Virus record (IMG/VR): IMGVR_UViG_3300022745_001002
Span: 1-47,469 of that record
Origin: a virus
Direction: 5' to 3' (one strand)
DNA length: 47,469 bases
Position numbers and translations under genes: made by a program. The number at the start of each line of letters is the position of its first letter. Within the stretch, counting starts at the first letter, position 1. The notes beneath the pieces are model-generated. The model searched no databases. It saw only the letters and a program-made list of their open reading frames with translations, and was not told where the DNA came from. Shown here piece by piece: positions 1 through 47,469 of the stretch.

Positions 1-426
1 ATGTCGTTCCAATGGACGCCCGGTTGGTTGCCGTGCTGTCCGCGCTTAAATCCGCTCAGGATGAAGCGCGGGCAAAAGCTACTCCAAGATGCTGGCACAG
101 TGCGGCCAATAAGCGACCGGGTGTTCTTGTACGAGGGGGACGGTATCAAGTCGATCAAGACATCATTCGCGACGGCCTGTGAGCGGGCAGGGATCGAGGA
201 CTTCCGCATCCATGATATGCGCCATACCTTTGCGAGCCACCTTGTCCAGAACGGCGTCCAGTTGCTAGCGGTGAAGGAACTGCTAGGGCATAAAACATTG
301 GCGATGGTCATGCGCTATGCCCATCTCGCGCCGGACAATCTGCGCAGTGCCATCGAGAAGCTGCCTGGACATAATCTGGGTCTAGTGCAGTCGGCCTCTA
401 AAAGGGATGCCGTTACAATCAGTTGA
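1..426 (+). pseudogene. Tyrosine recombinase, C-terminal part, frameshifted
   Basis: The C-terminal part of a phage-type integrase. Seen: frame 1 carries the catalytic-domain signature HDMRHTFASHLV (His and Arg of box II), LLGHK and MRYAHLAP with the nucleophilic Tyr. The first ~25 codons of a matching recombinase (VVPMDARLVAVLSALKSAQ) are instead in frame 3, beginning at base 3, so the reading frame shifts somewhere between about bases 75 and 120. The ATG at base 1 is therefore probably not a real start, and the gene's 5' part lies left of the window. Its last ~37 codons resemble a second remnant at 4010-4120. Most likely a decayed integrase of an older element at the same tRNA site. A sequencing error could also explain the shift. 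Confidence 0.8.
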
Positions 427-450
427 TAAGAGGGCTCGGTCCAGGGGGAG

Positions 451-466
451 CGGATTTATAAATCCG
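451..466. repeat. Perfect 16-bp palindrome at the methyltransferase 3' end
   Basis: CGGATTTA is followed directly by its reverse complement TAAATCCG, overlapping the methyltransferase stop codon. It could form a cruciform or be a protein-binding dyad. No function can be assigned. Confidence 0.5.
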
Positions 467-1616
467 GTGCTGATTTTTTATCAGATTTTTTTTTGATTTT
501 CCTTACTGGGGAGAGCCCTTTTCCAGACAGAAGGTGCTCAAGGATTGTTTGGGCCAGCTTTGGGGGGACAGCATTTCCAATTTGCGTAAATTTTGACTGT
601 ATTGACCCTGCGGGTTCAAAACCAATCGGGAAAGTTTGAATTCGTGCACACTCCCTCCACGACAGGCGTCGAGGGATATCCAGTTTAGGGCGTGCTGGGT
701 CGATAAGGAGATGCTCATGCTGTCCTGAGAAATCCCAACGCTGCTTCCAGCCATCTTGAAGGTTGGAAGAGGTCATCGTCATGGTTGGTGATGCAGGATG
801 CAGCGTGACGTGCCGCCAATTGGCAACGACTGTATATGATGGGGCGTCCCAGGCCGCTTTGCGGTTTCTGGACATGTAGTACCAGGAGAACGTATCATCC
901 ATGCCGCCAGGGCGCTGATAGAACTCACCCTCTGGCCACAACGGAAGGTCTGCAAGAACATCGCCATGTGAACAGGGCGGCAGTAGTCCCCCGTTTTTGC
1001 CGTGAGTTGGCTGTGGGAAAGAGAATTCTTTCGCCAAGTCTTTTCTTACCCCAACGATGAATAGCCTGCGGCGGCGTTGGGGTACGCCGAAATCAGAAGC
1101 ATCAAGGATCGCCCATGAAATGCGATAGCCGTGTTGACCGGCGCGGCTGAACTCTCGTATCTGGCGGGAGAAGAATTCGCCCTCCGCAAGCGCTTTGAGG
1201 CCAGCCACATTTTCCGCAACAAAGTAAAGCGGCTCCACTAATTCAAGGCACCGAGCAAACTGCAAATATAGTTCTGATCTGGTGTCCGTTTCTGGAGACC
1301 TTCTCCCCCCCATCGAAAACGATTGGCATGGATAGCCACCAAATAACAGGTCAGCCTTGGGGAAAGTCTTAACGTTTTCGACCCGATCATGCACGATGTC
1401 AGCATTGGGAAGATAGCTGCGAAGGCTTGCAGCAGCGTCGGCCATTGCATCAATGGCGTAGACAACTTTTACCTTGGCTGCGGCAGCACCCAAGTCAAAT
1501 CCCCCACATCCGGAAAACAGCGAGATGGCGGTCCATTTTTCGCTATCATTTATTGCTTCAGCCGTACTGGCGGATGCGATCCATTCGTGGGCAAGGTCAG
1601 GTTTTACGTCAAACAT
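456..1616 (-). CDS. C5-cytosine DNA methyltransferase
   Basis: Transfers a methyl group from S-adenosylmethionine to C5 of cytosine in a specific DNA sequence. Seen in order: motif I FSGCGGFDLG near residue 34, motif IV GGYPCQSFS near 97 with the catalytic Cys, motif VI ENV near 135, motif VIII QRRRRLFIVG near 181, a short variable target-recognition region, motif IX RRLSWRECARIQTFP near 320 and motif X QIGNAVPP near 345. All key motifs are present, so it is probably active; 386 aa is normal for the family. It is the last gene of a three-gene minus-strand operon, 27 bp after the nuclease-like gene. In this setting it probably protects host DNA from the upstream partner. Recognition sequence unknown. 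Confidence 0.95.
   Translation of the reverse strand: MFDVKPDLAHEWIASASTAEAINDSEKWTAISLFSGCGGFDLGAAAAKVKVVYAIDAMADAAASLRSYLPNADIVHDRVENVKTFPKADLLFGGYPCQSFSMGGRRSPETDTRSELYLQFARCLELVEPLYFVAENVAGLKALAEGEFFSRQIREFSRAGQHGYRISWAILDASDFGVPQRRRRLFIVGVRKDLAKEFSFPQPTHGKNGGLLPPCSHGDVLADLPLWPEGEFYQRPGGMDDTFSWYYMSRNRKAAWDAPSYTVVANWRHVTLHPASPTMTMTSSNLQDGWKQRWDFSGQHEHLLIDPARPKLDIPRRLSWRECARIQTFPIGFEPAGSIQSKFTQIGNAVPPKLAQTILEHLLSGKGLSPVRKIKKKSDKKSAPDL
470..494 (+). terminator. Possible intrinsic terminator after the integrase remnant
   Basis: Stem CTGAT (470-474) pairs with ATCAG (480-484) around a T5 loop and is followed by a run of nine T (486-494). The stem is short and the site lies inside the 3' end of the opposing methyltransferase gene, so it is a weak candidate for ending rightward transcription from the recombinase. 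Confidence 0.35.
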
Positions 1617-1643
1617 GCTGTTCCCGGTACGATGCTCATGTCC

Positions 1644-2714
1644 TTACACTAACGCAGTATGTTGCGAATGGCCAGTAGGATGCTCGGCCACAATGTCTGA
1701 TGCTTCCACGGCCTTGGTGACAAGGTCCCAAACCTTAGTCGACATCAAGGCGCTTGCCGGGGTCGCCGTCCGTTCGACCAACTTGTTCAGGCGCTTCAGA
1801 ATACGCTGCCTGTCAACCCAAACGGCATGACCACTTCGGACAACACCTCGCTCAAACTTATTTCCGTACTGACGCGGAGATGCTGCCAAAAACAGAAAGT
1901 TCATATTGGGAACGGGCATGCCAAGCAAGGGGGCCCATTTCTGAGGTGAGGCATCATTCTGTTTTGGCCCCCAATTTTCATTCGATGTCGCACACTGCCC
2001 GAGAACAATAATTTCTTCAGCGGTCTCTGGCTCACCAAAGGGCACCACGGCAAACAAGTCAGCCCCTTCGTCGGCGGTATCATTGGGCCAGAATTGCGCG
2101 TCGTTAATCTCGGCACCCGTTCGAGCCAACGCGACCATTCCGCGTAACTTATCTGGTTTCCTGGACGACGCGGACGGAATGCCAATGGGGCTATTGGCGT
2201 GGGTTGTGCCAGCTAAACGTACATCACTTTCTGTTGGGAGCAATGCCTTGAGAGCATGCCACGATATGACCTCAAAGCCAGTAGTCAGGGCATGCTGTTG
2301 TCCAGGGAGATACTTATGATTGGCTGACAGCAGAAGGGCTACATAAAGCTTGTTGCCTTCGGAAAGTGGGGTTTTGAGCGAGAGGCGTCGCGCGGATTTA
2401 TCGACCTCAAAGGGGTAGAGATTGCCAAACTGGCGTTGCCGATCTTCGGCATGCTGAAAGCCATCGTCAATCAGCCGCTCAAATTTATCGGCTCTCCGGG
2501 GGCGTGCATCTGCCCCATTCGCGAGGTCCAAGTCGGCGTCGTCGAAAAGCTCGGTATCTTCACCAGATACATCTTGCCCAAGATAGCCAGAACGCAAAGT
2601 TTGAGCCGTTGCGACCTTGTCCAGCGTACTCAAACACACGATTTCGATGAAGTCTGCCCAGAGGTACGGCCATGGTCGCTCAGGGCTATCGTCCAAATTG
2701 GCGATTTGATCCAT
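1644..2714 (-). CDS. Putative restriction endonuclease-like protein of the cassette
   Basis: I do not recognise a named family. Seen: 356 aa, an acidic stretch near residues 50-65, and a central segment reading GADLFAVVPF (near 220), a short loop, then IIVLGQCATS (near 240). This spacing of an Asp, a beta strand and Q-x-A resembles the degenerate core of PD-(D/E)xK nucleases, where Q-C-K or E-x-K is usual. That reading is inference. Its start codon shares one base with the stop of the ParB-like gene (TAATG), so the two are translationally coupled, and the methyltransferase follows 27 bp later. Position beside a complete C5 methyltransferase makes a restriction or DNA-sensing role the best guess. 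Confidence 0.6.
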   Translation of the reverse strand: MDQIANLDDSPERPWPYLWADFIEIVCLSTLDKVATAQTLRSGYLGQDVSGEDTELFDDADLDLANGADARPRRADKFERLIDDGFQHAEDRQRQFGNLYPFEVDKSARRLSLKTPLSEGNKLYVALLLSANHKYLPGQQHALTTGFEVISWHALKALLPTESDVRLAGTTHANSPIGIPSASSRKPDKLRGMVALARTGAEINDAQFWPNDTADEGADLFAVVPFGEPETAEEIIVLGQCATSNENWGPKQNDASPQKWAPLLGMPVPNMNFLFLAASPRQYGNKFERGVVRSGHAVWVDRQRILKRLNKLVERTATPASALMSTKVWDLVTKAVEASDIVAEHPTGHSQHTALV

Positions 2715-3829
2715 TAGATCACCCCAAGCTCCTGATCTGAGCCTCTCTTGTCTTTCACAATCGAATGCAGGGCGACGACCATCTGGTTCATTTCCTTGAG
2801 CATTTCGATGTCGGCATCATTGGTTTTTTGAACCCTGTGAACAACATCCCGTGCTCGCTGCATTGCGCCGATTGCCGTACTAAGGGCATCTCTGAAGTTT
2901 TCCTCAGGCAGGCTTGTCCAATTTTCGGCTTCCTCTAGGGGGAGCCCGTCTGTAAATTTTTGGAGGGCCTCTTCGTGGGAAACGACGGCAGCGAGGGTTT
3001 TTAGATTTCGGCTTTCACCAAGCCGCGTCCGGCCCTCTTTGTGCTCTTCGAAAAGCCAGCTAATCAGGTTTTTTAGCCGCTCCTCATCCAGGTTTTTAGC
3101 TGTTTCATCGGTTGCATTTTCTAGGCCAAGAAAACTGCAAATGGACGAGTAGGATAGGGCTGTGGTCAGTAGCGAGAAGTTTAACCTCTCCTCATCCAGG
3201 CCCTTGATCCCGAAGAACCGTTTCTCAGCGACGAGGTCCACAAGATGGAGGCCAGTCAGGAGCTTGGCCACATAATCTGCTCGGCTGCCAATTTCGCGGG
3301 CCAACTGCTTGTATTGTTCCCACTGCTCCCCAGGCATGGGGTACAGATCACGAAGCTGGCGAAGATAGCGCGCTTTCTGAAGGGCATCCCAAGGGTGAAC
3401 GCCTGTAACGTGCCTATAGCCAAGATATTTGAGGATGTCTTTTCGGGCGGCAAACTGAATGCACGGCAGTTCAATTGGCTTGAAAGTGGCCGTGTCGGCG
3501 GCTTCTCGAACAGCTTTGGGCGGCTTGGTCATCAAGCCCGTATTGTTGAGTAACTTGGTAGCTGCCAAACGGCAGTTACCTTCTACAACAATGAATTTAC
3601 CGGCAGGAGCCCCATCAGTCGTCACAAGCAGTGGCTCGCCTGGAAAATATCCTTGCCCACCGATGGAGAGCATCAGTTCTCCGACGTCAGCATTTTCATA
3701 GAGCCATTCAATGATGCTCGGATCACCTGCTCCTTTGCGATCTGCTGGGAGGCGAGGGTTCTCTGGATCGAGCGCGAGGCTGTCGACGGCGATGGATCGA
3801 ACTTTTTTGGCGTCAATGGCGTCCGGCAT
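2714..3829 (-). CDS. ParB/Srx-fold N-terminal domain protein of the cassette
   Basis: Seen: residues 15-28 (VDSLALDPENPRLP), then a GELMLSIGGQGYFPGEPLLV segment and VVEGNCRLAATKLL near residue 85. This is the order of the ParB N-terminal fold, with GNCRLAA in the place of the G-E-R-R box that binds CTP in chromosomal ParB. The rest (about 250 aa) is helical and unfamiliar. It is the first gene of the operon; SD-like AGGGG lies 9 bases before ATG. It is not a partition protein by context, because no parA adjoins and the next genes are nuclease-like and methyltransferase. It may act as a DNA-binding switch or regulatory subunit of a modification system. Base composition of this operon looks lower in GC than the prophage. 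Confidence 0.75.
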   Translation of the reverse strand: MPDAIDAKKVRSIAVDSLALDPENPRLPADRKGAGDPSIIEWLYENADVGELMLSIGGQGYFPGEPLLVTTDGAPAGKFIVVEGNCRLAATKLLNNTGLMTKPPKAVREAADTATFKPIELPCIQFAARKDILKYLGYRHVTGVHPWDALQKARYLRQLRDLYPMPGEQWEQYKQLAREIGSRADYVAKLLTGLHLVDLVAEKRFFGIKGLDEERLNFSLLTTALSYSSICSFLGLENATDETAKNLDEERLKNLISWLFEEHKEGRTRLGESRNLKTLAAVVSHEEALQKFTDGLPLEEAENWTSLPEENFRDALSTAIGAMQRARDVVHRVQKTNDADIEMLKEMNQMVVALHSIVKDKRGSDQELGVI

Positions 3830-3857
3830 CGGACTATCCCCTTTTTATGATGCACAC

Positions 3858-3886
3858 ATGTTTGACATGAGGTGGATAGAGGTCAA
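3858..3886 (-). promoter_or_regulatory. Possible promoter of the ParB-like/nuclease/methyltransferase operon
   Basis: On the minus strand TTGACC (3881-3886) is followed after 17 bases by AAACAT (3858-3863), about 30 bases before the ParB-like ATG. The -10 box is poor. A CATGT...ACATG dyad overlaps it and could be an operator. Confidence 0.3.
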
Positions 3887-4009
3887 GTCCGCAGAAACAG
3901 CATTCTTAAATTGATCACCCAAAATGAGAGATGCGTAGTCAGTTCGAACAGGCACTCGTATGATGCTGGTCCGCTGTGGGCCTGCGGGGAACTTCACTTT
4001 AAGGGCGTT

Positions 4010-4120
4010 TATGCTCACCTAGTGCCCGTCAACCTGCGCAGTGCCATTGATAAGCTGCCCGGACATAGTTTGGGCATAGTGCAGTCGGCGTCCAAAACGG
4101 ACGCCGTTGCAACAGTCTGA
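4010..4120 (+). pseudogene. Second tyrosine-recombinase 3' tail remnant
   Basis: Codons reading YAHLVPVNLRSAIDKLPGHS to the stop at 4118-4120 match the last 37 codons of the recombinase remnant at 316-426 (YAHLAPDNLRSAIEKLPGHN), with many third-position differences. Only the part from the catalytic Tyr onwards is kept; nothing upstream reads as recombinase. It ends 15 bases before the CCA end of the tRNA half. This is what remains of another integrase whose 3' end abutted the tRNA attachment site. Bases 3830-4009 hold only the operon promoter region and no gene I can support. Confidence 0.8.
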
Positions 4121-4135
4121 TTTTTCATAAGAAAA

Positions 4136-4180
4136 TGGTGCCGGCTACAGGGATCGAACCCGTGACCCCCTGATTACAAA
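4136..4180 (-). tRNA. 3' half of tRNA-Thr(TGT), probable attL
   Basis: Read on the minus strand, this gives anticodon loop TTTGTAA (4174-4180), 3' anticodon strand TCAGG, variable loop, a 5-bp T stem with loop TTCGATC (4147-4163), acceptor strand AGCCGGC (4140-4146), discriminator A and encoded CCA (4136-4138). Beyond the loop the sequence no longer pairs as a tRNA, so the 5' half is missing. A tRNA cut at the anticodon loop is the classic product of integration by a tyrosine recombinase. The intact copy should lie beyond the right edge of the window, past the integrase. Confidence 0.8.
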
Positions 4181-4186
4181 TTGGCA

Positions 4187-4204
4187 TGAAATCCTTTGAT
4201 TTCA
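4187..4204. repeat. 7-bp inverted repeat next to the tRNA half
   Basis: TGAAATC (4187-4193), loop CTTT, GATTTCA (4198-4204). It lies just inside the prophage beside the presumed attachment core, without a T run. It could be a recombinase or accessory-protein site, or chance. Confidence 0.3.
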
Positions 4205-4272
4205 GGGGAGCGTCAGAGTTTCTAGGGCTAATTTTTGCCAGCATTTTGACCAAAGTCTGACAGCTTTTAGCA

Positions 4273-4830
4273 TCAGGGGTCAGACTTGTCAGCAGGCAGC
4301 TGGGCACCGGCCACCGTCTTGGCCCATTGACTCAATTCCTGAGAGAGTTGGGCGCCTTGGTCGGACTGCTGGGCGGTTCCTGCAAGAAGGCCTGCACCTT
4401 CAGCAAGTAGGGCTTCACATCGGCCGAGGCGGTCGCCGACGGCGGCGGGTTTTGCAGCGCCGGCGGCAGGGTGGGAGGAGCCGGGCAGGGCGTGCTGACC
4501 ACCATCCCCACTTCGGGACTGCTGCAGGCGCTTAATGTCAGAAGCAAGGCTGCGGTTATCATCGGCCGCAGCGGCCAAGGCTTGTTGGGTTTTCGCATGT
4601 TGATCCTCGATCGCCAGGTTGAGGGTGTCGCGGGTTTCCTGTAGCAGGGCCACTTTGTTGTTGGCCTTGGTCAAGGTCTTCTCGGCCTCGGCCTTCTGGT
4701 CCGCCAGTTGCCGCTTCAGGTCTTGATAGTCGCTATGTTCCCAAGCGAACATGCCCCAGCCGGCGATGGCCATCAGGGCGATAGCGCCGGCGAGAACCAG
4801 CTTCCATTCACGCAGAAGGACCAGAAGCAT
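4273..4830 (-). CDS. Rz: Rz-like inner-membrane spanin
   Basis: Host lysis in Gram-negative bacteria ends when an inner-membrane spanin contacts an outer-membrane lipoprotein and the two membranes fuse. Seen: 185 aa, one N-terminal transmembrane segment (about residues 10-29), then a long charged coiled-coil region rich in Ala, Gln and Lys. The tail is less ordered and Gly/Ala-rich. An Rz1-like lipoprotein gene lies entirely inside it in another frame. Its start overlaps the end of the putative holin gene. It is the last gene of the late operon. Assignment rests on topology, nesting and the lysis context rather than on a strict motif. Confidence 0.8.
   Translation of the reverse strand: MLLVLLREWKLVLAGAIALMAIAGWGMFAWEHSDYQDLKRQLADQKAEAEKTLTKANNKVALLQETRDTLNLAIEDQHAKTQQALAAAADDNRSLASDIKRLQQSRSGDGGQHALPGSSHPAAGAAKPAAVGDRLGRCEALLAEGAGLLAGTAQQSDQGAQLSQELSQWAKTVAGAQLPADKSDP
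4332..4598 (-). CDS. Rz1: Rz1-like outer-membrane spanin lipoprotein, nested in Rz
   Basis: Encoded wholly within the Rz gene in a different frame. Seen: a basic start, hydrophobic stretch ITAALLLTLSAC with lipobox L-S-A-C (Cys at residue 25), and a mature part rich in proline (PCPAPPTLPPALQNPPP). Lipobox plus proline-rich periplasmic region plus nesting inside an i-spanin is diagnostic of the lambda Rz/Rz1 arrangement. The lipoprotein would sit in the inner leaflet of the outer membrane and bind the Rz C-terminus. Confidence 0.85.
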   Translation of the reverse strand: MRKPNKPWPLRPMITAALLLTLSACSSPEVGMVVSTPCPAPPTLPPALQNPPPSATASADVKPYLLKVQAFLQEPPSSPTKAPNSLRN

Positions 4831-4996
4831 GGCCGCCCCCCTTCAGCAGGACGCCGACGACGCCGCAGCCAATCACCAGTTCGCGCCAGGGCGACGGCAG
4901 CAGATATCCGCCGGTGACGATGCCGGCGATCGACGGCCAGGTCGAGGCATCCGTCAGGGCCGGACCGATTCGGGTATGGAAGAGATCGCGGATCAT
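4808..4996 (-). CDS. Putative holin, small membrane protein
   Basis: 62 aa with two short hydrophobic stretches (about residues 20-34 and 40-51) separated by a turn with a charged pair, the size and shape of a small holin. A near-perfect ribosome site AAGGAGG stands 6 bases before the ATG, consistent with strong late expression. It lies between the putative endolysin and Rz. Holins control the timing of membrane opening at lysis. No family motif is recognised, so the call rests on size, topology and context. Confidence 0.65.
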   Translation of the reverse strand: MIRDLFHTRIGPALTDASTWPSIAGIVTGGYLLPSPWRELVIGCGVVGVLLKGGGHASGPSA

Positions 4997-4997
4997 C

Positions 4998-5423
4998 TTA
5001 TTCCTCCTTCGGGGGGAAGGCCGAGGCGACGCCAGTCTTGATGGTTTCCGGGCTGTAAGGCTGAATCCCGTTTTCGTGATAGATGATGGCTGTCACGATA
5101 GCCTCCAGGATGTCGTCATGCTCGATCAAGATGGTATCGGCCACGTCAACATTCAGGGCCGCCGCCACAGCCCGAGCATAGGCATCGGTATCGTTCTCGG
5201 TGGGGGGAGCCCATCTGCCGATCAGCGTGTTGACCGTGTAAAGGCCGTATTTTCGGCCATAGGTCAGCAGGATCCGGGCGATCGCGCGAATACCGTCCTG
5301 GGCGTTATCAAACGTTACGAAGATCTCATCTTCGCCTGGGATTTCGCCCTGCCATTGGGTCCGGCTGAGACGGATATTTCCGGGGTTGTTGTTCCGGATT
5401 CCTCGGGGGAGCAGGAGCGTCAT
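4998..5423 (-). CDS. Phage lysin of the 'RNNNPGNIR' family (putative endolysin)
   Basis: 141 aa beginning with GIRNNNPGNIR, followed by a WQG segment, TFDNAQDGIRAIARILLTYG, and WAPPTENDTDAYARAVA. This set of motifs is shared by phage proteins annotated as virion-associated or endolysin-like murein-degrading enzymes with a lysozyme-like fold. I see no signal peptide, so export would need the neighbouring holin. Its start overlaps the previous gene's stop (ATGA). Endolysin is the best role, because no other lysin lies in the lysis cassette; the gp15-like protein has a separate transglycosylase used at entry. Confidence 0.65.
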   Translation of the reverse strand: MTLLLPRGIRNNNPGNIRLSRTQWQGEIPGEDEIFVTFDNAQDGIRAIARILLTYGRKYGLYTVNTLIGRWAPPTENDTDAYARAVAAALNVDVADTILIEHDDILEAIVTAIIYHENGIQPYSPETIKTGVASAFPPKEE

Positions 5424-5749
5424 GCGACCACCTTTTCAATCATGGCCATGACGCCCGAGCCCAAGCCGGAAAGCCACCCGTCAACGCGGGCCAGCTGATC
5501 TTGCGCCTGATCGAACTCGTCCTGGGCAGCCTTGGCCATGCTCTCGATCGCAGTGCGGCCTTCGCTGATAAGGGCGCGGATATTGGTTTCCAGTTCCTGT
5601 CCGGCCGCCTTCACCTCTTGCAGCGCCGCATCCAAAGCGGCATGCCCCTGCATTTCAGAGGCTGCCTTCAGCGCGGCCAAATGAGCCGCCCGGGCAGTAG
5701 ACAGCTCTTGCAGGACTTCGGCATGGGTTCGTTGATTGGGATCGCTCAT
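5420..5749 (-). CDS. Hypothetical helical phage protein
   Basis: 109 aa, no recognised family. The sequence is Ala/Glu/Gln-rich with heptad-like spacing across about residues 8-90, so it probably forms a coiled coil. It lies between a membrane protein and the endolysin and is translationally coupled to the latter. It may be a structural or lysis accessory protein. Confidence 0.6.
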   Translation of the reverse strand: MSDPNQRTHAEVLQELSTARAAHLAALKAASEMQGHAALDAALQEVKAAGQELETNIRALISEGRTAIESMAKAAQDEFDQAQDQLARVDGWLSGLGSGVMAMIEKVVA

Positions 5750-5785
5750 GGGTCTCGCCTCTAAAGTCAGGGGGGGATGGTCTGG

Positions 5786-6085
5786 TCAGGATGCCTTGGG
5801 GCGTAAGGCGTCCAGCTTGTCTTCGATCCGCTCGAGCCGCCCATCCAGCCGCTCTTCCAGTTTGCGAAGATCATTGTCTTCGACGAAACGGCGTTCGCTA
5901 TCGACACGGTGGTGTTCGAGCTTGTTCTGAATCTCGTGGATCGATTTCCACATATCGTCGTGATGGGACTTATCGGCGTCTTGATGCTTGTCCATCCGCG
6001 ACCACAGCAGCAGAAAAGCGCCGCCCAACAAGGGCAGCATGACCACGGTTATGACGCTCCAGACAGAGATCGATTCGCTGCTCAT
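5786..6085 (-). CDS. Small membrane-anchored coiled-coil protein
   Basis: About 99 aa. One transmembrane segment near the N terminus (WSVITVVMLPLLGGAFLLLW), then a charged region with DKHQDADKSHHDDMWKSI and a C-terminal heptad stretch LRKLEERLDGRLERIEDKLD. The layout resembles small phage membrane proteins that accompany holins (XhlA-like), but the order of TM and coil is reversed. I chose the ATG at 6085; a GTG at 6094 is possible and would overlap the stop of the preceding gene. Function unknown. Confidence 0.6.
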   Translation of the reverse strand: MSSESISVWSVITVVMLPLLGGAFLLLWSRMDKHQDADKSHHDDMWKSIHEIQNKLEHHRVDSERRFVEDNDLRKLEERLDGRLERIEDKLDALRPKAS

Positions 6086-6086
6086 C

Positions 6087-6377
6087 TTACGCACCGTCCA
6101 TGATCAGCTGAGAGCGTAGCGCGGCGATCTGGTCATTGATGTTCTTCAGCCAGCCGTTATCCGTGCCCAACACAGCTTCCCGCAACCGGCGCTCGGAAAC
6201 GGAGGATTCCATCGTGGCGATCTCCGCCAGGATCGGAGCGTTATGAGTTTCTGCTGTCGGCTGCCAGGCGCTGCCATTCCAGGCATAGGTGAAATCAGGG
6301 CGCTGAGGGACGGCAAGATCGGCCGGATCGATCTGATCCCCTTCGTAATAGCCATGGTCACAGTTGATGAAAGCCAT
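6087..6377 (-). CDS. Putative tail fibre assembly/accessory protein
   Basis: About 96 aa directly after the tail-fibre gene. The N-terminal half has an aromatic FTYAWNGSAWQP segment like those in small fibre-assembly proteins; the C-terminal half is helical. Start chosen at ATG 6377, with GGGG nine bases upstream; a TTG at 6383 would overlap the fibre stop. Role inferred mainly from position. Confidence 0.5.
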   Translation of the reverse strand: MAFINCDHGYYEGDQIDPADLAVPQRPDFTYAWNGSAWQPTAETHNAPILAEIATMESSVSERRLREAVLGTDNGWLKNINDQIAALRSQLIMDGA

Positions 6378-6379
6378 AC

Positions 6380-8722
6380 TCAAAATCCCCGATCGACAAA
6401 AAGGCGGATCTGCCAGTTGGCGGGTGTCAGGGCAACCGTTGCTGAGGCACTGGTCAGGCCCACCAAGAAATAAGAGGAGCCGGGGCGCAGCATCATGGTC
6501 CGACTGGTCAATCGCTGTAGTTCGCAGGATTGGTTGCTGGCGATCGTCGCCCCCATCAGGACATCGATCACATCACCCATCGCATAGACCTGCTCGGCAG
6601 CAATGCAGATTGCCTGCAGTCGTGCCGACACGGTTTTGATCCCGACATTATGAGTGTATGAGGTCGGGGTCGCCAAAGCCGGCGCCGTCACCCAACCGCT
6701 ATCCCAACGCCCCACAAGCGCATAGCTCACCACGCTGCTGATGGCAGAAGCCCCGGCAATCGCCTCGCCGACATAGAGTTTGCTGCTGGTGGTAAAGGTC
6801 GGATTGCTGCCTGCCGCCGTCGAAGCCGCACTAGGCGACTTCATCGCCATGTTGGTGGTATCGAACCAGTCCGAGGCATAGCCCGCCGTCGCCACCGAGG
6901 CCAGAGCGGTGGGAACGCTATAGCTGGTGCCGGCGGGATGCTGGCAATAGGGCAGGATCTCTAAGCCCTGAGCCCACGCTGTCGAGCCGCCCCCCAGATA
7001 CCCGCCCGAGATCGGGCCGCCATAACCCAAACTCACCGTCGAAATGGCGCCGATTTTCAGGGCGCTGGTGGCCACTGTGTAACCGGTTCCGTTGACATAG
7101 AGATAATATTTGCCGGCGATGGGATCATAGGTCAGCTCGACAAAATAGGCCGTGTTGGCGGCATAGGGAGCCACCGAAACCGCATTGGCGATATCGCGGG
7201 TGCTGCCGGTCGATGACAGGTCCACCAGGATATTGCCACCGTTGCTGAGATAGACCACGGCGCCATAGCCACTGGCGTTGACCGCCGACATCACAGCCTG
7301 GGCGGCGTTATTGACAGGCGTCTTGAACCAGGTCCGCATCGACCATCCGCCATTGCCCAAAGGGGCAAGGCTGGGGAAGGCCGCAGACGACATCTTGGAC
7401 GAGCTGCCGTTGAAGACGCCCATATAAGAGCCACTCAGCATCGGGCTGCTGCTGGTGAAGGTGACGCTCGTATTGGTCCAGCTGTTGCCGAAATCATCCA
7501 GGCTGGAATTGTTCAAGGTCAGGCTGGCCTGCGCCGCCTGATTATAGGCTGGACCATATTGCACCGGGGCCAGGGTCGCGCCCCAGGTGACGGCGGTGGC
7601 GCTGCTATAAACGGCATAAAGATAGGATAGCAGATTGGCCGAGCAGGCCGCCGTGTTGCCACCGATAGCCAGCTTGGCGACAAGATCCACCGCGCCGATC
7701 TGTCCAAAGCCATTGGCAAAGGCCAGGATCAGCGGATTGGTGGCCGTGAAAGCAGGGGTCAGTCCCGCGCCGACGGTCAGGAAGGCCGCCGCGCCGCTAC
7801 TGTTGGCGTCCCCCGACAGCACGGTTTGGCGAACAGGAATTTCCGGGCAGGAGATAAAGCTGGGATCAAGGGTGCCGTCGCTTCTGGCTTTGGGAACCGC
7901 ATTGGCGGTGGCCGTGGTGGCGAGGGAAGGACCGCTGGCGACAACCTTCCCTGATCCATTGGCGAAGATGGCAAGGGCGCCATTGGTCGCGGTGCCGGCA
8001 TTGGTGACGACGTTCGCGGCCGGAACACCGCTATCACTGCCTTGGCCGCCGGACGTGTCCGAAAAGGAGACAAGATTTCCCGAGGCGGCCATTCCCGGGC
8101 CAGAGAAGTTGCCCGGCGAAACACCGGTCCAACTCACGCCGTTCCATAGCGGCACCTTGCCGGTGCCGATTGCAACCCCAAAAGGCAGCGAGGCGGCGGC
8201 GGCTTGAGCGGTCGCGGCGCTTGTACTGGCGCTTGTCGCTGCCGCCGCGGCCGTGGCCGCAGCAGCTTGCGCTGTGTTTTGTGCGGTCTGGCAATTTGCC
8301 AGATAGGCGTCGGGGCTGGCGCCGACCGCCACTTTGACGCTGCGGTCGATCTGGGCCTGGAGCTGCTGGATGCATTTGGCCTGATAATCGAGCGCGGTTT
8401 CCACCAGCGCGGGATTGAAGTTATTGACTGAAAATCCGTACTTTTGCTGCAAGACCAGAATGCGGTTCGCCGTCGCCCATTTGTTGGCGATCAGCGGCTG
8501 GCTGGTGCTGGGGTCGGTGATGACCAGCGATGGTGTCGCGCCCGGGTTCAGCAGTTGATATTGCGCTGCCGTCAGTTGCGTGGTGACGGTGGGCGTTACG
8601 GTTCCGTCAACGATGAAGACTTGTAATTCGTCTTGGGACAGGACCGAAAATCCCAAGGGCAGCACCGTGCCCGATCCGTTGCCCAAAAGCGTGGCGGTTG
8701 ATGTCGTGCTGGTGACGGTCAT
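6380..8722 (-). CDS. Tail fibre/spike with lectin-like domain
   Basis: 780 aa receptor-binding structure. Seen: an N-terminal region (residues 1-140) like T7-group fibres, which attaches to the tail; an Ala/Thr/Ser-rich helical linker around 150-190; repeated GxxS/T-rich beta segments to about 400; a concanavalin/LamG-like module about 405-610 with WSMRTWFKTPV, YFVELTYD and YYLYVNGTGY; and a beta-rich C terminus. The lectin-like module probably binds surface polysaccharide. It follows the gp16-like gene and is preceded by a strong hairpin (8730-8771). No variable-repeat or template-repeat pair of a diversity-generating element was seen. Confidence 0.85.
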   Translation of the reverse strand: MTVTSTTSTATLLGNGSGTVLPLGFSVLSQDELQVFIVDGTVTPTVTTQLTAAQYQLLNPGATPSLVITDPSTSQPLIANKWATANRILVLQQKYGFSVNNFNPALVETALDYQAKCIQQLQAQIDRSVKVAVGASPDAYLANCQTAQNTAQAAAATAAAAATSASTSAATAQAAAASLPFGVAIGTGKVPLWNGVSWTGVSPGNFSGPGMAASGNLVSFSDTSGGQGSDSGVPAANVVTNAGTATNGALAIFANGSGKVVASGPSLATTATANAVPKARSDGTLDPSFISCPEIPVRQTVLSGDANSSGAAAFLTVGAGLTPAFTATNPLILAFANGFGQIGAVDLVAKLAIGGNTAACSANLLSYLYAVYSSATAVTWGATLAPVQYGPAYNQAAQASLTLNNSSLDDFGNSWTNTSVTFTSSSPMLSGSYMGVFNGSSSKMSSAAFPSLAPLGNGGWSMRTWFKTPVNNAAQAVMSAVNASGYGAVVYLSNGGNILVDLSSTGSTRDIANAVSVAPYAANTAYFVELTYDPIAGKYYLYVNGTGYTVATSALKIGAISTVSLGYGGPISGGYLGGGSTAWAQGLEILPYCQHPAGTSYSVPTALASVATAGYASDWFDTTNMAMKSPSAASTAAGSNPTFTTSSKLYVGEAIAGASAISSVVSYALVGRWDSGWVTAPALATPTSYTHNVGIKTVSARLQAICIAAEQVYAMGDVIDVLMGATIASNQSCELQRLTSRTMMLRPGSSYFLVGLTSASATVALTPANWQIRLFVDRGF

Positions 8723-8729
8723 AGGCGAA

Positions 8730-8771
8730 ATTCCCAGGTAGCTGCTTGACGATTAGCAGCTACCTGGGAAT
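8730..8771. repeat. 17-bp perfect inverted repeat before the tail-fibre gene
   Basis: Arms 8730-8746 and 8755-8771 are perfect complements (ATTCCCAGGTAGCTGCT type) around an 8-base loop, with a further GGCG/CGCC pairing outside. There is no T run on either strand. Read on the minus strand it lies in the leader of the tail-fibre mRNA, 8 bases before the ATG, and no clear SD sequence remains free. It may slow or process the late transcript or control fibre translation. Confidence 0.75.
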
Positions 8772-8773
8772 GC

Positions 8774-8784
8774 GCCAGAGGTAT
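8774..8784 (-). repeat. GCCAGAGGTAT motif, copy 1
   Basis: Copy of an 11-mer seen at four places in the prophage (8774, 28200, 32437, 35738). On the minus strand this copy lies between the gp16-like stop and the fibre hairpin, about 50 bases before the fibre ATG. Confidence 0.55.
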
Positions 8785-8787
8785 CGC

Positions 8788-11700
8788 CTAGTTTGCCTTC
8801 CCCTTTCCAAACACGACGCCGCGCAGGAAGTCCGCCAGGTCTTCCGGATTCTGATCGCCGTCCATCACATCCCAGAGATATTGCAGCGTGCCGGACGCCT
8901 GTCCGGTCGGCAGACCGAAGACATAGCCCGGAGCTTCGATGGCGTGTTTCACCCATTTGCTGCTGACGGGCTGATCCGTCCATCCCGCGGCGGCGGCGGC
9001 GTCTCTGCCAAGGGTCAGGAGGCTGTCCCCGGCCTTGACCACCGGGCTCATTTCGTAATGCCGCCCGCTGATCGCCGCCTTGGCGGCGTCCCGGAAGAGG
9101 GGGATGCCGGCGGGGATTTCGCCGGCGATCGCCTTTGCCGTCCAGTCGCCCCAGCCTTCGCCCTTATCTTCGTCCGGGCCGCCCTCGGATACCGCCGCTT
9201 CGATGAGCGCCGGCGCCGCCAGATAGAAGAAGCTCCGGGCCAGCACCATGGCGAAGTCGCGGGCGCCGCCTTTGACGTCGCCGGCGCCGATCTTGCCCAT
9301 GCCCTGCCCAGCCAGCCGGACCGTGTCCCTTTGCCGGTTATAGATATGGTTGAAGAAGCCATAGAACATCGTAAACAGCTTCTGGGTTTCCGTGCCGCGC
9401 TGGATGTCCGCCAGGTCGGTAATGCCTTGGGCGCCATGGGCCTTGCGCACCGACTTGTCGGCGGCATAGACGGCGTCGGCTTCCGCCTGACCTTCCGACA
9501 GCGCCTTGCGATAGGCTCCCAGCCAGGTGGGCATGGCCGAGGCCATATCCAGCATCGCCACACCGTAATGGCCATAGCGCGCCACGTCAGCCCGCCAGCT
9601 ATGGTCGCCGACGCTGTCTTGCAGGGCGTCGCGCACATCGCGGTCAATTTCGTTCATGCGGTTGCGCATCTCGCCCGATTTCTCGAACACCATGTCGCGG
9701 ACCCGGGCCATCTTCTCAGGGGGGCCAAAGAACTCGGCGGCCCCTCGGGCCAGCCAGGTGGGGCCAAGTTCGCCGACGCTGTTCAGCAGCGCCGTGGTGC
9801 CATGCTTCAGCATGGTGGAGACACGAAAACCGATGCCGACGATCATGGTGTTAGTGCGGGCGGCATGGGCGAAGCGGTTCCAAGCCGCGAGACCTTTGGC
9901 ATCGATGTTGCGGTTGTTGGCGATGCTTTGCAGCCAGGGCCGGAACTGCTGGTAATATTCCCGGCCCAAGGTCCCCTCGATGGCGCCACGGATGCGCTTG
10001 TCTCCCAGGAAGCGGTCCACATCCATCACGGCCTCGCGGTAGGCGATGTCATGGATGGCCTGCCCCAGCTTCCAGGGAATGGTGTCGATCGACAGCTGGA
10101 TCGGCGCGGCGAAGGAGTCCACGCGCTCGATGGTCCGGCTCTTATCGGTGGTGGCCTTCATATAGCCGTTCTCGAACAGACCGGCCCGGGCCTTCTCGGC
10201 GTGATGTTCTGCCTGCACCGATTTCAGGGGATCATAAATGACCGGGTAATAGCCGCCGCGATAGTCGCCATGGGGGGTCTCGACGGTGCGGGCTTCGATG
10301 CGGTCGGGGGCGACGCCCGACAGACGCTTCTCCAGGGCCTCCGTTTCCGGCCACAGAGCGCCGAAGGTGTCCCAGACGCCTTGCACCCAATCCCAGTCAT
10401 GCTTGCTCATTTCGCGGTCCAGCACCGCCTGGATATCTTCCTTGTCCCAGTGATAGCCCCGGGCCAATTTATCCAGGTTCGATTCGTTGCCGGTGTTCAG
10501 CGCCAGGGCCAGGATTTCCTTCTTGTTCATCAGCCAAGGATCGCCCTCGGCGGTCAGCAGTTCCGGCACTTCCTTCTTGGTCTTCATGTCCTGGAGGAAG
10601 ACTTCTGGCACGATTTTACGCAAATCGCGCAGCCGGGCGGTGATCTCTTTCTGCAGGTCGGCGGCATGGAATTGGGCCTCCTTCAGCCGGCGCATGACGA
10701 CGCGGTTCAAGACGCCATTGGCATCGTCGCCATCCAGCCAGTCGATCATTTGCTCAGGCTTCAGCAGACTCGAGTCCGCCGCGCGGAGCCGCTGGCCAGC
10801 CCGCTCGAGCGCCCCCTTCAGCCCCGGCGCGGTGCCCGGGTTGATATCGCGGCTGACCGGGCGGCGCTTGTTGTTGGCGGTGATGCTCTCGACCGCCTCA
10901 TCGACCATATCGTCGAAGTCGGCTTTGGCCCCGGCCACCTCGATCTTCTTCTGCTCACGGCCGATATGGGCGATGCTCTTGACGGTGTCGGCCAGGCCGC
11001 GCAGTTCGCCGATGGTCATGTCGCTATAATGGGTCAAGGACCAATGGGTCAGCAGGCGGTTCTTCGTCTCGCCGGACAGGTCGCGGAAATCGGCCCAAGC
11101 GGTATAGACCTCATGACCGCTTTGTTCCTGATCCGCCAGCCAGCGGCCAAAATCCTTGCGGGCCTGGACTTCCGTCTGGCTGACCTTTTTGAAATCGAAC
11201 CGCTCCAGCAGCCCATGGATCTGATCCAGGAACCCCTGGGGCAGGCTGGCGATGGTCTTCTTGTCGGCATAGCCCGCCAGCATCGAGACGGCGCGATCGA
11301 CATCGTCGCGGGCGCGCTTGGCTTCGATGAACAGCATATGGTTCAAAAGCTGCCGCCGCTTGGCGATGGCCGCCGCTTCATAGTCATGCTTCCGCGCCGC
11401 TTGCTCGGTGGCCCGGGCGGCCTGGGCTTCTTGCTGGGCATAGCGGTTGACGGCGGTGGCGTCGCGCACCGTCTTCCCCTCGATCTCGGTCTTGGCCCAA
11501 TCGCGGGCGGCGGCAAGATCGGTAGCGGATAGGGTCAAGGCATCGCGGGTGCGGGCGGCCTTGTCGCGGGCCTCGGCCATGTCCCAATCGGCAGCGGTCT
11601 CGGCCCGGCGCAGGCGGTAATCGCCCCGCTGCTTTTCCGCCGCCACCCGGGCGTCGGCCTTGGCGCGCTCGGCGGCGACGCGGCGATCGCCGGTTTCCGT

Positions 11701-14700
11701 GCCGGCGGCACGGCCTTCGCCCCGGGCCAGGCGCATCAGGATGCGGGTTTCCTGGGCCAGCAATTCGGTGCGTTGACCATTCTGCAAGGCGTCCAGGGCG
11801 TCCCGCTCCAGGCTGCCGTCGGTGAAGGGATCGCCATGGCGCTCGGCCATCAGCCGATCGGTTTCCTGATCCACCAGCATTTGGCGCACGCTGCGCTTGT
11901 CGCCCTCGGCCTTCAGCTCGCGTTGCTGCCGTTGCAGTTCCACCAGGTCGCGCACCATGCGGTCGCCCGAGCGATAGCCCATCAGCTCGGACAGTTCGTT
12001 GAAATGTACGCCGCCCTTGTCCACCACCAAAGGATCGCCGGGACGGCCCTTGGGCAGCTTCTCGAGGATGTCGGGGCCGAAGGCGTCCACCAGCGGTGCC
12101 CGCGCCAGTTTCAACCGGTGCTGCGGCGAACCGGGGTGACTGCTCCGCGTCGTCCCTCCCGCCTTATCAGGCGAACCGGGTTCGCCAAAATGCTGGCCGT
12201 CGGCAAACTCGCCGCTGCGCAAGTATTGCAGGGTGGCCAAATCCTTGCGATTGGTCATCAAGGCTTGGTCGGCTTCGGCGCGGGTGCGGGCCGCCTCTTC
12301 CTTCCACCAGTCCTGCTTCTCGCGGGCCAGGCTCTCCATGGTTCGGTGCAGCAGCTTGTCTTCGGCGGCGGCAGTCGCCTTGGTCGCCTGGTCCTGATAG
12401 CGTTGGAACTGCTCCGGCGATAGTCCGGCCTCCTTGGCGCTGCTGAACAGCGCCTGGGCATGCTGACGCTCCGCCATGGCTTGGATTTCATCTTCCGACG
12501 CCAACAGGCGGTCCATCACCTTGGCGACTTCGGGCGGCACCGATCCGCCGAGATTGCGCAAGGAGCGGTAGATCCGCACCAGCCAGCCCCTGAACTGGCG
12601 GAAGATGTCCGCCAGCCCGGGGGATGGGGCCTTGCCTTCCATCAGATAGGCTTCGAAGCCACGCGCCCATTGCTCATGCTGATCACTGCCCAGCTTGTCG
12701 ATCAGCTCTTGATGGTCGAAGGGGCCGGAAACGTCGTGATCGACCCCCAGCCATTTGAGCGTGGTCGCCAAGTCGGTGCGCAATTGCGGCGGCGCATCCT
12801 CGCGGGCGGCGTCGCGCACCAATTCATCCAGCCATAAATGGCCGGTCTCATGCAGCAAGGTGGACAGGTTGCGGTCTTGGGTCAGACGGATAATGGCCTG
12901 GCTCGAGGACAGCAGGATATCGCCGCGCTTAGCCGTCTGATCGGCCTGGGCATAGCGATTTCCCTCGTGATCCTTGATCCCCGAGAGAAGATCGCCTAAC
13001 CTGATTGTTGCGTCTGTATGCCCAGATCCTGCGGTGCTGTTTAGCACGGTCTGGGGTGCCAGCCCTTCCCTGGAGGGTACCTCTGCGGACGAAGTGCCCG
13101 CCTCTACGATGTCAGCACCGGTCGCGGCGGGCAACCTTTTCTCAAGACGCTGTTCATGCAGTCGGTGGATGGTTTCGCTCTCCACCTCCATCGGCTTGTC
13201 GGCATATTCCAGGACCGTGGTCTTGACCGCGTAGCGCCGCCCTTCGATGTCGATCGGGGTAAACAGCACGTGGGCTTGTTTGACGCCTCTGCGCTCTTTG
13301 TAATCCTCATGACTATCCACCAGGGTGGCTTCTTCGGTGATCTGCCGCACCGCCTGTAAAGCCGCTTGATGGTCTTTGACATCCACCGACTTCTCAAATT
13401 TGCTGGCAATGTCGTCCAGTTTTCCCTTGGACAGCTTGATTTCCCAGCCGGTGTCTTTGTTGACCACCGGACTTTTGTCCATATGCTTCAGCGCCGCCTG
13501 ACTTTGCTTGGCGCCACGCGGTGTCTCCGTGCCTACTGAGATCGGCAAAATGTGCATTTGGCGATCGAGATCGACGCCGGCTTTGAGGGGCTGATTGAAC
13601 AGCTTGCCGCCTTCGGCCTCGGTTACGGATTCCGCCTGACGGCGCTTGTCATACTCGGCGATGGCGGTGCGGATCTTCTCGGGGCTGTCACGGCGGACAT
13701 CCAAGCCTAAATGGTTGACGACCTGGTCCAGCTGCTGCAACGACTGGCGGTGGGCCGCGGCCTGGTGATCGACATTCTCTTCGACATAGCGCGGCTGGCC
13801 GGCCAGTTCGCCGCGCAGGGCTTCGATCAGATGATCGGGGGTCGGACGCTCCCCTTGGGTTTCGGGGAAATATCCAGCCTCCCAGGCGGCGTGGGTGGCT
13901 TCGTCCAGGCTGTAACGCGAGGATGCGGCGCTTTCGGTACCGGGCAGACGCGGGCCGTCTTCGACGCCTTCGCGCAGCAGCTTGCGGGTGAAGGGGCGGC
14001 CTTTGTGCCATTGGTCGGCCCCCATATCCTTCAGTTCGCCGCCGGGATCTTCGAGACCGCCCCGGCGGGACAGGAACTCGGCCAAGCTATCGCCATGGAT
14101 GGCGCGGGCAGAAGGCAGGCCGCCAGACTTCAAGGCGGCGATCATCTGATTCAGCCCCTCTTGCCCCAGTTCGGGCCGCAACAGCGGCGCAGCATCCGGC
14201 TGCGCGAATTCGATGCCAATCGGGCGTTGGCGGTATTTTTCCCAAGCATCGATGCCGAAGCGATCGCCCATGGTCTGATAATGGGCGGCCATGAAGGTAG
14301 CGATCTGCTGGGCTTGGTTGAGCGGCATCCCCTCGCGCAGCTGGCCCAGAAAGTCGTCATAGACGCGCTGCGCCGGTTCGGCGTTCTTGGCTTCGGCCTC
14401 GACCGTGCGCTGATAGTCCTGCGCCCGTTCCGCCACCAGCTGGGGGCGACGGCGATCATAATCCTGGGATTCGCGGAAGGTCCAGCCGTCGGGGGTCAGC
14501 CTCACATCATGCTGGACGAACTGGGCGAAGTTGGTGCCGGTCAGATGCGCGGCGAAATCGGCGGTGGGGATCTGGACATCGCCGCCCGTCGCCAAGCCTT
14601 CGGCCAATTGCTGCTTCAGCTCGGGGATATGCTGAGTCAGGGGATCGTGTTCATCGTCCAGGGCGAAGGGATCGATCCCCATGCTTTGATAGAACTGCTG

Positions 14701-16059
14701 GATTTTTTCCGCCGGCACGCCGATCTGATCGGGTTTATCGCCCTGGTGTTCCGCCAGAAATTCAGCGAAAGCATCGGGGCTGCGACTGCGGGTCTTGCTG
14801 TCCTGGCTGGCCTGGAGGAAGCTGTCCCAAAGCTGTTGATTCCCTTTGGCCCGCCGGGCCTGGGCCAGTTCCGCGCCGAGATGCACGCCAGAGCCGGGCA
14901 GCGCGATCAGGGCGGAGGCCGCCGCCATATCCTTCGCGGTGTTGGCCAGCCGGTCGATGGCCTGCGCCCGCTGCTCGGGATCATTGAAGATGGTGGCGAA
15001 ATCGCCGTCGCTGGCCAGCCGCGCCGTCTGTTCGGCGATGATATGGGCGGTGTCCTGAGCAAAGCCCAAGGCCGCGCCTTCGCCGACGGTCTTGACATAT
15101 TCGCCACCGAAGCGGGCCAAGGCCTGGGCGACGCCGGGGCGGCTCAAGGACTCCTTGATGGCGTCCCGCATCAGGGTTTGCGCCCCGGCCTGGAATCCCT
15201 TGCCGGCCGATCCCAGCCGCAGGTTCATCAGGGCGGCGTCGGTCAGGCCGGCGAAGATCGCCGCCCCTTGCGCCACACCTTCGTCGATGGGATTGCCGGC
15301 ATCGTCGGTGGTGCCCTTCAATTGCAGATACATATTGCCGGCGCCGACCTTGAATTGATCCGCCGCCATGCCGCCGGTCAGCCCAGCAAAACCGCCCGCC
15401 ACACCGCCGGCGGAGGTGCCTAAGCCGGGGATCACGCTGCCCATCGCGGCCCCGGCGGCGATACCGCCCGCCGCGGCATTCTTGGCCTCATTGGCATTGT
15501 CGAGCAAGCCGGCAACGAAGCCGGAGACGGTGTTCAAGGCATGGGCGAAGCCTTGGGTCTGCGGCTGCTGCGCCAACTGCCGGTCGATCTCGGACAGTTG
15601 CGCCTGGATCGCGGGATCCTGGTTGCCGGTTTGCAGCGCCCAGCCGAGCCGACCGCGCTGATTGGACAGCATCGCTTCGGTCCAGCCGGATTTCAGGGCA
15701 CCCCAGCTTTTGCTGACGATGTTGAGCTGATCAAAATCATCCTTGGCGATGCGGGCACTTTGCGGATTGGCCGCCACCCATTGCGCCAGCACCGGATTGC
15801 CGTCCAGGCGAACCCGGTTCGCCGCCAGGGCGGCCTGCTGCTGATAGCTGGGCAGGTTGGCTTCGACCACCGAGGCCGGGGCACCGACCGAGGGGGCCAA
15901 GGCCCTGGCCGGGGCCGCCGCATCGGGATTGGCGTCTTGATTGGCCAGCAGCACGCCGGTGGCGGCCTGGCTTTGCGCCTGCTTTTCCTGGGCCATCAAC
16001 CCGGCGTAATAGGCCACCTTGTCGGGATCGACAGAGGGATCGAGAACGGGATCGGTCAT
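8788..16059 (-). CDS. Giant internal virion protein (gp16-like polyvalent protein)
   Basis: 2423 aa. In T7-like phages the largest internal core protein is ejected to build the DNA channel across the envelope. Seen: a Gly/Ala-rich hydrophobic stretch about residues 185-235; a segment near 870 reading KDTGWEIKLSKGKLDD then KERRGVKQAHVLF, like the Barnase/EndoU/RelE-type nuclease domains of phage polyvalent proteins; HETGHLWLDEL near 1068 with a zinc-protease HExxH; long charged coiled coils about 1300-1700; and a hydrophobic segment (FFYLAAPALIEA) near the C terminus. A palindromic repeat element is inserted in frame near residue 1300. The start overlaps the previous stop (ATGA). Domain calls are by eye; position after the gp15-like gene supports the core role. 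Confidence 0.8.
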   Translation of the reverse strand: MTDPVLDPSVDPDKVAYYAGLMAQEKQAQSQAATGVLLANQDANPDAAAPARALAPSVGAPASVVEANLPSYQQQAALAANRVRLDGNPVLAQWVAANPQSARIAKDDFDQLNIVSKSWGALKSGWTEAMLSNQRGRLGWALQTGNQDPAIQAQLSEIDRQLAQQPQTQGFAHALNTVSGFVAGLLDNANEAKNAAAGGIAAGAAMGSVIPGLGTSAGGVAGGFAGLTGGMAADQFKVGAGNMYLQLKGTTDDAGNPIDEGVAQGAAIFAGLTDAALMNLRLGSAGKGFQAGAQTLMRDAIKESLSRPGVAQALARFGGEYVKTVGEGAALGFAQDTAHIIAEQTARLASDGDFATIFNDPEQRAQAIDRLANTAKDMAAASALIALPGSGVHLGAELAQARRAKGNQQLWDSFLQASQDSKTRSRSPDAFAEFLAEHQGDKPDQIGVPAEKIQQFYQSMGIDPFALDDEHDPLTQHIPELKQQLAEGLATGGDVQIPTADFAAHLTGTNFAQFVQHDVRLTPDGWTFRESQDYDRRRPQLVAERAQDYQRTVEAEAKNAEPAQRVYDDFLGQLREGMPLNQAQQIATFMAAHYQTMGDRFGIDAWEKYRQRPIGIEFAQPDAAPLLRPELGQEGLNQMIAALKSGGLPSARAIHGDSLAEFLSRRGGLEDPGGELKDMGADQWHKGRPFTRKLLREGVEDGPRLPGTESAASSRYSLDEATHAAWEAGYFPETQGERPTPDHLIEALRGELAGQPRYVEENVDHQAAAHRQSLQQLDQVVNHLGLDVRRDSPEKIRTAIAEYDKRRQAESVTEAEGGKLFNQPLKAGVDLDRQMHILPISVGTETPRGAKQSQAALKHMDKSPVVNKDTGWEIKLSKGKLDDIASKFEKSVDVKDHQAALQAVRQITEEATLVDSHEDYKERRGVKQAHVLFTPIDIEGRRYAVKTTVLEYADKPMEVESETIHRLHEQRLEKRLPAATGADIVEAGTSSAEVPSREGLAPQTVLNSTAGSGHTDATIRLGDLLSGIKDHEGNRYAQADQTAKRGDILLSSSQAIIRLTQDRNLSTLLHETGHLWLDELVRDAAREDAPPQLRTDLATTLKWLGVDHDVSGPFDHQELIDKLGSDQHEQWARGFEAYLMEGKAPSPGLADIFRQFRGWLVRIYRSLRNLGGSVPPEVAKVMDRLLASEDEIQAMAERQHAQALFSSAKEAGLSPEQFQRYQDQATKATAAAEDKLLHRTMESLAREKQDWWKEEAARTRAEADQALMTNRKDLATLQYLRSGEFADGQHFGEPGSPDKAGGTTRSSHPGSPQHRLKLARAPLVDAFGPDILEKLPKGRPGDPLVVDKGGVHFNELSELMGYRSGDRMVRDLVELQRQQRELKAEGDKRSVRQMLVDQETDRLMAERHGDPFTDGSLERDALDALQNGQRTELLAQETRILMRLARGEGRAAGTETGDRRVAAERAKADARVAAEKQRGDYRLRRAETAADWDMAEARDKAARTRDALTLSATDLAAARDWAKTEIEGKTVRDATAVNRYAQQEAQAARATEQAARKHDYEAAAIAKRRQLLNHMLFIEAKRARDDVDRAVSMLAGYADKKTIASLPQGFLDQIHGLLERFDFKKVSQTEVQARKDFGRWLADQEQSGHEVYTAWADFRDLSGETKNRLLTHWSLTHYSDMTIGELRGLADTVKSIAHIGREQKKIEVAGAKADFDDMVDEAVESITANNKRRPVSRDINPGTAPGLKGALERAGQRLRAADSSLLKPEQMIDWLDGDDANGVLNRVVMRRLKEAQFHAADLQKEITARLRDLRKIVPEVFLQDMKTKKEVPELLTAEGDPWLMNKKEILALALNTGNESNLDKLARGYHWDKEDIQAVLDREMSKHDWDWVQGVWDTFGALWPETEALEKRLSGVAPDRIEARTVETPHGDYRGGYYPVIYDPLKSVQAEHHAEKARAGLFENGYMKATTDKSRTIERVDSFAAPIQLSIDTIPWKLGQAIHDIAYREAVMDVDRFLGDKRIRGAIEGTLGREYYQQFRPWLQSIANNRNIDAKGLAAWNRFAHAARTNTMIVGIGFRVSTMLKHGTTALLNSVGELGPTWLARGAAEFFGPPEKMARVRDMVFEKSGEMRNRMNEIDRDVRDALQDSVGDHSWRADVARYGHYGVAMLDMASAMPTWLGAYRKALSEGQAEADAVYAADKSVRKAHGAQGITDLADIQRGTETQKLFTMFYGFFNHIYNRQRDTVRLAGQGMGKIGAGDVKGGARDFAMVLARSFFYLAAPALIEAAVSEGGPDEDKGEGWGDWTAKAIAGEIPAGIPLFRDAAKAAISGRHYEMSPVVKAGDSLLTLGRDAAAAAGWTDQPVSSKWVKHAIEAPGYVFGLPTGQASGTLQYLWDVMDGDQNPEDLADFLRGVVFGKGKAN
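12125..12186. repeat. In-frame composite palindromic element, copy A (62 bp)
   Basis: It ends in the 17-bp palindrome GGCGAACCGGGTTCGCC (12170-12186) and begins with a half-copy GGCGAACCGGG (12125). The middle (GTGACTGCTCCGCGTCGTCC...) also occurs at 36738-36826. It lies inside the gp16-like gene, where the minus strand reads GEPGSPDKAGGTTRSSHPGS without breaking the frame. Confidence 0.85.
15807..15823. repeat. 17-bp palindrome GGCGAACCCGGTTCGCC
   Basis: Perfect 8+8 inverted repeat around one base, near the 5' end of the gp16-like gene and kept in frame (reads AANRVRL). Same family as copies at 12170, 22032, 28139 (one mismatch), 36810 and 42796. Confidence 0.7.
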
Positions 16060-18248
16060 TGTTTTTTCGCCGCCAATTGGGTCCGAGTATAGAAGTCCTG
16101 CAATTCGCCATCACTGGCGGCGCGGCCATAGGTCTGCTGGAAAGCGGCTGCCAAGGCCGGCTTCTCGGTTTTCGGCACCGGCACATAAAACTGTGTGGGT
16201 TCGACCTGGAAGGCGCGGACGGATGTGTCGTAGAACCAACCGCTGTTGGCTTGCGCTCCTTGGGTCAGCAGCGAGTTGGTGATCTGCCGGATATCGTCGT
16301 CATGGGGGTTGCGCTTGGCCTGAGCCTGGAATTGATCCAGAGCCGTCGAGAGACGACCGACGAATTGGTTATAGGTCGCCGCGCCTGAGGTTCCGGCCTT
16401 CGGTGACACATTGACACCGGCGGCCTGTAGCATCGGTTTGGCAATTGCCTGGGCATGCTGCAGACTGATCGCCTTGGTTTCGTCCATCACCGCTTTGTTC
16501 TGCAGACCGGCTTGTTGGTTCATCAGCTCGAGCGTCAGGCTATGGGGGAGTTGGTCGACGTAATCGGTCAGTTTCTCGGAGCGGAAGGCCACCGGGTCGG
16601 TCGCGGCTTCACCCTTGAGCCGATAGAACAGACCAAGAGACTTATCGTCCAGGCGCGGTTCGGCGGCTCGTGCGTTGTGATCGAGCACATTCAAGATGCC
16701 TTGCTGGGTATCCGGAGGGGCCGCCACCCAAGCGGTCTTGAGATCCGGATTGGCCAGCAGTTGATCGAGATTGGCGGGTTTTCCCTGACCGGATTGCGCT
16801 CCCATGGCGGCGGTCAACAGGGTTTGGCGATTGGCCTGGTCGGCGGCGTTCTGGGCGGCTTCGACTTGATGGGCATTGGTCAGGATGTGAGATTTGACCA
16901 AATCGCGCTGGATCGGATCGAGCGGCAAGGCATCGGCCTGTTTCAGCCAGTCCGCCAGATGCGCCTTGACGTCGTTATCGGTGGGCGGCGTGCCCGGCTG
17001 GGGGGCGGCTTTGGCATTGACGGCGGCGACATAGTCGCGGGTTTCCGGGAAGGGAATCTTGGCGGCCCAATCGCTGTCGGACACAGCGCCGGTACGGGGA
17101 TCGCCGATGGTGGTCAGCCACTGATCGACGCGGCCAGGTCCGGCATTATAGGCCGCCAGGGCCAAGGTCTGGTTGCCGCCATAGCGGGTCAGCATGTCCT
17201 TCAGATACTGGGTGCCCAGAGCCTTGTTGTAGTCCGGGTCATTCAGCAGCTTGTCTTCGTCATAGGGCATGTTCAGTTCGGCGGCCACCTGGCGGGCGGT
17301 GGAGGGCATGAGCTGCATCAGTCCCTTGGCGCCTTTCGATGAGATTGCGTCGGGATCGCCCTCACTTTCTTTGCCGATGACGGCATTGACCAGGGCGTCG
17401 CCGTTGGCGGTCGGCTTGCCAGCCATGATGCTGCTGGCGATGGTTCGGGTTTGCTGGGCATCCACCAGGGGCTTCAGCAGTTTTTCCGTCTGGGACTGAT
17501 CCTGTCCGGTCATCTGGCCCATAGCCTGCGATTGATAGAGGTCGCGGGCACCGACCGGGTCATCGATGGCCATGCGGTCGATCCGGGATTTCCAGGCGGC
17601 AGAGAGGAACTGCGACCGCCGCTGGGCCTCCAGCTCTGGGGGCTGGCCGGTATCGGCGGCATGATTGCTGATCTCGGCCAAGCCGGATCTGACGGCCAGG
17701 CCGAAGCGCTTGTCGTCATTGTAATAGCTGGCGGCATCGGACAGGTTGGTCTGCAGGACCGCATCCGAGGACTGATCCTGATAGGCGCGCTGTTGTCCGG
17801 CGGAATGGCGGGCCATGCCATCCAGTTCGATTTCGGTCCGCTTCAGGGCGATGTTGTCGAACAGTTTGCGCTGCTGATCATTGGCCAAGCCGGACATGGT
17901 TTGCTGGCGCAATTGATTGAGGTGATCCAGGGTCGGCTGGTAGGCATCGACGGCATCCTTACCCTGCAAGGCGTAATAGCCGGTCTTGGGGTTGAACAGG
18001 GCGTCGCGCATCTGATTGCTGTAATCGACATAGGCATTTTTGGCCTGAGCATCGTTATCCAGCTCTTGCAAGCGGACGGCCTGTTGCATCAGAACGTCGC
18101 CGCCCTGCTGCACGGCGCCGCCCAGGCGCTGCATGGCTTGCCCCGCCTGCGCCCCGAAGTCATCGGGAGAAACATCGAGATGCTGATAAGGGGTCGGATT
18201 GGTCTGGGGCAGGACCGACTGAGTGTTGATTTGCGGAACGTTGACCAT
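16056..18248 (-). CDS. Internal virion protein with lytic transglycosylase domain (gp15-like position)
   Basis: 730 aa. A soluble lytic transglycosylase domain lies at about residues 285-380: VIGKESEGDPDAISSKGAKG (catalytic Glu near 289), LMQLMPSTAR, LALAAYNAGPG. The flanks are long Gln/Ala-rich helical regions. The enzyme cleaves the glycan strand of peptidoglycan so that the ejection channel can pass the cell wall. Neighbours on both sides are internal virion proteins and overlap by ATGA-type junctions, so it is a virion component rather than the lysis enzyme. In T7 the transglycosylase is fused to gp16; here it is on the preceding protein. Confidence 0.9.
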   Translation of the reverse strand: MVNVPQINTQSVLPQTNPTPYQHLDVSPDDFGAQAGQAMQRLGGAVQQGGDVLMQQAVRLQELDNDAQAKNAYVDYSNQMRDALFNPKTGYYALQGKDAVDAYQPTLDHLNQLRQQTMSGLANDQQRKLFDNIALKRTEIELDGMARHSAGQQRAYQDQSSDAVLQTNLSDAASYYNDDKRFGLAVRSGLAEISNHAADTGQPPELEAQRRSQFLSAAWKSRIDRMAIDDPVGARDLYQSQAMGQMTGQDQSQTEKLLKPLVDAQQTRTIASSIMAGKPTANGDALVNAVIGKESEGDPDAISSKGAKGLMQLMPSTARQVAAELNMPYDEDKLLNDPDYNKALGTQYLKDMLTRYGGNQTLALAAYNAGPGRVDQWLTTIGDPRTGAVSDSDWAAKIPFPETRDYVAAVNAKAAPQPGTPPTDNDVKAHLADWLKQADALPLDPIQRDLVKSHILTNAHQVEAAQNAADQANRQTLLTAAMGAQSGQGKPANLDQLLANPDLKTAWVAAPPDTQQGILNVLDHNARAAEPRLDDKSLGLFYRLKGEAATDPVAFRSEKLTDYVDQLPHSLTLELMNQQAGLQNKAVMDETKAISLQHAQAIAKPMLQAAGVNVSPKAGTSGAATYNQFVGRLSTALDQFQAQAKRNPHDDDIRQITNSLLTQGAQANSGWFYDTSVRAFQVEPTQFYVPVPKTEKPALAAAFQQTYGRAASDGELQDFYTRTQLAAKKQ

Positions 18249-18250
18249 GA

Positions 18251-18904
18251 TCAGAATCCATATCCGCCAGAATAGCCTTTACCGTCGTACCAGCTGGGCG
18301 TCTGGTAGCCCTGGCTGAAGGTTCCGCCGCTGCCGCCGCTGCTGGTGGTGGGGGTGCTGCCGCTCATGGCGTTATAGGTCATCCATTTGCTGGACAGGCT
18401 GGCCGCGCCGCCGATCAGGGCGCTATATCCGTTCAGCTCCCCTGCCGAGGAGGCCCATCCTGCCTGGGCTTCATAGAGATTGGCCTGCGCCCCATAATTG
18501 CCGGCCTGGGCCAAATAATTATAGGCGGTCTTGGAGGCATTGGAGCGGATCGTCAGGGCGTCCAGTTCGCCCATTTCAGCGGTGCCGGCCTGGACATCCG
18601 CAGCGGATCCGGAATCCAGGGACAGGCCGTTGGCGGCCATGGCCACACGCTGAGAAGACATGACCTGCGCCGTCTTCAGCCGCTGCGCCTGCTCTTGGGC
18701 TTCGCCGGCCTGGATCGCCTGGTCGGCGTTCTGCGTGGCGATGATCTGATTGTTATGCGCAACCTGGGCCTGATAATTGGCAGAGGCCTCTTGCGCCTTG
18801 GCCTGCTGCTGCGAGCCCTGATAGGCCATATAGGTGGATGCGGCCGTCGTCGCCATCGAGGCGGCAAAAAGATAAGGTACGGCGGCTGCGGCAACAACGC
18901 ACAT
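18251..18904 (-). CDS. Internal virion protein B (gp14-like)
   Basis: 217 aa. Seen: a hydrophobic, Ala-rich N terminus (AAAAVPYLFAASMATTAAS), a long Gln/Ala helical segment with QAQVAHNNQIIATQNADQA, MSSQRVAMAANGLSLDSGSA, and a Gly/Ser-rich tail. This matches the T7 gp14 group of ejected core proteins that act at the outer membrane. Order gp13-, gp14-, gp15-, gp16-like supports it. Spacing is 3 bases after the DUF2833 gene. Confidence 0.8.
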   Translation of the reverse strand: MCVVAAAAVPYLFAASMATTAASTYMAYQGSQQQAKAQEASANYQAQVAHNNQIIATQNADQAIQAGEAQEQAQRLKTAQVMSSQRVAMAANGLSLDSGSAADVQAGTAEMGELDALTIRSNASKTAYNYLAQAGNYGAQANLYEAQAGWASSAGELNGYSALIGGAASLSSKWMTYNAMSGSTPTTSSGGSGGTFSQGYQTPSWYDGKGYSGGYGF

Positions 18905-18907
18905 CGC

Positions 18908-19363
18908 TTACTCCATCCAGAAGGGGTGGAAGGATTGTCCATGAGGGCCATAGGGTTCCGGCGGACCAAGGGTGAAGCCCAGCCAATGCAGCCAGCGAAT
19001 CGAGACATGATTGCGGGTATCGACATGGTTTCGCAGGCTGGAGAACATTTGGCGCATCAAGGCAACATAGGCGCGGTTCCGGCGCAGGAAGGCCTTTTGG
19101 TGCTGCAGCAAAGCATCGCTGCCCAGCATCCAGGGAGCGCCTTCCGCTGCGATCCAGCTGGTGGCGGCAACGCCGAACATGCAGACCGGCTCGTCATCGA
19201 CCATGCCGGTCCAGGCCATGGGCGAACAGGCCAGCGAAGCGGCCAGGGCGTCCTGGGGCGAGAGCAGCGTCGAGGCGGAAATTTCCGCGACGTCTTGCGC
19301 TCTGAGCCGGGGAGCCAGCAGGGCTGCATGATCTTGGGTCGCGGCAATGACGGAGATCTTCAT
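18908..19363 (-). CDS. DUF2833 protein (gp13-like, acetyltransferase-like fold)
   Basis: 151 aa with the pattern of phage DUF2833 proteins: an early CMFGVAA segment, PWMLGSDALLQHQKAF, and a C-terminal RNHVSIRWLHWLGFTL. These resemble a degenerate GNAT fold. In T7-like phages the gene between the nozzle and gp14 (gp13) helps assemble the internal core. Overlaps the tail-nozzle stop by four bases. Confidence 0.8.
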   Translation of the reverse strand: MKISVIAATQDHAALLAPRLRAQDVAEISASTLLSPQDALAASLACSPMAWTGMVDDEPVCMFGVAATSWIAAEGAPWMLGSDALLQHQKAFLRRNRAYVALMRQMFSSLRNHVDTRNHVSIRWLHWLGFTLGPPEPYGPHGQSFHPFWME

Positions 19364-22230
19364 CCCGGGGTATCTCCCACGTTCAGTTCCGGGATCAGTC
19401 CCAGAAGCGTGAAGGGAAGGGGATCGCTCTGCTGGATCAGGAAGGTTCCCTCGGTGTCCCAGATGGGGGTCAGAACCTGGCGGAGATCACCGGTATAAAG
19501 CGGTAATGCCTGGGTCCAGCCAGAGGGAGGCTGAGGAAATTTGATGGGTTCGAGATCGCTGCTATCGCGGCCGATCTGCAGGCCGCGGCTGTTTTCCAGA
19601 CGCAAGGTGGTGGCGCTGATTTTCTTGCGCTTGCCCTGCACGGTCGGGCTGCCAGCATCGATCGGCAGCGGCTTGACCTGGGCGATGTAAGGCAGACCGA
19701 TGGTGATGACCTTGGCGGCCACATCCAGGGTGATTTGGCCGTTGGTGACCGTCTGGGGAAGTTTGACATAGCCATCCGCCAGAATAGACACCGTAGCGCC
19801 TTCCAGATGGTTCAGGCCGCCGACGGTGGTGGTGGCGGTGCCGCTATATTGCTGTCCGCAATCGACAAACCAGGCCTTGGTGCAGTCAGGCTGATAGCTG
19901 GTGTTCAGCATGTTGCGGCTATGAACCCGTTCGATATAGCGCACCGGCTGCCCGCCATTGACGCCGGGGATCGTTCTGCGGAACACACAATAATGAACGT
20001 CTTCGGGGGCTTCAGAGACCGAGGCGACGGATTCGATGGTGTCCGTTCCCGAATTGCCCGGGCTGTCGCCCCAGGTGAAGCCGTAAACGTCCTGTTCTTT
20101 CAGATAGGTCAGCAGCAAAAATTTTCCGTCAGAGCGGACGGCCATGACCAGATGATGCGGTTGGGCGGCATGAGCCCAATCCAGGATCTGATAGCCATAA
20201 AACAGATGGCTGGAGAGAACCGAGATTTCCGAGCTGGAGAAGCTGTCGGCGTAGAAGTCATAGGCCAGCTGGAGAACCGAGGCTCCCTTTTCCTGAATAT
20301 AGAGGATGCAGTTGTTGATGATCAGCGGCGGAACTTCGGCGGATCCGGAATAGGCCTGGGGCACCACGGCGGTTTGCGCCGGGGTCAGGACATTCGAGTT
20401 GGATCCCGCCGTCAGTTTCCAGGCACCTCCCGAGGTCAGAACCAGCAGGCAGTTCAGCGAGATCAGCCAGCGGATGGAATCGACCTGTTGCGAGGCAATG
20501 GAGACGGTGATGGCATCGGAATCCCGAACCGGGTTCGAGACATCCATATTCTTGTAATTGCTACTTTGCGAGGTCCAGAGGGTTTGCGGGTGCGTGGTGC
20601 CGCCGCCATAGGTTTTACGCTGCTGGAAATAGGTGGCCACCGCCGGATTGTTCAAGCTGGTGGTCAGCTGCGGCGTCAAGACGGCGGTCGTGCCAGCGGT
20701 GGAATCGGTGATGGTGGCGCTGGGGGAGCTATAGCCGCTGCCCTGGGACTGGACGGTTACGGAGCTGATCTGGCCGTTGGTGACGCCCAAACTGATCGCC
20801 GCGCCCGAGCCGGTGCTATCGATGATGGCGACCGTGGGACCGGCATAGTTCTGTCCGGCATTGACGACATAAGCGCCTGTGATCTTCTTCGTGCCAAGAC
20901 TGACGCCATTGCCATCGACAAGCCCGTCGGACGCGGTGATCAGAGAAATCGCGGCCCCGCTGCCATTGCCTGACGATACGCTGATCTTCGGGTTGATATA
21001 GCCCTGGCCGCCATTGACGACGGTCACGCCGGTGATCTTCCCACCAGAGACGGCGGCGGTGAGCTTGGCTCCCAGGCCAATGGTATCCGAGACGATCAGC
21101 GCCGGCGCGGTGCTATAGCCGCTCCCGGCATTGGCGATGGTGACGCCGGTGATCGTGCCATTGACGAAGGGGTTGGTGGCTTGCGGCGGCGCCTGGGTGA
21201 AATCCGGCGAGATATTGGTATCGGTGAAGCTGGTACCGGTGCAGGTGCCGATATAGCCCAGCATGGCCCCTTGAGCGACGTCGGCGTTATAAACGGCGGT
21301 GGCTTTGTAAACAGCGTAGCTGGTGGCCCCGGTCACGCTGTTCCAGGTGATGGTGTTGCTGATCCCTGTATTCTGGTTCAAGGCGGCATTGGTGCAGGTC
21401 ACGATGCTGCTGGCTTCGGACTCTTCGGCGGGCGCGGTGGTCTTGGCTGTCACCACATAGGCGAAATGCCAGGAACCTGAACTGTTGGCCGTGACAGAAA
21501 CACCCGCGGGCGGCTGCACTGCCGGCGTGAAGGTGATGGTCGAGAGCGTCCAGAGCCAATGCTGACTGCGACTGAGATCCCGGGGCGGATGGCTGGGATG
21601 GGTCAGGGTCAGGGTGTCATTGGATTGGGTGGTCTTGAGCAGGGCAAGATCGCTGCCGGCATAGGGCGTGACCAGGGTATAGATCCGCGCGATCGAACCG
21701 CCGCCGCTATAAGCCGACAGGGCGGCGGTGCTGACGGCATGGCCGTCGAGATCGGTCAGGGTCAGGCTGTTGGCGGTGACATTGGCGGCCAGATATTGCC
21801 GGGCCGGGGTTGAGGCCAGGCCGGCCATGCCGGGGCAGGACAGAACATAGAGCTGATCGCCATTGGCATAGCCATGTCCCGGAATGGTCAGAACGCCCGG
21901 GGCGGCCTGGGTGATGGCGGTGATGGTTTGTGCTGGCTCGAGCACATAGCCGCCGGCCATGATGACCCGCATATAGTAATGGCCGAACTCCAAGGCATAG
22001 CTTTGCACCAGATTGAACTGGAATTTGATCAGGCGAACCGGGTTCGCCGAATCCTTGGCGCGACCGATGAACTCCGTACCCGGGCGGTTCGAGACGCCGC
22101 CTTGCGGATGCACGAAGACATTGCGGGCCAGCCGCAAGCCGACATGCACCTTGCCCAGGTCTTGGCGGGCATCGAGGGCGCGGGAGAGTTCGCCGGCGGC
22201 GAAGCTAGGCACAAGCAGCGACTGGGCCAT
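19360..22230 (-). CDS. Tail tubular protein B / nozzle (gp12-like)
   Basis: 956 aa. The N terminus (SFAAGELSRALDARQDLGKV, GGVSNRPGTEFIG, RLIKFQFN) and the ALEFGHYYMRV segment are typical of the podovirus nozzle. It forms the distal tail tube through which DNA leaves. About residues 350-520 contain an inserted Gly-rich beta region with four similar units, each with a GSGY/GQGY/GQNY turn followed by P (see finding). The GGCGAACC palindrome lies within codons reading ANPVRLI near residue 62. Its start shares one base with the end of the gp11-like gene. Confidence 0.9.
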   Translation of the reverse strand: MAQSLLVPSFAAGELSRALDARQDLGKVHVGLRLARNVFVHPQGGVSNRPGTEFIGRAKDSANPVRLIKFQFNLVQSYALEFGHYYMRVIMAGGYVLEPAQTITAITQAAPGVLTIPGHGYANGDQLYVLSCPGMAGLASTPARQYLAANVTANSLTLTDLDGHAVSTAALSAYSGGGSIARIYTLVTPYAGSDLALLKTTQSNDTLTLTHPSHPPRDLSRSQHWLWTLSTITFTPAVQPPAGVSVTANSSGSWHFAYVVTAKTTAPAEESEASSIVTCTNAALNQNTGISNTITWNSVTGATSYAVYKATAVYNADVAQGAMLGYIGTCTGTSFTDTNISPDFTQAPPQATNPFVNGTITGVTIANAGSGYSTAPALIVSDTIGLGAKLTAAVSGGKITGVTVVNGGQGYINPKISVSSGNGSGAAISLITASDGLVDGNGVSLGTKKITGAYVVNAGQNYAGPTVAIIDSTGSGAAISLGVTNGQISSVTVQSQGSGYSSPSATITDSTAGTTAVLTPQLTTSLNNPAVATYFQQRKTYGGGTTHPQTLWTSQSSNYKNMDVSNPVRDSDAITVSIASQQVDSIRWLISLNCLLVLTSGGAWKLTAGSNSNVLTPAQTAVVPQAYSGSAEVPPLIINNCILYIQEKGASVLQLAYDFYADSFSSSEISVLSSHLFYGYQILDWAHAAQPHHLVMAVRSDGKFLLLTYLKEQDVYGFTWGDSPGNSGTDTIESVASVSEAPEDVHYCVFRRTIPGVNGGQPVRYIERVHSRNMLNTSYQPDCTKAWFVDCGQQYSGTATTTVGGLNHLEGATVSILADGYVKLPQTVTNGQITLDVAAKVITIGLPYIAQVKPLPIDAGSPTVQGKRKKISATTLRLENSRGLQIGRDSSDLEPIKFPQPPSGWTQALPLYTGDLRQVLTPIWDTEGTFLIQQSDPLPFTLLGLIPELNVGDTPG
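22032..22048. repeat. 17-bp palindrome GGCGAACCGGGTTCGCC in the nozzle gene
   Basis: Perfect 8+8 palindrome. It encodes part of ANPVRLI, a place where nozzle proteins normally have a conserved arginine strand, so here it may be coding constraint rather than insertion. Confidence 0.55.
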
Positions 22231-22931
22231 CAGCTGCTCGCAATCACGGCGTTGATCAGGCCGGTGCTGTCGCCGCCGCCGCCGCCGCTATAGCCGCGAA
22301 TGGTCAGCCAATCGGGCAGGATCTCGGTGGTTTGCCCATTTTCGACATCATCGACCACGCGGGCCGCCAGAATGATCTGCTGGGCCTGAGCGGCGAGAGC
22401 CTGCACCAGCGATTTATCGCCGGTCAGGGATCCGGCCATGCGGGCCGCCAGCTGGAAGACCAGAGCATCGGCGAAATCGACATCGAAGAGATTGGGGTCG
22501 GTGATGCGGCGGGTATAGACCAATTGCGCCTGGGCCTGATTGGTCAGGATGACGCGATGGGTGGCGTTCGCGCTGTCGTCCCAGGTGGAGAGGGTGTAGG
22601 CAATCGCGCTGCCGCCGCTGACCGGCTGATAGATGCGGCGGAAGCGGAGGCAATCGGCAGGCCAGAAGTAGGAATAGCTCCAGGGCTGCTCGGGCAGTGT
22701 GCTGGTTCCCGCCGGGTTTTCAGCCGTACCGGCGGCGGCGGCCTGGAGGGATAGGGATTTCTGAGCCCGAGCGAAGGCCCAAGGATGCGCCCGCAGCAGC
22801 GAGTCCCGGGTCGGATCGTAATGAATCTGGCATTGATTGGCTTCGGCACTGCCTTCGGTAATCGAGGCAATGGTCGAACGGGTGGTCACTTCCGCCAGGG
22901 CGCGGTTGCAGAGATCTTCCGTGGTGGTCAT
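22230..22931 (-). CDS. Tail tubular protein A / gatekeeper (gp11-like)
   Basis: 233 aa with the family pattern LCNRALAEV near the N terminus, ANQCQIHYDPTRDSLLRAHPWAFARAQ, and the later ALVFQLAARMAGSLTGDKS. It forms the ring between the portal and the nozzle. 1-base overlap with the next gene supports co-translation. Confidence 0.9.
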   Translation of the reverse strand: MTTTEDLCNRALAEVTTRSTIASITEGSAEANQCQIHYDPTRDSLLRAHPWAFARAQKSLSLQAAAAGTAENPAGTSTLPEQPWSYSYFWPADCLRFRRIYQPVSGGSAIAYTLSTWDDSANATHRVILTNQAQAQLVYTRRITDPNLFDVDFADALVFQLAARMAGSLTGDKSLVQALAAQAQQIILAARVVDDVENGQTTEILPDWLTIRGYSGGGGGDSTGLINAVIASS

Positions 22932-22997
22932 GGCTCACCGGTCGCAAGCAGGAGGGAAGAGGGGCCGGCTGGTGAGCAGCCGGCCCAGAGATCAGGA

Positions 22998-23510
22998 TCA
23001 GGATCCGCCGTTGCTCGTGGGGTCTTCCCCCGGGCCGCCGGCTGCCGGATCGCCTTTCTTCTTGGGGTTGGGTTTGCTGGCGTCGGCGGTTTCGGTCGTC
23101 TGTTCGACCGACATGCCGTCGATGGTTTCAGCGGTGGGGGAGGGGGCTCCCCCATCATTGCCATTCGCGGCCTGCTGCCCCTGCTGCAACATCATCTGCT
23201 GCATCATCTGCTGCATCATGGTGACCATGCCCTGGCCGATCCCGGCCGCCAGGGACTGGCCAAAGGCCGTCAGGTCGGCACCGGTCAGCGGCGCAGAGTC
23301 GCCGACCTTGCTCACGGTTTCGGGTTCGAAGTCGCCGGCGGTGGCGAGATAGGCCTTATGCTTTTCCACCAACGCCTCGGCCTCCGCATCCAGCGGCTGC
23401 CAATGGGAGCCTGGAATAACCGTGCTTTCGGGATCGAGGGTGATTTCCTTGCCTTCTTCGATCAGCTGATTGTCGATGAAGGACAGAGCCGTAATCAAGA
23501 AACGAGCCAT
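22998..23510 (-). CDS. Hypothetical structural-module protein with Met/Gln-rich segment
   Basis: 170 aa, no family recognised. N-terminal ~60 residues look folded (FLITALSFIDNQLIEEGKEI), then a Met/Gln run (MMQQMMQQMM) near residue 100 and a Pro/Gly/Asn-rich disordered tail. Lies between the decoration protein and gp11-like genes, so it may belong to the head or connector. Confidence 0.65.
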   Translation of the reverse strand: MARFLITALSFIDNQLIEEGKEITLDPESTVIPGSHWQPLDAEAEALVEKHKAYLATAGDFEPETVSKVGDSAPLTGADLTAFGQSLAAGIGQGMVTMMQQMMQQMMLQQGQQAANGNDGGAPSPTAETIDGMSVEQTTETADASKPNPKKKGDPAAGGPGEDPTSNGGS

Positions 23511-23522
23511 GTTCGGTATTCC

Positions 23523-23990
23523 TTACAGAATGGTGTAGCCGACCGGATAGGTCTTGGCCCCGTCGCTATAGTTGTCGCCGATATCGGCCATCAGGGCGCC
23601 GGCGGTGCCGGTGCCGGTGATGACATAGCGGGCGGCCAGGTAACGCTGGCCGATGGAACCGATGCGCGGATTCATCTCGGCCACGAAGCGGGCCCCGGCG
23701 GTCAGCGAGGCCAGGGGAATGGGGCCGGTGGAACCGATCACGGTGACGTTGGTGGAAATCGCCGCGTCGTCGGCCTGGACGATCTGGCATTCCAGGGAGG
23801 TCAGACCGGCAAAGGCGGTCATGATATTGACCCGCAGGAAGAGATCCACGCCTTCGCCGAGATCGCGCTTCTGGCTGAGATCAAGGACGTAGGTGGAAAT
23901 CACGCTGCCGCTGCCGGTGACGGTCTGCGAGGTGAGGGTGTTGCCGTTATAACTTCCGGACAGCACCATATTAGCGTCGACAATAGCCAT
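23523..23990 (-). CDS. Bbp16-like capsid decoration protein
   Basis: 155 aa, mostly beta, directly after the major capsid gene. Features are STYVLDLSQKRDLGEGVDLF, ECQIVQADDAA and the end RYVITGTGTAGALMADIGDN, which resemble the Bordetella phage BPP-1 Bbp16 group that caps the capsid surface. Position next to the capsid gene fits. Called from memory of the family pattern. Confidence 0.7.
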   Translation of the reverse strand: MAIVDANMVLSGSYNGNTLTSQTVTGSGSVISTYVLDLSQKRDLGEGVDLFLRVNIMTAFAGLTSLECQIVQADDAAISTNVTVIGSTGPIPLASLTAGARFVAEMNPRIGSIGQRYLAARYVITGTGTAGALMADIGDNYSDGAKTYPVGYTIL

Positions 23991-24005
23991 GAAAGTAAAC
24001 TCCTC

Positions 24006-25028
24006 TTAGGCCACGCGGGCTTCGGTCAGCAGCATCTGATCCACTTTACGGACCGGGACGCCCAGGAACTTGGTCTGGCTGTAGTGATGGCCGAACTGGG
24101 TCAGCGCATCTTCGATCGACAGGGCGTTGGTGGACTTATTCAGGGCGGCGATGCGCAGCATGGAAATCAGCGTGCGCGGCATATAGAAGGCCAGACGGCA
24201 ATTGCCGGCGCTGGGGATGCGGTCCATGGCGCGGCTCATCAGATTGATGATCTGGGTGGCGGCGCTGGTGGACTGAGTGCCGGACTGGGCCAGCAGGTCG
24301 GTGATGTTGACGTTGCAGATGCGCACGATATAGCGCCAGTCCTTGACCTTGACGCCGTTCTTCCACATCCACTTGGTGACATGGGCTTCGAACTGGTTGC
24401 CATTGGCATCCAGGACAGTGCGTTCGCCGAGATATTCCTGCTCCAATCCGGCGATGCTGCCCTTGGGGTACAGGCAGGACACGGTTTCCTCGCCCCAGCC
24501 CATCAGCAGGATCGAGGCATTATTGGAGCCGGTGCCGCCGGCATCCAGCAGGTTCTGAGCATTGCCGGCCCCCGAGATCGCCGAATAGCGCGGCATGACG
24601 CCGAGGATCTGGCGATTGTCATTGGCCGGATTGCCATAGAGCATATTCTGCACATAGGCCTGATTCATGGCTTCGATGAAGGGCTTGTTCTCGGACAGCA
24701 GGAATTCGTTGGTACTGCCGTTCAGCTTGGCCAGCTCGGTATCGACCATGCTGCGGCCTTCCATCATACCGGTGGCTTCCTTGACGATGACCGAGGTGGA
24801 CTTGCTGTTGGGCACGCCCTGATTGATCGAGCGGTAATAGATCAGCGGCAGACCGGTGCGCTGGCTATATTCATCGCCGGTCGGCAGGTTGCCTTCGGTG
24901 AAGACAGCATCTTCCAGCATTTCATTGGTCTGGTTGAGGATCTCGGCCACCTTGGCGATCTTACCATTGGGATCGAGGCGGCTGGTGATGTCAGCCAGGG
25001 TCATGTTGTTCGCGGTCAAGACAGCCAT
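24006..25028 (-). CDS. Major capsid protein (BPP-1 type)
   Basis: 340 aa. N terminus with TLADITSRLDPNGKIAKVAE, then LPTGDEYSQRTGLPLIYYRS and ESRSMVD-like (MMEGRSMVDTELAKLNG), AFIEAM.QAYVQNMLYGNP. These fit the coat protein of BPP-1-like podoviruses with the HK97 fold. Scaffold upstream and decoration protein downstream support it. Spacing of 24 bases from the scaffold gene. Confidence 0.9.
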   Translation of the reverse strand: MAVLTANNMTLADITSRLDPNGKIAKVAEILNQTNEMLEDAVFTEGNLPTGDEYSQRTGLPLIYYRSINQGVPNSKSTSVIVKEATGMMEGRSMVDTELAKLNGSTNEFLLSENKPFIEAMNQAYVQNMLYGNPANDNRQILGVMPRYSAISGAGNAQNLLDAGGTGSNNASILLMGWGEETVSCLYPKGSIAGLEQEYLGERTVLDANGNQFEAHVTKWMWKNGVKVKDWRYIVRICNVNITDLLAQSGTQSTSAATQIINLMSRAMDRIPSAGNCRLAFYMPRTLISMLRIAALNKSTNALSIEDALTQFGHHYSQTKFLGVPVRKVDQMLLTEARVA

Positions 25029-25052
25029 GGTTCAGGTTCCTTTGCTGGGCGG

Positions 25053-25787
25053 TCAGGCTTTGGGTTTGGCGAAAAGAAGATCCGCGGCGCTCGGTTTGTC
25101 TCCTTGCGGCGCGCGGCCCGCCACGAAGGAGCCTTCGCCCATGCTCTGGCCCAGACGGACGAAGAAGCGGACGATGTCGGGATGGTTGGCGGCGCCGGTG
25201 GCTGCCAGCGCCTGGGTCAAGGCCTGGCCTTCCGCCGTGGTCTTGATCAGCGGATTGTCGGCCGACGGCTGAAACAGGCGGCTCGAGGCGGCGATATTGG
25301 CCGCCAGCTTGTCGCCGCCGATCTCGGGATCGGCCATGATCTGCTGGCGCCACTGCTCCTGGGTGTCGAACCACAGCTTGTAGGGCGCTTCCAGCAGCTC
25401 GCGCATCTTGGCGGCTTCGAAGGTCACCAGTTGCTGCGCCTGCTCTTGGGTCAGGTTCAGCTCTTTGGCCAGGCCCTTGAAGGCTTCGGTGCGCTCGGCA
25501 TCGACGGTCACGCCCTCGGGCAGCGTGAAGTCGGCATAGCTTTCCGGCGCACCCTTGGGCGCGTCGTCGGTTTCCTCCTGGGGCGGATCGTCACCTGGAT
25601 TGGGCGGCGTCTTATCGTCCGGGTTCGGCGGCGGATCGGCGGGAGGCGTCTTATCGTCCGGGGCCGGCGGCGGATCGGTCAGCAGACTGCCGGGGGGCGT
25701 CAGCGCCGGCGGGCTGGCGGGCGGGGTCGTCGGATCGGTGGGCGGAGTTGCGGGGGGCGTTGCCGGGGCAGTGGTTTCGGGGGCCAT
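25053..25787 (-). CDS. Scaffold-like protein with proline-rich N terminus
   Basis: 244 aa. The first ~85 residues are low-complexity Pro/Asp/Thr repeats (several copies of PDDKTPP or close). The rest is helical, with FTLPEGVTVDAERTEAFKGL, a phrase typical of phage scaffold proteins, then LAKELNLTQEQAQQLV. Scaffolds guide capsid assembly and leave before DNA packaging. It stands between Bbp19-like and capsid genes. Confidence 0.8.
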   Translation of the reverse strand: MAPETTAPATPPATPPTDPTTPPASPPALTPPGSLLTDPPPAPDDKTPPADPPPNPDDKTPPNPGDDPPQEETDDAPKGAPESYADFTLPEGVTVDAERTEAFKGLAKELNLTQEQAQQLVTFEAAKMRELLEAPYKLWFDTQEQWRQQIMADPEIGGDKLAANIAASSRLFQPSADNPLIKTTAEGQALTQALAATGAANHPDIVRFFVRLGQSMGEGSFVAGRAPQGDKPSAADLLFAKPKA

Positions 25788-25794
25788 GATGGTC

Positions 25795-26130
25795 CTATTC
25801 GCTTTCGGCGGGTTGGGTGTTTTTTTGTGCAGCGGCCCGGGCGGCGGCTTCGGCCGCCATCAGGGAATAGTTTTCGGGACAGGCCGCCATGAGGTCGCGG
25901 AATAGCCATAGGCTTTGTTCGCGCTGTCCCTCCAGGAAGGCCGTCAGGGTCGGATCATTGGGGCGGAAGCTGGTCAGGAAAGGCTGGCCTCGGCCCATCA
26001 GCTCCCACAACAGGGCGCGGCCATAGACGTCGTTGGCCACCGCCTTGAGGCCGATCAGCCAGGCCGGGGAGGGGGCTTGCCCCAGGGCTTCGGCCACCAA
26101 GTCATCGGTTTTGACATCGTCGCGACTCAC
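25795..26130 (-). CDS. Bbp19-like phage protein
   Basis: 111 aa. FRPNDPTLTAFLEGQREQSLWLF and VYGRALLWELMGR match the short Bbp19-like family found between portal and scaffold in BPP-1-like phages. Function unknown; overlaps the portal stop by four bases. Confidence 0.7.
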   Translation of the reverse strand: MSRDDVKTDDLVAEALGQAPSPAWLIGLKAVANDVYGRALLWELMGRGQPFLTSFRPNDPTLTAFLEGQREQSLWLFRDLMAACPENYSLMAAEAAARAAAQKNTQPAESE

Positions 26131-27896
26131 ATCCCGCCTCCCATCATTTTCTGAAGGGCGTTCTGGCCCTGGCCGACGGGGATTTGCGAAAGGGTATGGG
26201 CACCCTGGACCGCCGCCATGCTCTGTTCCATGGCTTGCTGCTGCTGCTGTTGCTTGGCCCGGGCATCCCGCAGCGCCGCCACCTGTTTCGGATCGCGCAG
26301 GATGCGGGCGGGGGCGTTGAGAATGTCGCCGTATTCGCTGACGGCTTCGTCGATATCCACCAGGTCGGCGGCCTGGGGATAGAGGCTATAGACCGACCCG
26401 ATGAAGGCCATTAGTCCTTCGATGCCGGTGGTGGCCATGGCTTTCTGGGCCTGGGACAGCATCGAGATATATTCGATGTCGAAGTCCATGCCCTGCATGT
26501 CGGGCGGCGGAACCGGCAAGGATCCGCCCTGGCCCTGTTGCCAGAAGGGCAAAGAGTGACGGACCAGGATATTGAAGGTCCGCTCAATGATGCGGTTCAG
26601 CTCGCGCTCGACGCTTTCCAGCACGGGGCCCAGTTGCAGCAGCTTTTCGCCGCGCCGTTCCGTGACCTCCAGGTCATTGCGGGGCTGCACGCCTTCCAGT
26701 TCGGCCATCATCATCCAGAGGTCGGCATAGAAGCTGCGGTCGATGCGACGTTCGACCCGTTCGATGGCCTGATCGATGACGGTGACGGCGGCGGGCGGCG
26801 GTTCGTAAATCGGTTTGACGCCAACGCCGCCGACATTGGCGACATAGGTGGTCTGGCCCGGCAGCATGCTGACGCCCTGCTGCTGCAGCTGGGCATCCGC
26901 CACCATGGCGGGGGCAGTCATTTTATCGACCACCTGGGCGCGGCGCTTTTCCAAAAGCTGCAGCGTTTTGATATCCGCCAAGGCGTTGGTGCTGGGTCCC
27001 TTGCCGTAAGGCTCGTTTCCCTTTTTCGACCAACGCGAGACGGCGGCGGGAAATTCATCAAAGCCCCGCCATTCCAGGATATCGCTTCGGGGGCGGCCGC
27101 GTTCCCAATAGACGGAGCGCCAGGGCTTGGCTTTGGGGCCCAGCGCAAAGGGCAGACGCCGATCATTGGGCTCGATGGCATGGCAAACCACCACCTCGGT
27201 TTCCGTCTGGTTATTTTCCCATAGGGTTTTGACCGCGTCCGAGACATTGGCGAGATCGAAGCGATCGACCACCTGGCCGACAGTCTGGGTGAATTCACGG
27301 TAGATGCTGACGACATTGTTGCGGTGATCGACCGCCAGAAAATATTCGCCGGCGGTCAGGGTCTGGCAGTTGATGACATCCTCGAAGTCTTCCAGGATCA
27401 GCATCACCGCCGTGCCGAAATTGGCCAGCTCGTCATACCATTCGGCCAAGGCTGTATAGAAGTTGCTGGCGGCGAAGACCCGCAGCAGCACCTTGACCGC
27501 TTCGTCCAGCCAGAGGCGTGAGCCGCTGGTGACGATGCTGCTTTGCCCATAGCGGGCCAGTCGGAACCAGGGGCGGGCCGGAGAGCTCATGCCCGCCAGC
27601 ATGCCCGAAGCCAAAACCTGAGAGGCCTTGGTGGGCGAATCGTTCAGGATGCTGTTGGTATGGGGATCGCCCTTCTGGCCCTTGTTGGGCGTCACCAGAA
27701 AGGTGCCTCGACGTGGTTGCAGATATCTGGAGAGATCCTGCCAATGGCGCAGGTAGGATTCTCGTTCGCGGCGCATGGCTTCGAGCCGCTGATCGAGCGC
27801 GGTGCGCAGGGCTTCGACATCGGCCCGCGATCGTACCGTCGGCGCAGCGGACTGCGCTTCCGGGGCTGAAAGCAAAAAGGCGGTGTCAGCTCCCAT
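26127..27896 (-). CDS. Portal / head-tail connector protein
   Basis: 589 aa, the family's usual size. Seen: LRHWQDLSRYLQPRRG near residue 50, LNDSPTKASQVLASGMLAGM, PARPWFRL, WYDELANFGTAVMLILEDFEDV, and the C-terminal half with LERVQPRND-like (ELEGVQPRNDLEVTERRGEK). This is the pattern of the T7-type connector (PF12236). It forms the dodecameric ring for DNA entry and exit. The C terminus is Gln-rich. Confidence 0.95.
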   Translation of the reverse strand: MGADTAFLLSAPEAQSAAPTVRSRADVEALRTALDQRLEAMRRERESYLRHWQDLSRYLQPRRGTFLVTPNKGQKGDPHTNSILNDSPTKASQVLASGMLAGMSSPARPWFRLARYGQSSIVTSGSRLWLDEAVKVLLRVFAASNFYTALAEWYDELANFGTAVMLILEDFEDVINCQTLTAGEYFLAVDHRNNVVSIYREFTQTVGQVVDRFDLANVSDAVKTLWENNQTETEVVVCHAIEPNDRRLPFALGPKAKPWRSVYWERGRPRSDILEWRGFDEFPAAVSRWSKKGNEPYGKGPSTNALADIKTLQLLEKRRAQVVDKMTAPAMVADAQLQQQGVSMLPGQTTYVANVGGVGVKPIYEPPPAAVTVIDQAIERVERRIDRSFYADLWMMMAELEGVQPRNDLEVTERRGEKLLQLGPVLESVERELNRIIERTFNILVRHSLPFWQQGQGGSLPVPPPDMQGMDFDIEYISMLSQAQKAMATTGIEGLMAFIGSVYSLYPQAADLVDIDEAVSEYGDILNAPARILRDPKQVAALRDARAKQQQQQQAMEQSMAAVQGAHTLSQIPVGQGQNALQKMMGGGM

Positions 27897-27899
27897 GGC

Positions 27900-28124
27900 T
27901 TAGGCTCCCAGCTGGCTCTTGCCGGCACCGGTGGTGGTCGGCGGCGTGACCAGGCCTTGAGATCCCGTCAGGATGGTCTGACTGGCACCATAGGCCGCAG
28001 CGGCCTTGGCCCGAGCATTGCTGGCAGCGCTCTGAACGCCGGCATCAGGCTGCTCCGGTGCCGGGATCGGATCCGGCGGCGGCGCGGGGGCGACGGGGGT
28101 GGGGGCGCTTCCTCCCATGCACAT
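27900..28124 (-). CDS. Small conserved phage protein next to portal
   Basis: 74 aa, starting MCMGGSAPTPVAPAPPP and continuing ARAKAAAAYGASQTILTGSQGL. Small proteins of this shape are common just before the portal gene in BPP-1-like phages. CMGG at the N terminus resembles a metal or lipid-modification start but no signal peptide is present. Function unknown. Confidence 0.7.
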   Translation of the reverse strand: MCMGGSAPTPVAPAPPPDPIPAPEQPDAGVQSAASNARAKAAAAYGASQTILTGSQGLVTPPTTTGAGKSQLGA

Positions 28125-28138
28125 GGTTATCTCCGCAT

Positions 28139-28155
28139 GGCGAACTGGGTTCGCC
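28139..28155. repeat. 17-bp near-palindrome GGCGAACTGGGTTCGCC
   Basis: One mismatch from the family palindrome. Unlike the other copies it lies outside any gene, just upstream of the small protein before the portal. Confidence 0.6.
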
Positions 28156-28199
28156 GAATGGGTTGCGATGCTTCACGGCTATAGGGAACTGGGGAATCT

Positions 28200-28210
28200 G
28201 CCAGAGGTAT
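28200..28210 (-). repeat. GCCAGAGGTAT motif, copy 2
   Basis: In the 140-bp gap between the XRE gene and the portal-side gene, followed on the plus strand by TTTCAGG as in other copies. On the minus strand it is about 76 bases before the ATG at 28124, a place for a promoter or processing site. Confidence 0.55.
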
Positions 28211-28264
28211 TTTCAGGGGGAAACGACGGCGGGATGATTGGCGGGATTTCGGAAGAGTTCGGTG

Positions 28265-28486
28265 TTACGGATCGGTAACAGGAGCGAGCGAGACGCCCAA
28301 CGCCGCCGACCAGGCACACAGGTTGGGGCCGCTGGGCTCCACATGGCCGCCTTCCCACTGGACCAGGGTCTTGCGGCAGCGGCCGATCTTTTGGGCCAGC
28401 TGGCCCTGGGACAATCCCAGGGCTTCGCGGCGGCGGACCAGCAAGGTGACGATGTCGAAATATTGCTGGGAGCCGGAGAGGATCAT
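28265..28486 (-). CDS. Small XRE-family DNA-binding protein
   Basis: 73 aa, essentially one helix-turn-helix: RRREALGLSQGQLAQKIGRCRKTLVQWEGG. The body is Cro-like with almost no extra domain. It overlaps the RyR gene by four bases and lies inside the late operon, upstream of the portal genes, so it may regulate the structural block. Confidence 0.8.
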   Translation of the reverse strand: MILSGSQQYFDIVTLLVRRREALGLSQGQLAQKIGRCRKTLVQWEGGHVEPSGPNLCAWSAALGVSLAPVTDP

Positions 28487-28830
28487 AGAGTTGCCATGCT
28501 GCGCACGACAGCCTGGAACAAGTAGTCTTTCAGCTTTTGCTCAGGAGGCAGTTCATCATACGGCACGAAGCACGGATGCTCTTTCTTCTCAGCATCCTTG
28601 ATGGGGCCATATTTCCATCCGGTCGCTTCCTTTTCCCGCAGCCAACTATCGTGACTGGCGCTCGGGGGTGCATCGGGATTGGTGAGTGTGAACTCGACGC
28701 CCTTTGTTGCGCTGGAGGTCTGCCACTGGGGGGCATCTTCCCAAGAAGGCTGGGAGTGATCCCCGAAAGCGGCGCAAGCTGCACGGTTGACTTCGTGACA
28801 AACCTTAGCGATCTGTTCATTGGTAGGCAT
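28483..28830 (-). CDS. RyR-domain protein
   Basis: 115 aa covering one ryanodine-receptor-type (RyR, PF02026) repeat: NEQIAKVCHEVNRAACAAFGD, WEDAPQWQ, HDSWLREKEATGWKYGP and HPCFVPYDELPPEQKLKDYL. Bacterial and phage RyR proteins are common but their role is unclear; nucleotide-derivative binding has been proposed. Strong ribosome site AAGGAG precedes the ATG. Probably a cargo gene within the late operon. Confidence 0.9.
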   Translation of the reverse strand: MPTNEQIAKVCHEVNRAACAAFGDHSQPSWEDAPQWQTSSATKGVEFTLTNPDAPPSASHDSWLREKEATGWKYGPIKDAEKKEHPCFVPYDELPPEQKLKDYLFQAVVRSMATL

Positions 28831-28885
28831 TGCTTATCTCCTTAAAAATCCAAGTACCGCTTGGCCGGGTTACTTCATTCCCTGT

Positions 28886-29497
28886 TCAATCAGGGTGGTC
28901 ATGATCCAACATCCTCTGTTTTTTTCCGGTGCCGTGGCAGGCGGCGCATTCCCAGATTGCGTTTTCGGTGAGCGTCATCTTGGTCAGATACCCTTTGCCA
29001 TCACATGCTGGGCAAAGGTCGGCCTTGGGTTGCGCGTCCATCTCATGATGGTGCGATGTGTCCTTGCCACAGATCGGGCAGGTAAAGGTGCCTTTGAGAG
29101 TATGCGCTGGCGCGGGCGGAAGCGGCATCCAGTGGGTGAAGCCAGAACTCATCATCTCGTTGAATGTCGAGCATACCCACCCAGGCTTTAGGCGGTGCCA
29201 GTCGCTATCGCAGTATTGACCCATTTCGCCGCACGAATGATCAGGTAAGCCCCAATACATATCGGTCCACCTCCCATGCTCCGGGCCGTAGAGGTCGATC
29301 ACTGTCCCATCCTTCGGCGCTGTTTCTATGGATTGCCAGCCTTGGTTGGTGGGGGTGAGGGCTTGCAGGACGCGATCGACAATGATGGTGAGATCAGCGC
29401 CGGGCCGAATACCGGGACAGCCCTGCAGTTTGGGGAATATGTGTCCGTAGCGTTCGACCCGATTGATCAACGCGTCATATTGTTCGTCAGTCATCAT
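28886..29497 (-). CDS. DUF551-like protein with zinc-knuckle motifs
   Basis: About 203 aa. The middle carries WQSIETAPKDGT and FTHWMPLPPAP, the two landmarks of phage DUF551 proteins. The C-terminal third adds CPICGKDTSHH and two CxxCxGxG units (CPACDGKG, CAACHGTG) like DnaJ zinc repeats, probably binding zinc. The start chosen is the ATG at 29497, with AAAGGA upstream; a GTG at 29509 overlaps the terminase stop. Function unknown. Confidence 0.75.
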   Translation of the reverse strand: MMTDEQYDALINRVERYGHIFPKLQGCPGIRPGADLTIIVDRVLQALTPTNQGWQSIETAPKDGTVIDLYGPEHGRWTDMYWGLPDHSCGEMGQYCDSDWHRLKPGWVCSTFNEMMSSGFTHWMPLPPAPAHTLKGTFTCPICGKDTSHHHEMDAQPKADLCPACDGKGYLTKMTLTENAIWECAACHGTGKKQRMLDHDHPD

Positions 29498-29505
29498 CGT
29501 TCCTT

Positions 29506-30999
29506 TCACATCCCTTGATGGGGGTCATAGTCCCAGCTTCGGTTTCCTTGGGCGGCCGGCGAGCGGGTGCGCCGTGCCACCGGATAGGCGAAGGTCAGGG
29601 CCAGGGCGTCGCCGGCGTCGGGGCTGGGAAGGCCGCGGGCTTTCATGCTGTCTTTGCTTTCCAGCTTGATGCAGTCTTTGTCGCTGCGCAGAACGTAGGA
29701 ATATTCCGGGCCGGTCAGGTCGGCCTCGAGATCGCTGTCGGTGGGGATAGCGCCGCCCGATTCTTCAGTGCCCAGCCATTGGCGCATCTGCGCCCACATC
29801 TCGGTGCGTTTGTCGGCCATGTTCTCGCCATTGACCGGGCCGCTGGCCGAGGCGCCGAATTGGACTTCGATCACGCTATGGTTCAACTGGCGCAAGCGAT
29901 CGACCACGCCGCCACCGACGCCGCCGCCATCGACGAACACGGCGTCGGGCGAAAGCTGATCGATCAGGGCGGCGATATGGGCGGCATATTGCATGGTGTC
30001 GATCTTGTGGAATTTCTTCCAGGCAATGGACTTGGCATCGCGGCCTTGGCGGATGGCGATGACCGAATGGTCATCACCAAAGCGGGCGACGTCGCAGCCG
30101 AGGATCAGCGGGTCATAGCGGCTGTAATCGGCGGTCCGCTTCTGGGCCGCCTCGGCCACATCGCTGGCGATGAACTGGATGGAGCCGGCGCGGGGGAAGG
30201 CACCGCGCACGCGGATCCGCACGAAGTCGGAATCCTCGCCGTGATCCTTGATCCATTTCTCGATCTGCGCCTTGTTGCTCATCTTGACCGTGCGGCTGTC
30301 GATCTGCTTGTGGATCCAGCGGTGACGGAAGCGATAGAAGCAGTCGCGGAAGCGCCCGGTGTTGCGGGTCGGGTTGCCGAAGGCCACCCAGATGATCTGG
30401 GTATCCTTATCGGTCAGAGCGCCTTCGGCGGTTTCCCAGATGATGTCGGGGATGGCCGAGGCTTCGTCGAAGACCAGCAGGATGCGCTTACCGGCGTTGT
30501 GCAGGCCGGCGAAGGCCTCGGGGCGGGTTTCCGACCAGGGAACCATTTCGATGCGCCAGGTCTTGTCATGCTCGGCCGAGCGAGAGAACAGCGCCGTGGC
30601 TGTCAGCTCGAACCAGTTGCGGGTGATGCAGATGCGGAACCACTTGCCTACCTCGGCCCAGGTCTTTCCCTTCAGCTGCGCTTCGGTGTTGGCGGTGATG
30701 ATGCCGCGGGTATCCTCCATGGTGCTGATGGCCCAGAGGATGATCCAGGCCACCAGCGCCGACTTGCCGATACCGTGACCGGAGGCCACCGCGATTTGGA
30801 TGGCTTCGTTCAGGGTGATCAGGCCATCGCGCAGCTGCGTCAGGATCTCGGCCTGCCATTCGTCGGGGCCTGTTTCATGCTCGACATCGGTACCGGGCTC
30901 GCCCCAGGGGAAGGCCCCCAGCACGAAGGCCAGGGGATCGTTCGAGACGCTGGCGACCCAGTCGACAAGCTCTTGCTCCAGTTGGGCGAGATCATTCAT
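29506..30999 (-). CDS. terL: Terminase large subunit
   Basis: Motor and nuclease for genome packaging. About 497 aa from the ATG at 30999, chosen because it overlaps the small-subunit stop (ATGAATGA) and has an upstream GGAG; an in-frame start at 31059 would overlap the small subunit far more. Seen: Walker A GHGIGKS near residue 76, Walker B ILLVFDEAS near 175, a C-motif region IIWVAFGNPTR, and nuclease acidic residues in LGCDVARFGDD near 305 and AVFVDGGGVGGGV. Confidence 0.95.
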   Translation of the reverse strand: MNDLAQLEQELVDWVASVSNDPLAFVLGAFPWGEPGTDVEHETGPDEWQAEILTQLRDGLITLNEAIQIAVASGHGIGKSALVAWIILWAISTMEDTRGIITANTEAQLKGKTWAEVGKWFRICITRNWFELTATALFSRSAEHDKTWRIEMVPWSETRPEAFAGLHNAGKRILLVFDEASAIPDIIWETAEGALTDKDTQIIWVAFGNPTRNTGRFRDCFYRFRHRWIHKQIDSRTVKMSNKAQIEKWIKDHGEDSDFVRIRVRGAFPRAGSIQFIASDVAEAAQKRTADYSRYDPLILGCDVARFGDDHSVIAIRQGRDAKSIAWKKFHKIDTMQYAAHIAALIDQLSPDAVFVDGGGVGGGVVDRLRQLNHSVIEVQFGASASGPVNGENMADKRTEMWAQMRQWLGTEESGGAIPTDSDLEADLTGPEYSYVLRSDKDCIKLESKDSMKARGLPSPDAGDALALTFAYPVARRTRSPAAQGNRSWDYDPHQGM

Positions 31000-31471
31000 C
31001 GCGCTGGCTCCGCTTGCGGGCACCCGCCAGGCGCGAGGCCAGGCTGTCGACCGAGACATCCACCGTCGCCTCGATCTCCAGCGGCATCTTGCCGTGCATG
31101 TACGGTGCCAGCTCCTTCATGGCCACCATCTGCATGCGGAAGGCTTCCGCCTTCGAGCAGCCAAGCTCGGCCGCAAGATCGGCCACCGGACGGGAATAGA
31201 TCTCGGCCAGACCGACTAGCGGGCTTTCGTACTGGTGCAGCAGGTATTGCCGCCAAGCCTCGGTGCTGCGATTCCTGGAACCGGGCGGACGGCCCCGGCC
31301 CCGGGGCGACAGGATCTCTTGCCGACGCAGGGCTGGGTCTTCTGGAAGCAGCAGGATTTCCTGCGCCGGAAGAAGCGGGAGCTGCGTCGGCTGATCGGTT
31401 GGCGGGGCAGAGGCGGGGTCTACGGCTTCGGTGATGGCCGTCGCCAGCCCTTTGGTCTTCTCATCATCCAT
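30992..31471 (-). CDS. terS: Terminase small subunit (putative)
   Basis: About 159 aa ending at the large subunit. The start is ATG 31471, with AGGAG 8 bases before it; a GTG at 31480 has the SD too close. Seen: Pro-rich N-terminal 50 residues, a basic RGRGRPPGSRNRST segment, and a helical region with AAELGCSKAEAFRMQMVAMKE, which may be an HTH. It would recognise the packaging site, which by position should lie in the adjacent 1-kb non-coding region. Confidence 0.75.
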   Translation of the reverse strand: MDDEKTKGLATAITEAVDPASAPPTDQPTQLPLLPAQEILLLPEDPALRRQEILSPRGRGRPPGSRNRSTEAWRQYLLHQYESPLVGLAEIYSRPVADLAAELGCSKAEAFRMQMVAMKELAPYMHGKMPLEIEATVDVSVDSLASRLAGARKRSQRDE

Positions 31472-32115
31472 GCTGCGCACTCCTGTAACCCTGACCCAAT
31501 CCCTGACCCTGAGCTAGACGCGGGAGGGACACCGGGGCTCCCCAGGACATCGCCTCACTTTTCAGACCACATTTTTTGTCAGAGGGGGGTATGGCGGCGG
31601 CGGGAGGGGCGACCCCCTGCCCCCGGGGGGTGCGCGGGCGGCATCCGCGCCCTGGCGCACTCCATCCGTCCTTCTGGATGGCCAGGACGGCTCGACTGGC
31701 ATGGCTTCGCAGCTGATCCGTTATCAGGTGCCCTGAGTGGCAGGAGCCCAGCATTTCCGCGCTGATCAGGATGACTGTCAGACTCTCGCTGTCAGACTTC
31801 GGCAATCCGATGCATGCTAACGCATTGATATTGCTGCATTTTGAGATTTGCGGGCGGCGAGGGGCCAGATGCAGCGAACCGGGCATGCTGACCGCTCTGA
31901 AGGCCGTCAATCGACGATGGATGGTCACGCACTGGATCACCAGCCGCGAGACGCCGGGCCGCGATGCCGAAATTTTTCGGCGGCCCGCCTTGCGCCTCAT
32001 ATCCCACCCTTGGACAGCATTACCCATGAATATCACTCCATTATTTAATTCGATCAGTGACTTAGCAGCCAATCCAGGGTCGCCGAGGCGGTTCCGCTAC
32101 ACCATTTGGCAGCCT

Positions 32116-32379
32116 GTAGCGGGTTTGTAGCGGCTTTTGTAGCTTGTATTTATCTATCCATATCAAAGACATAAATGTGTAAATATACGCTCCGCTACAG
32201 TCGCTACGGTCCTCACGCGTCCGCATATGAGTAATCGCATAACGCTTTACTTCCTCACACCCACGCGCCCCTGTCACCGTAGCGGGCGTAGCGGCGTAGC
32301 GGCACCCCCAGACCCATAGAGGATCAGGCGTTCCCAGCCGCTACGCTGCCCGCTACGGCAAGCCGCTGGACCGTAGCGG
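32116..32379. repeat. Cluster of nine GTAGCGG heptamers (iteron-like)
   Basis: Perfect copies on the plus strand at 32116, 32127, 32279, 32288, 32296 and 32373; on the minus strand at 32192, 32338 and 32350; near-copies at 32139 and 32202. Pairs are spaced 8-12 bases, about one helical turn. An AT-richer stretch (32145-32190) lies among them. This is the form of an origin with initiator sites or a terminase-binding region. Confidence 0.7.
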
Positions 32380-32436
32380 GCAGCCCCAAGCCGCGCCGAG
32401 AATTTGCTCGTAAGCCTATGGGTGGGGGCTGGAAGC

Positions 32437-32447
32437 GCCAGAGGTAT
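32437..32447 (-). repeat. GCCAGAGGTAT motif, copy 3
   Basis: Lies about 35 bases beyond the helicase stop, followed by TCTCAGGCG. It sits at the boundary between the replication operon and the terminase leader. Confidence 0.55.
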
Positions 32448-32482
32448 TCTCAGGCGCATGAGTTTGGAGACGGGTTGGGGCA

Positions 32483-34570
32483 TCATGGATCGTCCCCGAG
32501 GTCGAAGGCAGAGGCGGAGTACGGCGGCTGTTCGCCGCCGTACCAGCCGCCGGAAGACTGGCGGTCTTCCTGCGGCCCATTATCAGGTGGCGACGGGCTG
32601 TAGCCCGTCGGATCACTGACAAGATCAAGGGGGAGAAGGGTCACGCGATGGTTCTGTCCGTCGAACTTGAGCGGTCCCTTCACCTTTTGAGAGCCTGGGA
32701 CGTTGGTCGCGGCCTGCATCCATCCGCCAGCCCTCCAATCGGTCTCCCTGAAGAGGGTTCCCAGTGTCGTATGCGTCTTATTGGCGATGGCCAGCCACCA
32801 CCCATCCAGCATGGTTCCATTCAAATCGGTCAGTTCATCGGGGCGATAGACCCGCAGGCCATAGCCCGCCAGTTCATCGTTCACCTGCTTTCCGGTTTGC
32901 TCCTCGGGCAAGGCCTCACGCACTTGGCTGATCATCTTGCCAATGGTGACTTTGTTGCCGGATTTGTAGACGGCAACCTGCGTTGAGGTCAGGCGCAGCA
33001 GCATTTCTTGCCAGTTGGCCAGTTGCTCACTGGTTTCTGCCAATTCGGTAGCCTTCATCAGGGAGCAATGCTCCGCCACGAGGTCGGGAGAGAGCGGCTC
33101 ATCGGTTTGCAGCAGATAGGAGATGGCCAGCAAGGTGCCAAAGACGTCGGCACCGCGCGCCTTGTGACCGACGGCAGCCAATCCGATGCGGTACAGCTCC
33201 AAGGCCTGCATCAGCTTTGGCCAAATCTGGATCAGCCGGCCGCGAATATGGGCGGCGATGCGTTTCAGCCGTTCGGCCGAAATATCCGGCAAGATCTGAC
33301 CTGGCCGCTGGGGCCCCAGTTCGAGGATGGCCAGACGCGACAAATCGGCTTGCCCCATGGGCGGCCGCAAGATTGAGGAGAAGATGAAGGCGCTTTGGGC
33401 GCGGAATTGATGGCCGGAATGATCCTGTCCGCCGCGCAAGATCAAAGCGCCACTGGCGGCTTGCCGCGCCAGGTCGATGATGGCCTTGGTTTTATAGTCA
33501 GAATCGCCGGGCTCGATTTCGTCGATCGCAACCGGCAGGCTGGACATGCCGACCACCTGCCAGATACCGGCGCCGGTGGCGTCCGAAGACTGGACGATGC
33601 CGTTGTCGAACAGGCGGGAGATCACTTTCTGCAAGGTCGATTTGCCGGTGCCGGCGTCGCCCGACAACCACACCGCCGGTCGCCAGTCCAGGGCGCCACC
33701 GATCATGGCGGCGCCGATCCAGCCCAACAGCAGCCGAGGATCGATCTCGCGGCGCCAGCTCCATTGCTTGAAGATGCTGAACAAAGCCTTGGTCGCTTCA
33801 CACAGCCGTTCTGGCTCCTTGTCAAAGATCGGCATGGGCTGCGCTTCACCGGCGGCATAGACATATTTGCCCAGACGCGACGGTTTGAAGGTCGTGGCCT
33901 CTCGATGTCCTTCCGGGTGGGGGCCGCGCCAAATGCGATCGCCCAGATGCAGGATCAGTTCGCCATCATCACCGCACCAAGCGCCAACCCCGCGCACACG
34001 GCCCCAGGGCGTGAAAATGCCCTGGTGAAAAGCGGCCTCGATCAAGTCGCCGCGGATCCGCTCATATTTGCAGCCGACCCAATTGGTATCTTTGTCGAAG
34101 CGTGGCCACCAATGATCCAGCACGCCCTGGGATGATCCGAACAGCACATCCAAATGGCTTTGGCCGAGTTCTCCGGCTTTCAGGTCACGGATCTGTCCAC
34201 GCGGATCGAGGAAATAGAGGGTGCCGTTGTTGACGCCCAAGGCTTTGACCGGGCAGCGCACCTCCCAATCCACCGGCCTACGTTGTCGTGCCGTGCTGTC
34301 CGGATGGTGGGAACGCCGCAGCTGCTCCGGCGGAATGTCATCGATATCGCTGTCGTCTGTGCGATAGCTGGGCAGCACTGGGCGATGATCGGCCTCAATC
34401 GGCGGGCGCCCATCGGTCTCTTGGGCCCCATCCTCATCGCTTTCGAAGTCTTGATCGTCTTGCTCCAGCTGATCTTCAGCCTCGCCGGCCGCCGCCTGCA
34501 TTTCCGCCAGGCGCACAATCTTGGCCAAGGCACCGGGCTCTTGATCCTTCGGCTTTTTCGTCTCGGTCAT
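32483..34570 (-). CDS. Phage replicative helicase/primase-type ATPase
   Basis: About 695 aa from ATG 34570, which overlaps the primase stop (ATGA). Seen: an acidic Gln/Glu/Asp-rich N terminus of about 80 residues, then a region (about 110-240) with VNNGTLYFLDPRGQI, and a P-loop ATPase core: GDAGTGKSTLQKV near residue 307, VAIDEIEPGD near 350, and SAFIFSSILRPP beyond. It belongs with the DUF927/SF3-like helicases encoded beside phage Toprim primases. It probably unwinds DNA for prophage replication. The last gene of the early operon. Confidence 0.8.
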   Translation of the reverse strand: MTETKKPKDQEPGALAKIVRLAEMQAAAGEAEDQLEQDDQDFESDEDGAQETDGRPPIEADHRPVLPSYRTDDSDIDDIPPEQLRRSHHPDSTARQRRPVDWEVRCPVKALGVNNGTLYFLDPRGQIRDLKAGELGQSHLDVLFGSSQGVLDHWWPRFDKDTNWVGCKYERIRGDLIEAAFHQGIFTPWGRVRGVGAWCGDDGELILHLGDRIWRGPHPEGHREATTFKPSRLGKYVYAAGEAQPMPIFDKEPERLCEATKALFSIFKQWSWRREIDPRLLLGWIGAAMIGGALDWRPAVWLSGDAGTGKSTLQKVISRLFDNGIVQSSDATGAGIWQVVGMSSLPVAIDEIEPGDSDYKTKAIIDLARQAASGALILRGGQDHSGHQFRAQSAFIFSSILRPPMGQADLSRLAILELGPQRPGQILPDISAERLKRIAAHIRGRLIQIWPKLMQALELYRIGLAAVGHKARGADVFGTLLAISYLLQTDEPLSPDLVAEHCSLMKATELAETSEQLANWQEMLLRLTSTQVAVYKSGNKVTIGKMISQVREALPEEQTGKQVNDELAGYGLRVYRPDELTDLNGTMLDGWWLAIANKTHTTLGTLFRETDWRAGGWMQAATNVPGSQKVKGPLKFDGQNHRVTLLPLDLVSDPTGYSPSPPDNGPQEDRQSSGGWYGGEQPPYSASAFDLGDDP
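32591..32610. repeat. 9-bp perfect hairpin at the helicase 3' end
   Basis: CGACGGGCT, loop GT, AGCCCGTCG. It falls in the last codons of the helicase gene (reading TGYSP). Without a T run it is a weak terminator candidate. Confidence 0.35.
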
Positions 34571-35688
34571 TGCTCTGCTCCCGAGATCTTCAGCCAATCA
34601 TTCAGGTCTTTGACGCCCTCGGGTGGTCGCATGATGGCCACCTTCAGCCGGTTGCGGCGCTGCGCCTCGATGGCGCGCTGCAATCCCATCTGGGCCCCAC
34701 GGTTTTCGGCACCGTCATTGTCGGCGACGATGACCAGGCGCTGGATACCCTCGGGGAAACGGGCATTGGCCAGCGAACTCAAGGAAACCGCACAGGCAAT
34801 CCGCTTATCGGGCAGCGCCATGGCCAGGGTCAGAGCGTCCTCGATGCCTTCGGTGACATAGACGGTTTCGCCTGGGTCTGGGTGTTGCCATGGTTTGCCG
34901 GTCGCCCCGCGCCGCAAGCGGATATAGCCGCCATGCTCTTTGTACGATCCCAGCGTCATTTTGGCTTCTCGGCCAAGATCGGCGACCTTGCGCCAGCCAC
35001 CCTGGCCATCGTCTTCCAGCCAGGTGCGATGGATGGCGATGGTCTCGCCCTTGTTGTCGGTGATGGCGGCCACCAGCGCCGGCGCCATCAGGCCCGATTT
35101 GCCGTGCAACAGCTCGGGGATATAGCGCAAGGAGCGAGGCCAGCCCGGCCGGCAGTCCGACCAATAACCGGGATCGATTCCCCGGCCACGCAAATAGGCT
35201 TCCGCCGGCGTTCCGTCGATCCGTGGCACGCTTTCCTTGCCAAAGAAAATGCGCCGAGCGGCGGCGCGATTGCGGCTATGGCGGTCCTCGGCGTCCTTTT
35301 CGGCCTGTTCTCGCCGCCGCGCCGTCTCTTCGCGCAACCGAGAGACCTCTTCCGGGCTGGCATCCGCCCAGCCCAGCCACCAGCTGCACCATTGCAGGGT
35401 CCGGTCCCATTTGCGGTCGTCGGGATACAGCACCGCTTTGACCAGGCCCAGGACATTGCCGGCTTCGCCAGAGCTGAAGTCCTTCCATCGGCCCGCGTCG
35501 CCTTTATGCAGCATGATGCGCAAGGACTGGCCCTTGTCTCCCAGCACCGATCCGGCAATCCAATGGGTTTCATCGGATTTTCCCGCCGGCAGCAGATGGA
35601 CGCAAAGATCCTCGATCCGTTTCTGCAGACCGGACTTCACTTCATCGGCACTGAATCGGGGATGGTGCTGCTGCGGTTTTTTAGACAT
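34567..35688 (-). CDS. Toprim-domain DNA primase
   Basis: 373 aa. Seen: N-terminal part with W-KDFSSGEAGNVLGLV (DnaG zinc-finger-like position but without its cysteines), a linker rich in Glu/Arg, then the DUF7146-type region ESVPRIDGTPAEAYLRGRGI and the Toprim core VYVTEGIEDALTLAMAL near residue 281 and RLVIVADNDGAENRG near 320. It makes RNA primers for replication. It overlaps the helicase gene by four bases, a fixed pair in many prophages. Confidence 0.9.
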   Translation of the reverse strand: MSKKPQQHHPRFSADEVKSGLQKRIEDLCVHLLPAGKSDETHWIAGSVLGDKGQSLRIMLHKGDAGRWKDFSSGEAGNVLGLVKAVLYPDDRKWDRTLQWCSWWLGWADASPEEVSRLREETARRREQAEKDAEDRHSRNRAAARRIFFGKESVPRIDGTPAEAYLRGRGIDPGYWSDCRPGWPRSLRYIPELLHGKSGLMAPALVAAITDNKGETIAIHRTWLEDDGQGGWRKVADLGREAKMTLGSYKEHGGYIRLRRGATGKPWQHPDPGETVYVTEGIEDALTLAMALPDKRIACAVSLSSLANARFPEGIQRLVIVADNDGAENRGAQMGLQRAIEAQRRNRLKVAIMRPPEGVKDLNDWLKISGAEQ

Positions 35689-35929
35689 GGTCGGATCCCA
35701 ATGCGGTCTCCGAGTCCTGCGCCGGCGCTGTATTTATGCCAGAGGTATCTTTCAGCAGGATCAGCTTCTTCAGATACAGCGCGGCATCGAGCATTTCCTC
35801 ATAGGCATGCTGCATCCAGTCTCGTTCGCTCAGGTCCGAGCGGTCCAGCGTGGTGCCATATTTCTCGATCCCCAGCTGCGACCGGAGCAATAGATCGGCC
35901 CTGACGGCTGCAACGACGCTATCTTTCAT
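35681..35929 (-). CDS. Small phage protein, MazG-like helix pattern
   Basis: About 82 aa from ATG 35929 (AGAGG upstream; a longer form from 35962 would overlap the preceding gene). The pattern LLLRSQLGIEKYGTTLDRSDLSERDW..HAYEEMLDAALYLKKL resembles short phage proteins related to all-alpha nucleoside-triphosphate pyrophosphohydrolases, but the metal-binding EExxD set is incomplete. The 11-mer GCCAGAGGTAT is within its 3' end. Its stop lies inside the primase start region. Confidence 0.7.
   Translation of the reverse strand: MKDSVVAAVRADLLLRSQLGIEKYGTTLDRSDLSERDWMQHAYEEMLDAALYLKKLILLKDTSGINTAPAQDSETALGSDHV
35738..35748 (-). repeat. GCCAGAGGTAT motif, copy 4
   Basis: Within codons reading DTSGI near the end of the MazG-like gene, about 50 bases before the primase ATG, followed by CTTTCAGCAGG. 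Confidence 0.5.
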
Positions 35930-35940
35930 CCTCTTCCCTC

Positions 35941-36339
35941 TTACCATCGATGCAGGATGCATTTGCGGAGATCCCGCATCGGGCCACGCAGCTGAATGCG
36001 CTTCATTGCCTCAACCTGGATCACGTCGGGATCCAGCCCGGCCAGCCAGCACACCTCGCGGAACGCGGCGCGCCCGCTCCGAAACCAGTCTTTGGCTTCC
36101 AGCTGCAGGCGTTGCGCGCTGCTGCTGGTATCGCCGTTCAAATCGCCAAAGGCCCCGCAGGCATCATCCAAGGCGCGGCTCAGTACCGCGCACCAGAATT
36201 GGCGCGTGCGTTCGGACTCCACCGCGTCATGAAGGGGCGCAGCGGTCCAAGGCTTGTCGTTCTCCTCCCGCGGCCATGCCAGGAAATGCGGCCCGGGAAA
36301 GCAAACGTCAGGTGGTTGGCTGCCCTCCACCCTCTTCAT
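35941..36339 (-). CDS. Conserved phage early protein, function unknown
   Basis: About 132 aa. Seen: N-terminal PGPHFLAWPREE, then FWCAVLSRALDDACGAFGD, AKDWFRSGRAAFREVCWLAGLDP and a basic tail. The segment W-F...F..VC..AGLDP is shared by short proteins near primase genes of alphaproteobacterial prophages. The start is uncertain: ATG at 36339 has GGAGG too close, while 36357 (ATG) or the GTG a few codons inside are alternatives. It slightly overlaps the TSCPD-like gene. Confidence 0.6.
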   Translation of the reverse strand: MKRVEGSQPPDVCFPGPHFLAWPREENDKPWTAAPLHDAVESERTRQFWCAVLSRALDDACGAFGDLNGDTSSSAQRLQLEAKDWFRSGRAAFREVCWLAGLDPDVIQVEAMKRIQLRGPMRDLRKCILHRW

Positions 36340-36871
36340 CCTCCGTCGATCCCCCATCTCGCATCGCGGCTTGCGCCGCGTCTCGCCCCTCGGCGGCTTT
36401 GATCGCCGCCGTGATCCCCTCGATCGCGTCCCGCTCCAGCTCGGCGACTTGATGCAACAGCAAGCCGAACAGGCTGGCCGGCTTCTCTTCATCGCCCCCC
36501 AGCTTTTTGGCCAGGTCGGCGGGGCTCCATCCCGATTGCAGCAGCATCGAGATCAGCACGGCGCTGTCATCGACCAATCCCTCGAGCTGACTGCCGCTTT
36601 TGACCCCGTCGATAAAGATCTCGCCGGCGCGGCCATCGGCATAGAAACCGACGCCCACCAGCCAAGACATATTCCCCCAATCCTGGGCGATCGTGGCCGC
36701 CAGCCGACGGGGCGACAGGTCATGGCGATGCGGATCCGGCGAACCGGGGTGACTGCTCCGCGTCGTCCCTTCGGGGTGACTGCTCCGCGCCGTCCCTCCC
36801 GCCTTATCAGGCGAACCGGGTTCGCCACTTCGTCCGGTGCCGTTCTCTGGATCTTCAGGGGCGCTTCTCAC
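36308..36871 (-). CDS. TSCPD-like phage protein with inserted repeat
   Basis: About 187 aa from a GTG (36871) with a good GGAGG seven bases upstream; the start overlaps the stop of the GcrA-like gene. Seen: an N-terminal segment of about 30 residues coming from the palindromic element at 36738-36826 (SGEPGSPDKAGGTARSSHPE), then LVGVGFYADGRAGEIFIDGVKSGSQLEGLVDDSAVLISMLLQSG. The latter matches the TSCPD region of ribonucleotide-reductase-related proteins that alphaproteobacterial phages carry. C-terminal 60 aa low-complexity. Role in phage not known. Confidence 0.75.
   Translation of the reverse strand: MRSAPEDPENGTGRSGEPGSPDKAGGTARSSHPEGTTRSSHPGSPDPHRHDLSPRRLAATIAQDWGNMSWLVGVGFYADGRAGEIFIDGVKSGSQLEGLVDDSAVLISMLLQSGWSPADLAKKLGGDEEKPASLFGLLLHQVAELERDAIEGITAAIKAAEGRDAAQAAMRDGGSTEDEEGGGQPTT
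36738..36826. repeat. In-frame composite palindromic element, copy B (89 bp)
   Basis: Same element as 12125-12186 but with an extra 27-bp unit (GGGGTGACTGCTCCGCG...) repeated in tandem, which adds exactly nine codons. It ends in the perfect palindrome at 36810-36826. It lies near the 5' end of the TSCPD-like gene and keeps the frame open. Confidence 0.85.
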
Positions 36872-37203
36872 GCGATGCCTCCATCTTTGTCTTTCCGCCA
36901 CATGCGCTCGGCATGGGATGCGCAGTAGTCGCCGCGGCCGCCCGTGGTCGAGCTCTGGCAATAGCGCCAATCACCCCGGTGGACTTCGCCGTCGATCCAG
37001 CGACAGCCGATCGGCTCTTTGGGGGATGGGGGCAGGGGCTTGACGGCGGCAGCCTCGGAAGAAGCCCCCGCGCCTTTGCCCTTGCGGGGGCTGGCGCGGG
37101 GAAGTTTAGGGAGGCGTCCGCCGGCACCAGCGTCGTCTGGTGCAGGCTGGGGGGTGGGGGCATCCGCCGCCACGGTTCTGGTTTTTTTGATCAAATCGCT
37201 CAT
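36868..37203 (-). CDS. Protein with GcrA-like C-terminal cysteine segment
   Basis: 111 aa from ATG 37203 (GGAG upstream; overlaps the previous stop by ATGA). The N-terminal ~65 residues are basic and Pro/Ala-rich (LPKLPRASPRKGKGAG). The end reads GCRWIDGEVHRGDWRYCQ...GDYCASHAERMWR, like the last part of GcrA, the sigma70-partner cell-cycle regulator of alphaproteobacteria, with spaced Cys/His that may bind zinc. The GcrA DNA-binding N terminus is absent. It could interfere with or recruit host transcription; unproved. Confidence 0.65.
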   Translation of the reverse strand: MSDLIKKTRTVAADAPTPQPAPDDAGAGGRLPKLPRASPRKGKGAGASSEAAAVKPLPPSPKEPIGCRWIDGEVHRGDWRYCQSSTTGGRGDYCASHAERMWRKDKDGGIA

Positions 37204-37313
37204 GGCCAGCGGGCTCCGGACAGCAGGGCCAGCAACAGCACGGCCAGCCCCCACAGGGCGGGACGGGTCCAAGCCGGCCAGCGGACGGGACGAAACGGGC
37301 GGCGGCGCTTCAT
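37200..37313 (-). CDS. 37-aa basic membrane protein
   Basis: Reads MKRRRPFRPVRWPAW then a single hydrophobic segment (ALWGLAVLLLALLSG). ATGA overlaps on both sides place it in the translationally coupled early string. Function unknown; basic tail followed by one TM is a common shape for small phage inhibitors. Confidence 0.55.
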   Translation of the reverse strand: MKRRRPFRPVRWPAWTRPALWGLAVLLLALLSGARWP

Positions 37314-37426
37314 GACAGCGGCCCCCGCCGATCGCTGCGGCGCTGCAGGACGGGAATCAAGGCCGCCCCGGCGCGATAGAGCGCGAGGGCCAAGCCGTAC
37401 AAGATCCAGTCCAGCAGCGCCGCCAT
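37310..37426 (-). CDS. 38-aa small hydrophobic protein
   Basis: MAALLDWILYGLALALYRAGAAL then a basic tail QRRSDRRG. GGGGGAAG precedes the ATG, and the gene overlaps both neighbours by one to four bases. A single amphipathic or transmembrane helix. Function unknown. Confidence 0.5.
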   Translation of the reverse strand: MAALLDWILYGLALALYRAGAALIPVLQRRSDRRGPLS

Positions 37427-37773
37427 CACTTCCCCCGCACCAGCCGCAAGCGCGCCAGGTCATCGCCCATGGTGCGGAACTTGGCCTCCAGTTCGCCGAT
37501 GGCATCGTCCAGGCGGGCCAGCTGCAGCACCTCGGACGCCGGCGCGAACACTTCCAGCAGAAAGGCCGGGCCATGCAGACGGCAGGCCTGGAACAAATGT
37601 TTGGCCAGTGGCGCCTGACCGTCGCCCCAGCTTTCCGCCGTGCGCGGCGAAACCTCGAACGCCCGGGCGCACCGCTTGGCGTCCAGGCTGTCCGGCAAGC
37701 GGCCCCGGTACCGCGCCTTCAGCGCCCGCGCCCAAGCCTGCCCAACCTGCAAAATCTCCGGTGTTGCCGACAT
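37426..37773 (-). CDS. First early-operon gene, HTH-like
   Basis: 115 aa from ATG 37773, chosen for the GGAGG eight bases upstream; the frame stays open to 37953, so an N-terminal extension cannot be excluded. The middle, LDAKRCARAFEVSPRTAESWGDGQAPLAKHLFQACR, looks like a helix-turn-helix of a small regulator, and the C terminus is an amphipathic helix. It leads the minus-strand replication operon, so it is well placed to act as an early control protein. Confidence 0.65.
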   Translation of the reverse strand: MSATPEILQVGQAWARALKARYRGRLPDSLDAKRCARAFEVSPRTAESWGDGQAPLAKHLFQACRLHGPAFLLEVFAPASEVLQLARLDDAIGELEAKFRTMGDDLARLRLVRGK

Positions 37774-37918
37774 CGCATTACCCTCCGCTGCGCTCCACAG
37801 TTGGAAATGCAGCGGGGGGAACCCTGGTGTTGTTGGAATGGTAAGCCCCAACACAAGCTGGCGGGCCGGGGCGCAATCCCGGTCCGCCTTCGTCTCATTG
37901 CCGAAAAGGTCAGGTGCC
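37774..37918. promoter_or_regulatory. Divergent promoter region of early and right modules
   Basis: The gap between the leftward early operon and the rightward control module. It contains an inverted repeat TGTTGG (37831-37836) / CCAACA (37848-37853). Promoter boxes on both strands are not clear to me, but promoters for both directions should lie here. Confidence 0.4.
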
Positions 37919-38101
37919 ATGACGCCAGCCTCCACCGACCGCGCCATCGCCATCCTGCAGGTCCAAGCCTTCTATGCACGCGCCGACGCCCACTTTGCCA
38001 AGCAGCGCCTGTTTGACATCGCCCTGGCCGTCGATGACGGCGATCCCATGCCCACCATCGTCGCCATGCTCCGCGAACTGGCCGGGCAGCTGGATGTCTA
38101 G
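37919..38101 (+). CDS. Small hypothetical protein
   Basis: 60 aa beginning MTPASTDRAIAILQVQAFYARADAHF and ending with an amphipathic helix (VAMLRELAGQLDV). AAGGTCAGGT lies just before the ATG. No family recognised. First gene rightward from the divergent region; its stop is next to the 72-bp repeat. Confidence 0.55.
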   Translation: MTPASTDRAIAILQVQAFYARADAHFAKQRLFDIALAVDDGDPMPTIVAMLRELAGQLDV

Positions 38102-38172
38102 GTGGGGACGGCCATGACGACCGCACCCGTCTCCGTTAGGATGGGATCGCCAAACACCACCCACGGAGAATT
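38101..38172 (+). repeat. 72-bp direct repeat, copy 1 (leader of a small gene)
   Basis: Matches 38491-38562 with three mismatches at an exact offset of 390. It contains ATGACGACCGC, GTTAGGATGGGATCGCC and an SD-like GGAGA, and ends 5 bases before the ATG at 38178. Probably a duplicated promoter/leader. Confidence 0.8.
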
Positions 38173-38177
38173 GACCA

Positions 38178-38429
38178 ATGGACGAAGACAAACTGCCGCC
38201 CGATCTGCGGGCGAAGCTCAGCCAGCCGGAATATCCGGTCGAGGTCGTGGGGATCGACCTCATGGTGCAGCCGCCTCAGGGGGCCGATTTCCGAGTGACG
38301 CTGACATCCGGCGAAGTTCTCTGCCTTCGAATTCCAGCACCGCTCGTACACGATGCGAACACCTTCTTTGCAATCGCAGCGTCTCGATTTCCTGCCCCGT
38401 CAGGGCCAGAAGACGGAACGCCACATTAA
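38178..38429 (+). CDS. Hypothetical protein downstream of repeat copy 1
   Basis: 83 aa. A beta-like core ADFRVTLTSGEVLCLRIPAPL after a charged N terminus. No family recognised. The next gene with the same leader (38565) has a loosely similar LTADHQAICLH segment, so the two may be distant paralogues. Confidence 0.6.
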   Translation: MDEDKLPPDLRAKLSQPEYPVEVVGIDLMVQPPQGADFRVTLTSGEVLCLRIPAPLVHDANTFFAIAASRFPAPSGPEDGTPH

Positions 38430-38453
38430 GCGCGACATCCTGCAACAAAAGGC

Positions 38454-38480
38454 GGAGGCGGCTATCCATGCGCCGCCTCC
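38454..38480. repeat. 8-bp hairpin and XRE-gene tail remnant
   Basis: GGAGGCGG (38454-38461) pairs with CCGCCTCC (38473-38480). The 15 bases at 38466-38480 are identical to 38985-38999, the 3' end of the XRE gene (codons EAAHG on the minus strand). This looks like the end of an earlier duplicated copy. Confidence 0.5.
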
Positions 38481-38490
38481 CGGGGGATAG

Positions 38491-38562
38491 GGTGGGGACG
38501 GCCATGACGACCGCCCCCGTCTCCGTTAGGATGGGATCGCCAAACACCATCCACGGAGAGTT
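38491..38562 (+). repeat. 72-bp direct repeat, copy 2
   Basis: See 38101-38172. It ends two bases before the ATG at 38565 and supplies the GGAGAG ribosome site for that gene. Confidence 0.8.
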
Positions 38563-38564
38563 CG

Positions 38565-38975
38565 ATGACCCTAATACGTCCAAAAACAGTCACAGCGCGT
38601 CCGACGTCAGAGGCCGGTGTCGCCATTGTGGCGAACCAAGGCGCTGGCCGGCAGACGGTTTTGGCGATGACAGCCGCGCAAGCCGAAGGAGTGATCATCG
38701 ACCTTCTCCTGTCGGCCAAAATTTCAGCCGAAAATCAAGGCTTGCCCCATACGAAAACGATGCAGCGCGGCATTGTCCCTTTGCGCGAAAACACAACAGA
38801 GCCTCACGAGCTTGGCTTCTCATTGACCGCCGATCACCAAGCCATTTGCCTACATGCACGCTTCGGCGAAGTGACCATCCCGATTCTCGTCGCGGCAGAA
38901 GCCTTAAAATCGGTAATTGCGGGGCTGTCCGAGATCTCGGCCGCGTTGCAAGCAGGATCGACCCATACACAGTGA
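38565..38975 (+). CDS. Hypothetical protein downstream of repeat copy 2
   Basis: 136 aa, soluble, no family recognised. Core around residues 83-115: LGFSLTADHQAICLHARFGE then VTIPILVAAEAL. It runs into the XRE gene on the opposite strand with only 5 bases between stops. Confidence 0.6.
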   Translation: MTLIRPKTVTARPTSEAGVAIVANQGAGRQTVLAMTAAQAEGVIIDLLLSAKISAENQGLPHTKTMQRGIVPLRENTTEPHELGFSLTADHQAICLHARFGEVTIPILVAAEALKSVIAGLSEISAALQAGSTHTQ

Positions 38976-38980
38976 CAATT

Positions 38981-39208
38981 TCAGCCATGCGCCGCCTCCG
39001 GGCTGTCGGGGAGCGAGGGAAGGTCATAGAAATCGTTGGGCGTCACAGCGCCATGGGTGGCCAAGTAAATATTGACCATTTGCTCCGGGCGCGGGATTTG
39101 CAACCCACGCTCCCATTTCCGGAATAGGCTGCCGTTTGATGCGCCGACAGCTTTTGCCGCCGCATCGAAACTCAACTTCCTGTGATATCGCCAGTCTCTA
39201 AGTTTCAT
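38981..39208 (-). CDS. Cro/CI-type XRE regulator
   Basis: 75 aa, one HTH: LSFDAAAKAVGASNGSLFRKWERGLQIPRPEQM. No C-terminal dimer domain. It is transcribed leftward, divergent from the XRE gene at 39304, across an intergenic stretch with three operator-like dyads. This is the arrangement of a lysis-lysogeny switch; this protein is the Cro-sized one. Confidence 0.8.
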   Translation of the reverse strand: MKLRDWRYHRKLSFDAAAKAVGASNGSLFRKWERGLQIPRPEQMVNIYLATHGAVTPNDFYDLPSLPDSPEAAHG

Positions 39209-39221
39209 AGGGTGAGTATAT

Positions 39222-39293
39222 GTCTAAATCAGACGCGTTAGTCAACGGCTTGTGTGTCTGATTGTGACGTTCCACAATATGTCTGTTTCGGAC
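39222..39293. promoter_or_regulatory. Three operator-like dyads between divergent XRE genes
   Basis: GTCTAAATCAGAC (39222-39234), GTCTGATTGTGAC (39256-39268) and GTCTGTTTCGGAC (39281-39293). All share GTCT...(A/G)AC arms over 13 bases. The first is the exact reverse-oriented form of the two sites at 40060 and 40094. Spacing is 34 and 25 bases. Likely bound by one or both neighbouring XRE proteins. Confidence 0.7.
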
Positions 39294-39303
39294 ATAATGG
39301 GTT

Positions 39304-39663
39304 ATGACGAAAAATCTTCCGCCAAACCGTCTCAAGGAACTACGCGAAGCTGCGGGTTTGTCGATGCTGCAGCTGGCTGCGTTGGTACGTCCACCAACGA
39401 CGGATAGCCAGATTAACAAGCTGGAAAAAAGCCGCGTAAACCTGACTCACGACTGGATGATGAAGCTGGCGGATGCTTTGCAGGTTAATCCCATCGATCT
39501 CATCTGCGCGCCAGAGCGGCCGCCATCACCAAAGAAGGAAGCCCTTCACAATCTTGTGGAAGGGCTTTCCGAGACCGATGCGGAAATGGCCTTCAAAGTT
39601 ATTAATGCGATGGCGGAACCGGCAGCCGGACATCGTGGAAAAAGCAAAGAGGGCTCGCGATAG
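39304..39663 (+). CDS. XRE-family transcriptional regulator
   Basis: 119 aa. HTH of the form NRLKELREAAGLSMLQLAALVRPPTTDSQINKLEKSRVNLTHDWMMKLADAL, then a helical C terminus ending in basic residues. The larger of the two divergent regulators, so it is the better candidate for the lysogenic repressor, though it lacks a LexA/CI-type peptidase domain. Followed by a strong terminator. Confidence 0.85.
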   Translation: MTKNLPPNRLKELREAAGLSMLQLAALVRPPTTDSQINKLEKSRVNLTHDWMMKLADALQVNPIDLICAPERPPSPKKEALHNLVEGLSETDAEMAFKVINAMAEPAAGHRGKSKEGSR

Positions 39664-39676
39664 CCCCCTTTTTTTT
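39649..39676 (+). terminator. Intrinsic terminator after the XRE gene
   Basis: GGGCT (39651-39655), loop CGCGAT, AGCCC (39662-39666), then CC and eight T (39669-39676). It overlaps the stop codon. Confidence 0.75.
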
Positions 39677-39709
39677 GGGCAGCGACACAATCTAGGAGCG
39701 ATACATATA

Positions 39710-40054
39710 ATGTATAGAGATAATATTGAGAGATTTGTTCGGCAGCAGAGGAGGGAGCTAAGGAAATGTTTGATCATAATTTCTAGCTGGGTTGTCTCAG
39801 GGGCCTTGCTGTTTCGATGGTCAAAGGGAGAGGATGTAGAGCTCATTAGAGATGCTATGTTACTGCCAGGAAGTTCTGCGGTTATTTTTGGCCCATTATT
39901 TGCCCGAGAAATATGGAGATTACATTTGGAGATAAGAGGTGTCGATTATCGCTCTATCAATCCATACACCAGATTAGATAGGGCTCCGATTTGGCCTGGA
40001 ATCGCATCTTTTTTCTTGATATCCGCCATCATATATGTGGTAGCTCGAGTGTAG
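39710..40054 (+). CDS. AT-rich two-TM membrane protein (moron candidate)
   Basis: 114 aa from ATG 39710, with AGGAG about 12 bases upstream. Two hydrophobic segments: LIIISSWVVSGALLF and IASFFLISAIIYVVA, with a basic N terminus and a charged middle. The codons are markedly richer in A and T than the surrounding genes, and the gene stands alone between a terminator and the two operator dyads at 40060 and 40094. These are the signs of a recently acquired moron, for which superinfection exclusion or defence is a plausible but unproved role. Confidence 0.7.
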   Translation: MYRDNIERFVRQQRRELRKCLIIISSWVVSGALLFRWSKGEDVELIRDAMLLPGSSAVIFGPLFAREIWRLHLEIRGVDYRSINPYTRLDRAPIWPGIASFFLISAIIYVVARV

Positions 40055-40059
40055 GTCAC

Positions 40060-40106
40060 GTCTAAATCAGACATTTTTAGATTGACGTATCACGTCTAAA
40101 TCAGAC
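40060..40106 (+). promoter_or_regulatory. Two identical operator dyads before an XRE gene
   Basis: CACGTCTAAATCAGACAT occurs twice: cores 40060-40072 and 40094-40106, 34 bases apart. They are the same 13-mer as at 39222. TTGACG (40082-40087) between them could be a -35 box, with ACATGT 17 bases on as a poor -10. Repression by the immunity regulator would explain the arrangement. Confidence 0.7.
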
Positions 40107-40137
40107 ATGTTGAAGCCTCCACAACTTGGAGGCTCAC

Positions 40138-40644
40138 ATGGTCTCGGCCATTCCCAAACCTCGCCCAAGCCGTCGCCCGCTTCGCGGCCGGCTTGAAGAC
40201 GGCACCGCCAATCCCATTGATACTCATGTCGGCAACCGCATCCGCGAACGCCGCATGCTCTGCGGCTTGACCCAGAACGAACTGGGCGACCAAGTCGGCA
40301 TCGCCTTCCAGCAGGTTCAGAAATACGAGCGTGGCGCCAACCGCATTTCCGCGGGCCGGCTCTATAGCCTGGCCTGCGTCCTGGGCTGCTCTCCCAGCCA
40401 TTTCTTCGAAGGGATGGATGCCGGCGTCGCCGCCTCATCGCCTGCCAGCCTTGCTGCCGGCGCGACGGCGCAACAACCGGTTGAAAGCCTCGCCCAACGG
40501 GGCGAATCGCTGAAATTCATCCGGTCCTTGAACGCCATCTCCAATGACGTCGTGCGCAAGGCCTATACCAATCTGCTCTGCCAATTGGCTCTGACGGCCA
40601 CGATCGGCGACGCCCCCAACCAGTCTCATTTGGCAGCGGAGTGA
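40138..40644 (+). CDS. XRE regulator of the alphaproteobacterial QKYERGANR family
   Basis: 168 aa from ATG 40138 (TTGGAGG with five-base spacing; a TTG at 40126 would overlap the SD itself). Residues about 28-95 are the HTH: PIDTHVGNRIRERRMLCGLTQ, FQQVQKYERGANRISAGRLY. A linker and helical C terminus (LKFIRSLNAISNDVVRKAY) follow. Members are usual in alphaproteobacterial chromosomes and prophages. It begins the rightward operon and is controlled by the two upstream dyads. It overlaps the next HTH gene. Confidence 0.85.
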   Translation: MVSAIPKPRPSRRPLRGRLEDGTANPIDTHVGNRIRERRMLCGLTQNELGDQVGIAFQQVQKYERGANRISAGRLYSLACVLGCSPSHFFEGMDAGVAASSPASLAAGATAQQPVESLAQRGESLKFIRSLNAISNDVVRKAYTNLLCQLALTATIGDAPNQSHLAAE

Positions 40645-41096
40645 CCGTCATGACCATGATCAAAAAACCGCAAGATCCCATCGACACCCATGTCGGCTCT
40701 CGCATCCGCCTGCGCCGCCAGCTTCTGAATCTCAGCCAAGAGAGCCTGGGGCACCTGATGGGCCTGACCTTCCAGCAGGTCCAGAAGTACGAGCGCGGCG
40801 CCAATCGCGTCAGCGCCAGCCGGCTTTATGATCTGTTGATGATCCTCGATGTGCCGATCTCGTTCTTCTACGACGATCTGCCAGCGGATTTGGCGCAAGG
40901 CGGCGCCGATAGCAGCCTGATGGCCGAGCCCAAGATCTCGCCCGAGACCCAAAACCTGCTCGATGCCTATTGGTCCATTCCCGACGACAAGCTGCGCCGC
41001 CGCCTGCGCGACCTGGCGCTGCATCTGGGAAAAGCCGGAGACTTCGCCGCCGATGTCGCGGTGGCCGAAGCCGGATTCTGCCAAGCGGGAGCGTAA
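40641..41096 (+). CDS. XRE regulator, first copy of tandem duplication
   Basis: 151 aa or 148 aa if it begins at ATG 40650. HTH DPIDTHVGSRIRLRRQLLNLSQ, LGHLMGLTFQQVQKYERGAN, LYDLLMILDVPISFFYDDLP; then ETQNLLDAYWSIPDDKLRRRLRDLALHL. From IDTHVG onward it is almost identical in DNA to the second copy at 41532-41949. The protein is related to the preceding 40138 gene as well, so three HTH proteins of one family lie in a row. Confidence 0.85.
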   Translation: MTVMTMIKKPQDPIDTHVGSRIRLRRQLLNLSQESLGHLMGLTFQQVQKYERGANRVSASRLYDLLMILDVPISFFYDDLPADLAQGGADSSLMAEPKISPETQNLLDAYWSIPDDKLRRRLRDLALHLGKAGDFAADVAVAEAGFCQAGA

Positions 41097-41098
41097 TC

Positions 41099-41344
41099 AT
41101 GCTGAACGTTAAACTTTCAAGCCATCGTCAGGGCTTCTTGCTCATGGTTGCAGGGCCTATGGGCTCTGGAAAATCAACGCTGATTGCCAAGGTCGAATCA
41201 TTTGTCATCGGCCATGGCGGCATCATTTCGCAACATAACCAAGAGGTTCCTGGGATCGAAGAGATCGTCGGATCGCTGGGCAATCTCAGTCTTCTGGGCT
41301 TGCGTCATGCCGTCGACCTCCTGAACCAGGAGGCCCGGACATGA
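41099..41344 (+). CDS. Miniature P-loop protein, copy 1
   Basis: 81 aa. An N-terminal strand then AGPMGSGKSTLIAKVESFV, a complete Walker A, but the protein ends about 60 residues later (EIVGSLGNLSLLGLRHAVDLL), with no visible Walker B. It overlaps the next ORF by four bases (ATGA). Its counterpart at 41951 shares P-M-G-x-G-K-[ST]-T, E...G.I...., E-E-[IV]-[FV]-GSLG.LS and the end ART. A truncated NTPase that may bind a nucleotide without hydrolysing it. Confidence 0.75.
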   Translation: MLNVKLSSHRQGFLLMVAGPMGSGKSTLIAKVESFVIGHGGIISQHNQEVPGIEEIVGSLGNLSLLGLRHAVDLLNQEART

Positions 41345-41949
41345 TGGCCGTCCAAATCTATCTGCCGCAGGGCGGGGCCTGTGTCCTGACCTTCCCGGAT
41401 TGGGTCCGCGACATGGTGCGGGCGGGTAAGGCCGATCTCTGCTTTGCCGAGGCGCCGGCCTCCGATGTCCAAGGTGCGCTGCTGCTGGCCAAGCGCGGGC
41501 AGGGCTATTTCCTGGTGCCCACCATGCCGGCCATCGATACCCATGTCGGCTCTCGCATCCGCCTGCGCCGCCAGCTTCTGAATCTCAGCCAAGAGAGTCT
41601 GGGGCACCTGATGGGCCTGACCTTCCAGCAGGTCCAGAAGTACGAGCGCGGCGCCAATCGCGTCAGCGCCAGCCGGCTTTATGATCTGTCGGTGATCCTC
41701 GATGTGCCGATCTCGTTCTTCTACGACGATCTGCCAGCGGATTTGGCGCAAGGCGGCGCCGATAGCAGCCTGATGGCCGAGCCCAAGATCTCGCCCGAGA
41801 CCCAAAACCTGCTCGATGCCTATTGGTCCATTCCCGACGACAAGCTGCGCCGCCGCCTGAGCGACCTGGCGCTGCATCTGGGAAAAGCCGGAGACTTCGC
41901 CGCCGATGTCGCGGTGGCCGAAGCCGGATTCTGCCAAGCGGGGGCCTGA
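41341..41949 (+). CDS. Fusion of the MMAVQ ORF N-terminus to an HTH regulator (second copy)
   Basis: 202 aa. Residues 1-65 (MMAVQIYLPQGGACVLTFPD ... FLVPTMPA) are the same as the first part of the 42268 gene, and residues from IDTHVG on are the second copy of the 40641 regulator, one continuous frame across the joint near 41531. This is the junction of a tandem duplication: the 5' part of the small ORF has been joined to the HTH gene by recombination at ATCGATAC/ATCGACAC. It may be expressed as a fusion or be an inactive by-product. Confidence 0.85.
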   Translation: MMAVQIYLPQGGACVLTFPDWVRDMVRAGKADLCFAEAPASDVQGALLLAKRGQGYFLVPTMPAIDTHVGSRIRLRRQLLNLSQESLGHLMGLTFQQVQKYERGANRVSASRLYDLSVILDVPISFFYDDLPADLAQGGADSSLMAEPKISPETQNLLDAYWSIPDDKLRRRLSDLALHLGKAGDFAADVAVAEAGFCQAGA

Positions 41950-41950
41950 G

Positions 41951-42271
41951 ATGAGACCCGACATTACGATTATGCAAACGAGGGTTCTTCCGGCTGGGGC
42001 GGCTACTTTTTCCCTGGGGTTCCGCATCGTCATCAAGGGACCGATGGGGTGCGGTAAAACCACGGTAGCCGATTGGGTCAGACAGTATGTGACCCAGAAT
42101 GGAGGACGCATCTTCGAAGAGTATTCTGGGGAACGCGGATACCCTCCGAGGGAGGAAGTCTTCGGATCGTTGGGACGACTGTCTGTTCCCAGCCTTAAAG
42201 AGGCGATTGATGTTTTTGCTCGTGAGCAAGAGCAAAAATACAGCTGCGATCGAGGGGAGGCCCGGACATGA
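41951..42271 (+). CDS. Miniature P-loop protein, copy 2
   Basis: 106 aa. It has a longer N terminus than copy 1, then VIKGPMGCGKTTVADWVRQYV and REEVFGSLGRLSVPSLKEAIDVFARE. Paralogous to 41099 but strongly diverged, while the flanking HTH and MMAVQ genes of the same duplication remain nearly identical. It overlaps the next ORF by four bases. Walker A only. Confidence 0.75.
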   Translation: MRPDITIMQTRVLPAGAATFSLGFRIVIKGPMGCGKTTVADWVRQYVTQNGGRIFEEYSGERGYPPREEVFGSLGRLSVPSLKEAIDVFAREQEQKYSCDRGEART

Positions 42272-42597
42272 TGGCCGTCCAAATCTATCTGCCGCAGGGC
42301 GGGGCCTGTGTCCTGACCTTCCCGGATTGGGTCCGCGACATGGTGCGGGCGGGTAAGGCCGATCTCTGCTTTGCCGAGGCGCCGGCCTCCGATGTCCAAG
42401 GTGCGCTGCTGCTGGCCAAGCGCGGGCAGGGCTATTTCCTGGTGCCCACCATGCCGGCCATCGATGCCGCCGAAGCCTCCTGCATCGCCGCGCAGATGAA
42501 TGATCTGCTGGGCTGTGGCGACAGCTCCATCGACGACATCCTATCCACCCTGCCGCCCCGCCGGCCCGGCATGCAATGGGAGCTGCCCCATGTCTGA
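42268..42597 (+). CDS. Small hypothetical protein (full-length MMAVQ copy)
   Basis: 109 aa. The first 65 residues equal the start of the 41341 fusion; the remaining part (AAEASCIAAQMNDLLGCGDS ... RPGMQWELPHV) shows what the ancestral C terminus looked like. No family recognised. Beta-rich N terminus, helical middle. Confidence 0.75.
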   Translation: MMAVQIYLPQGGACVLTFPDWVRDMVRAGKADLCFAEAPASDVQGALLLAKRGQGYFLVPTMPAIDAAEASCIAAQMNDLLGCGDSSIDDILSTLPPRRPGMQWELPHV

Positions 42598-42835
42598 GTC
42601 TATCGTCATTCAGGTCGCCGATCTTGGCGCCGTCCGCACCATGGCCGCCCGCATCCAGTCCGAACGGATGCTGTTCGCCGAATGCCCGGACAAGGCCCTG
42701 ATCACCCGCTGGGGCTACACGCCGACCGAACTCGATCGCCTGCGCCCCGCCGCCGAAGCCATCGCCAACCGCCAGCCCTGGAGTCTCGCCTCCGAGGCGA
42801 ACCCGGTTCGCCAAGCCATCTTGCCGAGGGCCTGA
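42590..42835 (+). CDS. Small hypothetical protein upstream of parA
   Basis: 81 aa from ATG 42590, overlapping the previous stop. VIQVADLGAVRTMAARIQSE then ITRWGYTPTELDRLRPAAEA. The last ten codons include the 17-bp palindrome at 42796-42812 (reads EANPVRQ). parA starts 3 bases after its stop. Confidence 0.65.
   Translation: MSESIVIQVADLGAVRTMAARIQSERMLFAECPDKALITRWGYTPTELDRLRPAAEAIANRQPWSLASEANPVRQAILPRA
42796..42812. repeat. 17-bp palindrome GGCGAACCCGGTTCGCC before parA
   Basis: Perfect member of the palindrome family, 26 bases upstream of the parA ATG and within the end of the preceding gene. Confidence 0.7.
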
Positions 42836-42837
42836 TC

Positions 42838-43629
42838 ATGCTGACCATCGCCATCGCCAATCAGAAAGGCGGGGTGGGCAAAACCACCACCGCCGTCAAT
42901 CTGGCCTATGCCTTCTATCAGCTGGGTCAGCGCACATTAATCTGTGACATGGACCCGCAAGGGTCGGCGACGCTGCATTGCGGCTTCGACCATCGCGGGT
43001 TGACCCGCGACGGTTTGACCCTCGGCCCTGTCTTGACCGGAAGTCCGATCCGCAACGTGTTGCTGGACATGGAAAAGGATGGCTGGCTTTCCCTGGCCGC
43101 CGGCGGGGCCGGGCTGGGCGATGCCGAGCTGTATCTGTCCCGGCAGAACAAAGGCTCTGCCGCTCTGACCAAGGCGCTGCAATCCGTTGCCGACGGCTAT
43201 GATCTGGCGGTGATCGATTGTCCGCCCAATTTCAGCCTGCTGACCCTCAATGGCCTGGCCGCTGCCGACTGGCTTCTGATCCCAGTGCAGACCGAGGCCC
43301 TGGCCTTCGACGGGCTCTCGACCATGCTGTCGCATCTGCAGGCTTTCCGCGAAACCACCGAGGGATCGCAAATCCGGCTGCTGGGCATTCTGCCCACCTT
43401 GTACGACCGCAAACGGGCGCTGCACCGGGAACTGTTTCTGCAGATGTCCGAATCCTTCTCGGACCAATGCACCGTCTTCCCGCCGATATCCATGTCGGCT
43501 GTTTATCCCAATTCGGCAGCCGAAGGCTGCATCACCGGCAAATGGCGGCCAAACACCCCAGGGCTTGATGTCTTCCAGCATATCGCCCGCGACGTCCTGC
43601 GCCGCCAAAAGGGGGCGCACCATGGCTAA
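42838..43629 (+). CDS. parA: ParA-family partition ATPase
   Basis: 263 aa from ATG 42838. Deviant Walker A NQKGGVGKTTTAVNLAYAF at residues 8-26, DMDPQGSAT (A'), and VIDCPPNFSLLTLNGLAAAD with Walker B; later segments GLSTMLSHLQAFRE. No N-terminal HTH, so it is the small type Ib or chromosomal kind. It moves or positions DNA by ATP-dependent binding. parB follows with an 8-base overlap. Confidence 0.95.
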   Translation: MLTIAIANQKGGVGKTTTAVNLAYAFYQLGQRTLICDMDPQGSATLHCGFDHRGLTRDGLTLGPVLTGSPIRNVLLDMEKDGWLSLAAGGAGLGDAELYLSRQNKGSAALTKALQSVADGYDLAVIDCPPNFSLLTLNGLAAADWLLIPVQTEALAFDGLSTMLSHLQAFRETTEGSQIRLLGILPTLYDRKRALHRELFLQMSESFSDQCTVFPPISMSAVYPNSAAEGCITGKWRPNTPGLDVFQHIARDVLRRQKGAHHG

Positions 43630-44635
43630 AGCCAGTCGCCGCATGCTGGCTGGCTCTGCCGCCGCCGCCGCCGCCGCCCTCGATGGGGCCGCCGTGCCGG
43701 TTCCGGCTGTGCTGTCCATCAAGACGATCGAGGCCGCCGGGGGCGGCGCCATCGTCTTCCGTCCGCTCGACCGCCTGGGCCTTAGCCCCAAGAACGAACG
43801 CACCATCTTCGACCAAGATCAGATCAAGCTGCTGGCCCTCGATATCGAAAAAAACGGGCTGCTGCAGAATCTGGTGATCTATCCCTCCGATCTGATGGAT
43901 GACTTCGACCTGGTCGCCGGCGGCGGCCGGCGCTGGCGGGCGCTGAACTGGCTGGACGACAAAGGGCGTCTGCCAAAGGCTCTGGTCCAGCATGGCATCC
44001 CCTGCAAACGGGTGCCGACTGAAGCGGTCGCCCTGGTGGTTACAGTGGTCGAGAACATGCGCCGCGAGGACGTTCACTTCCTCGACCGCGCCAAGGCCTT
44101 CGCCCGTCTGCGGGACGAACTGGGCCTGTCCAACATCGAGATCGGCGAGCTGGTGCTGCTCAGCAACGACGCTGTCGGCCAATATCTGCGCATCCATGAC
44201 CGCCTTCCCGACGATCTGCGCGCCGCCGCCCTGCGCGGCGAGATCAACTTCAAGCAGGCCCGCATCCTGGTGGCCGAGAAAAAGGCCGTATCAGAACCGC
44301 CGCCGGAAGTGGCGCTGCCCTTGTCGCCGGTCATAGCATCGTCAGTCATAGCATCGCAGGACATTGTCCAGGCCTCGCCGAGGGCGACTCAGATATGCTC
44401 GCCGCCAGAACGGTGCGCGGTGGCTATCGATGACATCGTCATTGAAACACGCCCCGTCCTGCCAAGCCCTTCGCGCCGCATACCGGGCGAGATCGCTTGG
44501 CCGAATCAAGACTACGCCTGCCTGTTGCTGGGCCATAAGGGGGCATCCCTCACATTTATGACCATCGTCGAGCGGAAGACCGGGAAACGCCTATGGTTGG
44601 TCCCCGAGCAACGCGACATCGAGGATGGGGAGTGA
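43622..44635 (+). CDS. parB: ParB-family partition protein
   Basis: 337 aa. Ala-rich N terminus of about 25 residues, ParB/Srx domain: IDQDQIKLLALDIEKNGLLQN-type (DQDQIKLLALDI), GGGRRWRALNWL in the place of G-E-R-R, VENMRREDVHFLDRAKAFARL, then the HTH LGLSNIEIGELVLLSNDAVGQYLRIHDRLPDDL. The C-terminal quarter is unlike classical ParB and richer in A/T, with VIASSVIASQ, and ends in a small beta domain. Forms a complex on parS with ParA. Confidence 0.9.
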   Translation: MAKASRRMLAGSAAAAAAALDGAAVPVPAVLSIKTIEAAGGGAIVFRPLDRLGLSPKNERTIFDQDQIKLLALDIEKNGLLQNLVIYPSDLMDDFDLVAGGGRRWRALNWLDDKGRLPKALVQHGIPCKRVPTEAVALVVTVVENMRREDVHFLDRAKAFARLRDELGLSNIEIGELVLLSNDAVGQYLRIHDRLPDDLRAAALRGEINFKQARILVAEKKAVSEPPPEVALPLSPVIASSVIASQDIVQASPRATQICSPPERCAVAIDDIVIETRPVLPSPSRRIPGEIAWPNQDYACLLLGHKGASLTFMTIVERKTGKRLWLVPEQRDIEDGE

Positions 44636-44640
44636 CGGGG

Positions 44641-44904
44641 ATGAAGCCGATTCACACTGCCATGGCCATTGAAGGCACACCGGCTGAAATTTTCGTATCG
44701 ATCGTTCAGCACATGGGAAAGGCTGGCTGCCCCATTTCTCTCATGATCACGGGGTTGGCCAATGCTCTGGTGGAGACTTATCACCTTGGCCTCGGGCACT
44801 GCCCGATCGGGGAACAGGACGAAGGCATGATCGAGCTGTTCTCCGCCATGCAGAGCCATTTGGCGCAGTTGCAGGCGGAACAGAAGGACCAGGCCGATGG
44901 CTGA
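44641..44904 (+). CDS. Small hypothetical protein after parB
   Basis: 87 aa from ATG 44641, 5 bases after parB. Mostly helical: AEIFVSIVQHMGKAG, LMITGLANALVETYHLG, MIELFSAMQSHLAQLQAEQKDQ. No family recognised. Overlaps the AlpA-like gene by eight bases. Confidence 0.6.
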   Translation: MKPIHTAMAIEGTPAEIFVSIVQHMGKAGCPISLMITGLANALVETYHLGLGHCPIGEQDEGMIELFSAMQSHLAQLQAEQKDQADG

Positions 44905-45178
44905 CCGCTGCCTCAATCGCAAGGAGCTGGCCGAGAAGCTGGGCAAGACGGTGAAGTGGACCTATCGCCATCTGGCCGCGCAGACAGGCTTTCCCGCTGC
45001 TGTGCTGCCGAACTGCTGGTCCGAAGCCGCCGTCGATCGTTGGATGGCCAGCCGCAGCCAATTCATCTCCGGATCCCCGGCAGGCGGTGCCGGTTCGCCG
45101 GCGCAAACCATCCAGGACGCCGAGGACGAATGGGCTGCCCGCCTGGATGGCAACGCCGAACGGATGGCCGGTGCGTAG
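44897..45178 (+). CDS. AlpA/excisionase-like HTH protein
   Basis: 93 aa. CLNRKELAEKLGKTVKWTYRHLA..TGFPAAVL..CWSEAAVDRWMAS is the winged-helix pattern of AlpA and MerR-like excisionases. It lies a few genes before the integrase. It may direct excision or activate the integrase. Confidence 0.7.
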   Translation: MADRCLNRKELAEKLGKTVKWTYRHLAAQTGFPAAVLPNCWSEAAVDRWMASRSQFISGSPAGGAGSPAQTIQDAEDEWAARLDGNAERMAGA

Positions 45179-45368
45179 GGATGCAGCGGAAATCGGGGTC
45201 GCCATGATCGAACTGGCGATCGATCTCTGCCGAAGCAATGCGGAGATCACCGATGCGCTATCGATCAACCGCCGCCTGATCAACGAGATCGGCCGCAGCC
45301 ATCGGGATCTCTGGGACCGGATGGCGGCTTACACCATCCGCCGGCGCGAAGACCTGCTGGGGCATTAA
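45171..45368 (+). CDS. Small helical hypothetical protein
   Basis: 65 aa from a GTG that overlaps the previous stop, or 54 aa from ATG 45204. IELAIDLCRSNAEITDALSINRRLINEIGRSHRDLW resembles a small HTH (N-A-E-I-T-D-A-L-S-I..R). No family recognised; start uncertain. Confidence 0.5.
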   Translation: MRRDAAEIGVAMIELAIDLCRSNAEITDALSINRRLINEIGRSHRDLWDRMAAYTIRRREDLLGH

Positions 45369-45376
45369 AGGAAGTG

Positions 45377-46009
45377 ATGATGATCATTCATGTTGGAAAG
45401 CACTATCGCCGCTCCGCACACCAATACAATGAGACCCGCAAGGTCATATCCATCTGCGAAGGCGATATTCATTATCTGCTGGTGCAAAGTATGGAAAGCA
45501 GAAAAGTAAAAGCCAGCAGTTTTGCAAAATTCGCTGGCTATGAGCTTCCCACCGGGGAGCCTGCGAACCGTTATGCCCGCGTTCTGACTGTCGGGGAGCA
45601 AGCTGTATGGTATGTTTTCAAATACAATTTTCCCATGACGTTCTGGTATTCTCTCGATTGCCAGGCGATCTATGCTGAGACGCCGTTTGCCGGTGCAGAG
45701 GACCATCAGCATCACTTCGATGTTCGCAAGCTGCCGGAGTGCTATCTGACAGGTTTGGATATCGAAGGTCGGATTGATCGAGAAGGCTCCTGCGATCTTT
45801 CCCGTCTGGAGATGGGACAGCGTCACCTCGCGGCTCATACCATTGCTATCGGTCGGGCATTGGCCGACGGCTTTGACATCCGAGCGCATCAGCAGCGTCT
45901 GTTTCAAGAGGAGGAGGAAGAGGCCCGCAAAGAGAAGGAGACCCGGACAAGAGCTGTCTTGTTTCAGGGGTGCCAAGCCGCAATCGACGAAGATGAAATG
46001 CCGTTCTAG
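45377..46009 (+). CDS. Hypothetical protein with acidic/basic coiled tail
   Basis: About 210 aa from ATG 45377 (AGGAAG upstream, ATG 45380 possible). N-terminal half looks beta-rich with aromatic residues (AVWYVFKYNFPMTFWYSLDC). Residues ~180-200 are QEEEEEARKEKETRTR. Somewhat richer in A/T than its neighbours. No family recognised. It lies directly before the integrase. Confidence 0.65.
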   Translation: MMIIHVGKHYRRSAHQYNETRKVISICEGDIHYLLVQSMESRKVKASSFAKFAGYELPTGEPANRYARVLTVGEQAVWYVFKYNFPMTFWYSLDCQAIYAETPFAGAEDHQHHFDVRKLPECYLTGLDIEGRIDREGSCDLSRLEMGQRHLAAHTIAIGRALADGFDIRAHQQRLFQEEEEEARKEKETRTRAVLFQGCQAAIDEDEMPF

Positions 46010-46020
46010 GATATCACACC

Positions 46021-47295
46021 ATGGCCACCGTGAAGATCCGTCACTTGATCGAGAAGCCCGGCAAGGATGGCCGGCGCTTCTTCTGGCAGCCGTCGTCAGA
46101 CTTGCGCAAGCTGGGCTGGCGCATGGAACGCCTGCCGGACGATCGCATGATGGCCATGGCCCGCGCCGAAGATCTCAACCGCCAGCTGGACGCCTGGCGG
46201 AAGGGCGAGACGATTCCGGTCGGCGAGAAGGGCGGCCCGAAGCAACAGCTTGAAACCCGCCAGCCCGGCACCATTGGCGCGCTGATCACCTCTTATAAGA
46301 GCGATGGCCGCTACATCAAAAAGGCCGAAAAGACCAAGCAGGGCTATAGTTGGGCATTGAACATCATCGAAGAGTGGGCCGATCAAGGGCGGGTGCCAGT
46401 GCGCGCCATCACCTCCAAGCGCATCCAGGTCTTTTATAAGGCCATGTATGCCACCACACCGGCCAAGGCCAATGCCGTCATGCGGGTGCTGCATCTGCTG
46501 TTCGAGCATGCACGCCGCGAAGATATGATCGAGATCAACCCCGCTTCCAAGGCCGGCACCATCGCCACCGCCCCGCGCATCCGCGTGCTGTCCCTGGACG
46601 AGATCGATGCGCTGCTGGCGCATGCCGACGCCCTGGGCTTGCCGTCGATCGGCGATGCCATCCTCATGGGCCAGCAGCTCGGACAGCGTCAGGGGGATAT
46701 CCTATCGCGCACCTGGCTCGGCTATCAGGACAATGCCTTCCTGATCCGCCAGAGAAAGACCGGCGCCATCGTCAAGCTGCCGGCCTCACCGCGCCTGCAA
46801 CTGCGTCTCGAGGCGGCGCGCAAGCGCCAGGCCGACAAGCTGAAGGATGAAGACGAGGGCCGTTATACCAAGTCGGGCTTTATCATCGCCCTCGATCTCA
46901 GCGGCGGGCGCTATCAGGGCAAGACCTTCAATCACCTGTTCGCCCGCGTGCGCGCCGCCGCCGCCGGGCAGCCCGAAGATCATAAGGACGCCGCCGCCAC
47001 CCGCCAGCTGGCCAAGGTGCCAAGCCTGCTGGGTCAGAAGGCCACCGAGCTGGAGCCGGAGATCCTGCCGGCTTGGTACATGGATCTGCGCGACACCTGC
47101 GTCACCATGATGGCCGACGCCGGCTGCACCGTGCCCGAGATCGCCTCGATCACCGGCCACACGCCGGACAGCGTCTATCGCGTCCTGCGCCACTACCTAG
47201 CCAACAGTGCCATCCAGGCCAGCAACGCCATTGCCAAACTGGTCACGCATGAAGATCAGCTGCGTGCGCTGCGCCAGCCTCAGAAGGAAGCGTGA
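46021..47295 (+). CDS. int: Prophage tyrosine integrase
   Basis: 424 aa. N-terminal arm-type region to about residue 85, core-binding segment TIGALITSYKSDGRYIKKAEKTKQGYSWALNIIEEW, catalytic domain with the first Arg in GQQLGQRQGDIL, RKTGAIVKLP (Lys), YMDLRDTCVTMMADAG (box II, with Asp where most integrases have His), ITGHTPDSV (GH) and LRHYLA (nucleophile Tyr). It should integrate the prophage into tRNA-Thr; the tRNA half at 4136-4180 is the far end. Gene 3' end points to the right boundary, as expected for an integrase next to attP. Confidence 0.95.
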   Translation: MATVKIRHLIEKPGKDGRRFFWQPSSDLRKLGWRMERLPDDRMMAMARAEDLNRQLDAWRKGETIPVGEKGGPKQQLETRQPGTIGALITSYKSDGRYIKKAEKTKQGYSWALNIIEEWADQGRVPVRAITSKRIQVFYKAMYATTPAKANAVMRVLHLLFEHARREDMIEINPASKAGTIATAPRIRVLSLDEIDALLAHADALGLPSIGDAILMGQQLGQRQGDILSRTWLGYQDNAFLIRQRKTGAIVKLPASPRLQLRLEAARKRQADKLKDEDEGRYTKSGFIIALDLSGGRYQGKTFNHLFARVRAAAAGQPEDHKDAAATRQLAKVPSLLGQKATELEPEILPAWYMDLRDTCVTMMADAGCTVPEIASITGHTPDSVYRVLRHYLANSAIQASNAIAKLVTHEDQLRALRQPQKEA

Positions 47296-47298
47296 GAG

Positions 47299-47469
47299 AT
47301 GGTAGTTATCAATAGACAAAGCGAACCCGTTGGTATGCCGAGCGGATGGGAAATATGGGCGGCGCAGGAGACTGCTTATGTTTTGTTCCTGCAGCAATGG
47401 ATGCTATCTCTGGGCGACGAAATTTCCGGATCAGAATATGACTGGAGGGTTTCCTCCGAGCAATCCTGA
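47299..47469 (+). CDS. 56-aa small ORF after the integrase
   Basis: An ATG three bases after the integrase stop gives MVVINRQSEPVGMPSGWEIW..., with several aromatic residues (ETAYVLFLQQWMLSLGDEIS). It ends with the stop codon at the window edge. Low GC for the region. Possibly real, perhaps a cargo gene next to attR. No SD is clear except GAGAG. Confidence 0.45.
   Translation: MVVINRQSEPVGMPSGWEIWAAQETAYVLFLQQWMLSLGDEISGSEYDWRVSSEQS

What the first reader, a model, noticed from the sequence alone, without database searches (positions are those of the whole stretch)
456..3829. Three-gene ParB-like / nuclease-like / C5-methyltransferase cassette, possibly an undescribed defence system
A ParB-fold protein, an unrecognised protein with a degenerate nuclease-like core (GADLF...GQCAT) and a complete cytosine methyltransferase form one operon. 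TAATG couples the first two genes. Known Dcm-type restriction systems have no ParB-fold gene, and no parA is near. The ParB domain could be a nucleotide-dependent DNA sensor that controls the nuclease. The operon sits at an integration hotspot, as defence islands do.
Basis: partly seen in the sequence, partly recalled or inferred. Interest (0 to 1): 0.72.

Follow-up and report, generated by a model that had tools for sequence, protein, structure and literature searches.

The report
Three-gene mark-and-cut phage defence cassette
Three neighbouring genes encode a DNA-marking enzyme, a ParB-like nucleotide-switch protein and a restriction-type nuclease; they recur together across many bacteria and phages and look like an uncharacterised defence system that marks its own DNA and cuts unmarked DNA.

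Summary
The trio is real and intact as three ORFs: a C5-methyltransferase (456-1616), a middle protein (1644-2714) and a ParB-fold protein (2714-3829), all on the minus strand, with a TAATG overlap between the last two. The middle protein's core aligns with the MspJI catalytic motif (SGDGGxD...Q); D219, Q240 and K251 are almost invariant in 147 homologues. The ParB-middle pair is nearly inseparable (179 of 182 loci; distances correlate at 0.94) and spans many phyla. Its partner varies. Of 139 classifiable distinct pairs, 113 lie beside a C5-methyltransferase, 93 of these with the M.HaeIII-type GGCC-contact arginines; 12, forming one clade, lie beside Dnd phosphorothioation genes; 14 have no adjacent marker. 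In E. coli the trio is the Wphi cargo gp98-gp96-Mth, in the P2 defence hotspot. Most likely the pair is a restriction effector whose self-mark comes from a swappable modification gene. Function, polarity and the GGCC target are inferred, not shown. The window's ParB copy uniquely has Cys for an otherwise invariant Arg. Nearest validated relative: PD-lambda-5 (ParB protein plus Dam-type methyltransferase, no middle protein). No description of the trio was found in the papers searched.

The parts
2714..3829 (-). ParB/Srx-fold protein (371 aa), first gene of the cassette, predicted NTP-dependent sensor or switch with a Noc/KorB-like helical DNA-binding region
   Evidence: AlphaFold2 pLDDT 93.2; Foldseek to ParB, Noc and KorB, best E 1.6e-5; PADLOC PD-Lambda-5_A N-terminal domain 5.5e-20; relatives hit ParB_N (28 of 92) and GmrSD_N (18 of 92) in Pfam
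3569..3583 (-). ParB box II, EGNCR here against EGNRR in the family: Cys replaces the first Arg (residue 86)
   Evidence: 146 of 147 homologues have Arg at this position, the window alone has Cys
2712..2716 (-). TAATG stop/start overlap that couples the ParB and middle genes
   Evidence: sequence
1644..2714 (-). middle protein (MID, 356 aa), Mrr/MspJI-like PD-(D/E)xK nuclease
   Evidence: AlphaFold2 pLDDT 87.9; Foldseek to MspJI E 2.9e-3, prob 1.00; profile alignment to the MspJI catalytic segment; Mrr-domain proteins top the BFVD list
1962..2072 (-). predicted catalytic core, residues 215-251: DEGAD(219)...Q(240)CA...W..K(251)Q
   Evidence: D219 in 143, Q240 in 143 and K251 in 140 of 147 sequences, most of the rest being gaps; D219 and Q240 align with D334 and Q355 of MspJI, position 242 with K357
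456..1616 (-). C5-cytosine DNA methyltransferase (386 aa), predicted self-marking enzyme
   Evidence: PF00145 9.1e-61; full-length alignment to M.HaeIII, E 7.6e-41
813..869 (-). target-recognition motif SRNR...R (R250, R252, R268), equivalent to M.HaeIII R225, R227, R243; predicts GGCC
   Evidence: alignment; the same triad in 93 of 115 paired methyltransferase genes
316..418 (+). integrase 3'-end copy left of the cassette (direct repeat)
   Evidence: 103-nt repeat, 82% identical to 4010-4112
4010..4112 (+). integrase 3'-end copy right of the cassette (direct repeat)
4138..4180 (-). tRNA-Thr-like 3' half, probable attachment-site remnant
   Evidence: sequence; GGGGTCACGGGTTCGATCCC occurs once in the window; ARAGORN finds no complete tRNA

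Best explanation
The cassette is a restriction-modification-like anti-phage system. The ParB-fold protein and the MspJI/Mrr-like nuclease form one obligate effector. The ParB protein binds DNA and a nucleotide, and licenses the nuclease on DNA that lacks the self-mark. The adjacent C5-methyltransferase supplies the mark, most likely at GGCC (GGm5CC), so host and prophage DNA are spared. The effector is not tied to one chemistry: its partner is usually a C5-methyltransferase, and in one clade it is the Dnd phosphorothioation machinery. Shown here: gene content, conservation, folds, catalytic-type residues, partner exchange, defence-hotspot location. Inferred: nucleotide dependence, DNA cleavage, GGCC specificity, blocking by the mark, phage restriction. 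In the window copy the ParB protein may be weakened by the Cys at position 86.
For: (1) MID directly follows ParB in 179 of 182 loci, although most loci were fetched with ParB alone; two of the three exceptions end at contig ends. (2) ParB and MID distances correlate at r = 0.94 over 113 loci, those of the methyltransferase only at 0.31-0.36. (3) MID has an Mrr/MspJI catalytic core: one search aligns SGDGGxD and Q with MspJI D334/Q355; Foldseek ranks MspJI and AspBHI first and Mrr proteins first in BFVD; three members hit 'methyl-directed Type II REase' models in PADLOC. (4) D219, Q240 and K251 are kept in every partner class. (5) C5-methyltransferase beside 113 and dnd genes beside 12 of 139 classifiable pairs; DndC, DndD, DndE and DptH confirmed by NCBIfam, DndC and DndG by PADLOC. 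(6) Location: in Wphi and E. coli O145 the trio lies between the portal and replication-endonuclease genes, the P2 hotspot that Vassallo et al. (PMC9519451) found rich in defence genes; 29 of 64 distinct viral loci have both P2 markers within the fetched DNA. (7) In E. coli every one of 139 hit genomes keeps the methyltransferase; the lesions seen hit MID (three IS5-type insertions, one split ORF) or lie just upstream of ParB (one IS2), none the methyltransferase.
Against: No activity data. Whole-chain TM-scores to MspJI are low (0.2-0.3). Fourteen pairs have no modification gene beside them; two of those genomes (L163, L169; MAGs) gave no match to the window methyltransferase or to DndC. All Dnd-linked pairs form one clade, so the C5-to-Dnd exchange may be a single event. 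Five lesions in about 2.2 of 3.2 kb is too few to prove bias.
Confidence: 0.72

Rival explanations
1. Reversed polarity: the pair reads the mark instead of its absence. Like SspE, it needs the host mark to be primed, or like MspJI it attacks DNA that carries 5mC in the wrong context.
For: MID's nearest solved relatives, MspJI and AspBHI, are modification-dependent nucleases. SspE needs phosphorothioate marks to become active, as described in PMC11662687. The ParB/DUF262 fold is used for mark sensing in SspE and DndI.
Against: MID lacks the SRA-type reader of MspJI as far as the model shows, and the methyltransferase beside it would then create its own targets. DndI, with the same sensor fold, uses the mark for protection.
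Confidence: 0.13
2. An ordinary Type II restriction-modification pair (MID plus methyltransferase) in which the ParB protein is only a transcriptional regulator, as proposed for DndB in dnd operons.
For: ParB-fold proteins can repress operons (DndB, described in PMC12704722); the predicted ParB structure includes a Noc/KorB-like DNA-binding region.
Against: ParB and MID co-evolve tightly and the methyltransferase does not (r 0.94 against 0.31-0.36). The pair persists where there is no methyltransferase. PD-lambda-5 pairs a ParB-domain protein directly with a methyltransferase and no MID.
Confidence: 0.08
3. A maintenance or stabilisation module of the mobile element: partition-like ParB with a nuclease and methyltransferase that punish loss of the element.
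For: ParB fold; the cassette is carried on prophages and beside integrase remnants.
Against: No parA beside it in the window; many chromosomal copies outside phages (77 loci from genome contigs, only one with a P2 marker nearby); association with dnd operons.
Confidence: 0.05

Closest known systems
PD-lambda-5 (Vassallo et al. 2022, PMC9519451)
   Same: ParB-domain protein next to a DNA methyltransferase gene; the N-terminal domains are homologous (5.5e-20, 7e-26 for the Dnd-linked relative); broad anti-phage activity shown there
   Different: Its ParB protein is about 490-506 aa with another C-terminal part, the methyltransferase is Dam/D12-like (SPLRYPGGK), and there is no MID gene
Coliphage Wphi gp98-gp96-Mth (AY135739)
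   Same: Same three families at the P2 cargo site; methyltransferase in 139 of 5,426 complete E. coli genomes, 103 with a Wphi-like pair and the rest, where checked, with a diverged pair
   Different: Methyltransferase convergent rather than co-directional; 41% (ParB) and 26% (MID) identity to the window; annotated but, in the papers held, not characterised
DndI and SspE (ParB-like DUF262 plus HNH nuclease; PMC11662687)
   Same: ParB-superfamily sensor coupled to a nuclease, guided by a self-mark; dnd genes also partner the present pair in one clade
   Different: Single polypeptide with an HNH nuclease; here two polypeptides with a PD-(D/E)xK-type nuclease and usually a 5mC mark
MspJI/Mrr-type restriction nucleases
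   Same: Catalytic segment SGDGGxD...Q with the same D-Q spacing of 21 residues
   Different: No QxK lysine, no SRA domain seen, obligate ParB partner, adjacent methyltransferase
Classical Type II R-M with M.HaeIII/M.BspRI-like enzymes (GGCC)
   Same: Methyltransferase aligns end to end with M.HaeIII, contact arginines kept
   Different: No HaeIII- or BspRI-type restriction enzyme; an NTPase-fold protein is an obligate part

Membership tests
PD-lambda-5 | ParB-like domain in protein A | tested here: met
   5.5e-20 over residues 8-158
PD-lambda-5 | Full-length protein A architecture (about 490 aa) | tested here: not met
   Only about the N-terminal 160 residues match; the window protein is 371 aa
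PD-lambda-5 | Dam/D12-type methyltransferase as protein B, no further gene | tested here: not met
   Window partner is a C5 enzyme and a MID gene is present; MID and C5 models find nothing in seven PD-lambda-5-like loci
Restriction-modification (functional class) | DNA methyltransferase with intact catalytic motifs | tested here: met
   PF00145 9.1e-61, motifs present
Restriction-modification (functional class) | Nuclease with restriction-type fold beside it | tested here: met
   MspJI/Mrr-like core in fold and profile searches
Restriction-modification (functional class) | Cleavage of unmodified DNA, protection by the cognate mark | not testable with these tools
   needs biochemistry
MspJI family (modification-dependent) | Catalytic D...QxK | tested here: not met
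   D and Q kept, K absent family-wide (position 242 is G, A or T); K251 nine residues on
MspJI family (modification-dependent) | SRA-like 5mC-reading domain | tested here: inconclusive
   The N-terminal half of MID is mostly helical in the model and not identified
Chromosome/plasmid partition ParB | Adjacent parA | tested here: not met
   No parA within the first 9 kb; the phage's own parA/parB lie at 42682-44635
ParB/Srx NTPase superfamily | ParB fold with box II Arg-rich nucleotide motif | tested here: met
   Fold; EGNRR invariant in 146 of 147, but EGNCR in the window
ParB/Srx NTPase superfamily | Nucleotide binding and hydrolysis | not testable with these tools
   needs biochemistry
Druantia type II | DruM2-type methyltransferase | tested here: met
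   492 bits; only the methyltransferase model fits
Druantia type II | DruE and the other Druantia genes | tested here: not met
   No large helicase ORF beside the cassette; no PADLOC Druantia hit for MID or ParB
PADLOC PDC-M38 | Full 715-residue PDC-M38A | tested here: not met
   Only the ParB-like N-terminal half matches; the C-terminal half hits a roughly 370-aa protein in most genomes, which I read as a J-domain protein, not MID
Dnd system | DndC, DndD, DndE in the locus | tested here: not met
   No such ORF beside the cassette in the window; present beside 12 related pairs

The most novel reading that the evidence does not exclude
ParB+MID is a mark-agnostic restriction effector: the same two-protein machine tests one short target (GGCC in the main lineage) and is held off by either of two chemically unrelated self-marks, 5-methylcytosine on the base or phosphorothioate in the backbone (Dnd at GpsGCC is one known consensus, PMC7464106 and PMC7470945). 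The ParB NTPase would act as a general proof-reading switch that converts 'mark present' into release.
Probability: 0.25. Interest if true: 0.86.

Novelty: new variant of a known kind. Interest (0 to 1): 0.66.

Why it matters
A restriction system in which a ParB-fold switch is an obligate partner of the nuclease would extend ParB/CTPase biology from chromosome segregation to self/non-self discrimination. The exchange of methylation for phosphorothioation beside the same effector gives a direct handle on how effectors read marks. It would also explain uncharacterised cargo of a classical coliphage (Wphi) whose methyltransferase is found in about 2.6% of complete E. coli genomes (139 of 5,426), testable in laboratory E. 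coli.

Tried and rejected
Single-sequence searches with MID gave no significant Pfam, NCBIfam or PADLOC hit and no PDB relative; only the family profile and the model revealed the nuclease core. A pattern scan with MID alone found nothing in genome or viral contigs; alignments worked. Filing the trio under Druantia II, PDC-M38, PD-lambda-5, Dnd or ParAB partition was rejected on tested features (membership table). A regular expression for the C5 enzymes failed at first and was replaced by an HMM. A first impression that 36 E. coli genomes have an orphan methyltransferase was wrong in the one checked: a diverged ParB-MID lies beside it. Promoter and terminator scans give no more than shuffled sequence. 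Nucleotide searches for the cassette in plasmids and for the phage body in phages found nothing. Literature searches for a ParB + nuclease + C5-methyltransferase system found no description (open-access papers only), nor did targeted term look-ups within the most relevant papers.
Full report
Observation. None is interrupted. Single-sequence family searches recognise only the methyltransferase, apart from a PADLOC link of the ParB-like protein to PD-lambda-5_A.

Recurrence. tblastn with MID found the same neighbourhood in coliphage Wphi (gp98-gp96-Mth) and a Pseudomonas phage, and the ParB-MID pair on a Persicobacter plasmid and a human faecal contig. Alignments A1 and A2 of these pairs were used to scan viral and genome contigs. 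In genome contigs 500 candidate stretches encode a relative of the ParB protein; the best 80 were read. MID lies directly behind ParB, on the same strand, in 179 of 182 loci; of the three exceptions two are cut off at contig ends and one (L154) was not resolved. The hosts include Pseudomonadota, Bacteroidota, Chloroflexota, Verrucomicrobiota, Actinomycetota, Bacillota and others. Limits: the loci are the best-scoring matches to this ParB, so more distant ParB relatives without MID (such as PD-lambda-5) are under-represented.

Middle protein. Over 95 diverse members at 25% mean identity, D219, Q240, K251, R302 and R304 are invariant and D21, E24 and D215 nearly so; over 147 loci nearly the same holds in all partner classes. 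The AlphaFold2 model is confident (pLDDT 87.9). Its best PDB matches are the restriction enzymes MspJI (E 2.9e-3, probability 1.00) and AspBHI, although whole-chain TM-scores are low. The family profile independently picks the MspJI catalytic segment, SGDGGVDF...LGQAK (E 0.16, but it is the only PDB hit). MID keeps the D and the Q but not the K of QxK; W248 and K251 follow shortly after. In the viral structure library the first two matches are Mrr-domain proteins, and three family members hit the PADLOC model for methyl-directed Type II enzymes. I conclude that MID is an Mrr/MspJI-type PD-(D/E)xK nuclease with a displaced lysine. That it cuts DNA is inferred.

ParB protein. The model (pLDDT 93.2) matches ParB, Noc and KorB structures. 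Family members weakly match ParB_N and GmrSD_N (DUF262) in Pfam, that is, both the partition and the mark-sensing branches of the fold. The box-II motif EGNRR is invariant except in the window, which reads EGNCR. In a survey of the fold, mutating a conserved box-II arginine abolished nucleotide binding (PMC12704722); which of the two arginines corresponds was not established here, so the window copy may or may not be functional. A sequencing error is also possible.

Partners. Of 139 classifiable distinct pairs, 113 have a C5-methyltransferase beside them, 12 have dnd genes and 14 have neither; adjacency was mapped. dnd identities were confirmed with NCBIfam (DndC, DndD, DndE, DptH) and PADLOC (DndC, DndG) and extended to the other loci by HMMs. 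The window methyltransferase aligns end to end with M.HaeIII. The three arginines that, from my knowledge of the HaeIII-DNA structure, contact GGCC (R225, R227, R243) are all present in the window enzyme and in 93 of 115 paired genes; the rest fall into several other recognition classes. ParB and MID distances correlate at 0.94, those of the methyltransferase with either at 0.31-0.36, so the marking enzyme is the exchangeable part. On the FastTree tree the Dnd-linked pairs fall in one fully supported clade (14 rows: 12 Dnd, one without a detected marker, one unclassified), and the C5 recognition classes change several times. Dnd systems are known to mark GpsAAC/GpsTTC or GpsGCC (PMC7464106, PMC7470945); whether the Dnd-linked pairs use GpsGCC is unknown.

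Context. In Wphi the trio lies at the end of the genome between gpA and gpQ. In E. coli O145 RM9872 the order is portal, ParB, MID, methyltransferase, a small ORF, DUF3850, replication endonuclease. This is the P2 site that Vassallo et al. describe as a defence hotspot (PMC9519451). Of 64 distinct viral loci, 29 have both markers within the fetched DNA and 40 at least one. In complete E. coli genomes the methyltransferase is found in 139, always over at least 80% of its length; a Wphi-like ParB-MID is in 103, and the one checked of the other 36 has a diverged pair. Among genomes inspected, three carry an IS5-type insertion in MID, one has MID split into two ORFs and one has IS2 just upstream of ParB; the methyltransferase is intact in all five. 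This is what a harmful effector with a protective methyltransferase predicts, but the numbers are too small for a test.

Window flanks. The cassette has lower GC than the phage and is bracketed by two copies of an integrase 3' end, next to a tRNA-Thr-like 3' remnant. The phage's own integrase is at 46021-47295 and its own parA/parB-like genes at 42682-44635. The cassette may therefore sit on the host side of an attachment site, or be late-acquired cargo of the phage; I could not decide.

Mechanism. Best supported: ParB+MID is one effector that attacks DNA lacking the self-mark, the mark being set by the neighbouring enzyme. The main rival is reversed polarity, in which the mark primes or attracts the nuclease (SspE, MspJI). 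The nearest validated relatives are PD-lambda-5, which pairs a ParB-domain protein with a Dam-type methyltransferase and no MID, and DndI/SspE, which fuse a ParB-like sensor to an HNH nuclease. By tested features the trio belongs to none of these families, although it appears to work on the same principle.

Novelty. No description was found in the open-access papers searched, and no dedicated model for the nuclease was found in the family libraries tried. Subscription papers and REBASE could not be consulted. I rate it a new variant of a known kind: mark-based restriction with a ParB sensor and a new two-protein effector that is found with two mark chemistries.

Noticed in passing
window 3572-3574: Codon for ParB residue 86 is TGC (Cys); 146 of 147 homologues have Arg at this box-II position. 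Possible weakened copy or sequencing error.
   Followed up: partly
window 316-418 and 4010-4112, 4138-4180: Two copies of an integrase 3' end bracket the cassette, with a tRNA-Thr-like 3' remnant between the right copy and the phage lysis genes; the cassette may lie on the host side of an attachment site.
   Followed up: partly
window 42682-44635: The phage carries its own ParA-like (42682-43629) and ParB-like (43565-44635) genes, separate from the cassette.
   Followed up: no
window 40126-42597: Repeated repressor-like ORFs (IDTHVGSRIRLRRQLLNLSQESLG...) and a repeated MMAVQIYLPQGG... N-terminus; one ORF (41341-41949) fuses the two, as if by tandem duplication.
   Followed up: no
L133, L137, L138, L147, L166: ParB-MID sits in loci that also match a DndH/DptH model, in L133, L137 and L138 directly beside it, so two restriction effectors may share one phosphorothioate mark.
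   Followed up: partly
L006 (MT835579), 3824-6017 and 6563-8663: One faecal contig carries two divergent ParB-MID pairs in opposite orientation; the second lies beside a 'Type II helicase' (PADLOC) gene and no methyltransferase was found in the fetched DNA.
   Followed up: no
L005, L131, L163, L169, L178: A clade of ParB-MID pairs without any neighbouring modification gene; the genomes of L163 and L169 gave no match to the window methyltransferase or to DndC. How they avoid self-damage is unexplained.
   Followed up: partly
L130 10200-13795: A complete-looking Gabija (GajA/GajB) system lies next to a ParB-MID pair in Gordonia.
   Followed up: no
L222, L223, L225, L226: Natural lesions of the E. 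coli trio hit MID (IS5-type insertions, split ORF) while the methyltransferase stays intact.
   Followed up: partly
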